Assembly: GCA_963971425.1 (NCBI GenBank)
Contig: OZ020515.1
Location: 37,462,371-37,526,370, forward strand
Direction of reading: 5' to 3'
Origin: Bryoerythrophyllum caledonicum
Taxonomy: Eukaryota > Streptophyta > Bryopsida > Pottiales > Pottiaceae
Length of the DNA stretch: 64,000 nt
Position numbers and translations under genes: made by a program. Positions 1 through 64,000 of this stretch are shown piece after piece (the stretch's first letter is position 1; each line of letters opens with the position of its first letter). Below the pieces are notes generated by a model, which made no database searches, had not been told where the DNA came from, and saw only the letters and a list, made by a program, of their open reading frames with translations.

Positions 1-168
1 AATATTGAGTTTGCAATGTTGTGTACTGACTTCAATTAAAAAATGATTGTTGACGTCTTATATATGTCTTCTATATCTAAAATCTACTTATCAATTAGCT
101 AACTTGGTTATTGTTGCCTAAAAACCCCAAATTTCATAGTGCACAAATAAAAAATAAAAAAGATCAAT

Positions 169-811
169 CCCTAAAGGACCAAGTGTCATAAAATGGCAAT
201 TTGAAGATTCAATTAGGTTCATATGGTGTAAATTTCTAACATTCTTCTTTGAAATTTTTATTGTAGATACACATTACTAAAACCTCAGTGGGAAAACAAT
301 TTTTCCTAAATCCAACAATTATTGAAATTTTTTCAAGGTTTTAAATTTCAAACAAAGAGAGCAAGCACATTGGGCACCTCCTAAAACTTTTGCTAGGAAT
401 CTCTACTGAATGTGAGATTTTCAATACTAGCAATAATATTATTTCCTATCATACTGTCAAAAAAAATTCTTGTCTTTAGTGAAAAATAGCATATAAACCC
501 AAGTCAAACATTTTCAAACATTGTTACACATTGTCGGGCAAGGTACCAAAAATACTTCTTCCTTTCCACATAAAACTTAAAGGTCTTTATATTTTTTAGT
601 TTTTATTTTTTCCACAACAATATGTGGTGTAAACCTTCTTACTCACCATTTGGATTATCAATCTAAAACATATTAAGCTCACAAAAAATTAAAACGTGAA
701 TTGACAATTTTTGAACCTCCACTCCTTGCACATTTGTTTTGAATATGCTACATCCCTTCTCTATCTATAAAAATTGGTGAATAACAAACTAAAATCATGC
801 TTAATACTATG
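169..811. repeat. Left part of a TTAA-type MITE split by the 12.7-kb element
   Basis: The sequence starts TCCCTAAAGGACC after TCAA (165-168, a decayed TTAA) and is the reverse complement of the right two-thirds of the intact copy at 4797-5738. Shared blocks include the GGTACC-containing segment near 541 and the TATTAAGCTCAC region near 670. It breaks off at 811, exactly where the large element begins, and resumes at 13536. The two parts together come to about 940 bp, against 942 bp for the intact sibling. TTAA duplications with CCCTAAAGG-like ends resemble piggyBac-type non-autonomous elements; that assignment is inferred from ends alone. Confidence 0.8.
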
Positions 812-842
812 AACACGCAATTAAGCAATTATGCACTTGGCC
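812..842 (+). repeat. Left terminal inverted repeat of the 12.7-kb element
   Basis: A 31-bp terminus beginning AACACGCAATTAAGC and ending CACTTGGCC. It differs from the right terminus by one base (G instead of A near the inner end). A second motif, GTGCACTTGG, follows a few bases inside, and a similar AAGTGCACT lies just inside the right end, suggesting subterminal protein-binding sites. Confidence 0.88.
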
Positions 843-1382
843 ATATAAAAGTGCACTTGGGTACAACGGCGGCCATTGCGAACAAAAGCGGCAAAATTGC
901 AAAAAAAAAAAAAAAATCAATGAAAAAAAATGATTTCCAAAGAAAAAAAATTGAGCTTCTACAACAATATTACGTACAATCATGGTTGTTAATATTGGAA
1001 GCGGTTTTTTGGCATTTTCAACTAATTTTTGGTGGCCCCTCGTTAATACTAGATAAATCTGTATTTAATATAGTTTCACAATATTTCAAAGATAGATTTG
1101 AAGGATTGTAGTGTACAAACCGGCGTAATCACAGAAAAACATAGTTATGCAAAGGTTGGCAGTTGATTAAAAGATATTCTACGTAGTATATAATGCATAC
1201 AATGGTGGAAATTAAATATAGATTCTTCTACATCTGGACTTAGCACCAATAGTAAAATTACCTTTACTCTATAGGATTAATGACATAACGTCTTACATCA
1301 CCCTTAGAATATACTACTTTTACACATACACTATATATCAATTACCATACACAACTAGTATACTCTCATAAAGGCACACTAT

Positions 1383-3887
1383 CTACTCCACAGAATTTAG
1401 GGCTGCTTGCAAACGGTCGTCATCGATAGCTTCGGTTTGCATTGCAATATATTGTAGTATGTGAGCCTTTGCCGATTGAAGAATGCGAATCCTGCTTTCA
1501 ACTTGCACTCCAAATACATTGCGCTTTCTCCACCCGCTCGTCCCAGACATGGTTCTTTCCAGTGTGTCTACCCATGAAAAAATGCATGAATCTTTCTCTA
1601 CCCAACTATGGCTCTCCCCAGATGGCTCCCAGAATGAATCCATGCAATTTGCATACCGTTGTGCAGAAGACCCATGTCCATCAGCAACCCCCCTTTGGAT
1701 GATGGGCCAATACCAACAAACCTTAATCTTAAGTCTCCATCGGTTTTTTCCTTCCTCAATCACTTTCCCCACATAGAATGGTACACTGCCTTCTATCTCT
1801 GCTCGATCAACACTCAAGGCTACAAACTGTCCACAACGGATATCAGATTGTGGATTAAATGGTGGAAATGGGTCGTGATTACCTTCATACATTGTTCCTT
1901 CTTGGGCACGTTCATCAACATAGTTGCGCTCTGTGTGTTGTGCCCTACGCACTGCTTGATTAGAGGGTCTTCCTCTACGAGGACCAAAGTATCCTCGAGC
2001 CTCGGCATTTGGAAGCATCGCCACTACCTGCTCTACAACATCTATCTCGCGATTTTCTTCACTTGCACCATCCATTACATCCAAAGATGCGCTCCCTGTA
2101 GGTCCGGTGTTGGAGAAATCTGAAGGCCAAAACGGTGAGGAACGATGCTCATTGCTACGGTCTTTGTGTGGAAATTGAGCTAAATAGAGTTTCAATCTTT
2201 CAGCCTCTACTTTTGCCTCACGATTCTTGTCCTCATGCTGCAACCTTTGGATGCACCTTTCTTTACATACAATGAAGTCATCCAACGCCTTCAACTCCCG
2301 TTCGTCCGCTCCAAATACTTCCGCAAACGCTGGTCGTTCATCCCTACTTGGCAACGACCTCAAAATTTTTGTCCCTGCCTCCGGTCCCCATGGATCCTTG
2401 CAATAATGCTTGTGTTGTACTCGAACCTCACGAGTCCCTTCTCGATTGTCCACATAGAATCGCATGTGGTGCGGAAATGTTATGCCCACCAATGAATCCT
2501 GACCTGTCAGTAAGTGAGGAGTTATGAACAATTTCCAATCCCATACATTCTCTAGCAGCCGGGCGCTAACAAATGCCTCCGTAGGGGATGTTCCTCGTTC
2601 TATAAGACTCATCATTTCCTTCAACGAATCCACGTCCGACCTCTTCAACGTATTTGATATACAACTGAAGCGTTGATCAATATCTTCGTGTGTATGGCCC
2701 ACTATAAGAAAAAATAGTTCCACTTCCTGAAAAAACCCCAATCCCACCAATGTAGCACATAGAGCAAACATATAAATGTTTTTGTTCTCACGCGTGCAGT
2801 TATCGGCCTGAATCCGCAATGTTGGTGGCAAAAAGCCCCTCCTCCGCAGCACATCTCCTATCACGTACAACAATGTACTCACGACTTGGTTGCTATCGTG
2901 TTTGTGGTGAGCCCCGAACCACACATCGCAATATAAACCAATCCCATGTACAAGAGCACCACACAGATGGGTCTTCACAAACCGGTGTTCAATATTCTTC
3001 ACAGTCTGACGCATCCTCGGTACCATGGTCGTGTTTTGGTCCATGCCATCCACTATGATGCACATGTACAACTCAGGGCTAATATAACACGACCTCTTGA
3101 ATATCCAATAATGCCTACGTTCTTCCATCTGGTTGCGTAGATGCAACATAAACAACTTTTTTATCTTTATCCTTGCATCCGCATTGGTGGTTCCCTCCAT
3201 GGCACATTTATACTCCCAACAATGATAACACTTTGAGAATCTCGAGAATGGAGGTACCTGAACGTGGGGATACTTGATGCGCCACATCCTCCGGAACGAA
3301 CTCATAGAAATGGTTTCTCTATTACAAATTCTCTTGACCTCCTCGTTCACGTAATTGAATACATCAAATTTGGCTGTATTCATAGGAAGGAGAATGAGAG
3401 GCACCACTTCGTTGTCACTCTTACGGCGAATACAACGATGAGGTTGAGGACAACCAGCTTCATCGACAAACGATTTAAAGCAAGCCTCTGCTGCAGACAT
3501 TCTAGTACTCTCTCTTATCGGATCTGAAAGGGTATTGCCGTGAATCGATGTCACTCTTCCATATATTAGACAATCCTTCTTCAATTGCTTAAAACGCCTC
3601 TGTGAATATCCAACCCCAAGAGCGTAGCAAGCATTGGAAACTTCTTTCCCATCTAACTTTGTTACAAACTTGTCTTGACGAGTTCCTTCCGTCCTTGTGT
3701 AAAAAGAAACCAGCATCTGTCTCATCCACATACTTCGAACTGAAAACTCATTACCCCATGCAATATATCGCATGTCCAATAGATACCTTGCTGGAACGTC
3801 TCTCAAACAATTGCGTTTGTATCCTCCTTGTGCCATTGCAATTTGTACGCTTCTAAGCGATACCTTAGATGGTGCAGCTTCTGTCAA
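1383..3887 (-). CDS. DUF7869-family protein, candidate DDE-like transposase
   Basis: About 834 codons without a stop. From established knowledge, the central block (residues ~270-420) matches DUF7869, a family scattered through plants, algae, oomycetes and invertebrates and often repeat-associated. Visible motifs are IIVDGMDQ (Asp280), a KHDSN box near 330, QADNCTRENKN (Asp362) and VGHTHEDIDQ (His398-Asp402). Their order and spacing resemble an RNase-H-fold recombinase, which is an inference. A CX2CX4C cluster (Cys220, 223, 228) may bind zinc. The C-terminal ~250 residues are lower-complexity with basic patches. The frame at 3887 opens with TTG; the first ATG is at 3836. Upstream, the same frame continues past a single TAA into 3921-4574, so the native protein is probably ~1,060 residues. 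It is the main candidate for moving the surrounding element. Confidence 0.8.
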   Translation of the reverse strand: MTEAAPSKVSLRSVQIAMAQGGYKRNCLRDVPARYLLDMRYIAWGNEFSVRSMWMRQMLVSFYTRTEGTRQDKFVTKLDGKEVSNACYALGVGYSQRRFKQLKKDCLIYGRVTSIHGNTLSDPIRESTRMSAAEACFKSFVDEAGCPQPHRCIRRKSDNEVVPLILLPMNTAKFDVFNYVNEEVKRICNRETISMSSFRRMWRIKYPHVQVPPFSRFSKCYHCWEYKCAMEGTTNADARIKIKKLFMLHLRNQMEERRHYWIFKRSCYISPELYMCIIVDGMDQNTTMVPRMRQTVKNIEHRFVKTHLCGALVHGIGLYCDVWFGAHHKHDSNQVVSTLLYVIGDVLRRRGFLPPTLRIQADNCTRENKNIYMFALCATLVGLGFFQEVELFFLIVGHTHEDIDQRFSCISNTLKRSDVDSLKEMMSLIERGTSPTEAFVSARLLENVWDWKLFITPHLLTGQDSLVGITFPHHMRFYVDNREGTREVRVQHKHYCKDPWGPEAGTKILRSLPSRDERPAFAEVFGADERELKALDDFIVCKERCIQRLQHEDKNREAKVEAERLKLYLAQFPHKDRSNEHRSSPFWPSDFSNTGPTGSASLDVMDGASEENREIDVVEQVVAMLPNAEARGYFGPRRGRPSNQAVRRAQHTERNYVDERAQEGTMYEGNHDPFPPFNPQSDIRCGQFVALSVDRAEIEGSVPFYVGKVIEEGKNRWRLKIKVCWYWPIIQRGVADGHGSSAQRYANCMDSFWEPSGESHSWVEKDSCIFSWVDTLERTMSGTSGWRKRNVFGVQVESRIRILQSAKAHILQYIAMQTEAIDDDRLQAALNSVE

Positions 3888-3920
3888 TGATGGCTCCCTT
3901 AAATCTCTCCTTCTCCTATT

Positions 3921-4574
3921 TTACATAGAATATCGACGACGTGCTGGTCTAACATAAGCAAATCCATCTACATGGGGCAAATCTCGGATATTTGAGGGAG
4001 TAGATTGGGAAAACGGCGAATTTTCATCTATGGCGTTTGAAGCATGACTACTGCGTCGAGACCTCTGGGTGGATCCTGGTGTGTTGATGAACTCAGGAAA
4101 ATCAAATTCTGGGGCCATCACTTGTGTAGGCGCTATCTGTGATCCAATGTCACCATGGACACCTGTGATATCAGGTTCTACAGCCACTACACGTAGCAAA
4201 GATTGATGCCAACGAATGATCAAGCCCACACACATGCTAAGGCGTTCTCCTACAATCTCTCCGGTCCAATACAATGCATCATCTACCCTAGTGATACGCA
4301 CCGCCACCTCGAATGGGAACAACTTTGACCCATTCAATTCCATGCCACTTTTGAATGCATGCTCCCTCGTTGCTAAGCCCACCACATCTCCTCTTTCTGA
4401 AAGAAATTCTACTGTTTTTTCCAATTCTGATGTTGTGATCCCAACAGATCTTTGTTGAATTTGCCTTGCACGTACTGCTCGTACTAATCGGGCCCCCACA
4501 GAGCTATTAGAAGGCATATTGATCCTTTCGATGTGTGGCCGCATCAAAGGAGTTTCAATCGTGCGGCTCTCCAT
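3921..4574 (-). CDS. N-terminal part of the DUF7869 gene or short companion ORF
   Basis: 217 codons in the same frame as the DUF7869 block, separated from it by one TAA (3921-3923) and 11 sense codons. No domain was recognised. The first ~130 residues look folded, with many Arg residues and a hydrophobic stretch around 110-125; the last ~60 are Ser/Pro/Arg-rich. The ATG at 4574 lies four bases after a good 3' splice site (polypyrimidine then GAACAG), so the message probably has an upstream exon. Either this is a separate small protein read from a two-cistron message, or it is the true N-terminus and the TAA is an inactivating mutation. The shared frame and the open codons on both sides favour the second reading. 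Confidence 0.6.
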   Translation of the reverse strand: MESRTIETPLMRPHIERINMPSNSSVGARLVRAVRARQIQQRSVGITTSELEKTVEFLSERGDVVGLATREHAFKSGMELNGSKLFPFEVAVRITRVDDALYWTGEIVGERLSMCVGLIIRWHQSLLRVVAVEPDITGVHGDIGSQIAPTQVMAPEFDFPEFINTPGSTQRSRRSSHASNAIDENSPFSQSTPSNIRDLPHVDGFAYVRPARRRYSM

Positions 4575-4796
4575 TATAACTGTTCAAAAAATAGGAACAT
4601 TATGGCTGCACATTAGTCAAAATACATGTATTAATTGTTAACCTTTAAAGCACCATTCATCTGATAAAAGATATGTTTCTAAACACATATTTACAGTTCA
4701 AAATATGATGATGATATTGGACCTTTTGATAAAACAACTTTGAAATAAAAAAATTAAGAATTTGTAGAGCATGAACTCCTTGCACGGAGTCTTTAA

Positions 4797-5738
4797 CCCT
4801 GAAGATACAATGACAGTTTTACACCAAAAACACTTCAAAATTGTTGGATTCCATCGCAATGAACAAAAAAGGAAACAAAAACTTTTATCTCTACTTTTGA
4901 CCGTAGGATCTCAATTAAGACTTATTCAATAACATACTCAAAAACTTTCATAAACTTTGACCGCACGGATTGAAAAATTATAGTGTTTGAAGTCAAGCAA
5001 ATGGTTCATTTTGTTCCCTGCATGGAGTGGATCAGCAGACTTTGACTTTACTTGGTGTCAATATTTTGCACTATACAAGGTCTAAATCCATAACCATCTT
5101 GTTAAGCATGGTGTTAGTTCCTTGTACACCAATTTTCAGAGGTAGAGAATGGGTGTAGCATATTCAAAACAACTATGCAAGGAGTGGAAGTTTGGAAGTT
5201 GTTAATTCACAGTGTAATTTTTTGTGAACTTAATATGTTTTAGATTGATAATCAAAATCGTCAATAAGAACATTTACACCACATAATGTTGTGGAAAAAT
5301 AAAAAGTGAAATATAAAAAGATATCACGGTTTTAATTGGAAAACAAGAAGTTTTTTTGGTACCTTGCTCAACACCGAGTGAGAATGTGTGAAATGTTTGA
5401 CATGGGTTGGTATGCTATTTTTCGCTAAAAACAAGAACTTATTTTGACAACATGAAGGGAAATTGTATTACTTGCAAGTACTGAAAATCTCACATTCAAC
5501 AAAGTGTCCTAGCAAAAGTTTTTGGACGTGCTCGACTTGTCTGCTCTCCCCATTTTAAATTCAAAACCCTAAATTGTTTTGATCAAATGTCCAATTTAGG
5601 AAAAAATGATTTTCCCACTAAAGTCTTCGTAATGCCTTTCTATAGAAAATATTTCAAAGAGAAATGGTGGAAATTGACACCATAGGAACTTGACCGAACT
5701 TTCAAAAAGCCCATTTTGGACACTTGATCCTTTAGGGG
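4797..5738. repeat. Intact TTAA-flanked MITE (942 bp)
   Basis: The sequence runs from CCCTGAAGATAC to CCTTTAGGGG and is bounded by perfect TTAA on both sides (4793-4796 and 5739-5742). It shares internal modules with copies at 169-811, 7800-8915, 13536-13831 and 25684-26573, including a segment around a CCGCACGGATTGAAA core. No coding capacity is visible. It lies in what is probably the 5' intron of the DUF7869 gene, so it entered the large element after that element formed or travelled with it. Confidence 0.82.
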
Positions 5739-6057
5739 TTAAATATGCTACACCTCTTTTGCATCCCTGAACATTGGTGTAAATGGAACTTATATCATTT
5801 CTGACATGATAACGAATCTAGATCATGTGTGATGCGATTTTTAGAATCCAAGTGAATTGAAACAAAGGGAATCCACTGAACTTAGGGAAGAAAATGAACC
5901 ATGTTGTCTACTTGCTATTACCGATACCATTGGAACTTATTACAATCGCTAAAAAAAAAAAGGTTTGTACATCCACATAAAGGTTATTCTACAAACAATA
6001 TAGTATAGAAGATCAATCAACATTCAATCTTAAACTTGTATAAAAATAAAAGTTTAC

Positions 6058-6169
6058 CTCAAGATACGTTGCAGGTGTTAGCGGTATACGCACTGATGCT
6101 TGATGGTGTTCGACATTTAATCATCATTCCGTTGTTGTTGAACATGTTTTTTAACCCTTCCCACTTTAC
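6058..6169 (-). other. Possible upstream exon of the DUF7869 gene
   Basis: On the minus strand a TGCAG acceptor precedes 6169 and a GAG/GTAAAC donor follows 6058, giving a 112-nt exon candidate. One frame is open for most of its length but ends in TGA just before the donor, so it could be untranslated leader. Splicing to the acceptor next to 4574 would remove the MITE at 4797-5738 as intron. This is a prediction from splice-site appearance only. Confidence 0.3.
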
Positions 6170-7143
6170 CTGCACCACATGCACAAAATTTATATGGTAA
6201 ACTATGCGATAAAACCTCCTAAGTATCATCGTATTACATATACCCCAAAATTTTAATATAATATGTAAAAAGTTTAAACATAAAGAGGAACAAAGCAAAA
6301 GGACCAGAGTTCAGAAGTCAAACTTTGACTCGTAAACTTGAGGCACAAGGTTCCAACATAGATATAAGGTTTCTATGCAAATTTGGAGGTCATTTCTCTT
6401 CCCAGTTTCTAAGGTGAGCTCTCTTGCATTCGAAACCTTAAGGCCATGTGCATTTTTACTCCATTCACTAATTTCTGTCAACTTTGTGTATTGTGTAGAT
6501 TGAAGGAAATTTGCACATCGAGGAGACTTTAGCAAATTTGGTAAGCTTCTAACTTTGTTTCAATTCTGCATAGAGGGAACTCAGGGATAGGTACATGATG
6601 ATTGAAGTTCAGTCAGAGTTACTATAGAGTTAGGTGAATACCAATATCAGAATACACAAATGAGGACACCAACTTCAGTATGTACACAATTGCAAAGTTG
6701 AATGAATACACATATAGCAGTCAACAACTAGTAAGTTCAACCTTCGTTCAACTGAAATAATTACACCAACACCACACAAATTGAAGTCAATGTGAAGTTA
6801 GTAATATGGCACTAAATCCTCAGTACGGCACATCACCGCACAACCTGAAACCCTAGCCGCCACACCTAGGCACCCAAACCCTAGCCGCCTCACCCAAAAC
6901 CTAGCTGCCGCAACTAAACCCTAGCCGCCACAACTAAACGTGAGCCGCCACAGCCAAAGGTCCCATGGAGTTCGCGCGACACCTCATGGAATAACCGTGG
7001 ACTGGAGGTGTGCGTGCGCACACCCCCAACTGCTGCTGCTCCTGCACCCATCCAAAAAACGTCCCGCCGCTGCGCCGCGATTCAAATCCATCCTCGGGGT
7101 GCGGCGCAAGCTTGGCTGGCCAAACGCGGCGCGGCGCGGGCAC

Positions 7144-7343
7144 NNNNNNNNNNNNNNNNNNNNNNNNNNNNNNNNNNNNNNNNNNNNNNNNNNNNNNNNN
7201 NNNNNNNNNNNNNNNNNNNNNNNNNNNNNNNNNNNNNNNNNNNNNNNNNNNNNNNNNNNNNNNNNNNNNNNNNNNNNNNNNNNNNNNNNNNNNNNNNNNN
7301 NNNNNNNNNNNNNNNNNNNNNNNNNNNNNNNNNNNNNNNNNNN
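7144..7343. other. Assembly gap of 200 N
   Basis: Exactly 200 unknown bases, probably a placeholder of arbitrary length. The flanks are CpG-rich and palindromic on the left and CT-repeat-like on the right, which fits failure to assemble through difficult sequence. Reading frames drawn across it are not meaningful. Confidence 0.98.
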
Positions 7344-7572
7344 CTCAATCACTCACAATCTCTCTCACCTCTCAATCACTCAATCTCTCACCACCTTCCA
7401 AACTTCTCTCCTTCTCTCTCCCAAACCCTAGTCGCCCAACTACTTCTCTCCGTCACAACTCCCCTCCATTCCTCTCCCTCACATCTCTACTCTCGTCACC
7501 CTCACAAGCCCTTCTCTCAAACCCTCCTCCAAACCCTCTCTAACACTCACAGCCTCCCTCAAACTACTGCCC

Positions 7573-7594
7573 GGGGTGTGCGCGCGCACACCCC
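7573..7594. repeat. 22-bp perfect palindrome with alternating CG core
   Basis: GGGGTGTGCGCGCGCACACC plus CC reads identically on both strands. A related hairpin (GGTGTGCG, TG, CGCACACC) lies on the other side of the gap near 7007-7024. The alternating purine-pyrimidine core could adopt Z-form or extrude as a cruciform. Confidence 0.75.
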
Positions 7595-7799
7595 CCTCGT
7601 AGGACAACCCAACCTTGCAAAGGATTGATATCCTCCATTGCAAAGGATTGATACTCACATTTCCAAAACCCTAATATCAAACCCTAATTGATACCCGCAT
7701 TAGATACCTCGGTTGATAACTTGGAAATGGTACCTATGAACTCATACCCTGGTGGTGATACCCTCGCTATTGATACCCAATGTACCTTGGTCCATAAAT

Positions 7800-8915
7800 G
7801 ATGTTGAGAACATGTCAACCAAAAATCGTTTAAAATGCTTGTTTTTAGTGCATTTAGCAAGGAAGACAAAATATAGTTTTTTTGGTAGTTTTAACCGTAG
7901 GATCTTAATCCTTACCTATTAAATAATATGCTCTAAAAATTTCATAAATTTTCACCGCACGGATTGAAAGATTATAATGTTTGAAGTAGTGAAAAGGCTC
8001 ATTTTCTTCACTGCGTTTTCTGGATCAGCAGACTTTGACTTCAATTGGTGTCACATTTTTGCACTATAAGTGGTCTCAAATTAATTACCATAATGTTAAG
8101 CATGATGTTACTTTGCTGTATTCCAATTTTTAGAGTTAGAAAAGGGGTGTAGCATATTCAAAAAAATTGTGCAATGAGTTGGGGTTCAAAAATTCTCAAT
8201 TCACGTTATGTTTTTTTGTGAACTTGATATCGTTTGAAATGAGAATCCAAATGGTCAATACGAAGGTTTACATCACACAATGCCGTAGGAAAAATCAAAA
8301 GTGAATCATACAAAGATCTTAAAGTTTTATGTGGAAAGGTATAAGTTTTTTGGTACTCTCCTAGAAAATGTGTGACAATGATTGAAAATAATTGACTTGG
8401 ACTAATATGCTATTTCACCAAAGAACTAACAACATGCTTAACACAATGGTATTGGATTTAGATCTTGTGTAGTTTATAAGTTTTTAGAGGTAGACAAGGG
8501 GTGTAGCATAAAAAAATAAAATTGTGCAATGAGTGGAGGTTCAAAAATTCTCAATTCACGTTATGGTTTTTTGTGAACTTGATATCGTTTAAAATGAGAA
8601 TCCAAATGGTCAATGAGAAGTCTTACATCGCATAATGTTGTAGGCAAAATCAAAAGTGAATCATACGAAGTTCTCAAAGTTTTTTGTGGAAAGGTAGAAG
8701 TTTTCTGGTACTCTCCCCGAAAATGTGTGACAATGATTGAAAATAATTGACTTGGACTAATATGCTATTTCACCAAAGAAGTAACAACATGCTTAACACG
8801 ATGGTATTGGATTTAGATCTTGTGTAGTGCAAAAGTTTTTAGAGGTAGACAAAGGGTGTTGCATGTTCAAAAATATTGTGCAATGAGTGGTGGTTCAAAA
8901 ATTCTTATTCCATAC
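7800..8915. repeat. MITE-derived segment with ~355-bp tandem duplication
   Basis: The first part matches the inner portion of the TTAA MITE family (CCGCACGGATTGAAA module near 7955). From 8127 a ~355-bp unit is repeated: starts at 8127, 8481 and 8836, each with TTTTTAGAG followed by a GGTGTAGCAT-like motif (the third reads GGTGTTGCAT); the third copy is partial. It ends just before the acceptor and start codon of the plus-strand module, so it probably lies in that gene's 5' intron. The left terminus was not found. Confidence 0.7.
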
Positions 8916-8967
8916 TAATAGTGACTATCGTTTTGTAATGATATACAGGTTTTTTGAGTGTTGCGTT

Positions 8968-9900
8968 ATGGCACCACCAAATATTGATAGAATCTGGGAG
9001 AGCCACGGTTGGTGGATTGCAGAAGTGGATGGGTCGAGCACCTTCTTATGGGTGACGGATTATCCCTTTGAGTTGGGGAAGCGTAAATCGGCATTGGGAA
9101 AGAGTTTTGGCAAAATCCAAGCTATCACTCTTCGACGTGATGATATGGTATACGTTACATGCGCAGTGGGTCCAGGTCAATCGGAGGTGAAGACTTCTCT
9201 TTCGAAGAAGTTGTTTTTGGCACCTGTCCCTTTGAATCTTCTTCAAAATCCAGGTCAGGTGAAATTCCTCAAATCCTTGCAGACATTTTGGTTGAACATC
9301 TCTCTTGCGGTACGTACTGTTAGACACAACAACGTCTTAGCCTGTTTAGCGTTATCACCGGAGATGGTGCTGAAGGCTAAGAAGATTATGGAGGAACATA
9401 TTAGATATGAAGCATTTCGGGAGAGAGACCCATCACATGCGACAACTCAAGCCCCACCAGCGGAACCAGAAGAAACAGAAGTTTATCGAATTCTTGCTGA
9501 GCCGTTGCAACTGGATTGGCGACCACTGGAGGGGGGGAGAGGAAGTGGAGGCCAACATCCCACCACATCTTCTGAGGTACAGACATTACCGAATCCTCCA
9601 TTAACAAGTAGACGTCCTACGAAGAGGCCACGGCGTGTTGACAGTGATGTAGCTTCTGGTTCAAGAGAAGGCCCATCAAGTTTGGATCCAAGTGGGAGGA
9701 GGTTGATTGGGAGAAGTGCAAGATCGGGTGGCAGGATTCCTAGGTCGGGGCTCAGGACGTCTGATGGTCATCGTACAGCCCCTACATCTACACCGGGAGA
9801 TTTAGCTGATTTGTCAGCCATGGCGCCAGAGGAAGAAGATTTTCACAACCTTCCAGATAGTATACCAGAGGATTTTGAAGACAATGCGGAGATACCTTAG
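8968..9900 (+). CDS. Unknown protein, first segment of plus-strand cargo
   Basis: About 310 codons from the ATG at 8968, chosen because a TATACAG acceptor lies 20 bases upstream and the preceding bases belong to the MITE repeat. Residues 1-150 look like a compact domain beginning with a WESHGWWIAEVDG-type segment. From ~165 the protein is Pro/Ser/Arg/Glu-rich, with a basic cluster (RRPTKRPRR) that looks like a nuclear localisation signal and an acidic end. No family was recognised. It stops at a single TAG, and the same frame continues at 9901 as the next segment. A nuclear DNA-associated role is only an inference from the basic motif and the element context. Confidence 0.6.
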   Translation: MAPPNIDRIWESHGWWIAEVDGSSTFLWVTDYPFELGKRKSALGKSFGKIQAITLRRDDMVYVTCAVGPGQSEVKTSLSKKLFLAPVPLNLLQNPGQVKFLKSLQTFWLNISLAVRTVRHNNVLACLALSPEMVLKAKKIMEEHIRYEAFRERDPSHATTQAPPAEPEETEVYRILAEPLQLDWRPLEGGRGSGGQHPTTSSEVQTLPNPPLTSRRPTKRPRRVDSDVASGSREGPSSLDPSGRRLIGRSARSGGRIPRSGLRTSDGHRTAPTSTPGDLADLSAMAPEEEDFHNLPDSIPEDFEDNAEIP

Positions 9901-9915
9901 GATCTTCCAACTCCA

Positions 9916-11556
9916 ATGAATTTAAAAGCACCAGTGCCTACAACAGAGGAGATTGCGAAAAGATCAGTGTGGGGGAATTTTGTGTTTAAGGCACACATAG
10001 ACCGCATTGTCTCTGTGGAGAATCCGGAAACCAACCACCGGGTTTTATCACAGAAGAGGGTCATAGAAGTATTCAACCGCTTACGAGACCCAGAATCCGC
10101 GACTCGGGTGAGTAGATTGGTACTTCGACCGATCAGATACATCGTGCATACTACCACCGATGATGGTGTCATTGAGAAGGAAGAGCTGCCATTTCCGTTG
10201 GTAGGTACCGCACGAGAGTTTGAACGCATGTTCATTGCACACGGGAGTGCTTCTGCAGAGGGTGCTATGGGATCCCAGTATTCTTGGCTTCAAGATCATA
10301 TCATTTGGGAACCGGTGGATGGGCAACACATAGTAGCAGCTTCTAAGTTTGCACAGCAGCAGTGGAGAGATGGTACTATGCCTTTAAACGAGTATCTGGA
10401 CACATTTGAGCGGCGGGAGGCCTCTTTTGTGGTGTGTGATGATCGTCGCTTTTACATTGAGAAGTCTGCGCGGATCAACGTGGCGGAGTTCCAGAGACAT
10501 TCATATTCTACCATGGAGGAGGATTTGAGGAAGATCCGTCAAATTTGGGATCTATATGGGAGGCCTGATAGCACACTACGTGCGGACGATGCACGCAGGG
10601 CTGTTGCTTTGGTGAGTGCGGCAAGTGCAGTGCACAAGTTGCCCAAGGGGGATGGAGTTGTCACGGTGAAGAGGTTGGCCAAAAACATGGAGGATTTGAC
10701 CAATCATGCATGGAATCCGAGCAATGACTGCTTCGAAGCTATCATTCAAGTATGCAAGGACTACGAAGACGGCATTCTCTTTTACAGCAAGGAGGAAGAG
10801 GACAAGTGGAAGGACATGGCAAGGAAGAAAGAGTTGAATCCAAATGTGGACGTACGACCAACAAGAAAGGAGATGACGCAGAATTGGTTGAGGCCGTTAG
10901 GTAGGGTTCCGAATCCATATTATCTTCGATTGGCAAAGTCTGCTGCAGCGAAGCCGGTGGGGGAGGATGGAGTAAGACCACGTCAAGCATATTACTTTGA
11001 CGGTGTAAAAGACAAGAATCCACATCCTCGTACGATTGCCGGTGTGGTTGACCGATATCAGAGACGAGAAGCTGTAATGAATTCCATCCGTTGGTTGATG
11101 GTGGAGAACAAGGAAAGTACACGTGATTCCATGGAGGATTTTTTTCGTATCCGTGTAGGAAAGTATTTTCCAAGGAGTAACACACAACTTGATACGTTTG
11201 GGAAGCTTTTGAATGCTGCCACGAAAAAAGCTTGGACTGCTCCTGTGCGGGGGAAGGTGTCTAAACTGGAAGACATAGGCTACCTCATCCCCCCTTCCAT
11301 CAGGTTTCATTATGGTGGCATTGCAGCAGGGGGGCGTGGATACGTTGGAATGTCCGTGGATGTGGGAGGACTGGCTACTGCTAATTGGGAATGGCAGATG
11401 GAAGTCAAGAGGCCAAGCCAGAGCGACACAGAGAATCTTCTTCCGGTTCGGTGTAGAAGAGGGTTATTCCGCACCGACTACATAGAGTTGGGGAAACCAT
11501 GTTTGTGGGTGATTGATTGTCGACGTGGCGGTGGGAGGCATGGAGATGGTCATTAG
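9916..11556 (+). CDS. Unknown protein, middle segment of plus-strand cargo
   Basis: 546 codons in the same frame as the segment before it (one TAG between) and the one after it (two TAGs between). The sequence looks like a folded protein, rich in Trp, Arg and Asp. An EPVDGQHIVAA stretch near residue 134 weakly recalls the DGQHR-type motif of ParB-like nucleases, but the surrounding pattern is not enough to assign that fold. The C-terminus (WVIDCRRGGGRHGD) runs straight through the stop into equally protein-like sequence. The ATG at 9916 may be only an internal Met. No family is recognised; it is probably an accessory protein of the transposon. Confidence 0.6.
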   Translation: MNLKAPVPTTEEIAKRSVWGNFVFKAHIDRIVSVENPETNHRVLSQKRVIEVFNRLRDPESATRVSRLVLRPIRYIVHTTTDDGVIEKEELPFPLVGTAREFERMFIAHGSASAEGAMGSQYSWLQDHIIWEPVDGQHIVAASKFAQQQWRDGTMPLNEYLDTFERREASFVVCDDRRFYIEKSARINVAEFQRHSYSTMEEDLRKIRQIWDLYGRPDSTLRADDARRAVALVSAASAVHKLPKGDGVVTVKRLAKNMEDLTNHAWNPSNDCFEAIIQVCKDYEDGILFYSKEEEDKWKDMARKKELNPNVDVRPTRKEMTQNWLRPLGRVPNPYYLRLAKSAAAKPVGEDGVRPRQAYYFDGVKDKNPHPRTIAGVVDRYQRREAVMNSIRWLMVENKESTRDSMEDFFRIRVGKYFPRSNTQLDTFGKLLNAATKKAWTAPVRGKVSKLEDIGYLIPPSIRFHYGGIAAGGRGYVGMSVDVGGLATANWEWQMEVKRPSQSDTENLLPVRCRRGLFRTDYIELGKPCLWVIDCRRGGGRHGDGH

Positions 11557-11601
11557 GGAGACGCCTAGTTATCCGCAGTTTTTGCACAGCTGGCATTATG
11601 G

Positions 11602-12933
11602 ATGGCAAATATTGAACGATGGAACGTCATCTTCTTGTTACCAGCGGCCGTGTATGCCAACGAAGAGTTTTTCACGAAGGTGAAGCTTCCAGAGGGATGT
11701 ACTATGCGACGTGGATGTTGGGCATTTGATCCAAACTTGGTTAATCCCTATGCTCTCGATTTTACAGAGAATGGGCGTCTGGAGCAAGTAGTACAACCGA
11801 TTGGCGATGTTGTGATTTGTATGCAGCACCCTGTGGGTACATCTCCTGGCCCGAACTATGTTTCTGGAGACGTTCCACTTCCTCTTGTTTTCTTGGATCA
11901 CTGGAGTGAGGCACGCCAACCCTCTGAAGTTGATTCACTTGAGAGATCTCCATCAGAGCTGGCAAGACTAGTGGGCTCATACTTGCCCCGTGGTTGGGGT
12001 TTAGTGGCGTGTAACATATCAACGGCCATTCCCACGATCCTTGAAGGAGATTTCCAGGGATCTGAGGTTTTCATCATTGACGATTGTACATACAGAGTTT
12101 CATTTCTGTACAATGAGTTGCTCGACAATTTCCAAGGACAACTGTTGGTCATGACTGGTGGAACAAGTATTGGTTGCAACATCGTAACTGAGACCGAAGA
12201 GGCGGTTGGTGGAGTGAGGAATGAAGACGACAATGAGGATGGAGGTGGTTTAAATGAGAGATTGCCACGTTCAGGTACCACTGAAGATTTTTCATCACGC
12301 AGTGGTTCAGACGCCGATGAAGATGGAGTGAACCAGTCTCCTTCAAGAGACAGGATTCCATCAACGCAACGGGCGGTGGGAGATACTTCAGGGCAGACAT
12401 TTGCAACACCTACAGAGAGGATGCAAGATACCGGTGTAGTAGATGTTAGATTGGCGGAAAGGGCAGGAGGGGGGCGTACATTTGATGGTTCTCGGCTGGA
12501 GATGGAGGAAGAAGGATTAGATTCATGTGAATTTTTTTCGGTGCAGAGGAGGATTCCACAACCTTTGATGCCTTCTCAATCACAGCCTGTTTCGGAGACA
12601 CAAGAGACATTTAGAGGTACTCAGAGTGATATCGGACCAGGTTTGCCTTCCGTTCCAAGATCTAGCGTATCCGAGGACATCATTGCATTTCAGGGGGCCT
12701 TCTCATCAGAGCGAGAGATGTCCTTCAATCCTGAAGATGGCTTTTTCAACAATGATGATCGCGTAAGGCATACACGGGAGGGTGTACCTGGCAATTATCG
12801 ATTTGTTGAGTGTGCATCCATTGGCATCGAAGATGTGGGAGATCGTCCAGTGCAGGATCATGAACTGTCCGCTATGGTAGGTAGCGCCATTGGACACGTG
12901 GAGGGAGTCGTTCCGCAAGAAGATGAGCTATAA
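11602..12933 (+). CDS. Unknown protein, last segment of plus-strand cargo
   Basis: 443 codons, again in frame with the two preceding segments. The open frame begins before this ATG, just after the second TAG near 11568. The first ~190 residues look folded, with hydrophobic strands including LLVMTGGTSIGC near residue 180. The remaining ~250 are acidic and Ser/Gly-rich, like a disordered tail. No family was recognised. With the two upstream segments it makes one ~1,320-codon frame cut by three TAG codons. It is followed by ~570 bp of AT-rich sequence up to the right terminal repeat, which probably holds the 3' UTR. Confidence 0.6.
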   Translation: MANIERWNVIFLLPAAVYANEEFFTKVKLPEGCTMRRGCWAFDPNLVNPYALDFTENGRLEQVVQPIGDVVICMQHPVGTSPGPNYVSGDVPLPLVFLDHWSEARQPSEVDSLERSPSELARLVGSYLPRGWGLVACNISTAIPTILEGDFQGSEVFIIDDCTYRVSFLYNELLDNFQGQLLVMTGGTSIGCNIVTETEEAVGGVRNEDDNEDGGGLNERLPRSGTTEDFSSRSGSDADEDGVNQSPSRDRIPSTQRAVGDTSGQTFATPTERMQDTGVVDVRLAERAGGGRTFDGSRLEMEEEGLDSCEFFSVQRRIPQPLMPSQSQPVSETQETFRGTQSDIGPGLPSVPRSSVSEDIIAFQGAFSSEREMSFNPEDGFFNNDDRVRHTREGVPGNYRFVECASIGIEDVGDRPVQDHELSAMVGSAIGHVEGVVPQEDEL

Positions 12934-13500
12934 GCCGTGGAGCTATATACTATAGTAGAGCATGCACGCAGTTTAGGTGGCAAGTGCGTTAGTATAATGT
13001 AGTTTGAGATGTGTCTATCGTTCGATGGGTGGTATATATTTATATATTGGGTGGTCTATATGATATGTTTGATTTTAGAATTCCTCGGCAATAGTGTGGA
13101 ATTGCTTGATTATGTATGTTTTTGCATTATAAAATACAGTGAGGTACTTTACATTGTCTTAGGAAATTGCATATATATTTTCATATCTCTTACACATTGT
13201 ATTTGTAGTGCACTACTCTAAAATCCTATAATAACTCATAACAAATTTATAATCTCTTTGGGCACATGATTATGATTTTGTAGCAGGATTTGTAAACTAG
13301 ATTAGAAATCATATATTTTCTAAAAAAAGGTAGCAAATGTAAAAAATATATTACTGATATGAACATGAAGATGCCAAGGTATGACACAACAAACACCAAA
13401 AAAATTTGACAAAAAACATACTAAAATTTTGCCAAATTTTGATTTAAAAAAAAGTTATGAGCAAATAACTTGCGGCTTTCTACCAGCAAGCAGTGCACTT

Positions 13501-13531
13501 GGCTAAGTGCATAATTGCTTAATTGCGTGTT
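13501..13531 (-). repeat. Right terminal inverted repeat of the 12.7-kb element
   Basis: Read on the minus strand from 13531 it starts AACACGCAATTAAGC and matches the left terminus at 30 of 31 positions. TATG at 13532-13535 follows directly and duplicates 808-811. Confidence 0.88.
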
Positions 13532-13535
13532 TATG

Positions 13536-13831
13536 GTAATGGATTTAGACCTTGTGTAGTGCAAAAATTTGGCACAAAGTAAAGTCAAAGTTTGTTGATC
13601 CACTTCATGCAGGAAGGAAAATGAACGGTTTTCTCTACTTCAAACACTGTAATCTTTTAATCTGTGGGGTCTAAGTTTTTCAAATTTTGTGAAGACAACA
13701 CTTAACAAATGTTTATTGAGATCCTACGATTAGAGGTATAAACAACAGTTTTTTTTCCCTCCTTACTTATTGCACTAGAACAAGCAGTTTTGAAGTGCTT
13801 TTGGTGTAAAAATTCCTTGGGCCTTTAGGAG
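13536..13831. repeat. Right part of the split TTAA MITE
   Basis: It resumes the MITE interrupted at 811 and ends CCTTTAGGAG followed by TTAA (13832-13835). Read on the minus strand it matches the start of the copy at 4797, including the ACACCAAAAGCACTTCAAAA module and the GTAGGATCTCAAT segment. Confidence 0.8.
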
Positions 13832-14009
13832 TTAAAGCGTGTCCGAAAGATAAAAAATAGCACAGTTTAAACTTCAGATATCATAATCAGTTTCTCTACG
13901 AGAATGAATTTAATGGATTTTTCACTATCCACTATATCAACCATGTAGAAGTTTCTAGTGTTTAAGTTTTGAAAAATGAGTGCTTAGTCATAATGATTCA
14001 CATTTTTGC

Positions 14010-14470
14010 ACTACTATATATATGTATATATATATATATACTAGGTTTCCTTGACTAATTCACAGCAAAAAAACATCTTGAAAATGTTCATATTATTATG
14101 TTCACATATAAAAAATATATATATATATATATATTTTTATTTTTTTTTTAACCACAAGATCTTTATATGGCGTAACAGATAAACATTATCAATAATTTTC
14201 ATAAATTTTGACGGCACAAATTGGAAGATTCAAGTGTTTGAAGTGAAGAAAATATTTTTTTCCCCTTACATTGAGAGGGTTAACAATCTTTCGCTATACG
14301 TGGTGTTAAATTTTCAAAATCTCATACTATCATGTTTTACATGGTTTACTTGCATGTATACTATTTTTAAGGGGTAGAAGACAAGTGTAGGATATCCAAA
14401 TAATTAGGCAAGAACCACTAGATAAAATGCTAATTTACGTTTTAATTGTTTGTGGATTGTATTTTTTATC
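14010..14470. repeat. AT microsatellites and decayed MITE fragment
   Basis: Two (AT)n tracts (about 14020-14040 and 14112-14134) precede a segment near 14190-14400 that still carries the TTTTGACGGCACAAATTGGA and GTGTTTGAAGTGAAGAAAAT modules of the TTAA MITE family. Neither terminus was located. Confidence 0.5.
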
Positions 14471-17400
14471 AAGTGAGTATTTGTCGTAGTCTAGTAGTTT
14501 GTAATCCTCAAAGTTAACCGAAATTAACCTGAAGTGAACCCATCTAACTAGATCATTTCCAGGGATTTCTATTGTGTGTCAAACTCTCTAAATCTAAGGA
14601 CAATTTACACTTAATACCTCAGGTAACAAATATCCACAAGTGTTTAGTTTAAATTCTGTTGTGCGTCAGAGTAGGTTTTCCGTAGGTTTTTACAATGCCC
14701 GGAAAGTCACTGCCCTCTGTTCTCACAGCCCAGAGACCACAATATCCACAATCTAACTCTACACCATGAAAGAGTTTAAAGGTTGCAGCTAGTTAACCGA
14801 CCTTCACAATCTACCAGAAACTAGTCCTAGTAAACCGGTCACGCAAAGTCGGGTTCCAACTACAACCACACTCAATGAATCAAACAAAGAAGATACAAGA
14901 ATCACAACAGCCTAATGCTAAGCAAATCACATAAACAAGTCAACCTTCCACGGGGATTGTCAGACCTCATCCACTATAAGGATAGAAACCCCGAAATACT
15001 CCAAACTCAGGCTTAGCCGGGATTTCTCCCGGTGTACCAAGAGAAGGGATATCTTCCCTCCTCCCCACTAATCCAAACACATCCTATTTAAGGGAGGCTA
15101 TCATAAATAGCTGTGGGCTTTCCGTATCCCATCTAGTAAGCAACTCTTCCCGGTTCCACCGGTCAAGGGTTTGGAGTAGATCCCTAATCTTACTCCACCA
15201 TCTAGCTTGGATATCCAACTCCCTCCGGAAGCCTCAACTCATACTCAATCACACAACATTCAACAAGCCACAACCTTGCACATTCTAGCAAAGACTCACT
15301 AGGAGGACTCAACCCTCTGCCTCTCTACTCACAGAAGCTTAACAAAGACTCTAGTCACAAGCAATGAAGGCAAGACACAAGCAAAGAAATGAAGAGAAGA
15401 GTACTTAAACCAATAGCCAAAGGCCCTTTATGTACACAAAGGTCACTAGCTATCCTCCAAAACTAGATTTCCAAAAGGTGGAAATGACATCTAGATCCTA
15501 AAATCAAGGGCTGCCTTTTCACTGGCGGATTACTGATAGACCGGTAAATCAAAGACTCCCGGTCCAAGACCGGTAAAACATTCCCTAACAAAAGTAGGTA
15601 GCCGGAGAAATCACTCAAGTACTGTAGCGACCAGGTGCACGATGGGGCTCCATTGAAATCACTACTCTGACCCTAGTGTTTAAATCTAGCAACTTTAACA
15701 ACATCCCATCAACCGATAGGATAAATCAACAATAACACATAACATATAACAAAGGCTCAACCGGAAGACTCATCCGGATGAGTGAGATTATCTCCCGGTT
15801 GATCCATAAGGAGATTGACTAGAAGATTGGAAGTACCCACGGGTACATGGTCAATGGAATCCACCGGAAGATTGGAAGTCTCTATAGGTAGGTCTACCGG
15901 TGGATTGGGAGTATCCACCAGTAGATTGGAAGTATCTAATGATACATGAGGAGTCTCCACTGGATCAACAAGCATAGCTACCGAAGACTCAACCAAAGAA
16001 TCCGGTTGTGAGAAAAAAATTTCAACCGGTCCTTTCCTGGGAGATTTTACCGGGAGGCTTCGTTGCTTCTTGTAGACTTTCACACCCCACCCCTTGGAAG
16101 ATGGAGAATCCACTCGACTTACTGGGCATTGAGTGGGTGGATCCACCCACCTTTTATGAAGAAAGAAAAGTATCATAGACAAACCTTTTCTTCTTCCGGG
16201 GTGGACTCCGGGCTTGCAATGGCATGGTGGCACTCGTTTGTCCGGCAAGTAACTTGGTCAGTGCCACCATGGTTTCTTGAGTCTTGACCTTTGTGTCAAG
16301 ATGCTTCTTCTGAGAAGTCCGGAGATCTTTCTTCACTTTAGTCAATTATTCCTGATCTTCCCGGGCTGCAGCCAAGATGTCTCTGGTATTTTTCACTCCA
16401 CATACCTTCCGGATAGCCCTCTAAAGACTCTTTGCCTCCAGAAGCTCCATCTCCATCTGTTGGACATCACAGGTCACCTTTGAAGAGAACTTGGCTATGT
16501 TCTCCACGAGAGTGAGATTCTTCGATGGCTGGGATGGTGGTGGTGGTGGTTTCTCCCGGTGAGACCATGAGGACCTACCCTCGTTGAAGAGTGCCTGAGA
16601 TGATGAGGCCTCCCAAGGGATTGCCAGTAACGCCAATCATAGCTCAGTGTATTGGAGAAAGGCCCGGGGAGCATGATCTTAAGGAGCCATCCATTGTCTC
16701 CACATTCTCTTCTCTTCCAGCTCCAGACAATCGTGATACTTATACAAGTACATGAGATATGGGGTCAAGAAAGTCTTGGAACATCCACCTTGTTGAATTG
16801 TCTGGAGTTGAGGCAAAATTGCCTATTCCAACAAAGCCCCCAATCCGGAAAGGAATCCTTGAAAAATGCCTATGTGTAGGTGGTGGCTAGCCGTGCTGTG
16901 ACTCTTTCATGTTGATTGAGGTGGAAGATTGGATTTTAAAATTCAATCGCCCTCCTTAACTAGTGGTTCATGAATTGATCACTCCGGTAGCACTCCGACA
17001 CGTCTTAGGAATTTGACACGTGCTTATCCAGCAACTCCTGGTTGACTCCAGGTGTCCACCCCCCTTCTTGACAAAAAGAATATACCTCACGCAATACTTC
17101 TGTGGTCCATGACCGGGGATTAGCCCAGTAGACTCCTCGGGGCATCCCGGGAGGTAGCAACTCTGCAGCCGCACGTCCCTTCTGGAAGACCCAAGGCTTC
17201 TCGTATTATCCTCTGCAACCCATCCGGATGAGGTCATCCTCTAGCTCTCCACCTTTCATAGTCCCCTCCCACTTATTCGGGTCAACCTTTGAAAGCGTCA
17301 GTGATACCGGTAGAGCCTTGTTGTCCGGGATGGTTAAGCTTCGTGAAGTGCATGTACCTCCATCAATCTCCCTATCAACTTATCACAACCTCCAGTCCAG

Positions 17401-18450
17401 CCCAGAAAACATAAGTATACTGGACAACCGGTGTACTTTCTCCGGAGCACTTACTAGACTAAAGTGGATGTGGGTATCTCACGTATCTAGTAACACGATT
17501 AACGAAACAATATCACAATTGACCACTTCAAAGAGATGACTTAGGAAAATAAGAATTTTGGAATTGGATTTCCTGGTTGACGGAGGGATCGGAAAAAAGG
17601 TGGAAAATTTAGGCAAGACCTAGAGAAGAGGGGAGAATAGAGAAAACATAAAAGAAGACTTGCTACGAGGCCGGGACAATTAAAAACAAATGATGGAACA
17701 AAAAGGTAGACACACAAGTACAAGAAATCAAGATCTAGGACATACAAGGTCTAGGTAGAGTCTACCGGGAGACTCTTCTCTAGACCGGAAAAAAGGTAAC
17801 CGGAGTTCACCCCGGGAGAAGAAAATAGAGGAGAGGTTTAACAAACAAGAAAGTTGTACAAACAAGAAAACCCCATCGATTGGCAAGAATCACATTTTTC
17901 ACAACTTCTTGCCACCTCCTTGTTGCACCCGCAACCTCCTTGAAATTGTGGTTTAGTCTCTGAATCTTCTCGCCGCGGCCATGAATCTCCTTGCACCACC
18001 TCCACGCCCAAGAATCTCCACCTCCGTTGTGTCAAAAGTCTCTTCTACCACAATCTTCTTCTAAACCCTAGGTGCCACCACCCTCTTTCAAAACCCTAGC
18101 TTCCGCGCCCTTCCTTCATGCTTCCTTCAACACCTCCTTCAACCTCCTTTTTTTCTTCTTCTTCTACATCTCTTCCTTGAAACCCAACTCCTTGAGAAAA
18201 ACTCCCCTACGTGAGGAAGAGAGAGAGAGAGAGAGAAGATAGGAGCGAGAGAAAGCTTGGGAGGAGGGCGCTAGGCGCTGGCTCAAGGAGAACGCCGGCT
18301 CCGAGGGCGATGGTCTGGAGGTGCCGGCTGGAAGGGTTGGCTGGTACCCGGGTGCCAATACTCGGCTTGGGTATCTTCTTTTTATTATTTATTACTTATT
18401 TATTTATGTTCTTTTCTTTTACTCCTTTTTATATTTTTTTCTTCATAATA
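14470..18450 (-). other. Degraded, CCGG-rich probable transposon region
   Basis: Composition changes sharply here: ACCGGT/CCGG motifs recur every few dozen bases. On the minus strand several open fragments follow one another (15757-16248, 16421-16636, 16968-17237). The first encodes a repetitive Pro/Asp/Thr-Ser-Asn peptide with recurring TSNLLVD-like units. None matches a family I recognise. A leader-like tract with CTAGGGTTTTG on the minus strand (17860-18110) and a GA-repeat (about 18219-18240) suggest a transcription start at the right. No paired long terminal repeats or conserved polymerase motifs were found. A decayed retroelement or lineage-specific gene remnant is the likely content. 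Confidence 0.35.
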
Positions 18451-19457
18451 TAAAATTAAATTCCTATTTTCTCACATAGGAACTTAAGATTTCTACAACA
18501 ACAAAGTAAAAAAGAAAAACCTCAACAACTAATACTAAAAGAAACACTACTAAGTAGACTATCTAATTGATGAAGACTTTGACTAGCTAGTTTAGTTTTA
18601 AGTGGTGATTTGGACTTTGGTCTTGGAGATCCTTCCCAGGCATTCTTTCTAGGTTTTTCTGGGCATAACCTTGGTAGTTTTAAGGCCTGGTTTTATCACC
18701 TCTCTAACGCTAATTAACTAGTTAAGCATTCACCAACTTTCACTTATTATTATATTGCCTACTTTTACGTAATACTAACTACTTTACCGGTTATCTAGGA
18801 CTAAAAATCACAATTTAACTAATTTTTTTTTATAAGGGCAATCAAGTCGGAGTTTCAGACTCCCACAGTATTCAAACAATCAAAAGAATTTTGATACCAC
18901 ATCTTATAGGAGTAATAATAGAAAATACAAGAATATTAAAATCTCACATATTTGTGGAAATACTGTCTTGAGAAATGTGCAATAATTATCTACTTGCACA
19001 AAAACAAAATCTCTACAATGAAGACAAGATTTTGAATTTGATGGTGTCAAACAAAATTATATTATATATTTGTATCAAAAAACTCAATGTTTACAAAATG
19101 CTTAAAAGATTGATTTACATGTGGAATATCCAAAACGGCACAAAGACTAATGGTTCTAGTTGCTGAATGACAAAAATACAAATTTTGGTTGGTATGATTT
19201 GTTGAATACCATTAAAATAGACCAAAGGCTCCTTGGTGGAGACCAACATCTAGTATAGAAACTCGCTTTGAATTTCCCATATACATATATATATATATAT
19301 ATATGTGTGTGTTTTTTGCACTACTAACAATAATTATAAATAAGTGTTTTGCCCATTTGAATTTTCTATTTTCACAAGTATGAATCTATTAAAAAGCGAA
19401 ATGTGTTTTGGTAATTTTTGAACTTCTCTTCATTCATTAATTTTTATTAAGATTGTA

Positions 19458-22248
19458 CAGTACAATAGGGTGACATTCAAATTGGCCGTTTAGTAGTTCC
19501 AGGGATAGTGTCCTACACTGCTGCCAACTTTGACACCCTCCCCAAAGCTAAGAAATTGTTATTTTACCATGAAAATTTGGGGACAGCATCATCTTTATGT
19601 TGAAAACATGCATACCAAATTTCAAGTCCAGGAGACTTATACAAAAGAACTTATGCAAGATCTACCAACATGGGATAGCTGTGAGAAAAGTGTCACAGCT
19701 GCCAACTTTGACACCCTCCCAAGAATTGAGGAAAATTTTTTTGCCCATGAAATTTTTGGAGCAAAAACATTTTTATGTTTTTTGCATGTGTGGAAAATTT
19801 CAAGTCCAAAAGACCCATACAAAAAATAATATTCCAAATCTACCAACATGTGTAGTTTTGAGAAACAAAGGGGAAAACCATTTTACTACTTCCAACTTTG
19901 ACGCCCTCCTTAGGATTGAGTTTTTGTTGATACATAGTGAAATTTTTGGCACAAGATCATCTCTACGCTAGTAACATGTGGGATAAATTTCAAAGCCAAA
20001 AGACATACATAAAAAAAGTTATTCCATATCTATCAACATGTGTAACTATGATAAACAATTTGAAGGTCATATTGAAAATGTCAAAATATCTTTGACACCT
20101 CATGCTTTTTCATTGAACTCAATCATGTGAGTAAGCCACCAAACATAAATGCTTCTCAAAAAGATCAATAACATCTAAATGAAGAAGCGAAGAGGTGTTC
20201 CATGCAGAAGAATCCACTTGGCCATAAAGTGTGTATTAGACACATGACAAATTTTTGCTTCTAAATATCTATTGAACACTATGTAAAGGGAATGGTGTAT
20301 GTGATTTGTGATAGACTGAATGTTGAGACAATCCTCAAAATAGAGAGTGTTGTATTGTGGGATGCATGAGTGTTGATTCACATTGGGCATACATGATGAG
20401 TGATTAAGAGCAAAACAATTTTTCATGTATGCATATGGGCTTGTATTTTGGCGACCCTTCTCTCTCATCTCTGCTCCGGTGCCTTGGCTCCCTTCTCTCC
20501 CCCTTGCTCTGCTCCAGCCCTGTTCTCCTTCCTCTGCCAATTGTCACGTGTCAATCCTGCAACCCCCTTTGCTCTGCTCTAGCCCCTTGGCCCCCTTCTC
20601 TCCCCCTTGCTCTGCTCTAACCCCTACTCTACTGCTATAGCTAGCATCACGCACTCTATAAGTTTATGATGGCAATTTCAGATGAAATTCGTGCTCGCAT
20701 CATAGGTTTGAGTGAGGGAGGATTTACAGGAGTTCAAATTGCAGCTACTATTGGAGTTCCTATTAGAACAGTTACAACGTTAGTAAAAACATTTAGAGAA
20801 GATGGAACCTACAAGCGCAAACCTTGCGGTGGAAGTCACGCTAAAAAGCTTAGTCATAGAGATGTTCGTAGTATTGTGCATTACTCAAAAATTCATCGTT
20901 GTTCTTCACTCTCAGAGATTACCAGTGCATGTCCTACTCAAGTGTGTAGACGTACAATTCAAAGGGTCTTACATAAAAATGGCATTTTTAGTCGAATTGC
21001 AGTCAAAAAACCTTTTTTAACACCTCATCACATGTCTCAACGATTAGCTTTTGCTCAGAAGTACCGAGGATGGAGTGCAAAAGATTGGGAGCGTGTTGTT
21101 TGGACAGATGAATCTACTTTTGAAATTGGAAAAAATTCTCGGCAAATTCATGTTTGGAGAAGTGCATACGAGCGTTATTCGTCAAGTTGTCTAGCTCCTA
21201 CTTTTAAAAGTGGAAGGACTTCTTTAATGATTTGGGGCGCATTTGCCGGAGGACAAAAGTCAGAACTTGTCTTTATGCCTAAAGGTCAACGTTCTGCTAA
21301 GGATTTTATAGAAGTGGTTTACGATGCCAAATTGGTTTATTTCATGGGTCAAATTCCACAAGGAGTGCTTATGGAAGATGGGGCACCCGTCCATAGGAGC
21401 AAAATATGTGAAGAATGGAGACAAAGCCACCTTCTCGAAAAGCTCAACTGGCCTGCAAACTCTCCCGATCTCAATCCAATCGAGAACGATTGGAGGATGT
21501 TAAAAGATGTTGTGCAACATGGCAAACAATGCCCTAGAAGCTTAGATGTGTTGAAGGTAGTTCTTGAAAGAGAGTGGAAGTTAGTCAATGGTACAAAGCT
21601 CCTTCAACTATGTCATTCTATGCCCTCTAGGTTACTAGCAGTGATTGACGCTAATGGAGGACATACACGTTGGTAGATATGGAATAATTTTTTTGTGTAC
21701 ATCTTTTGGCTTTGAAATTTATCCCACATGTTACCAGCGTAGAGATGATCTTGTGCCAAAAATTTCACTATGTATCAACAAAAACTCAATCCTAAGGAGG
21801 GCGTCAAAGTTGGAAGGAGTAAAATGGTTTTCCCCTTGGTTTCTCAAAACTACACATGTTGGTAGATTTGGAATATTATTTTTTGTATGGGTCTTTTGGA
21901 CTTGAAATTTTCCACACATGCAAAAAACATAAAAATGTTTTTGCTCCAAAAATTTCATGGGCAAAAAAATTTTCCTCAATTCTTGGGAGGGTGTCAAAGT
22001 TGGCAGCTGTGACACTTTTCTCACAGCTATCCCATGTTGGTAGATCTTGCATAAGTTCTTTTGTATAAGTCTCCTGGACTTGAAATTTGGTATGCATGTT
22101 TTCAACATAAAGATGATGCTGTCCCCAAATTTTCATGGTAAAATAACAATTTCTTAGCTTTGGGGAGGGTGTCAAAGTTGGCAGCAGTGTAGGACACTAT
22201 CCCTGGAACTACTAAACGGCCAATTTGAATGTCACCCTATTGTACAAG
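19458..22248 (+). mobile_element. Tc1-like DNA transposon with ~585-bp inverted repeats
   Basis: The ends are CAGTACAATAGGG on the left and, on the minus strand, CTTGTACAATAGGG on the right. TA dinucleotides lie on both sides (19456-19457 and 22249-22250). The left repeat (19458-20042) and right repeat (21667-22248) are nearly identical inversions of each other and carry subterminal copies of CAACTTTGACACCCTCC. The single gene between them is an open DD34E transposase. The repeats are much longer than the short ends of classical Tc1. With an uninterrupted gene and closely matched repeats, this copy could be recent or active. Confidence 0.92.
20666..21676 (+). CDS. Tc1-like DD34E transposase, apparently intact
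   Basis: 336 codons from the ATG at 20666, close to the family's usual ~340. The N-terminus has two helix-turn-helix-like regions (residues ~5-45 and ~62-108, with the linker GTYKRKPCGGSH between them), expected to bind the inverted repeats. The catalytic triad is Asp148 (WTDEST), Asp238 (MEDGAPVH) and Glu273 (NSPDLNPIEN), with 34 residues between the last two; this is the DD34E signature of Tc1-type cut-and-paste transposases acting at TA sites. The stop falls within the inner edge of the right inverted repeat. A CT-rich leader-like tract (20460-20640) precedes the start. Plant mariner elements usually carry DD39D, so a DD34E protein here is unusual. Confidence 0.93.
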   Translation: MMAISDEIRARIIGLSEGGFTGVQIAATIGVPIRTVTTLVKTFREDGTYKRKPCGGSHAKKLSHRDVRSIVHYSKIHRCSSLSEITSACPTQVCRRTIQRVLHKNGIFSRIAVKKPFLTPHHMSQRLAFAQKYRGWSAKDWERVVWTDESTFEIGKNSRQIHVWRSAYERYSSSCLAPTFKSGRTSLMIWGAFAGGQKSELVFMPKGQRSAKDFIEVVYDAKLVYFMGQIPQGVLMEDGAPVHRSKICEEWRQSHLLEKLNWPANSPDLNPIENDWRMLKDVVQHGKQCPRSLDVLKVVLEREWKLVNGTKLLQLCHSMPSRLLAVIDANGGHTRW

Positions 22249-22250
22249 TA

Positions 22251-22918
22251 AATTTGTTAAAAAAATTGTTTAATTTAACCACACAAATTGAAAGATATTT
22301 GCCTTTGAAGTGAGACAGAAACTATTCTTGAGGTCATATTAAACACCTTCAACCAACAATGACCATGTTCTATGGCAAATTTTTGCACTAATAACCATGA
22401 ATTTCTAATTTTGACTTAAAAAGGATCATGTTAGGCACATGTGCACCAAATTTTAGAAGTAGAAGAGGGGTAGAAGATGTCCTTAAAAATCTTGCAATGC
22501 AACTATGTGCTGAGAACTAACAATACACAAACAAGTTTTGCATATATCATATCCTCCTCATATTTTTGAAATTCAAAAATTCTTATGGTAAATGCTAAGA
22601 TTTCCATTCTCTTTTTAAGAAGATTTTTTTTTTAAATTGGGAAAAAACTTAAATTTCTATTGATTCTAGAATTAATTAAAGTTTTGCTACACTATTTGTT
22701 GTATGCCACACTAAACCGTTGCACTATTTGTATATGTTACCAAAAAATGTTTGTAACTTTTGAACTATAAGTCGGATTTCTACAAAAATAATGCAACAAA
22801 AAGCTATTAAAAAGTTGCCATTCGGTAAGATATTTCAAAAGATCATGCCAGAATTTGAGATTGAAGGACTCAATTGAAACTCAAAGTGTCTCCCCAGGGG
22901 ATTCTGGTCCTTTAGGAG
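22251..22918. repeat. TTAA MITE, second subfamily, left end missing
   Basis: It ends GGTCCTTTAGGAG followed by TTAA (22919-22922). The interior (for example the AGGCACATGTGCACCAAATT block near 22434) matches the fuller copy at 47356-48100 rather than the 942-bp subfamily. The left part is absent where it meets the Tc1-like element. Confidence 0.65.
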
Positions 22919-23373
22919 TTAAGCGGCAATTAAGGTATTTTATTTGTAAAGAATACTGACAAGATTCTAGGTGCTAAGTCATTAATATTCCATAAATAAT
23001 TTAGGCCTTTTTTTGTTCTCTACACGATCAATATTGATGAATGATCGTTGAGTTACCTTATTTATTATCCAAAGGAAAGAAGGAATTAACTTAAGACAGA
23101 TGAGCATGAGCATGTTTGCATCATTTAAGGATATTGATACATTTGTCACTGATATCATTAATATTGATGGTTTTTTATTGGACTTTATTAGCCACAGTAA
23201 TAAAATTCTTGTGCACTTCAAAATTTGAAAAAATTGACATGACATGAATGTTTAACAATTTTTCTAATATTTACCATAAGTATGCATAATTTCCAAACCC
23301 AAGCTTTTCATGCTAGGATTTCATGCACCCTTATTAGTATCTAATCGTTTTTCAAGATTTTCTTATATATATC

Positions 23374-23411
23374 AGATCTCTGCTAAGGTAAATTTACCTC
23401 AGCAGAGATCT
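23374..23411. repeat. 38-bp near-perfect palindrome
   Basis: The two arms AGATCTCTGCTAAGGTAAA and TTTACCTCAGCAGAGATCT pair completely except for one A/C mismatch. There is no loop, so it could form a cruciform or a long RNA hairpin if transcribed. It lies in a spacer with no recognised gene. Confidence 0.8.
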
Positions 23412-24690
23412 AAAAACACAGGTAGGAGTGCAAGAATCAATAAAATTGTTTTTCACATGCACTCTTCTTCATTATTTGCTTCTTATATCATGTTTTCCTA
23501 TTTATCTCATTGTTCTTGTTTGATTGAAGTTGTGGCCCTTACTACTCATACATTTCATTGGTGCATGGCATTTGCTCAGTGCTTTATTTTTTGTATATAA
23601 ATCTCACCTAGTGCTCACCTTATGTTTGTTCTTTGGATAAGACTTTGAATTAAACTCTGTACAAACTCTATACCTCTTCCAAGCCAAGTCACCTCTCCAT
23701 CATCCATGTGGTCTTGTGAGTCATGCCAAAAGGAGGTCACCGCAAACACTTTTAGAAAAACTCAGATGTTGTGTAAAATTTGAGTATGCAATGTTGAGAG
23801 TATTTGCAAGTTTTTGGATGCACGCCTTAGAGCATTCCTATAGCTTCATTCCAAACAAGGATGAAGTACCAAAAATGAATGTAATATTTTTTAACCCCTC
23901 TTTAAGAAAAAAATATCAGAAAACATGCTCTTACAATTTATCTGCCAGTCTGTAGCAGCTGAGTAAAGATATCGCCATGTGAGTAACCTAGTTTCAGAGC
24001 AGACACCATGTTGATTACCACCAAAGAGCCAGTCAATTGCCAATTGTCGGTAGCAACATTGGGCCTTGATTATGATGTACGTAATTTTAGATCATAAGCC
24101 AAACATAATTGATCCTACAATTACATGGAAGATAGATTCTCTTTGGCAACAGTAAGAGTAGACCAAGCCACAACAACAACAGTGCTTAAATGACTCGATC
24201 GTCCAAAGTCCCTGAAAGGCTGTGACTTTCCTCTAAAGCCTTGGAATATTTCCGCTGCCTCGGAAGTTGGCGTGGAGCATTTTAAGATATGCGGATGTGA
24301 ACCGGAAGATGTGAAGCACAGCAACTGACAACTGGACTTGCGCTTCCGCTGCTTCTTATCCACTGTATTCATTTGAAGATTTCCATCAAGATTCCTAGTA
24401 GGCCTACCGGACTATTCCAGTTCTTAGAACTTTTTCAAGGAAGACGGCAGTGCGAATGAAGCAATAATTCCAAGCGAAACTTGATTTTTTCCGGTTCTGG
24501 AATATTATTCAACAGTGAAAAAAAACGTGTCCTTTTGGTGGTTTCGAAGCAAGTTATTCATGTAGGGTACATTGCCAAGATTGAGACACTCGGACTCTCT
24601 CTGATGGACAAGATCAGCCTGGTTTGTGCTTTCGAAGGAAGCTGGACTAGTTAGCAACGTCTGAGAGCGTGAGAGAAACTGAAAGAGAGA

Positions 24691-27600
24691 ATGAGCCTTT
24701 TCACGAAACCAGCTTTAGGGACACTAATCTTTCTTATCACCTGCGTAGTTACATGTTTTGAGAGCCAGTTCGCCTCAGGGAGGCTCCTTCATAGCTTGGT
24801 TGTCGGTGATGCCCTGTCTACGAGTACTAACGATGTGGTGCTGTCACCAAACGGGAGACTCGCTGTGGGATTCTTTCCTGATGCACAGAACGGATTCTAC
24901 TTCGGATGCTGGTTTACTGGTGAGTCATGAAATCTGATAAATTGAGTACACAATGGTATTTTTAGCCTGGTCTAATAACCCTTGATAGGGTTTGAGCGTT
25001 TGATGTGACTGCTAATTTGACCTCTGCACCTGGATCATTTGCAGATCAAGTTTCTTACCATTATAATAATATTTCGAAGGTAGTCTGGATCGCCAGCCGA
25101 AGACCTGGTTCAAGTATGTCTCGTGCAGAGTGGGACGACGGAAAGTTATTCACAGTTTACTCCGGGGTTGCTACAACTTGGAGGGTTCAGAAATCTTCGA
25201 CCAAGGCGGAATTGTTGAACAGCGGGAATTTTGTCTTCTATGACGAGAGAGCGAATCCCACTCTCCCGGTTTTTGAGAGCTTCAGCATGCCCTTGGACAC
25301 ACTTCTTCCAGGACAGGTCTTTCGACCAAGTAAGCAATCTTTTACTCTGAAACCTCCTACCAATTACCTGAATTAGAAAGCATGATTTATGTCTTCTACC
25401 TGCGCCATTACTTGACAATAGAAGTAAGGCTGCATTGCTAAGATAAAAATCAGAGCGTGCATCTGGGCGTAAGAAGATTATATTGCCTACTGCAACTCAG
25501 ACTAATAACAAAACCTTGGAGCAATCCTGGAATTAGAACAAAATCCAAGTTGGACTAATTGAGATAGCTTGTCAAATTCACCAACATGTTACTAGAATTA
25601 CTTTGATGCTTTGTGGTAAAAGTTCATTAGGTAAGTTGTGGTTGTCAAAGTGATATGATAAATTGTTAGAATGAAATGATTAACCCCTAAGGTTCCTTCA
25701 CTTTTTCACGACCAAAAATTTCTCATTCTAGTGTAAAGAGTAGTAAAGGAAAAAAAACGTCTTGTTTTAACTTTGAACTGTACTAGGATCTTCATCTAGA
25801 CCAACAAAACCACATTCCTACAAATTTCTTTCTCTTTCATGTGTTAAGAGTATCACGAGACTTTGACTTCACTTAGTATCAAGATTAAGCATTACAAAAG
25901 GTATAAATTTTATATCATCATGTTTTACATGATCTTAGGTGCTTTGTACAATGTAGACCAAATGATGATGAGATAAAAGACGGGTGTAGCATATTCAAGG
26001 AGACTGTGTTTTACATGATCTTAGTTGCTTGAATACCAATGACGATGAGGTGTAACATATTCATAGATTTTGTGCAAGGAGTAGTATCAAAAAATAGCCA
26101 CTGCACATTCTAGTTTTATGTGAACTGTAGTTGTTAAAGAATGAGAACCCAAACTAACCAAAAAAAAGCTTTATACAACATCATGAAGTAGTAAGAATCT
26201 CTAATTTTGATGAGGAAAAGAAGGTTTTTGATATCTTGCCTAATAATGTGTGAAAATGTTTCACTTGCGATAAAATGGAATTTTGACACAAACGAGAAGA
26301 TTTTGTTTTGACAACCTCAAAGAAAACAATGAGATTCTTTTGTAAAAAGAAAATAACCAATGTTCATAGAAGGATGTAGCAAAACATTTGGAGTAGATTT
26401 AAGTCCAACAAATAGCACTTGGAATAGCATATCTTCTAATTTAAAGGTCCGACGTGAAAAATTTATATCAAGAAGCTACTACTATGCTACATCTTCATAA
26501 GAAATTTCAAAAGTGACATCACAGGAACCCGCCCAAAATGGCAAAGATTTCCATAGGGAAGAATGAATAGGGGTTGATTGAAAAGCTACATTTCGATAAT
26601 ATTTCTGTTGATTATGATCTTGTTCGTGTGGATTTCAGATCAAGTGCTGACCTCCTTCTCAACCGATCCGTCAAGCCCTGGTGTGTACTCCCTGAAATAC
26701 CACCGGGACGGCAACCTTGGGCTGTGGGCGCAGAACATTACCAATTACTGGATAAGCCAGACACTACACGTCCAGAACCAGGAGCCGGAAACGAAGAATT
26801 ACGCACTGCTAGACGACCGTGGCACTTTCACCATCATCAACATCCGAGGCCCGTCTGGCGTGTACAACAAATCATTGACGACGTCCGACGCAATAGGTGC
26901 GAGCTTCCAGCCGATGCGACGGTTAACACTCGATTCAAATGGCAGTCTGAATCTCTACGTGCAAAACGGGGTAACGTGGACTCAAGTCTGGGCTGCGTTG
27001 ATCTGGCCAGGGTGCATACCAGACCGAAACCTCTCCACTACAGATTGCAGACAATCGGTTGCACCTGGACGTCGGCTGGAGACAGCGCCATCGAGTTCAC
27101 GTTCCAACTTTGTGCGCATTTTGATCATCGTGAGCTCTGCGTCCATTATCGGCACCATCTTCGTTCTAGCCCTCCTGTTCTTCTGCTGGTGGCTGCGTCA
27201 ACGACGAAAAGCGCGTCGCAAGCTGCGGTCAGAACTCCCCAGCACAGTGGCCCTGAACCGCATCGACAGCTTGGCCTCCCTTAAGCCCAGTCGACACACC
27301 TCAGGCTTCATCGACACCATATCCGAAGAGCCGTTCTGTGACGAGTACTCAGGCGAGAAGCCACGGAGCTTCACGTACGAGGAGATTGAGACCGCCACTC
27401 GGAAGTTCCGGAAGATCCTGGGGTGCGGCTCGTTCGGAAAGGTGTACAAGGGCAAGCTCCCGGACAATCGGTTAATCGCTGTAAAGAAGCTGGAGAAGTC
27501 TCAGCAGGGGCAGGAACAGTTCCAAACCGAGGTGTTGACAGTGGGCAGCGTGTTCCACCCGAACCTGGTGCGTCTCTACGGCTTCTGCTCAGATGAGCAA

Positions 27601-28722
27601 CACCAAATGCTGGTGTATGAATTCGTCGCCAACCGTTCCCTGGAACGGTTTCTCTTCAGTAAAGAGGGCCAGCAGAATCACCACCTCAGCTGGCCCTGCC
27701 GCCTCGCCATTGCCATCGGCACCGCGAAAGCGCTGCGTCAGTGCCACAAGGAGGAGCACGGCAGGCCGCGTATTATTCACTGCGACGTGAAACCCGAGAA
27801 TATCTTGCTGGATGAGAATTTCGGCGTCAAAGTGTCGGACTTTGGATTGGCGAAGATGATGGGCATTGACAAGTCGTGGACCAGGACGCATTTACGTGGG
27901 ACGAGAGGCTACCTGGCGCCGGAGTGGATCTCTGGCAGAGTGGTGACAGTCAAAGTGGACGTGTACAGCTTCGGCGTTGTGCTGCTGGAGATCATCACCG
28001 GGACCCGGTGCTGTGACAAGGCGAGGAGTAACGACACGGATCTCTCTATATGGGTGTACGACGAGGTGAAGGCCGGGAATCTGGCTCACATCGTGGACAA
28101 GCACTTGAATGAGGAGTACGACGAGAAGCAGATGCTGGTGGCAGTCCGATGTGGGCTGTGGTGCGTGCAGGTCAGTGGTTTTCTTAACCCCTGTAGGACC
28201 AAGGCAGTTTAAGAGAATATCTTCTCCATTGATTAAAAACTATCAAGATGAACTTTTTGAAAATGTAACTATTGGAGCTTCTTCAAAATTTACATGAGAT
28301 GGTGTGGTAAACTTTTTGTGAATTTTGACCGTATGGATCAAAAGATAATTGTAGTCAAAGTGAAAAAAATTGTTGCTCAAGGGGACACTTGATCCTTTAG
28401 GGGTGAATGTGATATTTTGGTGACAACTTGTTGATATCTAGGTAATCACTTGGGTGCAAACCGTAATATTTTTCAAGTATTTGACTCTCTTTTAAAAAAA
28501 GTTCTTTGTGAAAGTTAGTCACCAGATTTTAACGATAGCAAAAACTGGGTATAAGTAACTGAAACAAAATTATTGGTGCAGGCGAAGGAAAACATCCGGC
28601 CGTCCATGCACGCGGTTGTTGAGATGCTAGAGGGCAACCAAGATGTTCCTATGCCTCCTCCACCTCGGCGTCTTCCCCCGGCATCTTCCCCAAGAGCAAT
28701 TGCTCTCAAGAGTATCTCTTAA
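24691..28722 (+). CDS. G-type lectin S-domain receptor-like Ser/Thr kinase
   Basis: Four exons: 24691-24919, 25045-25329, 26639-28170 and 28582-28722. All introns are GT-AG, the frame is continuous (phases 1, 1, 0) and the product is 728 residues. A signal peptide (about 1-30) leads into B-lectin repeats, where VSYHYNNISKVVWIA and LPVFESFSMPLDTLLPGQ are typical. A transmembrane helix spans ~329-355. The kinase has P-loop GCGSFGKVYKG (~433-442), Lys454, HCDVKPENILL (Asp554), DFG (Asp572) and APEW. The Cys before the catalytic Asp marks it as non-RD, common in SD2-type receptors. The S-locus glycoprotein and PAN/EGF modules are absent, so the ectodomain is short. It is expected at the plasma membrane in sugar, defence or development signalling; the ligand is unknown. 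Introns 2 and 3 carry TTAA MITEs. Confidence 0.9.
25684..26573. repeat. TTAA MITE in intron 2 of the receptor kinase (890 bp)
   Basis: It begins CCCCTAAGG after TTAA (25680-25683) and ends AGGGG before TTGA (26574-26577, a decayed TTAA). The interior carries the same modules as the 942-bp copy at 4797, including the GGGTGTAGCATATTCAA segment. It makes up most of intron 2 and does not alter the reading frame. Confidence 0.75.
28188..28403. repeat. Short TTAA MITE in the last kinase intron (216 bp)
   Basis: It begins CCCCTGTAGGACCAAGG after TTAA (28184-28187), 14 bases into the intron, and ends GATCCTTTAGGGG before TGAA. It is an internally deleted member of the same family. Without it the intron would be about 190 bp. 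Confidence 0.75.
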
Positions 28723-29683
28723 GTTTCAACCCTTTAAGGCCAATGAGGTATTCTGGCCAGAGAGAATCTACGATTGTTCTAGATCACGCGGAATGGCATC
28801 TATGCATTGGGTACATTTCAGCACAAAAAATATATGATTCCACTTCATACTAATCACAATAACTTGTTGATGCTTATGCCGATTGTTGTGGTGATGGTCT
28901 CAATAGATGCCCATCTTCCTCCACCTCTAAGTCATGGTGTATTATTTCCTTCAAGGTGACCTATAGTGCTTGCTACAAAGGTTCTTGTACTAAAACGAGT
29001 CACGACCCATACATGGTTGTTAAGCCTTAAAGAGTTAATGGCCATGCCACTAGATGGGATGCCATTGAGTATAGTGTAGGGTATTTATACCATGATGAAC
29101 AAAATATTTAGGAAAGTGTACAGTGGAGTGACACCCAAATTGGTGCCTTTGTGCAATTCAAGGGATAGTTTCCACATTGTTGCCAACTTTGACACCTTCC
29201 CAAGGGCTGAAAATTTGTTATTTTACCATGAAATTTTAGACACAAAATTATCTTTGTGTTAAGAACATGTGTACCAAATTTCAAGGCCAGTAGATATATT
29301 AAAAAAAATCAAGATTTACCAACAAGGGGTAGTTGTAAGAAGACTTTCAGAGCTACCAACTTTGACACCCTTCCAAGGATTGAAGAAATTTTTTTCCCAT
29401 GCAATTTGTGGAGTAAAAACACCTTTATGTTGATTACACGTATGAAAAAATTCATGTCCAAAAGACCCGCAAAAAAAATGATATTCCAAATCTACCAACA
29501 AATGTAGTTGTGAGAAACAAACTTGGGGAAAATTGTTTCACAACTTCCAACTTTGGTAGCCTCCCTAGGGTGGAGAATTTGTTAATTCAACAAGAAATTT
29601 TTGTCACAAGATCATTGTTATGTTGATAACATGTGTGAGAATTTTCAAGGCAAATAAGCATACCAAAAATAATTATTCAAAAT

Positions 29684-30689
29684 CTACCAACGTGTATGTC
29701 CTCCATTAGCGCCAATCACTGCTTGTAACCTAGAGGGCATAGAATGACATAATTTAAGGAGCTTTGTATCACTAATTGACTTCCACTCTTTTTCAAGAAC
29801 TACCTTTAACGCATCTATGTTTCTAGGACATGCCTTGTTACATTGTACTCTATCTTTTAGAATCTTCCATAGGTTCTCAATTGGATTGAGATCGGGAGAG
29901 TTTGCAGGCCAATTGAGTTTCTCAAGAAGGCGCCTTTGTCTCCATTCTTCACATATTTTTCTCCAATGGACGGGTGTGTCATCTCCTATGAGCACTACAT
30001 GTAGAATTTTTCTAATGAAATGAGATGATTTTCCTTCGTAAACCACTTCTACAAAATCCTGAGCAAAACATCGATTTCTGAGCAAAAAAACAAGTCTAAC
30101 TTTTTCCCTCCAACAGATGCGCCCCAAATCATCAAGGAAGTCCGTCCACTTTTAAAAATAAGAACTATACAATTTGATGAATAACGCTCATATGCAGTTC
30201 TTCAAACATGAATTTGTCTAGAATTTTTTCCAATTTCAAAGGTAGATTCATATGTCCAAAACAATACACTCCCAATCTTTTGCGCTCCATCCACGGTACT
30301 TTTGAGCAAAAGTCAACCTTTGATATATGTGAAGAGGTGTCAAAAAGGGTTTTTTGACTGCAATTGAGCTGAAAATGCCACTTCTACGTAAGAGCCTTTG
30401 AATGGTACGACCACACACTGGAATAAGGCATATACTAGCAATCTCTAATACTAACAGGCGACTATTATTATTTGAGTAACGCAAAACACTACGCACATCT
30501 CTATCACTAAGTTTTGTAATGACTTCCACCACAAGGTTTGCGCTTGTAAGTTCCATCTTCTTTAAATTTTTTGACCAACCTCTTAATTGTTCTAACGGAA
30601 ACGCCGGTAGTGGCTGTAATTTGAATTTGAGTACTCCCTCCCTCATTCATACCTATAATATGTGCACAAATTTTATTTGAAATTGCCAT
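29684..30689 (-). pseudogene. Broken Tc1-like transposase
   Basis: The minus strand carries the whole gene in pieces. An N-terminal piece (30689 to ~30507) keeps the GTYKRKPCGGSH linker. After a frame change comes a middle piece (to ~30248) and a C-terminal piece (30127-29684) with NSPDLNPIENLW and the family's last residues NGGHTRW. The first catalytic residue is lost: the WTDEST of the intact copy is WTYEST here. The second motif reads IGDDTPVH. The frameshifts plus the missing Asp make this copy inactive. Confidence 0.85.
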
Positions 30690-30789
30690 TTGAAATATAT
30701 TGGACTTTCTTGTACTAGGCTAACAAAACCTTAAACTCTCATTAACAACATTAACAAATTCATACAAAATTAGTCACTCAACAACACTC

Positions 30790-30910
30790 ACTCAATCACA
30801 TCACTCAGTCCAGTAGGCATAATTACATACACATCACTCAGCCTAGTAGAAATAACCACATACACATCACTCAGCCTAGTAGAAATAACCACATACACAT
30901 CACTCAACAG
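30790..30910. repeat. 33-bp tandem repeat upstream of the broken transposase
   Basis: The unit TACACATCACTCAGCCTAGT... starts at 30828, 30861 and 30894 with a period of 33 bp, and a partial earlier copy begins near 30795. It lies between the gene's 5' end and the right inverted repeat, where the promoter would be expected. Confidence 0.7.
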
Positions 30911-32382
30911 GCATAAGCATGCATGACTAAATTACTCATTCAACACATCACTCCATGTCTCACACATACACATTCTTTCTCTCTGCTCTCACCATTAATC
31001 CAACACACAATGATTACAAATCATACACAACATTCCCTTAAGTTTACACAATAGTGCTCAATTGATATTTAAAGGACAAAACTTTGTCATGCATGTATGA
31101 TCCAAGTGGTTTCTTCTTGATGAGACAACTCCATACTTCTACATTTGGATGTTATTCATTTTTTAGATGCATTTATGATTAGGCATTGTGTCACATTGAT
31201 AAATTCAATGAGGAAGCATGAGGTGTCAAAGATATTTCAACATTTTCACCATGTCCTTGAATTGCTTATTGTAGTTACACATGTTGATAAATTTTTAATA
31301 ACTACTTTTGTGTGTATCTTTTTGCCTTGCAAAATTTTCACACATGTTATCAACATTGATCTTGTGACAAAAATTTCATGCTGAAATAGCAAACTCTGAG
31401 CCCTAAGGAGGCTGTCAAAGTTGGCAATTGTGAAACAATTTTCCCATTTGTTTATCACAACTACACTTGTTGGTAGGTTTGGAATATAATTTTTTTTGGT
31501 GGGTTGTTTGGACTTGAATTTTTTCACATGTGTAATTAACATAGAGATGTTTCCACTCCAAAAATTGCATGGAAAAAAAATTCTTCAATCCTTGAGAGGG
31601 TGTCAAAGTTGGCAGCTGTAAAAAATTTCTTACAGCTACCCCTTGTTGGTAAATCCTAAATATCTTTTTGTATCTTTTCTGTATAAATCTCCTGGCCTTG
31701 AAATTTGGTAAGCATGTTCTTTTCTTACAGATAATTGTGTGTCTAAAATTTCATGGTAAAATAACAATTTATCAGTCCTCGAGAGGGTGTCAAAGTTGGT
31801 AGCAGTGTGGACGTTGTCCCTCAACTTGCACAAGGTGCCAATTTGGGTGTCACCCCACTGTTCATTGGTAACATGTGAAAATGTCATTTATGACCATTGT
31901 GTATAATTGTGGTCAAAGAGGGAGTTCCTTGTACTATTCATATAATAATTATTCACATCATCCGCATGGGTGGAAGACATTAATAGAGCTAATATATCTA
32001 TACCATACCTTTTGAAAGTCACATTAGAATGTGATATTTTCACAAAAGACTATGTTGATATATTCCAAGTGCTTGGGATTCATCAAAACACCCATACCAA
32101 TGTTCATGGTTTCTAATACAAAATATTTCAACCACAAACTTTGTGTCGTACTTGAATATGATGAGGTTCACATATTGAAATGACCTCCAAATAAAAGATG
32201 CTAGTTGAAGAATCTTCAATCCAAAGGTGTAAGTCTTGCTAAACTTCAAAACATCATATTCATTATATTGGGAGATTGGGAGCCTCCCAAAATATTATAT
32301 GAAGCTTATGTCGACCTAAATATGCAAATGTTTAGTGAATTTACACAATGAATTTTGTCCTATATGTACAATATGGGTACAT

Positions 32383-32405
32383 ATTCAGCTCGAGTCGAGC
32401 TGAAT
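32383..32405. repeat. 23-bp palindrome
   Basis: ATTCAGCTCGA and TCGAGCTGAAT are perfect inversions around one central base. Weaker pairing continues about six bases on either side. No adjacent gene is recognised. Confidence 0.7.
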
Positions 32406-33428
32406 GTGCACAATCATTTTCTATTGGGAAAACCATTCATACCTTTCAAAGTCCTGGAAATCTCCCAAAATAATGAATATGGTGTTTCAGTAATTTTCTA
32501 TATTATACAGATTAATATACGTGCCTGTTTACACGGTTCCTGACTGTCCTTTAAGGGTTAAGCTAACGTTTAGCCCCAGAAGAACGCATAATATAATGGA
32601 CACCATCACTCCTGTGTCGTACTTCTCCCTTTTCTAGTTTATTTCCACCCGATATTTTGTTTTGGACCTAGAGAAAGCTGGTAACTAATGTAATGTGTGT
32701 ATACTTAACTGCATTGGATGTCATTTCCCAGCCATGCCCAGATTCGGAGGCACAGTAGTTCGCCTCCCAGTGCACTGCTAACCATAATGCTGCTTGGACG
32801 TCAAATTTATCGCAGCACAGATTACAGAGCAGCATACAGCTCAGTAGCCCATAGATCATCATAATCATAAGTGTGCATGGCTAACTTGTGGCGGGCGAGT
32901 TAAATCTACTTGTTCAATAGTACCGCCACTTCCATTCCCTCAGCAGCGGCGCCGGCGCCGGCGTTTCAGTGCAAGTATACATTGCTTCATTCATGTGCGT
33001 GCTAAATGCTTTCTTTCTTTTTCGCTACAAAGTACAGCTACAAATCGCAAAACATACTCGAATACTCCGCTCGCACACTACATTAATAGAAAAATATAAT
33101 CTTGTTTGTGCAGAACTTAACAGAAGCTCATCAAGTAGTAGTGTACAGGCGTTGATGGAGAGCAAACCGTACTTGGGCAACGGGTTACACTCGTATCCAA
33201 GGAACTGCCTTATGCTCATATAATAACATGATGCTTCATTGATTCTTACTACTTCAATTTGCAGTCAAGTGTCTACTTCAGTTCTGTGAGAGAGGTTCGT
33301 CAAATCTTGTTACGATTTGGAGAACTCCGAGAGCGACATCGAACAGTTTCGTGAGTGAGATTCGACAGCTCTGGTGATTTTCATATTTGTAGAAACGTTG
33401 CAACAAGTCATCTTCCGACACGGAAATC

Positions 33429-34627
33429 ATGGCGACGAAGGCGAACGTCCAAAACGGTGCAACGGCCATGAAGACTGTTACGTTTCAGATATCCGTGCTT
33501 CGTTGCAGGAGGACAGGTCGTGTACTGTTTCTCGAGGCGGGAAAGGACTTTGTGGACACACTCTTCAGCTTCCTGATTCTGCCTGCTGGCACCATCATCC
33601 ACATGCTCGCGAGTGCAGGTAGAGTCACTGCTAATCAAATGTAGTATACGTGTATGTCCTGCTACTGTACTCTGTGTAAAATAAATCGCGTAGTGTTCCA
33701 GTAGTACTTGTCTTGAATCAAACTTGTCGGTGATGGTGATTGGCGACAGAATACCTCCGTCCAACAGCAGATTTGAAAAGTGGTTGATTGTGCATGACCG
33801 ACCTTTAAGTGCCGCTTGTCACAGGTGTTGATGTGAAGGGGTTGGGTGGAATCTCCAGCCTATTCGAGAGCATGAAGCATCTAGACTGCTCTTTCCTTCA
33901 TGTCGACAAGCAACATCTCTTGCAACCTAGACCTGCTGTTACCGGCACATGTAGGTCGATTGGTCTCATTCGAGGTCTGGAAGCAGCAGAAAAGGAGAGA
34001 CCCGATTTTGAACTGCCTGGAAAATATTACCGGTGCAATAGTAATTCTTGCCGCAACATTTCAAGCATTGCAGGTACTCCTTGTAGCGTTTGCTACGCGG
34101 CTTATCAACGTCCCTACGTCTTCTCAGGAGAATTGTTCACTGTTGTTCCTGGAGAACTTGAAAAATCGAAGAAAGAGATCGTGGAGAAACTGGGTGAGAA
34201 TTCAGATGAGGAGGGTACTTGTTCCACCGGCCAAGGATTTGTGAGGGAAAACATCACTTACATGGTCACTGATCAATTGGAGGTTATGCCCTCCACCACG
34301 ATTAGAAACATCGAAGTACTCAACAAACTGAAGGTGGCAACTCTATCCGATCTGGAGAGCAGCGACGTCGCCGTCAACATACTCCAGGTATCATCTTCCC
34401 AGAAACGCGTGCGGACTACTACTTCTGAGCCAGTTTTTTTAGAGGATGTGACCCTGTGCAGACAAAAGAACCAGCTTGACCGCTAGCCAGATCTAGCTAG
34501 TTTGGTGACTCTAAAAGCGGGAGGGTAGTTGTGCTAAATTATCATTTGTTGCTCGCAGATCCTCCAGTTGCTGCAATCGGCAATGACTTCAAGCACTTGT
34601 CTGAACGATGTCTTTGGAAAGAAATGA
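33429..34627 (+). CDS. DUF674 family protein, single-domain
   Basis: Three exons: 33429-33618, 33825-34387 and 34559-34627, all GT-AG, in continuous frame (phases 1 and 0), giving 273 residues. The opening RRTGRVLFLEAGKDFVDTLF followed by a LILPAGTI segment is the hallmark of DUF674. A Cys cluster follows (KYYRCNSNSC and GTPCSVCY), then the conserved ending LLQSAMTSSTCLNDVFG. Many angiosperm members have two tandem copies; this one has a single unit. The biochemical function of the family is unknown. The last exon was placed because its 22 codons restore the family's C-terminus with correct phase. Confidence 0.85.
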
Positions 34628-35021
34628 TTCGATGGTGGCCAGGTCACATTTCAGTCTCGGCATTATGTTCCTGATCAGGATGTGGAGCATTTTAAGAAGG
34701 TGTAGTCGACAGCTGGTGTGTGCAGATCAAACGCAGATTTTGAACATGCGAAATGGGTTCCATTCGCAATCGTAGTTAAACTTTATTTTCATTACAGTAT
34801 GACTCCGCTGCTTATACTGACCATCTACTGTACAAGTGCTAGCTCTCAGTCCTGATAGAGTTACTAGCAGACTTTTGTTGTGATAGTAAATATGTGAAGT
34901 TGGATATTAAATATGTCAAGTAGGATATCCATTTCTGGTCTCCAGAAAATGTTAAAATTTTCCTCTTATGCGGTACTGTAGCTATTCGGCACAATGATTA
35001 CCTGTAGTGATGTGAGTTTTA

Positions 35022-35373
35022 GGGGGGTTTCACACTAGGGGCCGAGCTCGAGGGGCCGAGCAAATCTAGCAATTTGATTGGCCTAGAGTTGAAAATCGGC
35101 CTGTGGGCCTTCACACTAGGGGCCAAGGGCCAAGGGCCGAAGGGCACCAAAATGCTTACATGGCAGCACTTTTTGAGAATTTTGGCGCCAATAGTTCGGC
35201 CCCTCGAGGAGAGTTTGGGTCCAACAAGAATAGAAACCCAAACTCTTGCCGAGGGGCTGAACATTTTCTCATTAAAATAATTTTAATAATTTTTTACAAC
35301 TCCAAAACTCGGCCCCTCGGCATAGTTTGGTCTTCAATGGAGTTCGGCCCTTGGGCTTAGTGTGAAACGCCCC
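35022..35373. mobile_element. Tourist-like (PIF/Harbinger-type) MITE
   Basis: A 352-bp element flanked by TTA on both sides (35019-35021 and 35374-35376). The ends are GGGGGGTTTCACACTA and the inverse TAGTGTGAAACGCCCC. The interior has nested GGGGCCGA/TCGGCCCC inversions, so most of it can fold back. The three-base TTA duplication and G-rich end fit Tourist-type MITEs. No coding capacity. Confidence 0.8.
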
Positions 35374-36575
35374 TTAGTTGCTTGGTGACCTTGAAAGGAA
35401 ATTCCTAGAATTGAAAAGGTCATTAGATACTTTGAGTGAAATGTTGCACCCTAAAACAAGTAGGTTTTCCTTTGGAAATAATTTTTTCACATTGATTGAA
35501 ATTATCTTTCAATGTGTATGGCCAATTATCAAAATATTAACCACATCATCTCATAAGTGTAAAAGACGCATAACTCTTGTAGAGACTGTCAAATACATTT
35601 CCTACCGAACAATGTAATTAGTTATTTTAGAGCAAGAATTTCATGAATTGAACATGTTGAATTTGGATTACAAAAATACTACAAAATATTCAAGATGATT
35701 GGTGAAAATTGTGATCCTTTAGTGCCCACAAGACCAAAAATGAGACTCTCGAGGTGATAAAATTCAATTGGCATGAAATTCATGAGCAATTAAGTAATGT
35801 TGTGAAATGTGAAGTCTAGATTTGTGCACACATTACATGAAGACTCTTCAAAAATTAGATCATGTTTTGGAGTAATACAGCTCCTGGAAAAGCTAGGAAT
35901 ACAACTCAAAATACATTTAATACACTGAAATATAATGAATACCATGCTGCATACTATATTGTGTTTCATACACATGCAAAATAATTTTGGTCTTCAATTT
36001 TGATTGAAATTTGTCTCTAAAAGATTTTTCATTGTTTTGTGATTGTTGATCTCTTTTATCTCATACAAAACTTCCGTTTTGATTCGTATGAGCTTGGAAC
36101 ATTTTTGTATACAATTAAGTAGACAAATACAAAACAAATCATCAATAATCATGTATAAATGTCTTCTTCAGGTATGATATGTCAATGCAAAGCTATTGAC
36201 CTAGTGCATATTATAAAAGAAAAACTCCTGAAATGAAAAAGACTATTGGATAATACTAGTGAAATGCTTATGGTAGCTAGTCCCAATACGACTTTTGATG
36301 TAAGAAAATAAGAATGCAACCTCGTATGTACTCTGGCAAGTGGTATCTCAAGTATAGCAAGTTTACAAATTGCCAAAGAAGTTACTTACATCAGCATGTG
36401 ATTAGATATTCCCCTAGTGCAACAAACTCTTTATCCACCATATCCTAGTTAGAGTAGAAAAAGACCACTCAATATTCAAAAGTATTCTTGTAGATTTAAA
36501 TATTAAATACTTAGGGTAAACTGAAAACCGGCCACCTGCCAAATTTCACCCACTTCTATGCCAGGGTGGAAATGG

Positions 36576-36853
36576 GCCAGGAAGAATTGACCCCCTCGCT
36601 CGTCCTTACCCGAGGGGGGCCACGAGGTGGAGGGCCAAAACCTGCCCCTATTTTGTTTTCGGATGGGGCCCTATTTATAGCAAGAGAGAGTCTCCTAGTG
36701 TAAACAATGGCCGTAGGTCCCAAATTTGTCCAAAAAATCCAAAAAAAACCTCTGGATCCTCCAAAATAAGAGGGCCAGAAAAATGACTTCATGCAATTCA
36801 GATGGGGCCCACCTCGGGTAAGGACAAGCGAGGGGGTCAATTCTCCCTGGCCA
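36576..36853. mobile_element. Short MITE sharing ends with the Mutator-like element
   Basis: About 278 bp with inverted ends containing GAATTGACCCCCTCG and TTACCCGAGG, flanked by a perfect 9-bp duplication TGGAAATGG (36567-36575 and 36854-36862). The ends match those of the large Mutator-like element at 53272-60058, and the whole sequence matches the MITE at 60071-60352. It is non-coding. A 9-bp duplication is the Mutator signature. Confidence 0.82.
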
Positions 36854-36904
36854 TGGAAATGGAGGTTGTTTGCATGACTTATGTCTTCAGCAATAAATCC
36901 ATAT

Positions 36905-37140
36905 TTTATGTAAACCCCCCTAACCAACAAGTTAAGAAAAGTGCATATATGGATAGCCCAAATAATATTACATCCATTTTTCTAGTGATAGTTTTCCAAT
37001 AAAATGCAATTTAGTTATGAATTTTCAAAGTGTGCTGCCACATTTAGCGGGTGGTTGCCAATAGATACCTCTCAAAAGCGCGGATCAAAAGTAAGGGGTT
37101 ACTAATTGCAAACCTCAATTTTATAGTTGTCGGTTATTGG
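36905..37140. repeat. Dispersed repeat, copy 1
   Basis: It begins TGTAAACCCCCC, contains TTTTCAAAGTGTGCTGCCA, and is matched in the same orientation by 42305-42600. No inverted ends or coding content were found, so its class is unknown. Confidence 0.6.
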
Positions 37141-39388
37141 ATTTGGTTGGTTAAAGGGGGGGGCTTATTGCGTGTATTGATAGAACATTTCATCTCTAAG
37201 AAGCGTTTTGAAGTGGGCTTACATGCAAGTGAGTGGCATTCGGTTAGGCTTACTTTAGACCTCCAGTATCTAGGCAGATTTCTTTCAATCTCAAAATTTG
37301 CATTAGATTTTTCTTTAAGCTTCAAATGAAAGTTGAATGTTTAATCTTAGTATCTAATCTAATGAAATGAAAGTGAACCCTTAAACAACTCATTGACCAT
37401 GGGATTTTGAGTCTTTGATTAGATTCTTGAGCTTTGTATTGTAAAAGTTGATTATTAAAAATTTTGATTCAGAGAAGGAAGTTTGAAAAGCTTCATGAGG
37501 TTTTCTTTTTGAATTTACAAGGATATAGATATATTAGTATGTCAAACATCAAAGTTTGTAGAGTTGAATAGTTCAATATTTTTCAAGCAAGTAGTAGTGA
37601 AGGAAAGTTTTTGGCAGCCCTTGATGATTTTTAGTAAAATGCATAAAAATGAGGATTCTTTTCCCTTGAAAAAAAAGGCATGATGATTTTATCTATCACT
37701 TGGATTTCAAATACAACTATTATTTATTAGTTAAAATATAAAACGATTATTCAAAGAAGATAGGTGTGTTCTAAACACTGCATGAATTTTTCCTTGTCTT
37801 GAATGCCTTCATTACTTATAATTGTTGGTGTGCAATGAACTCACGTAAGGTGGAACAAAGGAAATTTATAAATTCATTCAATGTGTACTAGAGAATTATG
37901 CCATTATATTGAATTAAGTATATTGACCCTATCTAGGCATGGGAGAAAAAACTATATAGCACTCTTCATATGCATGTACCTTCCAATTGCCGAGTCAAAA
38001 TTTATGAAATGTTTTGAGTGTCTTTTTCTAGTACTAAACTTCAAAATCCTACAATTGAAATTAATAAGATGTTTAAATTAGCCTCTTGATATCTCATCCT
38101 GAAGAGGTAGTTTCCAAGTGGTTTTGGTGAAACATATTCATAGTCCTTAAGGAGTTGATCCATGGTCTGAACTTTGTGGAAAATTTGCACAACATCCAAC
38201 AATTGATGTAATAGTATATTGTATACAATGTTTGAAGTAACATATATTATTGATGAAAAGTGGATCATAGAGGATGTACTACTTTATCAATCCATATAAT
38301 CTTATATAGAAAAATATCCATGCCTAAATACAAATCATAACAAAAAGTTGTACATGTGATTGGAGATATTAGCATCAACAAAACATAGGAGTCTCTTAGA
38401 GACAAGTTTCAATCACATTCTAGACGTAGGTGCTTGTCTTCCATGGGTATGAAATACAACACAATATGTAGCATCATATTTGATAATACTCACTAAATTT
38501 GAGTGTACTGAAGTATATACTCCAAATTATTCCAAGAGTTCAATAGGTCCAAATCACGATCAATGATTTTACATGATAACTGAGGAGTTCTGAAAATGAC
38601 CATTAATTTATTTGTTTGACAATCTGCATTAAATCCCACACTCATGCGACTAAAAATTCAAAATACTCCCCCCTCTGAAAGAAAATGTCCACACTCTTCA
38701 GTCACATTTACAACACGAACCCCACCCGTCAGCGAAGAGAGCGATCATTCACTCCCACTGCACACAAAGCAAGTTCAATAAATCAGAAACCACAAGTATT
38801 GAAGCATCGCCCTCACTTCCCAGGTTTAAACCCAAACACCAAACGACTATTCCGGATCCAGGACAGCAAAAGGGTCAAAAAAATTTGGAGCATGTATAGA
38901 ACTCAAAACACGGGAGAATTCACACCGCAAACGTAGTGCCATCTGAATGGCATTTTCTGTACATCTAGCAAACCTGAAACCCTAGCTCAAAATGCGGATG
39001 ACGAACAAGTCTCTCAAGTACAAATCCAGGTAGAAAATCTCTCTTCTCTACATAATAAAAGGACAATCTTCGCTAGGGGAAGCCATGTGCACAATTTTGA
39101 CAGCCCCGGAGAAGCCACATTGAGAGACCATCGGGACTTAAGTGGGCGACGTTTCCAAAGAGAAGGACGGGGAGCTAACTGGGGATTTCGGGACAACGGG
39201 GTCTACTAGTTTAAAATAAGAACAAAAATCTTGGTCATAGTTTAAGGTCGCGGAATTGGATCATGAATGCAAACATAGGTCATTTTGTAAGGATTCCAGA
39301 ACCGAAACCCTAAGGTCAAAATGTGGAGGACAAAAAAAACCTTGAGTACAAAGGCTTAGGGGTGGGGAAAACCAAACAAACCTGAGGG

Positions 39389-39592
39389 TTACATGATGAG
39401 GCAGGAGCTGGAAGCGCCACCTGCTGGCACCTGCGCAGCCAGATGCGCCGGGAGCTCCACGCCGGGCCAGCCCTTGCACAGGCACAGGCTCTTGTCCTTG
39501 TCGGCGATGGCGTTGTAAACGCCTGGGACGTGCCTCCCGCACCCGCCCCATGACGTCTTCCCGCACTTGCTGCACCCCACCGAGTAACACAT
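39389..39592 (-). CDS. Conserved CGK/WPGV zinc-ribbon-like mini-protein
   Basis: 67 codons from the ATG at 39592, which follows a TTGTTGCAG acceptor by one base, so an upstream leader exon is likely. The product starts MCYSVGCSKCGKTSWGGCG, then has RHVPGVYNAI and LCLCKGWPGV. This Cys pattern (C..C..C...C, then CLC) with CGK and WPGV is that of a small conserved eukaryotic protein family of unknown function, probably zinc-binding. The last ~20 residues (PAHLAAQVPAGG...) extend beyond the usual core. The surrounding GC-rich composition supports coding. Confidence 0.7.
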   Translation of the reverse strand: MCYSVGCSKCGKTSWGGCGRHVPGVYNAIADKDKSLCLCKGWPGVELPAHLAAQVPAGGASSSCLIM

Positions 39593-40937
39593 CCTGCAAC
39601 AATTAAACTAGGTGGGGAACACAGACAAATTGTCAACTCGTCTGTCAATCTCTTGTACTGCTCAGGCCGAGCCACCAACCAGCTAGTCCAACTGTACCAT
39701 GCGGCCACCAACCGAGGGCCCCTGCCGCCGCAGCTTCGTCATGTACCTTCAAAAATTGATCAGCTCCGCCTCGGCATGACGATCAACATGTGCTATATGT
39801 TCTTACTCTTAGATAGACAGTCAAGCTCTCAGTAAAAATCTTCGTCAATGCTAAACAATTGTAGCATTTCTAAATAAACGACACGTACTGTAGTGAGGTT
39901 GCACTAAATTTCATAATCAGTTTAGCTGCTACGAAAGATTCATTCCTTGCATTCGCTTACTTGCTGACTAACGATTTGCTAGGTGGAGACCAAGAACTAG
40001 ATGCTTTAGTGTTCCACGTTAGACTGTAGGGTGTTGAATCCGGCATGTGGGATGCCAGTTGGGTCCAAGTGTCATCACTTGTAGAATAGTATATCTTTAC
40101 TTTGCTGCAGTCTTTGGTTTTATTCAAAGACATAATCACAGTTGCGATGGGACTCGGCACTAATGGGTGAATTCGTGCCAGTTCCTGGCAATGCGTATGG
40201 GATTATGAAGTTTCATTCGACTTCATTCGCCTGGTAGTGTGTATTTTTTTCAACCGACAGTGCACGTAAACAAGCCTAAATTTGGAAGTTCCGTCGCCAG
40301 ATGCGTTCTATGACCTTTCAGATCATGAAGAGACCCGGAAGTTACTGAAGTAATGCTAATGCTGTAAACCTCAAAGTTCACCAAACGAAAATGTGTTGGT
40401 GTGTCCAACCATTTTGACCTCCCATGAGGTACATAGCTACGTGTAACATCAACGAGATCTGATTCCTAACGTTCTCTACATCTTATTGTTAAATAGTCGG
40501 AATGATGACTTCTGTAGGGCAACCAGGATAGCGTCACGCTTCCGTCGCCTTGGCAGCTAAAAGCAACATGTGTTTTTGAAGGATCTTGGATGAAGCTACA
40601 ATGACACCGTCACGATGCTTTATGTCATCATGTGACTGAACTTGATCATTGCGGCGTTGAAAAGTAGTGAACTTACATTAGGCGATTTCAATCGTACTGG
40701 ACCAGATGATGAGTTTTACTTTACTAGTAGGAACAGCGCTGGGTATCGTGTGCACCTGACAGTTCATTCAGATGTGCGGCCGTGCTTCAACATGACACCA
40801 TACGATTGGGAGATCCAAAAACAATTTTCTTCCATGAGTAAGTCAATAACACACATCAGATGCTGCGTTTATTCGTACAACCTGACTGCATCCTCTAGGT
40901 TGCACTCCAACTCATGTGTTCCTAGAAGGACACTGCA

Positions 40938-41132
40938 CTAGGCTGTAGCAGCTTTGTTTTCATCCAGTTCTCGCAGCAAATCTCGTCTCATCCTCATTGC
41001 TTGCCTGTCTAGTTTGATCTGCTCAAGCTTGCTTTCTTGGCGTTCAGCCATCCAACGAAAGACGTGATCCCCACTCGTGATCACGGCGTATGTCACTGCC
41101 ACCATCCCAGCAAAAGTGTATGTCCTCACCAT
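40938..41132 (-). CDS. Small single-pass membrane protein
   Basis: 64 codons. Residues ~4-24 form a hydrophobic segment (TFAGMVAVTYAVIT), followed by a charged, helical, probably coiled tail (KLEQIKLDRQAMRMRRDLLREL). On the minus strand the ATG lies 19 bases after a good acceptor (CTAATGCAG, ending at 41152). A strong donor (GCATT/GTAAGT) at 42030 ends a leader exon carrying CTAGGGTTTTG, so the gene probably has an ~880-bp 5' UTR intron. The family is not recognised; the layout suggests an organelle- or ER-membrane mini-protein. Confidence 0.5.
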   Translation of the reverse strand: MVRTYTFAGMVAVTYAVITSGDHVFRWMAERQESKLEQIKLDRQAMRMRRDLLRELDENKAATA

Positions 41133-42030
41133 TGTTGGTGCCTTCTGTTTCCTGCATTAGATTCATCAACCCATTCATCATTTACAGGATCACGAAGGAC
41201 TGGTCTCAGAACTTAAAATGAGGAACTTGATAACAAACATCATGGCAATTGAGAAAGGAAAAAAGAATTCGTTGCACAGACAAATTTCTCTCGCGCTCTC
41301 AACGTCAAATGTCATAATAAGCGCGCAGGAAAGTATATTTGTCATTACGCTTGAGGGAAGGAGAGGCAGCAAATAAACATAAAGTGGCAAACACAAGATC
41401 AAAAATCCTGCAGAAAACCCTAATCGTAAGGGTTTTCACGCAACTTTTACCTCCGACTTTCAAAACTCATGAAGGTTCTAAAATGAAAAAGGTACTGACG
41501 GCACATTCTAAAACGCAAATAAACATAGGTTTGCCACCAACAAAAGCTTCGCATGTGAATTCAATAGAACAGCCCTAATTGTCAAGAAACCGATCAACGT
41601 ATGTAGCTCTCTACCATGTCCCAAAGGCAGCGAATGCGAAGATGTCCCAAACGTAGCGAGTGTCAAGACCAAGAAGGTGATAAAAGACAAAAATGGGAAT
41701 GCCTGTAAATCAGAAGAGAATGAAAAGATACGAGGAAGAAAATATCAAGAAATTCTCCAGTAGTAACTATAACACTCGACTCAGGTGGAAAGACGAGATC
41801 TCCCAGTCACCGAAACGAAGAGATTACAGTCAAGCGCCCAACAAAACACCAAACATAATCTGAAATCCACATACACACCATCATCACAAGGCTCCTCCCC
41901 GACCTACCCAACTGCTCCTCACTTCAAGACCAGACCTCCTCCTCCACAAGATAATCAGAAAAACCTCCGCATCAGCAACGGGTACAGAACTAACACAGAG
42001 CATGAATGTGAAAGAAACATCGACACTTAC

Positions 42031-42110
42031 AATGCTCCTCGAGTCGGTCGTGGCTCGCTCAGCAACGCTCTCTTCCGCAAACAAAACCCTAGAAATGGAG
42101 ATTAGAGTTG
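42031..42110 (-). other. Probable 5' UTR exon of the small membrane protein gene
   Basis: On the minus strand the exon carries CTAGGGTTTTG, typical of plant leaders, and ends at a consensus GTAAGT donor (42030-42025). Splicing to the acceptor ending at 41152 would place it just upstream of the ATG at 41132. The 5' end is a guess. Confidence 0.35.
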
Positions 42111-42304
42111 CATGTTCCTCATCTGCAGGTGCGAGACGAAGTTCCCATGCCCAGTTCACATGTGGTTCCCCTTCCATCATGTTCCCGATTATCGTTCCCA
42201 ATCCAGCGAGAGCATGCCACATGTGCTGGGAACGAAGGTTGGAGTTTATTCTGCAAATTACCAAACATTTGTTCACATGAAGTGTGTGACTTAGATGAAA
42301 TTCT

Positions 42305-42600
42305 CAGCATGTAAGGTAAACCCCCCAACAATCGACAAGTTAAGCAATGTGCATAAATGGAGAGAACAAATAATAATACATTTATTTTTCAGTGATAGCT
42401 GATAGGATTACAATTTCAACCCAAGTGATTATGTGAATTAGTTATGAGTTTTCAAAGTGTGCTGCCATGTTTAGTCGGTGGCTGACAATACGTACCCCTT
42501 AAAAGCGCCAACCAAGATTAAGGGGTCTTGACTTGTAGCAAACTTTCATTTGGAATTAAATGGGTGGTAATGGGGTCGGACACACCCCAATTTTATAAGA
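42305..42600. repeat. Dispersed repeat, copy 2
   Basis: Same orientation and content as 36905-37140, including GTAAACCCCCC near the start and TTTTCAAAGTGTGCTGCCA in the middle. It continues further with AAGATTAAGGGGTC. Class unknown. Confidence 0.6.
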
Positions 42601-42659
42601 CCTGTTATGAAGTGAATTCTCGTTCATGATTTACTTCATAAAGGCCAACTCAAAAGGAT

Positions 42660-42900
42660 TGATTCCTAAAGGGTCATGAATTTTTATTTTTTTAAAACTT
42701 GATTTTCTAAAGTTCTTTGACAACTTCTTACCGAAAACACTTCAAAACTACCTATTTGAATGCAAAGGGTGGAAAAGAAGGAAAACTATTTCATCTCAGT
42801 TTTCCTCTGTAGGATCTTGATTTAGACTAGTAAAAAAATGCGTTTAAAAATTCATAAACTCTGACCTTACGGATTGGAAGATTGTAGTGTGAGATGAAAT
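42660..42900. repeat. One-ended TTAA MITE fragment
   Basis: It starts TTCCTAAAGGGTC after TTGA and contains the AAACACTTCAAAACTACC and GTAGGATCTTGATTTAGAC modules, then the CTTACGGATTGGAAGATTGTAGTGT module. The other half of the family consensus is absent. Confidence 0.6.
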
Positions 42901-43856
42901 TGTATCATTGTGTATGAAAGGAAATAAATCTTCAATAGTATTTGTTAACTTTGAAAAGGAAGAAGGACAAGTCATGTCCCATATAAAATTTCACTCACCT
43001 TTTTCTTCTTTGAGCAATGTTTCTTTAGAGATAAAAAAATATCTATTCATATGTGTGTATGTTTTTTTTGCAAGAACAAAATATCAATTAATCAATGCGA
43101 AGTTTGAGGGCGACAATGCATTGTCCATAGAGCCACATCTATTTGAAGAATATAAACATGTCATGTATCTTCATAAATAAAGCACACTAGAAGCTCATAT
43201 TTCAATATATTGTATTTTCATCAATAAATCTTTTCAATCCCTAATCAATGTTGCACTTGATTTTGTAAAGACTTTAATCATTGTCGATTTATGATATTGT
43301 AAGTTCTTTATGTAAGGGAAAATAGGCACCTTAAGTGATAAAGTTAGTCAACAACAACAACAACAAATAAATTATGAAGAACTATTGACATGTTTGTATA
43401 ACATGATAATTAAATTAACATGGATTTTTATACATGATCTTAAAGTGATTGATAAACTCAATGAAAATCCTTGGTAACGTGAATGAGGTGTACACTGACA
43501 TATAGCCATTGGGTTATAATTTGGTTAGAACCATTGAAATTTAATAACTAGGTGTATAAAAGTTGTCCAATTTTTAAGGTTTTTAATGCATCACATCTTG
43601 CATGTTTAACTACATTGTGCTCCAAGATGAATTCATGTTCCAACAATGGATACATTTCTACTGAATTTGATGCATAATACAATAATTCCTTTAGTATCAC
43701 CCAAATAAGAAATAAATGATTTTCATCACTCCCTCTCTCCCCCCTGTTATTTGAAAAAAAAAATTGTTTCATGCATTTGGGTTTGAATATCTTTAATGGG
43801 GGTACAAAATGCACATGTAGAAATACACAGGAAGGGTTGCTTGATGACCATCCAAG

Positions 43857-45305
43857 TTTGTCAAATATCATAGGTTTTTTTGAGGCCAAATTCTGCTTGT
43901 GCTATGAAAAAACCTATGGCATTTGACAAACATGTAGCGTGATCATAATTGGCTACATGGAATCTAGGTTGTTTGGACAGACGGGACGTCCGTCTGGGAG
44001 CTCCGTGGGACGTATGTAACTTAGAGAAAAAAAAAGTCAATTTTTTTTACCTTTTTTACCACCGGTTGCCATGGTCGCAGCTCGGTCGCCCAACGATTGG
44101 CCGAACACCGCCCTTGACGTCAAGCGACCGAGCGGCAACCGGGCCGCGACCGGGGGTAAATTGGACGACCATCAATTTATTTGCGTTCACACGTCAAGAC
44201 GTACGCATCCGGGCGGACAAGACGTCCGGGACGTCCAAGAGCTTGGATTTGGGATGTATGTGACAACCTAGCATGGAATGCACCTTGATTTTTTAGTGGC
44301 TTGAAAAAAATCAAGTACTTGAAAGAAGAACAAGAACACTCATCTCTAAAGGGGACCAACATGAATAAAGTGTTTGTTTGTTCCACCACTAAAGCAACGT
44401 CCGCCGGACAAAGGATTAGTCATATGGAACTACTTCCCCCTCTCGAGGGTAGACACTATAGAAAGGAAGCTCAAAGTGAGCCCCGCGGAATTTATTTAAT
44501 TCAATTTATGAGTGGTGTGACTTGAGTAGGGGTAGGTTGTTTTCTAATCTTCTTTTACAAAGGAGAATGGACATGGCGTATTGGATAGCAATGGTGTTGA
44601 TGCTAAATGTACTTCTAATGGAGGCATTTGGAATTTTGAATGTGTCTTCGATGGATTTCATGGATGGAATATAGGTAGTAGCTCTAGCGCCGGCTTTGAT
44701 TTCTATTGGAGGGTCTACTTTTCAACCAATTGTTTTGATTTTGTTTAGAAGAGGTTGATATTTGTTTACCGTTTATTCAATTTTGTGTGGTGAGAATTTG
44801 TCGTTGCAATACGTGAGTTCTATAAAAAATTTGGTGATGTTTTGATTGGGGGCTTTTAGTGTGGGGTAATTGTATGGTGCACCGCAGACACATAGTAGGT
44901 TTGGTTTAAAACTAGCGTTATAGTGACATCTTTGTGTTTCACATATAAATGGAAGTAGCCATGATGGGACCGTGTTTTTAGATGGGTTGTTATAAAAGAT
45001 ACCAACAATTATATAAGTGAAAATTTCAAGTACTTTATGCTATAAGTATGCTATAAGTTTCAAGTACTTTATGCATCTAGTTTTACCATGGGATACAAGT
45101 AATTTTTTGATTTTCCATGTTGCTTTGTTGTGTCTTTGGACTCTCAATGAGTGTATGTGGTGTTGTTGACATTTGAATAGCATAAAGTACTTGAAACTTA
45201 TAGTGGCATTTGATAAACATGTAGCTTCAATGATCTAAATCCCACTATAAGTATCAGGTACAAGGATTTTTTCAAGCCACAAAAAAAATCAAGGTGCATT
45301 CTATG
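43857..45305. repeat. Complex of foldback sequences, possible decayed MITE(s)
   Basis: Three inversions are visible. TTTGTCAAATATCATAGG (~43857) pairs with CCTATGGCATTTGACAAA (~43913). GCTCGGTCGC pairs with GCGACCGAGC and CCGGTTGCC with GGCAACCGG (44060-44145), in a CpG-rich block with repeated GGGACGTCC. A ~50-bp segment at 44272-44322 (containing GCACCTTGATTTTTT) is inverted near 45250-45300. AAGTACTTTATGC is also repeated within. No transposase frame was found. Confidence 0.5.
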
Positions 45306-45999
45306 TGGCCACAAGTTTATCTTCCCCTAACTTCGACAATGTGTCTTTAAACCCCTTCTCCAATTTACCAAAAGAATTTCACATATCAAAATCTATCAAT
45401 CATGCTTTTGAAAGGACCAACCACCAGCCATAGAGCAACAAAGAAAATTGAGTTTCCATGAGAGTGAGAGGAGGAACCTCGTATGTCACCTCTACTTAAT
45501 AGATTAAATGATAATAGTTGGGACCACATGGAGAAGGCAACTTGGAGATGTGACTTGGAGTTTGAAAGAGATGTTGAGATCTCCCCGTCAATTGACTCTT
45601 CATGCACTATGACAGAGCTTGCATTGGATAGATTCCAAGAACATTGATTGTTGGTACTACTCTTGTATTTCATTGATGCACAAAAAAAGAGCATGAGAAT
45701 CTGTCATGATCTATTTATTTTTGAATTGAAATCTCGCCTTCACTTTTTCTTTTCTTTCCTCTTCTAAAAATATTTTTGGGAAACTCCAATGCGGAGCTGC
45801 AAAAGTTTGGTGAGGCAGAACACAATTCCACTAGACCTCTGGGTGAATAGTAGATGCCATCATGTCATGCATATCCACTTTCCAAGCAAGGCATGATGCC
45901 CCGCACCAAATGTAAAACAGCCCAAAACCAACCGGCGACTCAATACCGCTTCCCTCTATATCCTTCCTAGATTACAGAGAGAACAAGTAGAATGTATTT

Positions 46000-48900
46000 A
46001 TATGATTTATGCATTGGCTAAATTGAGACCGTCGTGGTGTACAAGTAAATTCAAGGATACCTGTTGCTAGATCCAAAATCATCTATAAATAGACAACTCG
46101 GACAATTACCTTGCCAAACTATCACATCCGAGCATTTACATCCTCACCAGGCCCATTGATAGCTTACTACACTCAATTGACCTTCCACACCACGACGGCT
46201 AGGGGATCATAACGTACAAGGTGGAATTCAATGGCCTCCCGCCTCAATGCGGCCGATACGGAAATCAACGACCATGTTGTTAGCCGTTGCCTTCTACCTC
46301 GACTAGAATCAATGGATCCATGACCTCGACGTCCACAACCTGAACACCCAAAGCGAATATCCAAACCAACAAATGAACTTTTCGATCCTAGCGGGGGCAA
46401 TTCTCCTAAGAGCGTAATTCGAGGTACAAAAAAATCAAGACCGATGTGGTCTACAAGTAAATCCAAGGGTACCCCTCGTTGGATTCAAAAATCGGCAAGA
46501 GCCAGCGGCAGAATCAAGGCCTTGACTATGGCAGCCAACACCCTAGACGCTTGATCCTCTCACACAACAGCACTTGACCAAGACCACTCTCAACCCATCA
46601 AACAGGTGGGACACATGTATCCTCAAATAAAAGACAAGCCCGAATCAAACCAACTACCAACTCGTTCGTATGGCAACCAGACACCTCTGTCCAACAAATG
46701 TATCCGGTACCCTTCAGCTTATCTTCATTCTAGAACCAATGCACTACCCAAAGCTATTGGACTATTCATCTTCTTAGGAGGTTTGTACAAGCCTTAAACC
46801 TACCAGACTTGATGTAGTATACATTGTCGAGCCTTCACCTTTGAGCCATCATTTGTAGGAAAAGGCGTGGCCAAGTCAAATTGCTCCCATCTACAAGACT
46901 CTTTCTAAGGACACCCTTAACCACTAGCATCTTTATTCCAAACCCACAATATTTTTCAAAAAAATTGGACCATGAAAGAAGCTAAAGACCATTTCACCAA
47001 TGAAACGAACTTACACCTCCATATAAGATCACCCTAAAAGAAGAAGAAAAAACCCTCTTTAAGAATGAACAGATGCACAATGGATTTTTGACTTCTCAAA
47101 GCCCACGGAGATGGCATATCTTATAACATGCCTAGCCGCCTTTCCCTACGACTCCAACATTTTTACCATCAAACCATTAGTTGTTGGACGGTGCCAACTT
47201 CGGAGCCCCTTGGCAGGTGAATCATGACGCTTTCTACCACTAGACCATGTTGCTCGACGCAATGGAGCAAATGATCACTCTATGCCCTCATAATCATCTC
47301 CAATATAGATGTACCTCGACAATTGCAAGACTTGTCCGGCAACCACATCTCTTAATTCCATAAAGCCCAAGGCATTTTCACACCAAAAACACTTCAAAAC
47401 TGCCATTTTCAGCGCGTTCAACACAAAATGATACAAAAAAAAAATTGAAAATGTAACCATAGGATCTTGTACTAAAGTTGTATAAGAGTGTGTGTTGAAA
47501 ATTTTGGGACGTTTGGCCGCACGGATTGAAAGATATATTTGCATTTGAAATGACACAAGAACTTTTTTTGAGGTCATGCTAAACACCTTTAGCAAACGTT
47601 GACCACCTTCTATGACAATTTTTTGCACTACAAGCCCTGATTTTCTAAGTTCAATTAATGAAGGATCATGTTAGGCACATGTGCATCAAATTTTAGAAGT
47701 AGAAGAGAGGTAATAGATGTCCTTAAAAATCTTGCAATGCAACTATGTGTTGAGAGTTAACAATACACTAACAAGTTTTGCATATAACACATCCATCTCA
47801 ACTTTTTGAAATTCAAAAATCCCTATGTTAGATGCAAAGATTTTCATTTCCTTTCAAAGAAGATTTTTTAATTAAAAAATGGACTAAAAATCTAATTTCT
47901 ATTGAATTTAGAATTTATTAGTTTTGCTATACTATTTGTCATTCGTCACACAAACTTCTTGCACTATTTGTATATGTCACATAAAATTAATTGTAATTTT
48001 TGAACCATAGGTCAGATTTCTTCAAAAAATTATGTCTACGAAAAGCTAACAAGAAATTGTCCATTAAAAAAAAAACTCTCAGAAGTTGGGCCTCTAGGTA
48101 TTTATCTGATGATGAGTCTTACAGACCATCATAGTCCGCTCTATCTTGTATGATTGAACACCTTACGCTTGCAACGTTCAACGTCCAAGGCTTTGGCCGC
48201 GATATGTCGGGATTTTAAAAATGACGCAAAATCAAGGATTTTTCAGCCACTCTAATTATAAACGAGAAATCTCTTTACTTCAAGAGCAAAAGTTTACTCT
48301 ACAAGATCGTATTCGACAACTCAAGCAGATGGATTCTCTTCACGGGGGGAAATTATGGAATGAAGCCTTGTATTTGGTAGCCAAGAATAGCCTCAAAGCC
48401 GACACCAATATTATGTCTCTCCCTACATACTTTCCATTATAAGCAACCATGGCATTATAGCCTCTTCTACGAGAAAAAGGTACAACTTGAGTCTTAATTT
48501 GATGACATTTACTCTGTTGAGCTCAACCTACACAATGGCTGGACAAATGAAAAGGCTAGAGATTGACTCAACTATGCGCAAGCATAATTACACAAGATCC
48601 GCCAAGCCCATATAGAAGAGAATTACGGCTGCCACAGTGCGCTATGGAGAAGAATTGGCGGTAGATGTAACAAGCAATTCTTTCACTACCAATATGGTAG
48701 GAAAAAACCCATTCTAACTCAAGAGTTGACTGACGGACCAAAGGTACTCTCCCAACAAGCGGACATGTATATCTATGTAAATCAAGTTTTCAAACATCTA
48801 TATCTCGTGGGGCCCGGCATCCCAACAACCGCCCATGTGTTGACTGATTGCTTTACCAACATTCCATGCATGGTCTTAGAAGCACAAAGCAAAGGATTTA

Positions 48901-50600
48901 CTATCCCAGTTTGCTTGTAGGAACTGCGATCAGCTATAACAGATCTCTCCATCAACAAAGCCCCTTAGATTGAGGGGTCCACACTAAATTTTTTAAATCT
49001 CTTTTTGATGACATTCAAATAGACTTGCTGTAAATTCTTAGCAAAACCCTACAGCAACACTAATTGTGAGCCAAATTCAACTACTGACTGAGAGGAGAAG
49101 ATACGACCAAGCTCAACAACTATTGCCTTATCTCTCTATTCGGGATGGTGTAGAAAATTGTGGCAAAGATTTTTTCTATATGCATGGTACCTAACCTCCC
49201 CCAATGGATACGCCCATTGCAGTCTGCCTTTGTCAAGGGTAGAACATTTTTGACTATATATACTCGGCCATAGAGGCGATGGACAATGCGGTTGAAAGTA
49301 ATCAAGACCTACTAATATTACTTCTAGACTTTCAAAAGGCCTATCATAGGTTTAACTAGTCTTTTTTACAAGAAGCCATGGCACACATGGGATATTGCGA
49401 CGTATGGATACATGGGTTATGATGTTTAATGCTAACGCGTTTGCCTCGGTAACCCTAAATGGCACTGCCAGGGAAATGTTCTAGATGTAACACTTTGTCC
49501 AACAAGGTTGTCCCCTTGCCCCATTTCTCTACCTTCAAGTGCCAGGCGTACGAGAAAATATGTTAGACGATCGACAAACAAGGATGGAAGGCTGCCAATT
49601 ACTTGATAGCTTGTGCACCTCCGACTTGATGTTTACCGATGACACCAACCTTCTCCTCAACAACAAGGAAGAAAACGTCGACTGCATAGTGGGGCGTCCT
49701 CTCCACCTTCAGCGTAGCTTTTGGTACGTAATTAATCAAAAGTAAGTCAGTGGCCGTATTGACTAGTAGAAGACAAAAAAATTAGGTATGGAGGGCACAT
49801 CCAAAGATTACCCGGCTTAGAAAGGAGGAGAGTACTATTACTTGGGCTACATCCTCGGCTTTAGGTTGCGCACTAAAGACAAGGACTGTAAGTTATTATA
49901 ATGATAAATAAGCAACTTTCCACCTCAAGTCCCCACCATCTTTCACTTGCAGAGAGACAACTTTACTATCAATCGAATAGTGCTCGCCTCCATCTGGTAC
50001 CTCTGTAGCTATGCCTCAGTGACAACGACAATCTTTCATCATGCCAGGGGTATTGTTAGGAATTACATCTAGGGCGCTTAAACCGGCAACGAAACTTGCG
50101 CAAAGGTGAATTGGGCTACTACCATTCAACCCTTAGCTGCTAGGGAGATGAAGATCATAGGGCCTTTATTGCAAGTCGGCTCCTTCCTCACAAAGATTAT
50201 TGCGCCAAGACTCGCCCTCCCCAATGCACCTTGGAAGACCATTCTTAGACTTTGAGTTTCACAAATTAGGCTCAAAAGGGGTGGGAGTGCGACGTCTGAC
50301 CTCCACTTGATAATGGAGTCGCAATTGGCGCCATGCGCCTCTCCACCCTTAAGGAAGGCAGTCCATAAGGCTTTTGCTACTAGCTACAAGGGGATTAGTA
50401 TAGACCCCTCTACCACCGTCTTTGAAAAGCTTCAGCAACCTATATTTTCAAATGCCCTCCTATTTTTATCTCCTGGGACAACCCATAGCTGCAAGCCCAT
50501 ACCTCAACAATATGCATGTCAAAATAAACAAGCTTTCTACATATGGGATCACAGCCAACAAGAATCACTACTAGAAATCCAGGTATAAATAACTACAGCA
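46000..50600 (+). mobile_element. Decayed LINE retrotransposon
   Basis: The reverse transcriptase is recognisable across frameshifts and stops: FFHYQYGRKKPILTQ (~48678), QDLLILLLDFQKAYH (~49304), QQGCPLAPFLYL (~49500) and the active-site box LMFTDDTNLLL (~49629), in the expected order. A LATFNVQGFG start near 48170 resembles the beginning of the endonuclease, most of which is missing. Sequence before the MITE at 47356 may be remains of the first LINE ORF. This is an L1-type element, long inactive. Confidence 0.75.
47356..48100. repeat. TTAA MITE, second subfamily, inserted in the LINE
   Basis: It begins TTCCATAAAGCCCAAGGC after TTAA (47352-47355) and ends near GGGCCTCTAGGTA followed by TTTA. 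The interior (TGGCCGCACGGATTGAAAGA, then AGGCACATGTGCATCAAATT) matches 22251-22918. It separates LINE-like sequence on its two sides. Confidence 0.65.
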
Positions 50601-52700
50601 CAAATCAGTAGCCTGGAAACAATAACTCAACAAGAACTCTAGAACTACCAAGCTGCCTCTTTCCAGCTACAAAACCACCCAAGAAATTCTACAGTTATTG
50701 AATTTTTTGCAGGCAACAAAAGGATGAAAGCCACATGACTTCCAATATCATTTGTGCTGTCATCCTTAGGTTTTCATCCAAGTATTGTCTGCTAGTGTTG
50801 ATGTGGCAAGTAAGCTAATGACGTGGATTGGGCCTTACTAATTCTGTAGTAATACATTCAAGAATAACTAATCAATAACTGTACAATAACTTAGGCAATA
50901 TATAATCTATGACTAAAGTTGAACTCGTGGATATTTTTACATGACTCCTGACGTGGATAGATGCCTATTTACATCCGGTAGTGCTGATGTGTCAAGTACA
51001 TGGGTGACGTGGATTGTGCCTTAGTAAGTCTCTAGTAATACATTCAAGAATAACTAATCAATAACTGTAAAATAACTCATATAGTAATATAATCTATGAC
51101 TAAAACAAACTCATGGATATTTTTACAGAATTGACGACGTGGATGGCTGCGTATTTACATCCGGTAGTGCAAATGTGTCAAGTACGTTAGTGACGTGGAT
51201 TGTGCCTTAGTAATTTTGTAGTAATACATTCAAGAATAACTACTTTGTTACTGTAAAATAACTTGTGCAATAATTTAATTCATGACTAAAAAATAACTCA
51301 TGTATTGTGCATTAGTAATCTATTTGTACAAAATTGGACGGTCTATAGTAGATGAAATTGGAGCTGCGGATGAAAACTAAGTTAGGCTTATGGCAGCTAG
51401 GATTTGGAGGAGATAAGGGAAAACGCCCTCATTCTCTCACTCTCTCTTGTTGTAGGATGTATGTGTAAAGAGAGAGCTAAAAGGTGGTAGTGTAGAGTTG
51501 TTAGTGTAGCTATACCGGTTGTTAGGATTAGAAGAGTGCACACCGAGTACTTTGTGAAGGTATTGTGAAGTAATCACAATCTTTTAAAACCCTATTGTGT
51601 GTTTGGAGGCAAGGTCGGGTGTGTGGACATGAGATCTTGTTCTGAGAGAGTGGTTTTGTAGGAGATCTTTCCGGTTGAGTAGATTGGGTCTCATTTCATT
51701 AGATCCAATCTAGATCTAGTCAATCTACCCACCTCCAATATTTTTTTTTATAGTTTTGAGGCCCCTATTTTGAAGAGGAAGATCACAAGGGACAATCCAA
51801 ATTTTCATCTAGTGAGTGCCACTTCCATAAAATTCTATATGTTATATCAATTTCCATTTAACCGTTGTTTTTTAGTAGGTATATGATCATTATCGTGTAG
51901 TGATTAATTTGTCATTTCAAAGTAATACACTTTTACTTTGTTCAATCATTCTATAATTATATCAAAATCATTTTGTAGTTATATCAGAGTTATTCTGTAG
52001 TTATATCAAAGTCATTCTATAGTTATATCACAATCATTCTGTAGTTATATTATCTAAGTCATTGTGCATTTGTTTTGAGTAAGTATATAGTTATTGTGTA
52101 GTAATGCATCTGAATGGATTATTTAATTACAATTGTGTTTGGTGGCCTGGCAGTACCATGTAGGAGATATTTCAATACCATGTTGAAGATTTAGAGATTT
52201 AATGGTATTTTAGATTATCCAAGTCCTGAAGCTCGGCCATGATTGAGGGTTGGTTTTTTTAATAGGCTGGTTTTTTTGGCATTGGTAGGGATTGTGGTAC
52301 TACGTTTTAGCTCAAACTTTGGAGCATTTTCTTGAATGGGACTATACTTCACCATTTATTTACTCTAGTACTTGTAAACGAATCACTAAGTCTATATGGA
52401 TTTTTGAGCACATATTGTGTGCGCAATCCGTAGTAATACATATCTAATAACTAATCAAGTCACTCCAAAATAGCTCTCTAATCACTATGTAATAACTCTA
52501 AAGAGTTTATCTCAATAATTTTTGAATAACTGTGAAATATCAGAACAATCATTAGAAAATGACTGGAATGAATATAAAACAACTCTAGAACAACTATACA
52601 ATTACTAGTGAATAACTGTGACATAATTAAAAAACAATGAAAGTAACTAGAGAAAAAATATAAAATAATTAATTAGTAACTATGTAGTGTACATCGTTTG
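50600..52700. repeat. AATAACT-rich region with nested tandem repeats
   Basis: A 186-bp unit (GATGTGGCAAGT ... GACGTGGATTG ... CAAGAATAACTA) starts at 50795, 50981 and 51167, then decays. A 22-bp unit (TCATTCTGTAGTTATATCAA) repeats about five times at 51946-52055. Further right, AATAACT and GTAGTAATACAT recur irregularly to ~52700. No gene was found. The segment at 51400-51780 between the arrays is unique and unassigned. Confidence 0.75.
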
Positions 52701-53271
52701 ATTTTACGTGGAGGCAGAGATGACTGGTCGGGTCTTCCATGGAAGTGACCCTTACGGATAGGGCCTCTTTCCATGGAAGCCGCGACTTATCATCTTTGAC
52801 GGGGTCGAGTCACTTTCATGTAGCTAGCTTCTCACCCTACCTAAAAAAGTAAGGCCGGATATATCCCAAAATCTCAGGGATGATGCGGCCGCTTTACAAG
52901 CCCGTCAACGGCCCCATTCCTTCCAACATACTAACCAAAGCAAGATGGATTGTGTCAGACTCACTTTACATATAAAAGCTTCCAAGTTTAATCCCCCCTA
53001 CTTCTTTTTAGTTAAACTGGCATGTCCCACTTGGGTTCTCCATGCGTCATTTCTCTTAATAAAGGTAAATTTTGGGGTACAACTTGAAAGCATCCTAAAC
53101 CTTGGGTGGATTATTACAGCTGACGGGTGTGTCACATGAAAGTGGCCCTACCTTTTCTTCCCTACATACTACAAGTAGGGAAGCTATAGTGATTAATTCG
53201 GGTCATGCATTCAATGGGGGTTCACCCTTAACAATTCGCTTTACAATATTTGATTAGAGAGACGAGGAGGA

Positions 53272-54412
53272 GGCCCATGGCAAACTGACCCCTTTGTTGA
53301 GAGAGGCCCCACAAATGAAGTCCGCCCCATCCTTCTTCATCCACGTGGCAGCCCAACACGAGTTCATCAAGAATAAAAACCTAGGGCTTTAGCCCAAGCC
53401 CGGCCCTACGCGATGCAGCTTGGCCAAACCCCAGGCCCTTCCCAGTATCGGACGCTCAATACTAAACTATGTATCCTATCCAATACCCCCCGCTCACATG
53501 TCCCATCCCGATAACCCATCGTCCTCAGATCCCGCCCACACGAATGCGGGCCATACATGTCACATTCTCGTGCATTGCAGTTTGCACCACCCTCACAACT
53601 CCCAATTCTATAGATCGACATGGGCTTGCCCCTTATCGCCGTGGGATGTGCACAGACAACTCACAAACACCTGTGCAGACAGTACTGACGATATACCGTG
53701 CTCGACTTCATAGGAGGTGAAGAATTTGTACGTGCACAACATCCATTATCGTCGTTCTTGTAATACTTAACCTTCTCTTTTGTTTTTTTCTCACCAAAAT
53801 TATGCATTTTGACTCGTTTTAAAATTTGAAATTGTGATTTTTTGCATGATTAGTCACTTAACATTGCATAATTTTGTTGCAACAAAAATTGTGAGTGGCT
53901 ATTTTAGAGTTTAGGGTTTGCTCTGGATATTGCAATAGGAGAGGGTATAACGTTTTTTGGGTTCTTATGATGGTGACGGGTATTTTAATGGAAGGGGGTG
54001 AGGGTGTTTAAGTATGATTCGTTGAGGTAGAAGTAGTGCGTGACATACTTTGGGTAATTCTCACAGTGACGGGTATTTCATTTTACTCCAATGACGTTTT
54101 CTCTATGTTTTCCGGGTATTGCATAGTTTGGTGTGTTTATTGGTGTTTATTTTGCTTTTTTATGTGTTGTGACGAGTAATTTAGTGTGGATGAGGGACAT
54201 TTTTTTCCATTATTTGCATGGCAGTGACGGGTATCGCACATTTTTTATAGTTTGAGAGTGACTATTTTCAACATTATAGGTCGTGATGGATATTTTACAG
54301 TTGTCCAGGGTCTATTTTTCCATTCTTTGCATTGTCGTGACGGATATTACATATTCTTGAGTGATAAGTCGTGACTACTTTTATTCTTTATAGGTCGTGA
54401 CGTGTATTTTTC
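53272..54412 (+). repeat. Left long inverted repeat of the Mutator-like element
   Basis: About 1.14 kb. The inner 450 bp hold about eight spaced copies of a GTGACGG(G/A)TATT motif (near 53973, 54065, 54169, 54224, 54282, 54336, 54370 and 54395). They are the likely transposase-binding sites. Confidence 0.8.
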
Positions 54413-55452
54413 AAGGAAGTTCTTCAACAACTTGACGCCAGCCGCCTCATCGATTGCCATCTCCGCGATGCGACCTGAATACCTTGGTGATTGCTCAAGT
54501 TTGGCTCGCAGCCCCCAATCCCCTCCCGATTGCCCGTACCCCCCCCCCCCCCCCCCGTGCAGACTCGAGCACCCGCCGCCTGCATAAAAGTTGCCCCATA
54601 TTTGGGCTGCCCCATTACTTCTTCACAACCCCCTTCCCAGTGGATCCTCGCATCGCCCGTCTAAAGCAACAACCATCTTTTCCTCGCTCTCTTCCCTTCA
54701 CATGCCATTATCACATCGTGGCCCTATTTGTTTTTTAATTTCTAGTACTATATTTTGTGTATTAGGGTTTAGGATATGTGGTTCCTTGTACATGGGAGTT
54801 TCTAAATACACATTGCCATAGAGCTCATCACTTGAGGTTAGTTTCTGTTTGTTTTAAAATTTACGGTTTGGATGGTTACATTTTAAATTTTTTGCTTGAT
54901 TCATTATTCTTCCAACCACTAATAATAATAGAGAAATTATGTGTACATTCAACTCATACCTTCCATTAGATGTGATTTATTTCAATGGAAAAACCTTTGT
55001 TTGAATATTGATGCCATGTACATAATGATAGATACAATGATTTCTTTGCATATACATATTCTTATACTTTCTAACCGTGACGGATATTGTGTTTGTAGAG
55101 TATAACACTCCAAAGACGACTTTATTGGGTATTTTTCTTGGTGAGGGGTATTGCGTATGTACAACAACTTCAGCCAAGGACGCATTTCAAAATTCCTTTT
55201 GCATATCCCGAAAATATGTTTATGTAGCATAAACAAGATGTTGCCACAAACTTACCTTTCATTTCGGGTATCCAAACCGATTGGTAGAAGAAAATGATAA
55301 TGAAATTCGAGCATGAGAGAGCAATCTCTATCAACACAACTCGCGATACGAACATTTCTAACTACCCTCTTTGGTCTCTATTTGTGTTTTATAACTAGAA
55401 TAACAGAATTCCTATTGCTTAGGTGCTTTCAAGTTGATCCACGGAAGAAGAA

Positions 55453-56273
55453 TTGACGATGTGGTTAGAACCTTTAAGGCGCCATGTCGAAAAACATATG
55501 GCAAAACTCTTACGTTCATGTTTCATGACTGACGATGCTGCGGAGATCCAGAATGCTATTCAGCGTGTTTGGCTGGAAGAGAATGTTCCCATCTACTTGT
55601 CTGCATTCCACATTATTAAGAACTGGAAGAATCATATCCTCCTTGAGGTCCCAAATATGGGAAACTCACTAGATCTTGTGTTTAAAGTTCTCCATCATTT
55701 TATGTACTTAAAGATTAAGTACAAAAAAGAGGAATTGGATTACTTGGAACGTGTAAAGAAGATTGATGAAACCATTTTCCAATACCTCTATGTGGATAAA
55801 TTTCAAAATCATTTCAACACACACTACAAGCATCAAGGTATATGTATTCTCCTTGATCCTTTATAGTTTGCATTTTTTGTAATTCAATACTTCACTAAAC
55901 CCGACAATGACTATAATATCAATATATGTGCTCAATGTGTTATGTTTATAATCTTTGAGGATTATACCTCATTATTCACCGTCGGCATCATTATTCGAAT
56001 CAAGATACTCAATTAAATATTGAAGGTTACCTTTGAGCTCTTAAACAGTGGTTGTTGGTTGATAATTTAGATAGGTGGGGGAGAAGATGGAATTTGTTAG
56101 TATGGCGGTTGACAAACTCCGTTGTTAACCACTTCAAGTTCATCCAAGGGCGAAAGGTAAATGGTTATATTCCATACAAATCAGTCGAAAGAATTGTTGA
56201 GAAAAGAATTGCACGAGCAAAACCAATTTCACTTGAAGATATTCTACCGCTAAAAGAAGGAGATTTATTATGA
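55453..56273 (+). pseudogene. Decayed MULE-type transposase
   Basis: The first part (55453-55866) has CFMTDDAAEIQNAIQRVW followed by YLSAFHIIKNWKNHI. This matches the MULE transposase core, where a TD...A motif is followed by a Cys/Ser..His segment. The usual Trp-Cys before His is changed here. The C-terminal part (~56035-56273) has GRRWNLLVWRLTNSVVNHF and ends SLEDILPLKEGDLL. Between them the frame is lost and a TGA sits in otherwise coding-like sequence (~56032). No splice pair rejoins the parts in frame. The central region with the expected TNN/E motif is not recognisable, so this copy is unlikely to be active. Confidence 0.7.
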
Positions 56274-56847
56274 AAAATAAAATTGCAATTTGTGTTATAG
56301 TTAAGAGTTTCTTGTAGTTATTATGTCATTGTAATTAGTTATTAAGGTAGATTTAGAGGAAAAAATAAATGGATAGTAAAAGAGGAGAGGTGAAAGGAAC
56401 TTGAGAGGTACATATATAGCGCAAGGTCAAAGTGGTAGGACCAACCCACATGTCTTGGATGGGATAAGCAAGGATAAGTGGGTGGCCATGAGTTGGCATA
56501 GAGAGACTTGCAACTTGCTTGAGAAACCACTTACAAGATGCATAAGACGTCACTAAATGGTAGTATAACTAAAGGCCTTTGAAAGAAGACAATATCTCAC
56601 TCCAAACATTGTTTGTACTACCTAATGTGTCTTTCACTTACTTGTGCAGCCATCTATCTACTTCTTTTATCATCAATATTTTGTTGAACACCGTTGGTAT
56701 GACATTTGCAATCCATTCACTTTGTATGTTTGTTGCTCATGTAAATGGATATACGGATATATATATATGTAAGCATCAATTTGCCGTTTTGAAAGTCACT
56801 AGTGATTTGTCATAGAAAGCTATATTTTGAATTTCTAGGAACTTTAT

Positions 56848-57186
56848 ATGGTTCAATTAGAGAAACTCGAACCTATGTCCACTCACAATGTTCAAAGTGA
56901 TCCATTTGAAACTGGACATAGTCAATACGGTGATGACAAAGACTTAGCAACCGACAATGATGTACTGGGAGACGATAAGGTATCAACAGATAACATTGTG
57001 CTGGGATTTAACACTTGTGACGTGTTGAAAGATGTTCTATCAAATGAGAATATTGGCGGTAACGAAGCGAAGAGTACTCCAATATTTACCGAAGGTACTG
57101 TACGTGTCATTGGAAGTTTAATAGAGGAGGCAATACTTGAAGCTTTCAATGGTGGTGATGCCTTTTTTTACCATTTTCAATGGTGA
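56848..57186 (+). CDS. Hypothetical acidic protein inside the Mutator-like element
   Basis: 112 codons, Asp/Asn/Thr-rich at the start (GDDKDLATDNDVLGDDK) and more regular from ~75 on. No family was recognised. It follows the transposase remnant on the same strand and could be its disordered tail, a separate cargo exon, or chance. Weak evidence. Confidence 0.3.
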   Translation: MVQLEKLEPMSTHNVQSDPFETGHSQYGDDKDLATDNDVLGDDKVSTDNIVLGFNTCDVLKDVLSNENIGGNEAKSTPIFTEGTVRVIGSLIEEAILEAFNGGDAFFYHFQW

Positions 57187-57627
57187 TGTCTATCATGGTA
57201 AGTGACATACTTGGAATCCATACTTTGCAAGAGGACGACATTTCTCATCCTCAAGCATCCTTCAAAATTGTATATACTAAAGCATAGTATATACATTAAT
57301 AGTTTTTTAATGTTATGAGGGTTAATATTTCATAAGCACCACATGATTTGCATGATGCATTTGCAACTATAAATGAAGCACTAACATACAGATTTTCTAT
57401 ACACTTTGAAGAGTGTTTTTTCCTTATTGGGCGTGTGATAATTCTTCTTACAAATTATTTCTTATTCATTTGAAATCAAATACTCAAACACTCAAAGAAA
57501 AGTTACAACTACTTATTAAATTCACTCACACTATTTTCCAAGAACACAAAATATGCAAATGTGTATTAAAGAAAGAGTAAGAAACCATAGAATTTGAATT
57601 AGAACTAAAGACTTCATCAAAAATACA

Positions 57628-58246
57628 CTAATCTTTGTCGTTTTTGGCATCATCTTCTCCTTCCTCTTTTTCTTCTTCTTCCTCTTCATCCTCGTCGTCA
57701 TCAAGATCGTTGGCGTGTTTGTCCGCGTAGATGGAACACAATGTCTCAACACGCTCTATGGAATGAATGTTCTCCAAAAGGAAGACATTTTTTTCCGCAT
57801 CCACATAGCGTTCAATAAACAGCTTCTTCCCCTCCTTGTAACTGTAATTGAAAAAACACCGCGTTAAACAAATAAAACAACACAAATTAAATTTAGAATA
57901 TGTAGAGTTGAACATTCATAAAAGTAGAACGCACATGACACATAGAAAAAACTACATTTACATGGCTTCAATCGATTATTTGCGGTGCCATTCTATCAAC
58001 TCATTCACGGTCCAAGCTCTCCTTCGCAAATTCTTTCTCCAATTTTTGCGTTCATCAAATGCAACATTCACATCCTTCAACCAAGCAATATCCACTCGGT
58101 CTGTACCACAAGGACTCTCCAACTCCAGAACAACCGCAAAAAAATTGGGATTGCCCGGAAGCACATCAACCATCATCGCATCCAACTCCTCAAGTCCTTC
58201 CTTCTTTGCCCCAAAGTAAGTGTTATACTTCTTTTCATCAACATGA
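57628..58246 (-). CDS. Accessory gene of the Mutator-like element, exons
   Basis: The minus strand has two protein-like blocks. One (~58246-57976) reads HVDEKKYNTYFGAKKEGL and NPNFFAVVLELESPCGTDR, then a basic RKNWRKNLRRRAWTVNE. The other (to 57628) follows a TTACAG acceptor and reads YKEGKKLFIERYVDAEKN, ending in a long Asp/Glu run. They may be exons of one gene, but the first block meets a TAA before a clear donor, so the junction is unresolved. The family is not recognised. The position opposite the transposase recalls the divergent second gene of maize MuDR. Confidence 0.4.
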
Positions 58247-58778
58247 TTAGCAATGGTTTGGATACTTTATCGCCGGTGGCCTTGGTCTCCATGTTCGTCC
58301 ACAAATTCAATTTTCTCAAAACCTTCTTCCTTTGTCTCTTGAATGGATTAGTCAACATTTTCTCCTTCATTCGCCGGAAGTTAATACTTCGGCGTCTCAA
58401 TTCTACCTAGGGCAGACGACCAAGAGACAAAGTCATCAGTTCTATCTCAAGGTGATCACATAGGTGTTTGCCTAGGTGTCTCCAATGCTTCTAAGGTCCT
58501 AATGGACAATTGTCCACCAAACAGTGCCATGGCTTAACCGTGACAAGAACTTCTTTAAAGTCACAATTGAGAACAACTAATGGTAAGCCTAAGAGCACCA
58601 TCTCTACAAAAAAATCAACAAATAAAAAAGAATACAATAAGAATCCATGAACCTCAAACCTCATCAAAATACAGAGTTCTAATCACATAATAAACAAGAA
58701 TTAAAAAGTATATTAAGCTATCAATATCCATCACAATACAAAAACTTCAAATCTGTCACTATATCATAAAAGGCATTG

Positions 58779-60058
58779 ACAAAATATACGTCACGACCTA
58801 TAAAGAATAAAAGTAGTCACCACCTAATAACTTAAGAATATGTAATACAATCATCATGACCATGCAAAGAATGGAAAAACGTCCTTGCCCACTCTAAAAT
58901 ACCTGTCACAACCTACAATGACAAATGACAAAAGTAGTCACTCTCAAACACCCAAAAATATGCAATATCCGTCACTACCATGCAAAGAATGGAAAAAAAT
59001 GCCCTTGGTCCATTCTAAATATCCGTCACGACACATTAAAAAACAAAGTAATCACCAATGTACACATCGAACTATGCAATATCCGTCACAGCGAGAAAAT
59101 CATATAGAAAACGTCACCGGACTAAAATGAAATACTCGTCACGATGATAATTATCCAAAATATGTCACGCATTACTTCTACCTCAACGAAGCATACTTAA
59201 ACACCCTCACCCTCTCCCATTAAAATATCCGGAACCGTGAGAATTATCCAAAGTATGTCACGCACTACTCCTACCTCAACGAAGCATACTTAACTACCTT
59301 CACCCTCTCCCATTAAAATACCCATCACCATCATAAGAACCCAAAAAACGTCACACCCTCTCCTATTGCAATACCCAAAACAAACCCTAAGCTCTAAAAC
59401 AATCATTCACAATTCTTGTTGCAACAAAATTATGCAATGTTAAGTGACTAATCATGCAAAAAATCACAGTTTCAAGTTTCAAAAACGTGTCAAAATGCAT
59501 AATTTTGGTGAGAAAAAAACAAAAGAAAAGGTTAAGTATTACATGAACGACAATGATGGATGTTGTGCACGTACAAATGTTTCACCTCCTACAAAGTCGA
59601 GCTCGGTAAACAGTCATGACTCTCTGCACAGGTTTTTGTGGGTTACATGTGCACATTCCACGACGATTAGGGGCAAGCCCATGTCGATCTATAGAATTGC
59701 GAATTGTAAGGGTGATGCAAACTCCAATGCACGAGAACGTGACGGGTATGGCTCACGATCGTGTGTGCAGGGTCTGGGGGTATGGGGTATTGGGAGGGGC
59801 ATTGGGGGGGCTGGGTATTGGGATGGGGTATGTGAGCGGGGGTATTGGTTTGAGGTAATGGACGCCGGGTACCGGAAAAGGCCTGGGATTTGGCCAGGCT
59901 ACGTCGTTACATCACACGAGACTCGGCTCGAGTTAGAGCCCCGGGTTCCTATTCCTGATGAGCTGGTGTTGGGTTGTTCCGCAGATGAGGAAGGGTGGGG
60001 CGGGTTGGCCACCATTCATGGGGCCTCTCCTAACGAGGGGGTCAATTCGCCCTGGGCC
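58779..60058 (-). repeat. Right long inverted repeat of the Mutator-like element
   Basis: About 1.28 kb, the inverted counterpart of 53272-54412. It carries AATATCCGTCAC-like motifs and contains a local duplication: the CTACCTCAACGAAGCATACTT block occurs twice (~59180 and ~59271), which explains the extra length. Confidence 0.8.
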
Positions 60059-60070
60059 CTGGAGGAGGTG

Positions 60071-60352
60071 GCCCAAGGCAAATTGACCCCCTCGTTGGTA
60101 CTTACCCGAGGTGGGCCCTATCTTAATTGCATGGGGTCATATTTCTGGCATTCTTATTTTGGGGGATCCAGAGGCTTTTCTTGGATTTTTTTGGACAAAT
60201 TTGAGGCCTACCGCTATTGTTTACCCATAGAGGACCCTCTCTTGCTATAAATAGGTCCCCATCCAAAAACAAAATAGGGGCCAGGTTTGGCCCCACCACC
60301 TCATGGCCCTCTCGGGTAAGTACCAACTAGGGGGTCAATTCGCCCTGGGCCT
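60071..60352. mobile_element. Short MITE abutting the Mutator-like element
   Basis: About 282 bp, closely matching 36576-36853. The same GGAGGAGGTGG flanks it on both sides (60061-60071 and 60353-60363), containing a perfect 9-bp duplication. The ends (AATTGACCCCCTCGTT) are those of the large element whose right end lies only a dozen bases away. Confidence 0.82.
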
Positions 60353-61177
60353 GGAGGAGGTGGTTGCTGTCACGGTAACTTCACTCTGCTACTTACATCT
60401 GTTGCAGGTTCAAAACAATCGAAAATGTTGGCTTCTTAAAATAATTGGCACTTTCCTGAGATTACATGTCAGTTACACCACAACGAATAGTTTAGTCGTC
60501 GGTATAACCAATGACATATGCAACGATAGTTCAAGTTGAACGTTCAATCAGGACCATGAATAATGCTTTTGACGTGACCAATAAAAGCCACAGGGCAACG
60601 AAGAGAATGAAGCTGGAGTAATAAATGGTGAGCTAATCCGTGTAGCTTTCACAGAACATACAGAACTACGAGTAACACATCGACCTTGGAAACGACCAAG
60701 CAACTCCGATAGACTACATTCTCAGAGACTCGACCATTTTCGAACTATCCAGCAAAGATCACGACTCCACACCAAAGTTGACGAGCTACTTCATGAACAC
60801 AGGGAAATCTCATGTACAACATCGAGTAATTTACGGTGGAACTAGATCTGCAAATTACAGTTTCATTGATTTACAAAGCTCAGTGGTGTCCTCTGCAACT
60901 TCCAGCCCATTCATGTTATACGGACATCACCATCTGCGGCTGCATATACCAACCAGAATACATTTCAGTCACAGCCTAGATGCAAGAAGAAAAATGATAA
61001 CACCGTCATGATCCGAAGCTCACTGGTGACATTGGAAGAACTTAGTTCACCAACACCCTCAGAACGAAATTTCAGATCCTTAGACTCCACTCCGACACAG
61101 AAAAAGTGGCAAGAAAAACCGCTCTCTTCCAACTGCAGGTTCGACCAGTGTTACCAAAAGAATGACGCTAATATTAC

Positions 61178-61393
61178 TCATGTTATTGACTCTGCGTGTG
61201 AGAAAGGGCCAACTAGGAAGAAATCGTACTTTGCATCAGGAACAATGAACTTGGGGAGCCTCTCCTCCATCAGAAGATAATCCACCTGCTCATCTATTGC
61301 CCTTAGGTCAGCAAGATGAACTGTATCAAGAGATGAGCTCAGAATGGACTTTTCGAGAGTGAGAAGAGAGGAGAACGATGGTTGTTTAATCAA
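61178..61393 (-). CDS. Hypothetical short ORF
   Basis: 71 codons from an ATT-type opening; the open frame extends upstream to ~61447. The protein looks regular (LADLRAIDEQVDYLLMEER and KFIVPDAKYDFFLVGP) but no family was recognised. It lies downstream of the E2 gene on the same strand and may be an exon of an unplaced gene or non-coding. Low support. Confidence 0.25.
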   Translation of the reverse strand: MIKQPSFSSLLTLEKSILSSSLDTVHLADLRAIDEQVDYLLMEERLPKFIVPDAKYDFFLVGPFSHAESIT

Positions 61394-62077
61394 AGTCTTT
61401 CGGATAGAAGTGACGAGGGATAGGGAACTATTCTTTCTTGAAAAAGTTACATCATGAGGACCGTATTATAAAAGAAACATCACTTACTGAAAATTAAATC
61501 GGACTGAAACGAAAAAACTATGCACCCGTCTACAACGAATCGAATTAGAAGCAGAATGCAAGAAATCAAAGCAGACATTCATCTGATGAACAAATGACAT
61601 GAAACGGAAGGAGCAGGGATAAATAAATAATGAAATAGAATTACATCATGCAACGTGAGTGCGCACCTTTGCTGGTCTAAGACCGGAAGGAGCTCTGGCT
61701 CACTCAGAAGTTGTGGAAGCCCCTCTTAATAGCAAGGAAACCGGGGATGACATGGACAACTCCACCAGACAATACCAGGCGCCATTGCATTGCTTTCCCA
61801 AACCCGCAACAAAGCCCTCAACATTCAATCCCTATATGGAGTCTTCTTCTTCTGTTTCTTCGTCTTCCTCTACCTGCTATTCTTCAAATTTCCCCAACAC
61901 TCACTACGTAGTCACAAGTAGGCGCTTCACATTCTTTCCCTCAAAGAGGTTAAACCCAAGCACAACACCACCTTGCTCCAGGATCTCCCTTAACTATTAA
62001 AAAAAAAGAAAAAAAAGTGGCAAACGATGGGAAAAGGAGGAGGGTGTGCTCCCATCTTTGGACCGTCCCCAATCTGG

Positions 62078-63424
<1,347 letters not shown>

Positions 63425-64000
63425 TCATCGCCGGTGACGTCACTTTGATCCCTTGTGCTTCCCCTGTCACGTTGCCTTCTTCTGCTTGTGGTTATCCTCT
63501 CTGTGTTATTTGGGGCTCTTTCAGAGCGCGTGGGAACTATTCTTCAGCTGTAGGAAACTTTCTTTTCACCTCTCAAGGCTCGCACACCCAACCGTCCAGT
63601 GTCCACATTTTGGATTCCCAGCATCCACGTATTGAATTGTAAACCAAATCTTTCCGGCTAAGTCATTTTATGGTCAACAAATATTATTTTCATCCATTAG
63701 AAGGTTTACCTTATCTCATTGTAATCTGTTAAAGGATTTGGATTTTGAGCATTCTTTACAATTAGATATATATTATTGAAGTTGGGCTTTCCATTTTGAG
63801 TATGGTCATATTGGCACAACTATACGGATTGGTCACTTTCATACGCTCTCCCAAATTATTAATTTTTCCAAATCACAATGGTTTGGACACAATGGATACC
63901 ACCTAGGTATGACATGGATATCATGTGGGTATTACACATGTAATATGTAAGCATTACATGGGTATCACCTATGCAAGTCTCTTGAATTTTGCAAAAAAAT

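Follow-up and report, generated by a model that had tools for sequence, protein, structure and literature searches.

This locus raises the question of whether a stretch of moss DNA with two large divergent genes between inverted ends is a mobile element in its own right and, if so, which of its two proteins moves it and among which known transposons it belongs. It lies in a 64,000-nucleotide stretch of Bryoerythrophyllum caledonicum contig OZ020515.1, referred to here as the window (Table 1). The 31-bp inverted ends and the TATG duplication reported in an earlier note are borne out: bases 812-842 are identical at 30 of 31 positions to the reverse complement of 13501-13531, TATG stands outside both ends, and no further copy of the terminus (first 20 bases, up to 3 mismatches) is found in the window. 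Among the loci examined, 20 repeat copies align with the joined flanks across the insertion site; 17 of these alignments are gap-free within 20 bases of it, so that the target region is present there once. As had been claimed, the window element sits inside a repeat, other copies of which are uninterrupted. With four in-frame stops across its two genes, the window copy is probably dead. As to the repeat itself, some of the copies that match the joined flanks sit within copies of the element, and the four target bases differ among the uninterrupted copies.

Table 1. Features of the element in the window (positions counted from the first base of the window)
Feature	Position	Strand	Remarks
Transposon	812-13531		both ends defined by inverted repeats
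Target site duplication TATG, left copy	808..811	.	abuts left end
Left terminal inverted repeat, 31 bp	812..842	+	begins AACACGCAATTAAGC; 30/31 match to right end
Right terminal inverted repeat, 31 bp	13501..13531	-	paired with left end
Target site duplication TATG, right copy	13532..13535	.	abuts right end
DUF7869 gene (probable DDD transposase)	1386..4583	-	1,066 codons stop to stop, including in-frame stop 3921-3923
Pfam DUF7869 match	2436..2984	-	PF25273, E 1.9e-49
D291 codon (VDGMDQ)	3048..3050	-	proposed first catalytic Asp; invariant 11/11; putative role
D373 codon (QADNC.REN)	2802..2804	-	proposed second catalytic Asp; invariant 11/11; putative role
D413-D415 codons, VGHTHEDIDQRFS box	2676..2684	-	both Asp invariant 11/11; either proposed as third catalytic Asp; putative role
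Intergenic stretch between divergent genes	4584..8886	.	contains repeat copies and N run
Assembly gap (run of N) in intergenic stretch	7144-7343
Partner gene	8887..12933	+	1,348 codons before final stop
Partner in-frame stops, window copy	9898-9900, 11554-11556, 11566-11568	+
Partner conserved core, EPVDGQH motif	9919..10620	+	VDGQH at 10315-10329; alignment of 8 copies

The element is a genuine, multicopy mobile DNA transposon. The first 27 bases of the terminus, with up to 3 mismatches, match the 437-Mb genome at 1,021 + 1,048 = 2,069 places, whereas the reversed control pattern gives 0 + 0. The genome-wide search proposed in the earlier note recovered the terminus in inverted pairs: 24 facing pairs 2-15 kb apart were counted among 100 listed terminus places, and of the 20 pairs read for duplications, 16 carry exact 4-bp duplications and the remaining 4 are off by one base (mismatched pairings, 4/380 identical). 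The two middle positions of the duplications are AT-rich, and none of the 16 exact ones is TTAA, which argues against membership in Kolobok/piggyBac with their TTAA-specific duplications. In a related copy (C2:3492886-3505923) both genes are open, encoding a DUF7869 protein of 1066 aa and a partner of 1341 aa.

The presence of a DUF7869 gene within the element is confirmed by a match to PF25273 that covers residues 313-495 of the frame starting at 3920 and scores 168.3 bits against a Pfam cut-off of 26; genome-wide, the best 150 of 3,611 candidate matches all exceed the cut-off. Four aspartates, D291 (upstream of the Pfam match), D373, D413 and D415, are invariant in all 11 transposases aligned, whose identity with the window copy ranges from 39 to 97%; Asp280 and Asp362, previously described as conserved, correspond to the first two if the numbering is offset by 11. 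These invariant residues fit a DDD transposase, and the DUF7869 product is probably the transposase of the element; catalysis would then involve D291, D373 and either D413 or D415 within a putative RNase-H fold. A crude propensity plot shows an RNase-H-like order of strands and helices, and dN/dS is 0.147-0.349 (15 of 28 pairs with computable dS). An AlphaFold model of window residues 221-507, made from the single sequence without an alignment, has a pLDDT of 37.6, too low to be of use. The DUF7869 profile matches no transposase family in Pfam or NCBIfam, and comparison with solved structures gave no meaningful match. Among the Pfam matches of the 11 DUF7869 members (E up to 10, within HMMER's filters) there is no rve-type integrase domain, which speaks against Ginger/IS481EU/IS3EU. 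Searches of viral contigs and of bacterial and archaeal genomes (43 and 44 pattern matches) confirmed no relative, and the motif letter strings retrieved unrelated titles only, among the literature matches listed. ISAzo13 (PF07592), which we considered as a presumptive bacterial link, has no Pfam match in the genome or in the control genomes.

Ends that begin with AACA and 4-bp duplications are common to two further families with diverged transposases (~46% and 36% identity). The copy at C7:19369404 (12,264 bp, duplication ATGA) has a 77% identical transposase and an open partner of 1349 aa (54% identity), to which six stop-free partner frames of 1363 aa are 98-99% identical; these frames and the open 1066-aa and 1341-aa genes described above suggest recent activity. 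The copy at C3:18240523 (transposase ~46%) has ends AACATGGAATTCGC..., inverted repeats of ~470 bp and the duplication AAAT; its family terminus occurs 66 + 72 times in the genome against 0 + 0 in the control, and the duplications are exact in 7/10 end pairs versus 1/90 mismatched pairings, the three inexact pairs matching at 3/4, 1/4 and 0/4 bases. The 10,998-bp copy at C1:3212543 (transposase 36%, ends AACACCGGTT, duplication AATA) encodes a partner homologue (E 6e-21) in the same layout as the window element. Terminal repeats measure 31 bp, ~470 bp or ~19 bp, and the four elements span 11.0-17.3 kb. For the elements at C14:4753001 (40%) and C2:27561320 (36%), a BLAST inverted-repeat scan found no ends. 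In three of the five diverged elements read (C3:18240523, C2:27561320 and C14:4753001), the stretches read contain no partner gene, and accordingly the partner may not be indispensable.

The second large module, put at ~1,320 codons with no recognised domain in the earlier note, proves to be a conserved gene of slightly greater length whose product matches no known family in profile searches. The seven other copies in the core alignment are 26-66% identical to the window copy. Between the window copy and C2:3492886-3505923, dN/dS is 0.256 over the full length, rising to as much as 0.849 between close copies in the last 400 codons; both genes have dN/dS below 1, and the partner stands beside DUF7869 in distant families. 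It lies within 20 kb of DUF7869 at 17/34 loci, in divergent orientation at all 17, and 34/67 partner core rows have a scored DUF7869 within the same distance (33/34 divergent; ~0.9 neighbours expected by chance), the other 33 having none; the two counts overlap in loci, and these shares are lower bounds because the best 150 of the 3,611 DUF7869 candidates were scored. The partner core of the window, modelled with AlphaFold without an alignment, has a pLDDT of 33.7, likewise too low to be of use. For the core, the 34 and 42 pattern matches from viral contigs and from bacterial and archaeal genomes included no confirmed relative. A YhdJ-type DNA methyltransferase appeared plausible by eye for the C-terminal part, but was set aside when hhalign gave a probability of at most 0.1% against 8 methyltransferases (7 phage, 1 E. 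coli), a comparison of low power with 4 partner sequences only. The EPVDGQH motif bears a possible resemblance to ParB/DGQHR; searches of Pfam, NCBIfam and PDB gave no match to a ParB/sulfiredoxin or DGQHR family.

In our judgement, these data are probably explained by a large two-gene DNA transposon in which DUF7869 is a DDD-type recombinase and the divergent partner a co-evolving accessory protein. The DUF7869 protein would recognise the AACA... ends, excise the element and insert it into target DNA at breaks staggered by 4 bp, and repair of the gaps would then yield the 4-bp duplication; the partner would most likely act as a DNA-binding or transpososome factor.

By its traits, set against published descriptions of Sola, the element is best placed as Sola-like. 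The Sola superfamily is reportedly due to Bao et al. 2009. In the portions of the literature available to us, Sola elements have DDD transposases, 4-bp duplications, terminal repeats of 11-1124 bp and sizes mostly of 2-9 kb, some over 15 kb (PMC10741241); they are reported in the moss Physcomitrella, with Sola1 tabulated for a moss (PMC9033089), Sola2 duplications are AT-rich (PMC3627910), and capture of Fanzor is described for Sola2. The 4-bp duplications found here (16/20 exact; 7/10 in the second family), the terminal repeat lengths and the element sizes all agree with this description. DUF7869 could alternatively define a superfamily separate from Sola, marked by AACA ends, AT-rich targets of 4 bp and an accessory gene. 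The term DUF7869 was not found in the literature searched, its profile matches no transposase model, and the available Sola descriptions contain no partner of this kind; nevertheless, the testable Sola traits are present, Sola1 is listed for a moss, and the naming in Pfam may trail transposon libraries, which would make a missing name weak evidence. We regard this alternative as the less probable placement. A more far-reaching version appears unlikely: a separate ancient superfamily in which a DDD recombinase works together with a dedicated partner protein of ~1,340 residues. The core of that partner (TN.R.L ... LRP ... EPVDGQH ... N) would be a ParB-like DNA-binding/clamp domain of eukaryotes, serving to bring together the two ends of a very long element or to withstand host silencing.

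It is similarly doubtful that the partner is a captured passenger with no part in transposition: its absence from the stretches read of three diverged elements and the core rows without a scored DUF7869 neighbour would suit a passenger, whereas the same divergent position across families with transposases 36-100% identical, and the full-length dN/dS of one pair, speak against it. An exchange of roles, with the partner as recombinase and DUF7869 as accessory, is very improbable; both proteins are large and conserved, with putative functions, but the spaced invariant aspartates belong to DUF7869, no DDE-like pattern is seen by eye in the partner alignments, and the C3:18240523 copy combines DUF7869 and such ends with no partner found. 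That the family spread by segmental duplication, as the probably dead window copy might suggest, is hardly credible given duplications flush with the ends at 16/20 places with differing flanks and the open copies elsewhere.

DUF7869 thereby gains defined ends and a likely function, abundant DUF7869 genes could be marked as transposons in annotations, and the list of accessory proteins known from DNA transposons grows by a large orphan whose gene neighbours that of the transposase even in distant families. Because open copies of both genes exist, the roles of the two proteins are testable. Two genes in one DNA transposon, considered unusual in the earlier note, have precedents: En/Spm, MuDR and Harbinger are other two-gene transposons. 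The nuclease of Academ elements is of the XPG type. KolobokP, as far as its available description goes, is a composite-like DDD/E transposon that carries a gene for a second enzyme and, like the present element, has short duplications (3-4 or 4-5 bp by family), but its terminal repeats are long and direct and its endonuclease is of the His-Me finger type; the window element shows neither (PMC9587614). AcademX shares duplications of 3-4 bp, whereas Academ elements are described in the accessible text as carrying a nuclease or helicase, and no such domain is among the Pfam hits of either window gene, which argues against membership (PMC10045372). Pfam DUF7869 (PF25273), to which Pfam assigns no function, matches part of the first gene. 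Of the novelty originally claimed, the defined ends of DUF7869 and the new partner stand; novelty of kind is weakened by the Sola traits already described (PMC10741241). Most described Sola elements are smaller, at 2-9 kb, and the available descriptions mention no comparable second gene; by traits alone, Sola is nonetheless like the present element in a DDD-type transposase (predicted here from the invariant aspartates), 4-bp duplications, variable inverted ends, a size above 15 kb in some members, and a moss host (PMC10741241, PMC3627910).

The element at 812-13531 has the architecture that the earlier note had proposed, namely 31-bp inverted ends, a TATG duplication and two large divergent genes within one transposon. 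The product of the minus-strand gene matches DUF7869 (Pfam PF25273, E 1.9e-49), a probable DDD transposase; for the plus-strand gene, hereafter the partner, Pfam gives only one sub-threshold chance match (E 1), in keeping with its description as a module with no recognised domain. The window copy is broken, with one stop in the DUF7869 frame and three in the partner frame. A 13,038-bp copy in the same genome, C2:3492886-3505923, has open frames for both genes (stop-to-stop lengths of 1066 and 1341 aa); its three largest blocks of alignment with the window copy show 91.7-95.3% identity. The middle regions of both copies contain a run of 200 N (7144-7343 in the window; about 6495-6695 in L095, the fetched stretch with the C2 copy), which is perhaps a repeat that fails to assemble; the C7 copy has no such run.

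Features of the window and diverged DUF7869 elements of the same genome
Feature	Position	Strand	Length	Transposase identity	Ends or remarks	Duplication
Element	window 812-13531			 	31-bp inverted ends, identical at 30 positions	TATG on each side
DUF7869 frame	window 1386-4583	minus			large frame, diverging from 4.3-kb middle region	
Partner frame	window 8887-12933	plus			large frame, diverging from 4.3-kb middle region	
Tc1/mariner-type frame	window 20645-21673	plus	343 aa		open; DDE_3 E 6e-15, HTH_Tnp_Tc3_2 E 1e-14	
Protein kinase frame	window 26578-28209	plus			E 7e-47	
DUF674 frame	window 33809-34483	plus			E 5e-13	
C7 copy	C7:19369404		12,264 bp	77%	same terminus as window copy	ATGA
C3 copy	C3:18240523		17.3 kb	about 46%	inverted repeats about 470 bp, start AACATGGAATTCGCTAAATATGCACTTGG	AAAT
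C1 copy	C1:3212543		10,998 bp	36%	AACACCGGTT(T/C)CGTTAAAA	AATA

When the window flanks are joined at a single TATG, 20 repeat copies among the loci compared can be aligned through the site, 17 of them with no gap within 20 bases of it, which upholds the claim that the insertion point lies within a repeat, a putative MITE. Some of these copies are located in the element's own middle region (at 4791-5689 and 7818-8424 in the window, and likewise in the C2 copy), and the element thus carries copies of its own flanking repeat. Among the other frames of the window, the Tc1/mariner-type one is perhaps an intact transposase; an APO RNA-binding domain (E 6e-14) was detected near one element copy and, together with the DUF674 frame, would suggest a land plant as host.

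The terminus, searched for by its first 27 bases with up to 3 mismatches, has 1,021 forward and 1,048 reverse matches in the genome, compared with 0 for the reversed-pattern control. The left 289 bases are 97-100% identical in the best 40 of 1,177 candidates scored, and the right 300 bases 98-100% identical in the best 40 of 852. Among 100 listed termini, all on contigs C1 and C2, 24 facing pairs are 2-15 kb apart; in the 20 pairs that were fetched, the flanking tetranucleotides agree exactly in 16 and at all but one base in 4, whereas those of ends combined from different pairs agree in 4/380 cases, so that the anticipated recurrence of inverted termini with duplications is borne out. Exact duplications flank all 12 pairs of 11.3-14.4 kb and 4 of the 8 shorter ones. 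The element targets sites that are AT-rich at the two middle positions (A or T in 16/20 and 18/20, respectively; 16 exact cases plus the singly read window, C3, C7 and C1 elements).

DUF7869 is abundant in this genome, with all of the best 150 of 3,611 first-look candidates scoring above the Pfam cut-off, and was found in none of the 14 control genomes. Long alignments to the C2 transposase range from 100% (partial) to about 35% identity. Five diverged elements were examined with their surroundings and ends were identified for three (see table); those of the C14:4753001 (40%) and C2:27561320 (36%) copies were searched for and not found. The partner of the C7 copy is open (1349 aa, 54% identity), and the DNA flanking the C1 copy appears locally repeated. 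The C3-family terminus, with up to 2 mismatches, has 66 + 72 genome matches versus 0 + 0 in the control. The listed zero-mismatch places include 23 facing pairs less than 18 kb apart; ten of these were fetched, and 7 show an exact 4-bp duplication, compared with 1/90 mismatched pairings; the remaining three agree at 3, 1 and 0 of the four bases. In the pair with no agreement (fetched loci L131/L132, C3:28589990-28600810), the two flanks are mutual reverse complements over the 16 bases compared, reflecting either an assembly artefact or a duplication in inverted orientation. Taken together, the ends and duplications of these families indicate that AACA-starting ends and 4-bp duplications accompany DUF7869 transposases at 36-100% identity.

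In an alignment of 11 transposases (39-97% identity to the window copy), D291 (VDGMDQ), D373 (QADNC.REN) and both D413 and D415 (VGHTHEDIDQRFS) are invariant; E412 of the latter box varies. D294, D342, E378, E448 and E457 are invariant as well, and the Asp triad is accordingly a choice. A crude, averaged propensity plot places a strand before and strands after D291, a strand just before D373, another ahead of the GHT box and a helix covering D413/D415; at about 345-356 it gives a strand in place of the expected helix. This order would be that of an RNase-H-type DDD enzyme, the third Asp following the second after approximately 40 residues. AlphaFold, given only the window sequence, produced a model with a pLDDT of 37.6 that is almost devoid of strands. 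The best hmmsearch match of the transposase in PDB has E 0.069; across the 11 members, Pfam yields DUF7869 only, plus single chance matches, and NCBIfam one unrelated model in 2/11 (best E 0.013). In the 15 of 28 pairs with unsaturated dS, transposase dN/dS is 0.147 to 0.349.

For the partner, dN/dS between the window and C2 copies is 0.256 over the full length; over the last 400 codons it spans 0.315 to 0.849 (28 pairs), with the highest values from close copies. The in-frame stops of partner copies are mostly TAG (45 TAG, 23 TGA and 6 TAA in the 25 rows tallied), an excess that could stem from C-to-T decay of methylated CAG/CTG sites. The core alignment of 8 copies contains the invariant pattern TN.R.L ... 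LRP ... I...P.DGQH...A...A ... F....A ... Y...S...N ... K.R..W...G.P, which, we presume, recalls ParB/DGQHR proteins; searches of the core against Pfam, NCBIfam and PDB gave no match above chance. A methyltransferase reading of the part following the core found no support when tested directly against eight methyltransferases, with four partner sequences and hence low power.

Queried with the first piece of the C1 partner, the genome yielded 85 rows, reaching far copies at about 30-41% identity; 67 of them reach the core, and 34 of these lie within 20 kb of a scored DUF7869, compared with about 0.9 expected by chance, in divergent orientation in all cases except C14:4779456 (33/34). This count omits 18 rows outside the core, among them C2:37929305 and C2:37929556, which adjoin a same-strand DUF7869. 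With the C7 partner (best 34 of 2,424 candidates scored), 17/34 loci have such a neighbour, divergent in 17/17, at 5.5-6.4 kb in 16 and 10.5 kb in one. The two counts have loci in common and, with scored DUF7869 comprising the best 150 of 3,611 candidates, the neighbour shares are lower bounds. The absence of the partner from the stretches examined around the C3, C2:27561320 and C14:4753001 copies counts against a fixed pair. In the C14:4753001 stretch, a partner piece (E 4e-58) lies on the opposite side of the DUF7869 gene; a divergent partner core lies 14.2 kb from C9:22920916, which is related to the C3 copy.

The term DUF7869 did not occur in the literature searched, nor, judging by titles and a few passages, did the searches turn up a title on such a partner. 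As characterized in a review, Sola transposons encode a DDD transposase, generate 4-bp duplications, have inverted ends of 11-1124 bp and sizes of mostly 2-9 kb, some >15 kb, and are present in the moss Physcomitrella patens and seemingly uncommon in flowering plants (PMC10741241); Sola2 elements are described that have AT-rich 4-bp duplications and carry Fanzor genes (PMC3627910). The testable traits of the DUF7869 element agree with these descriptions, and we therefore call it Sola-like, by description rather than by sequence, and, because of its second gene, a new variant of such elements.
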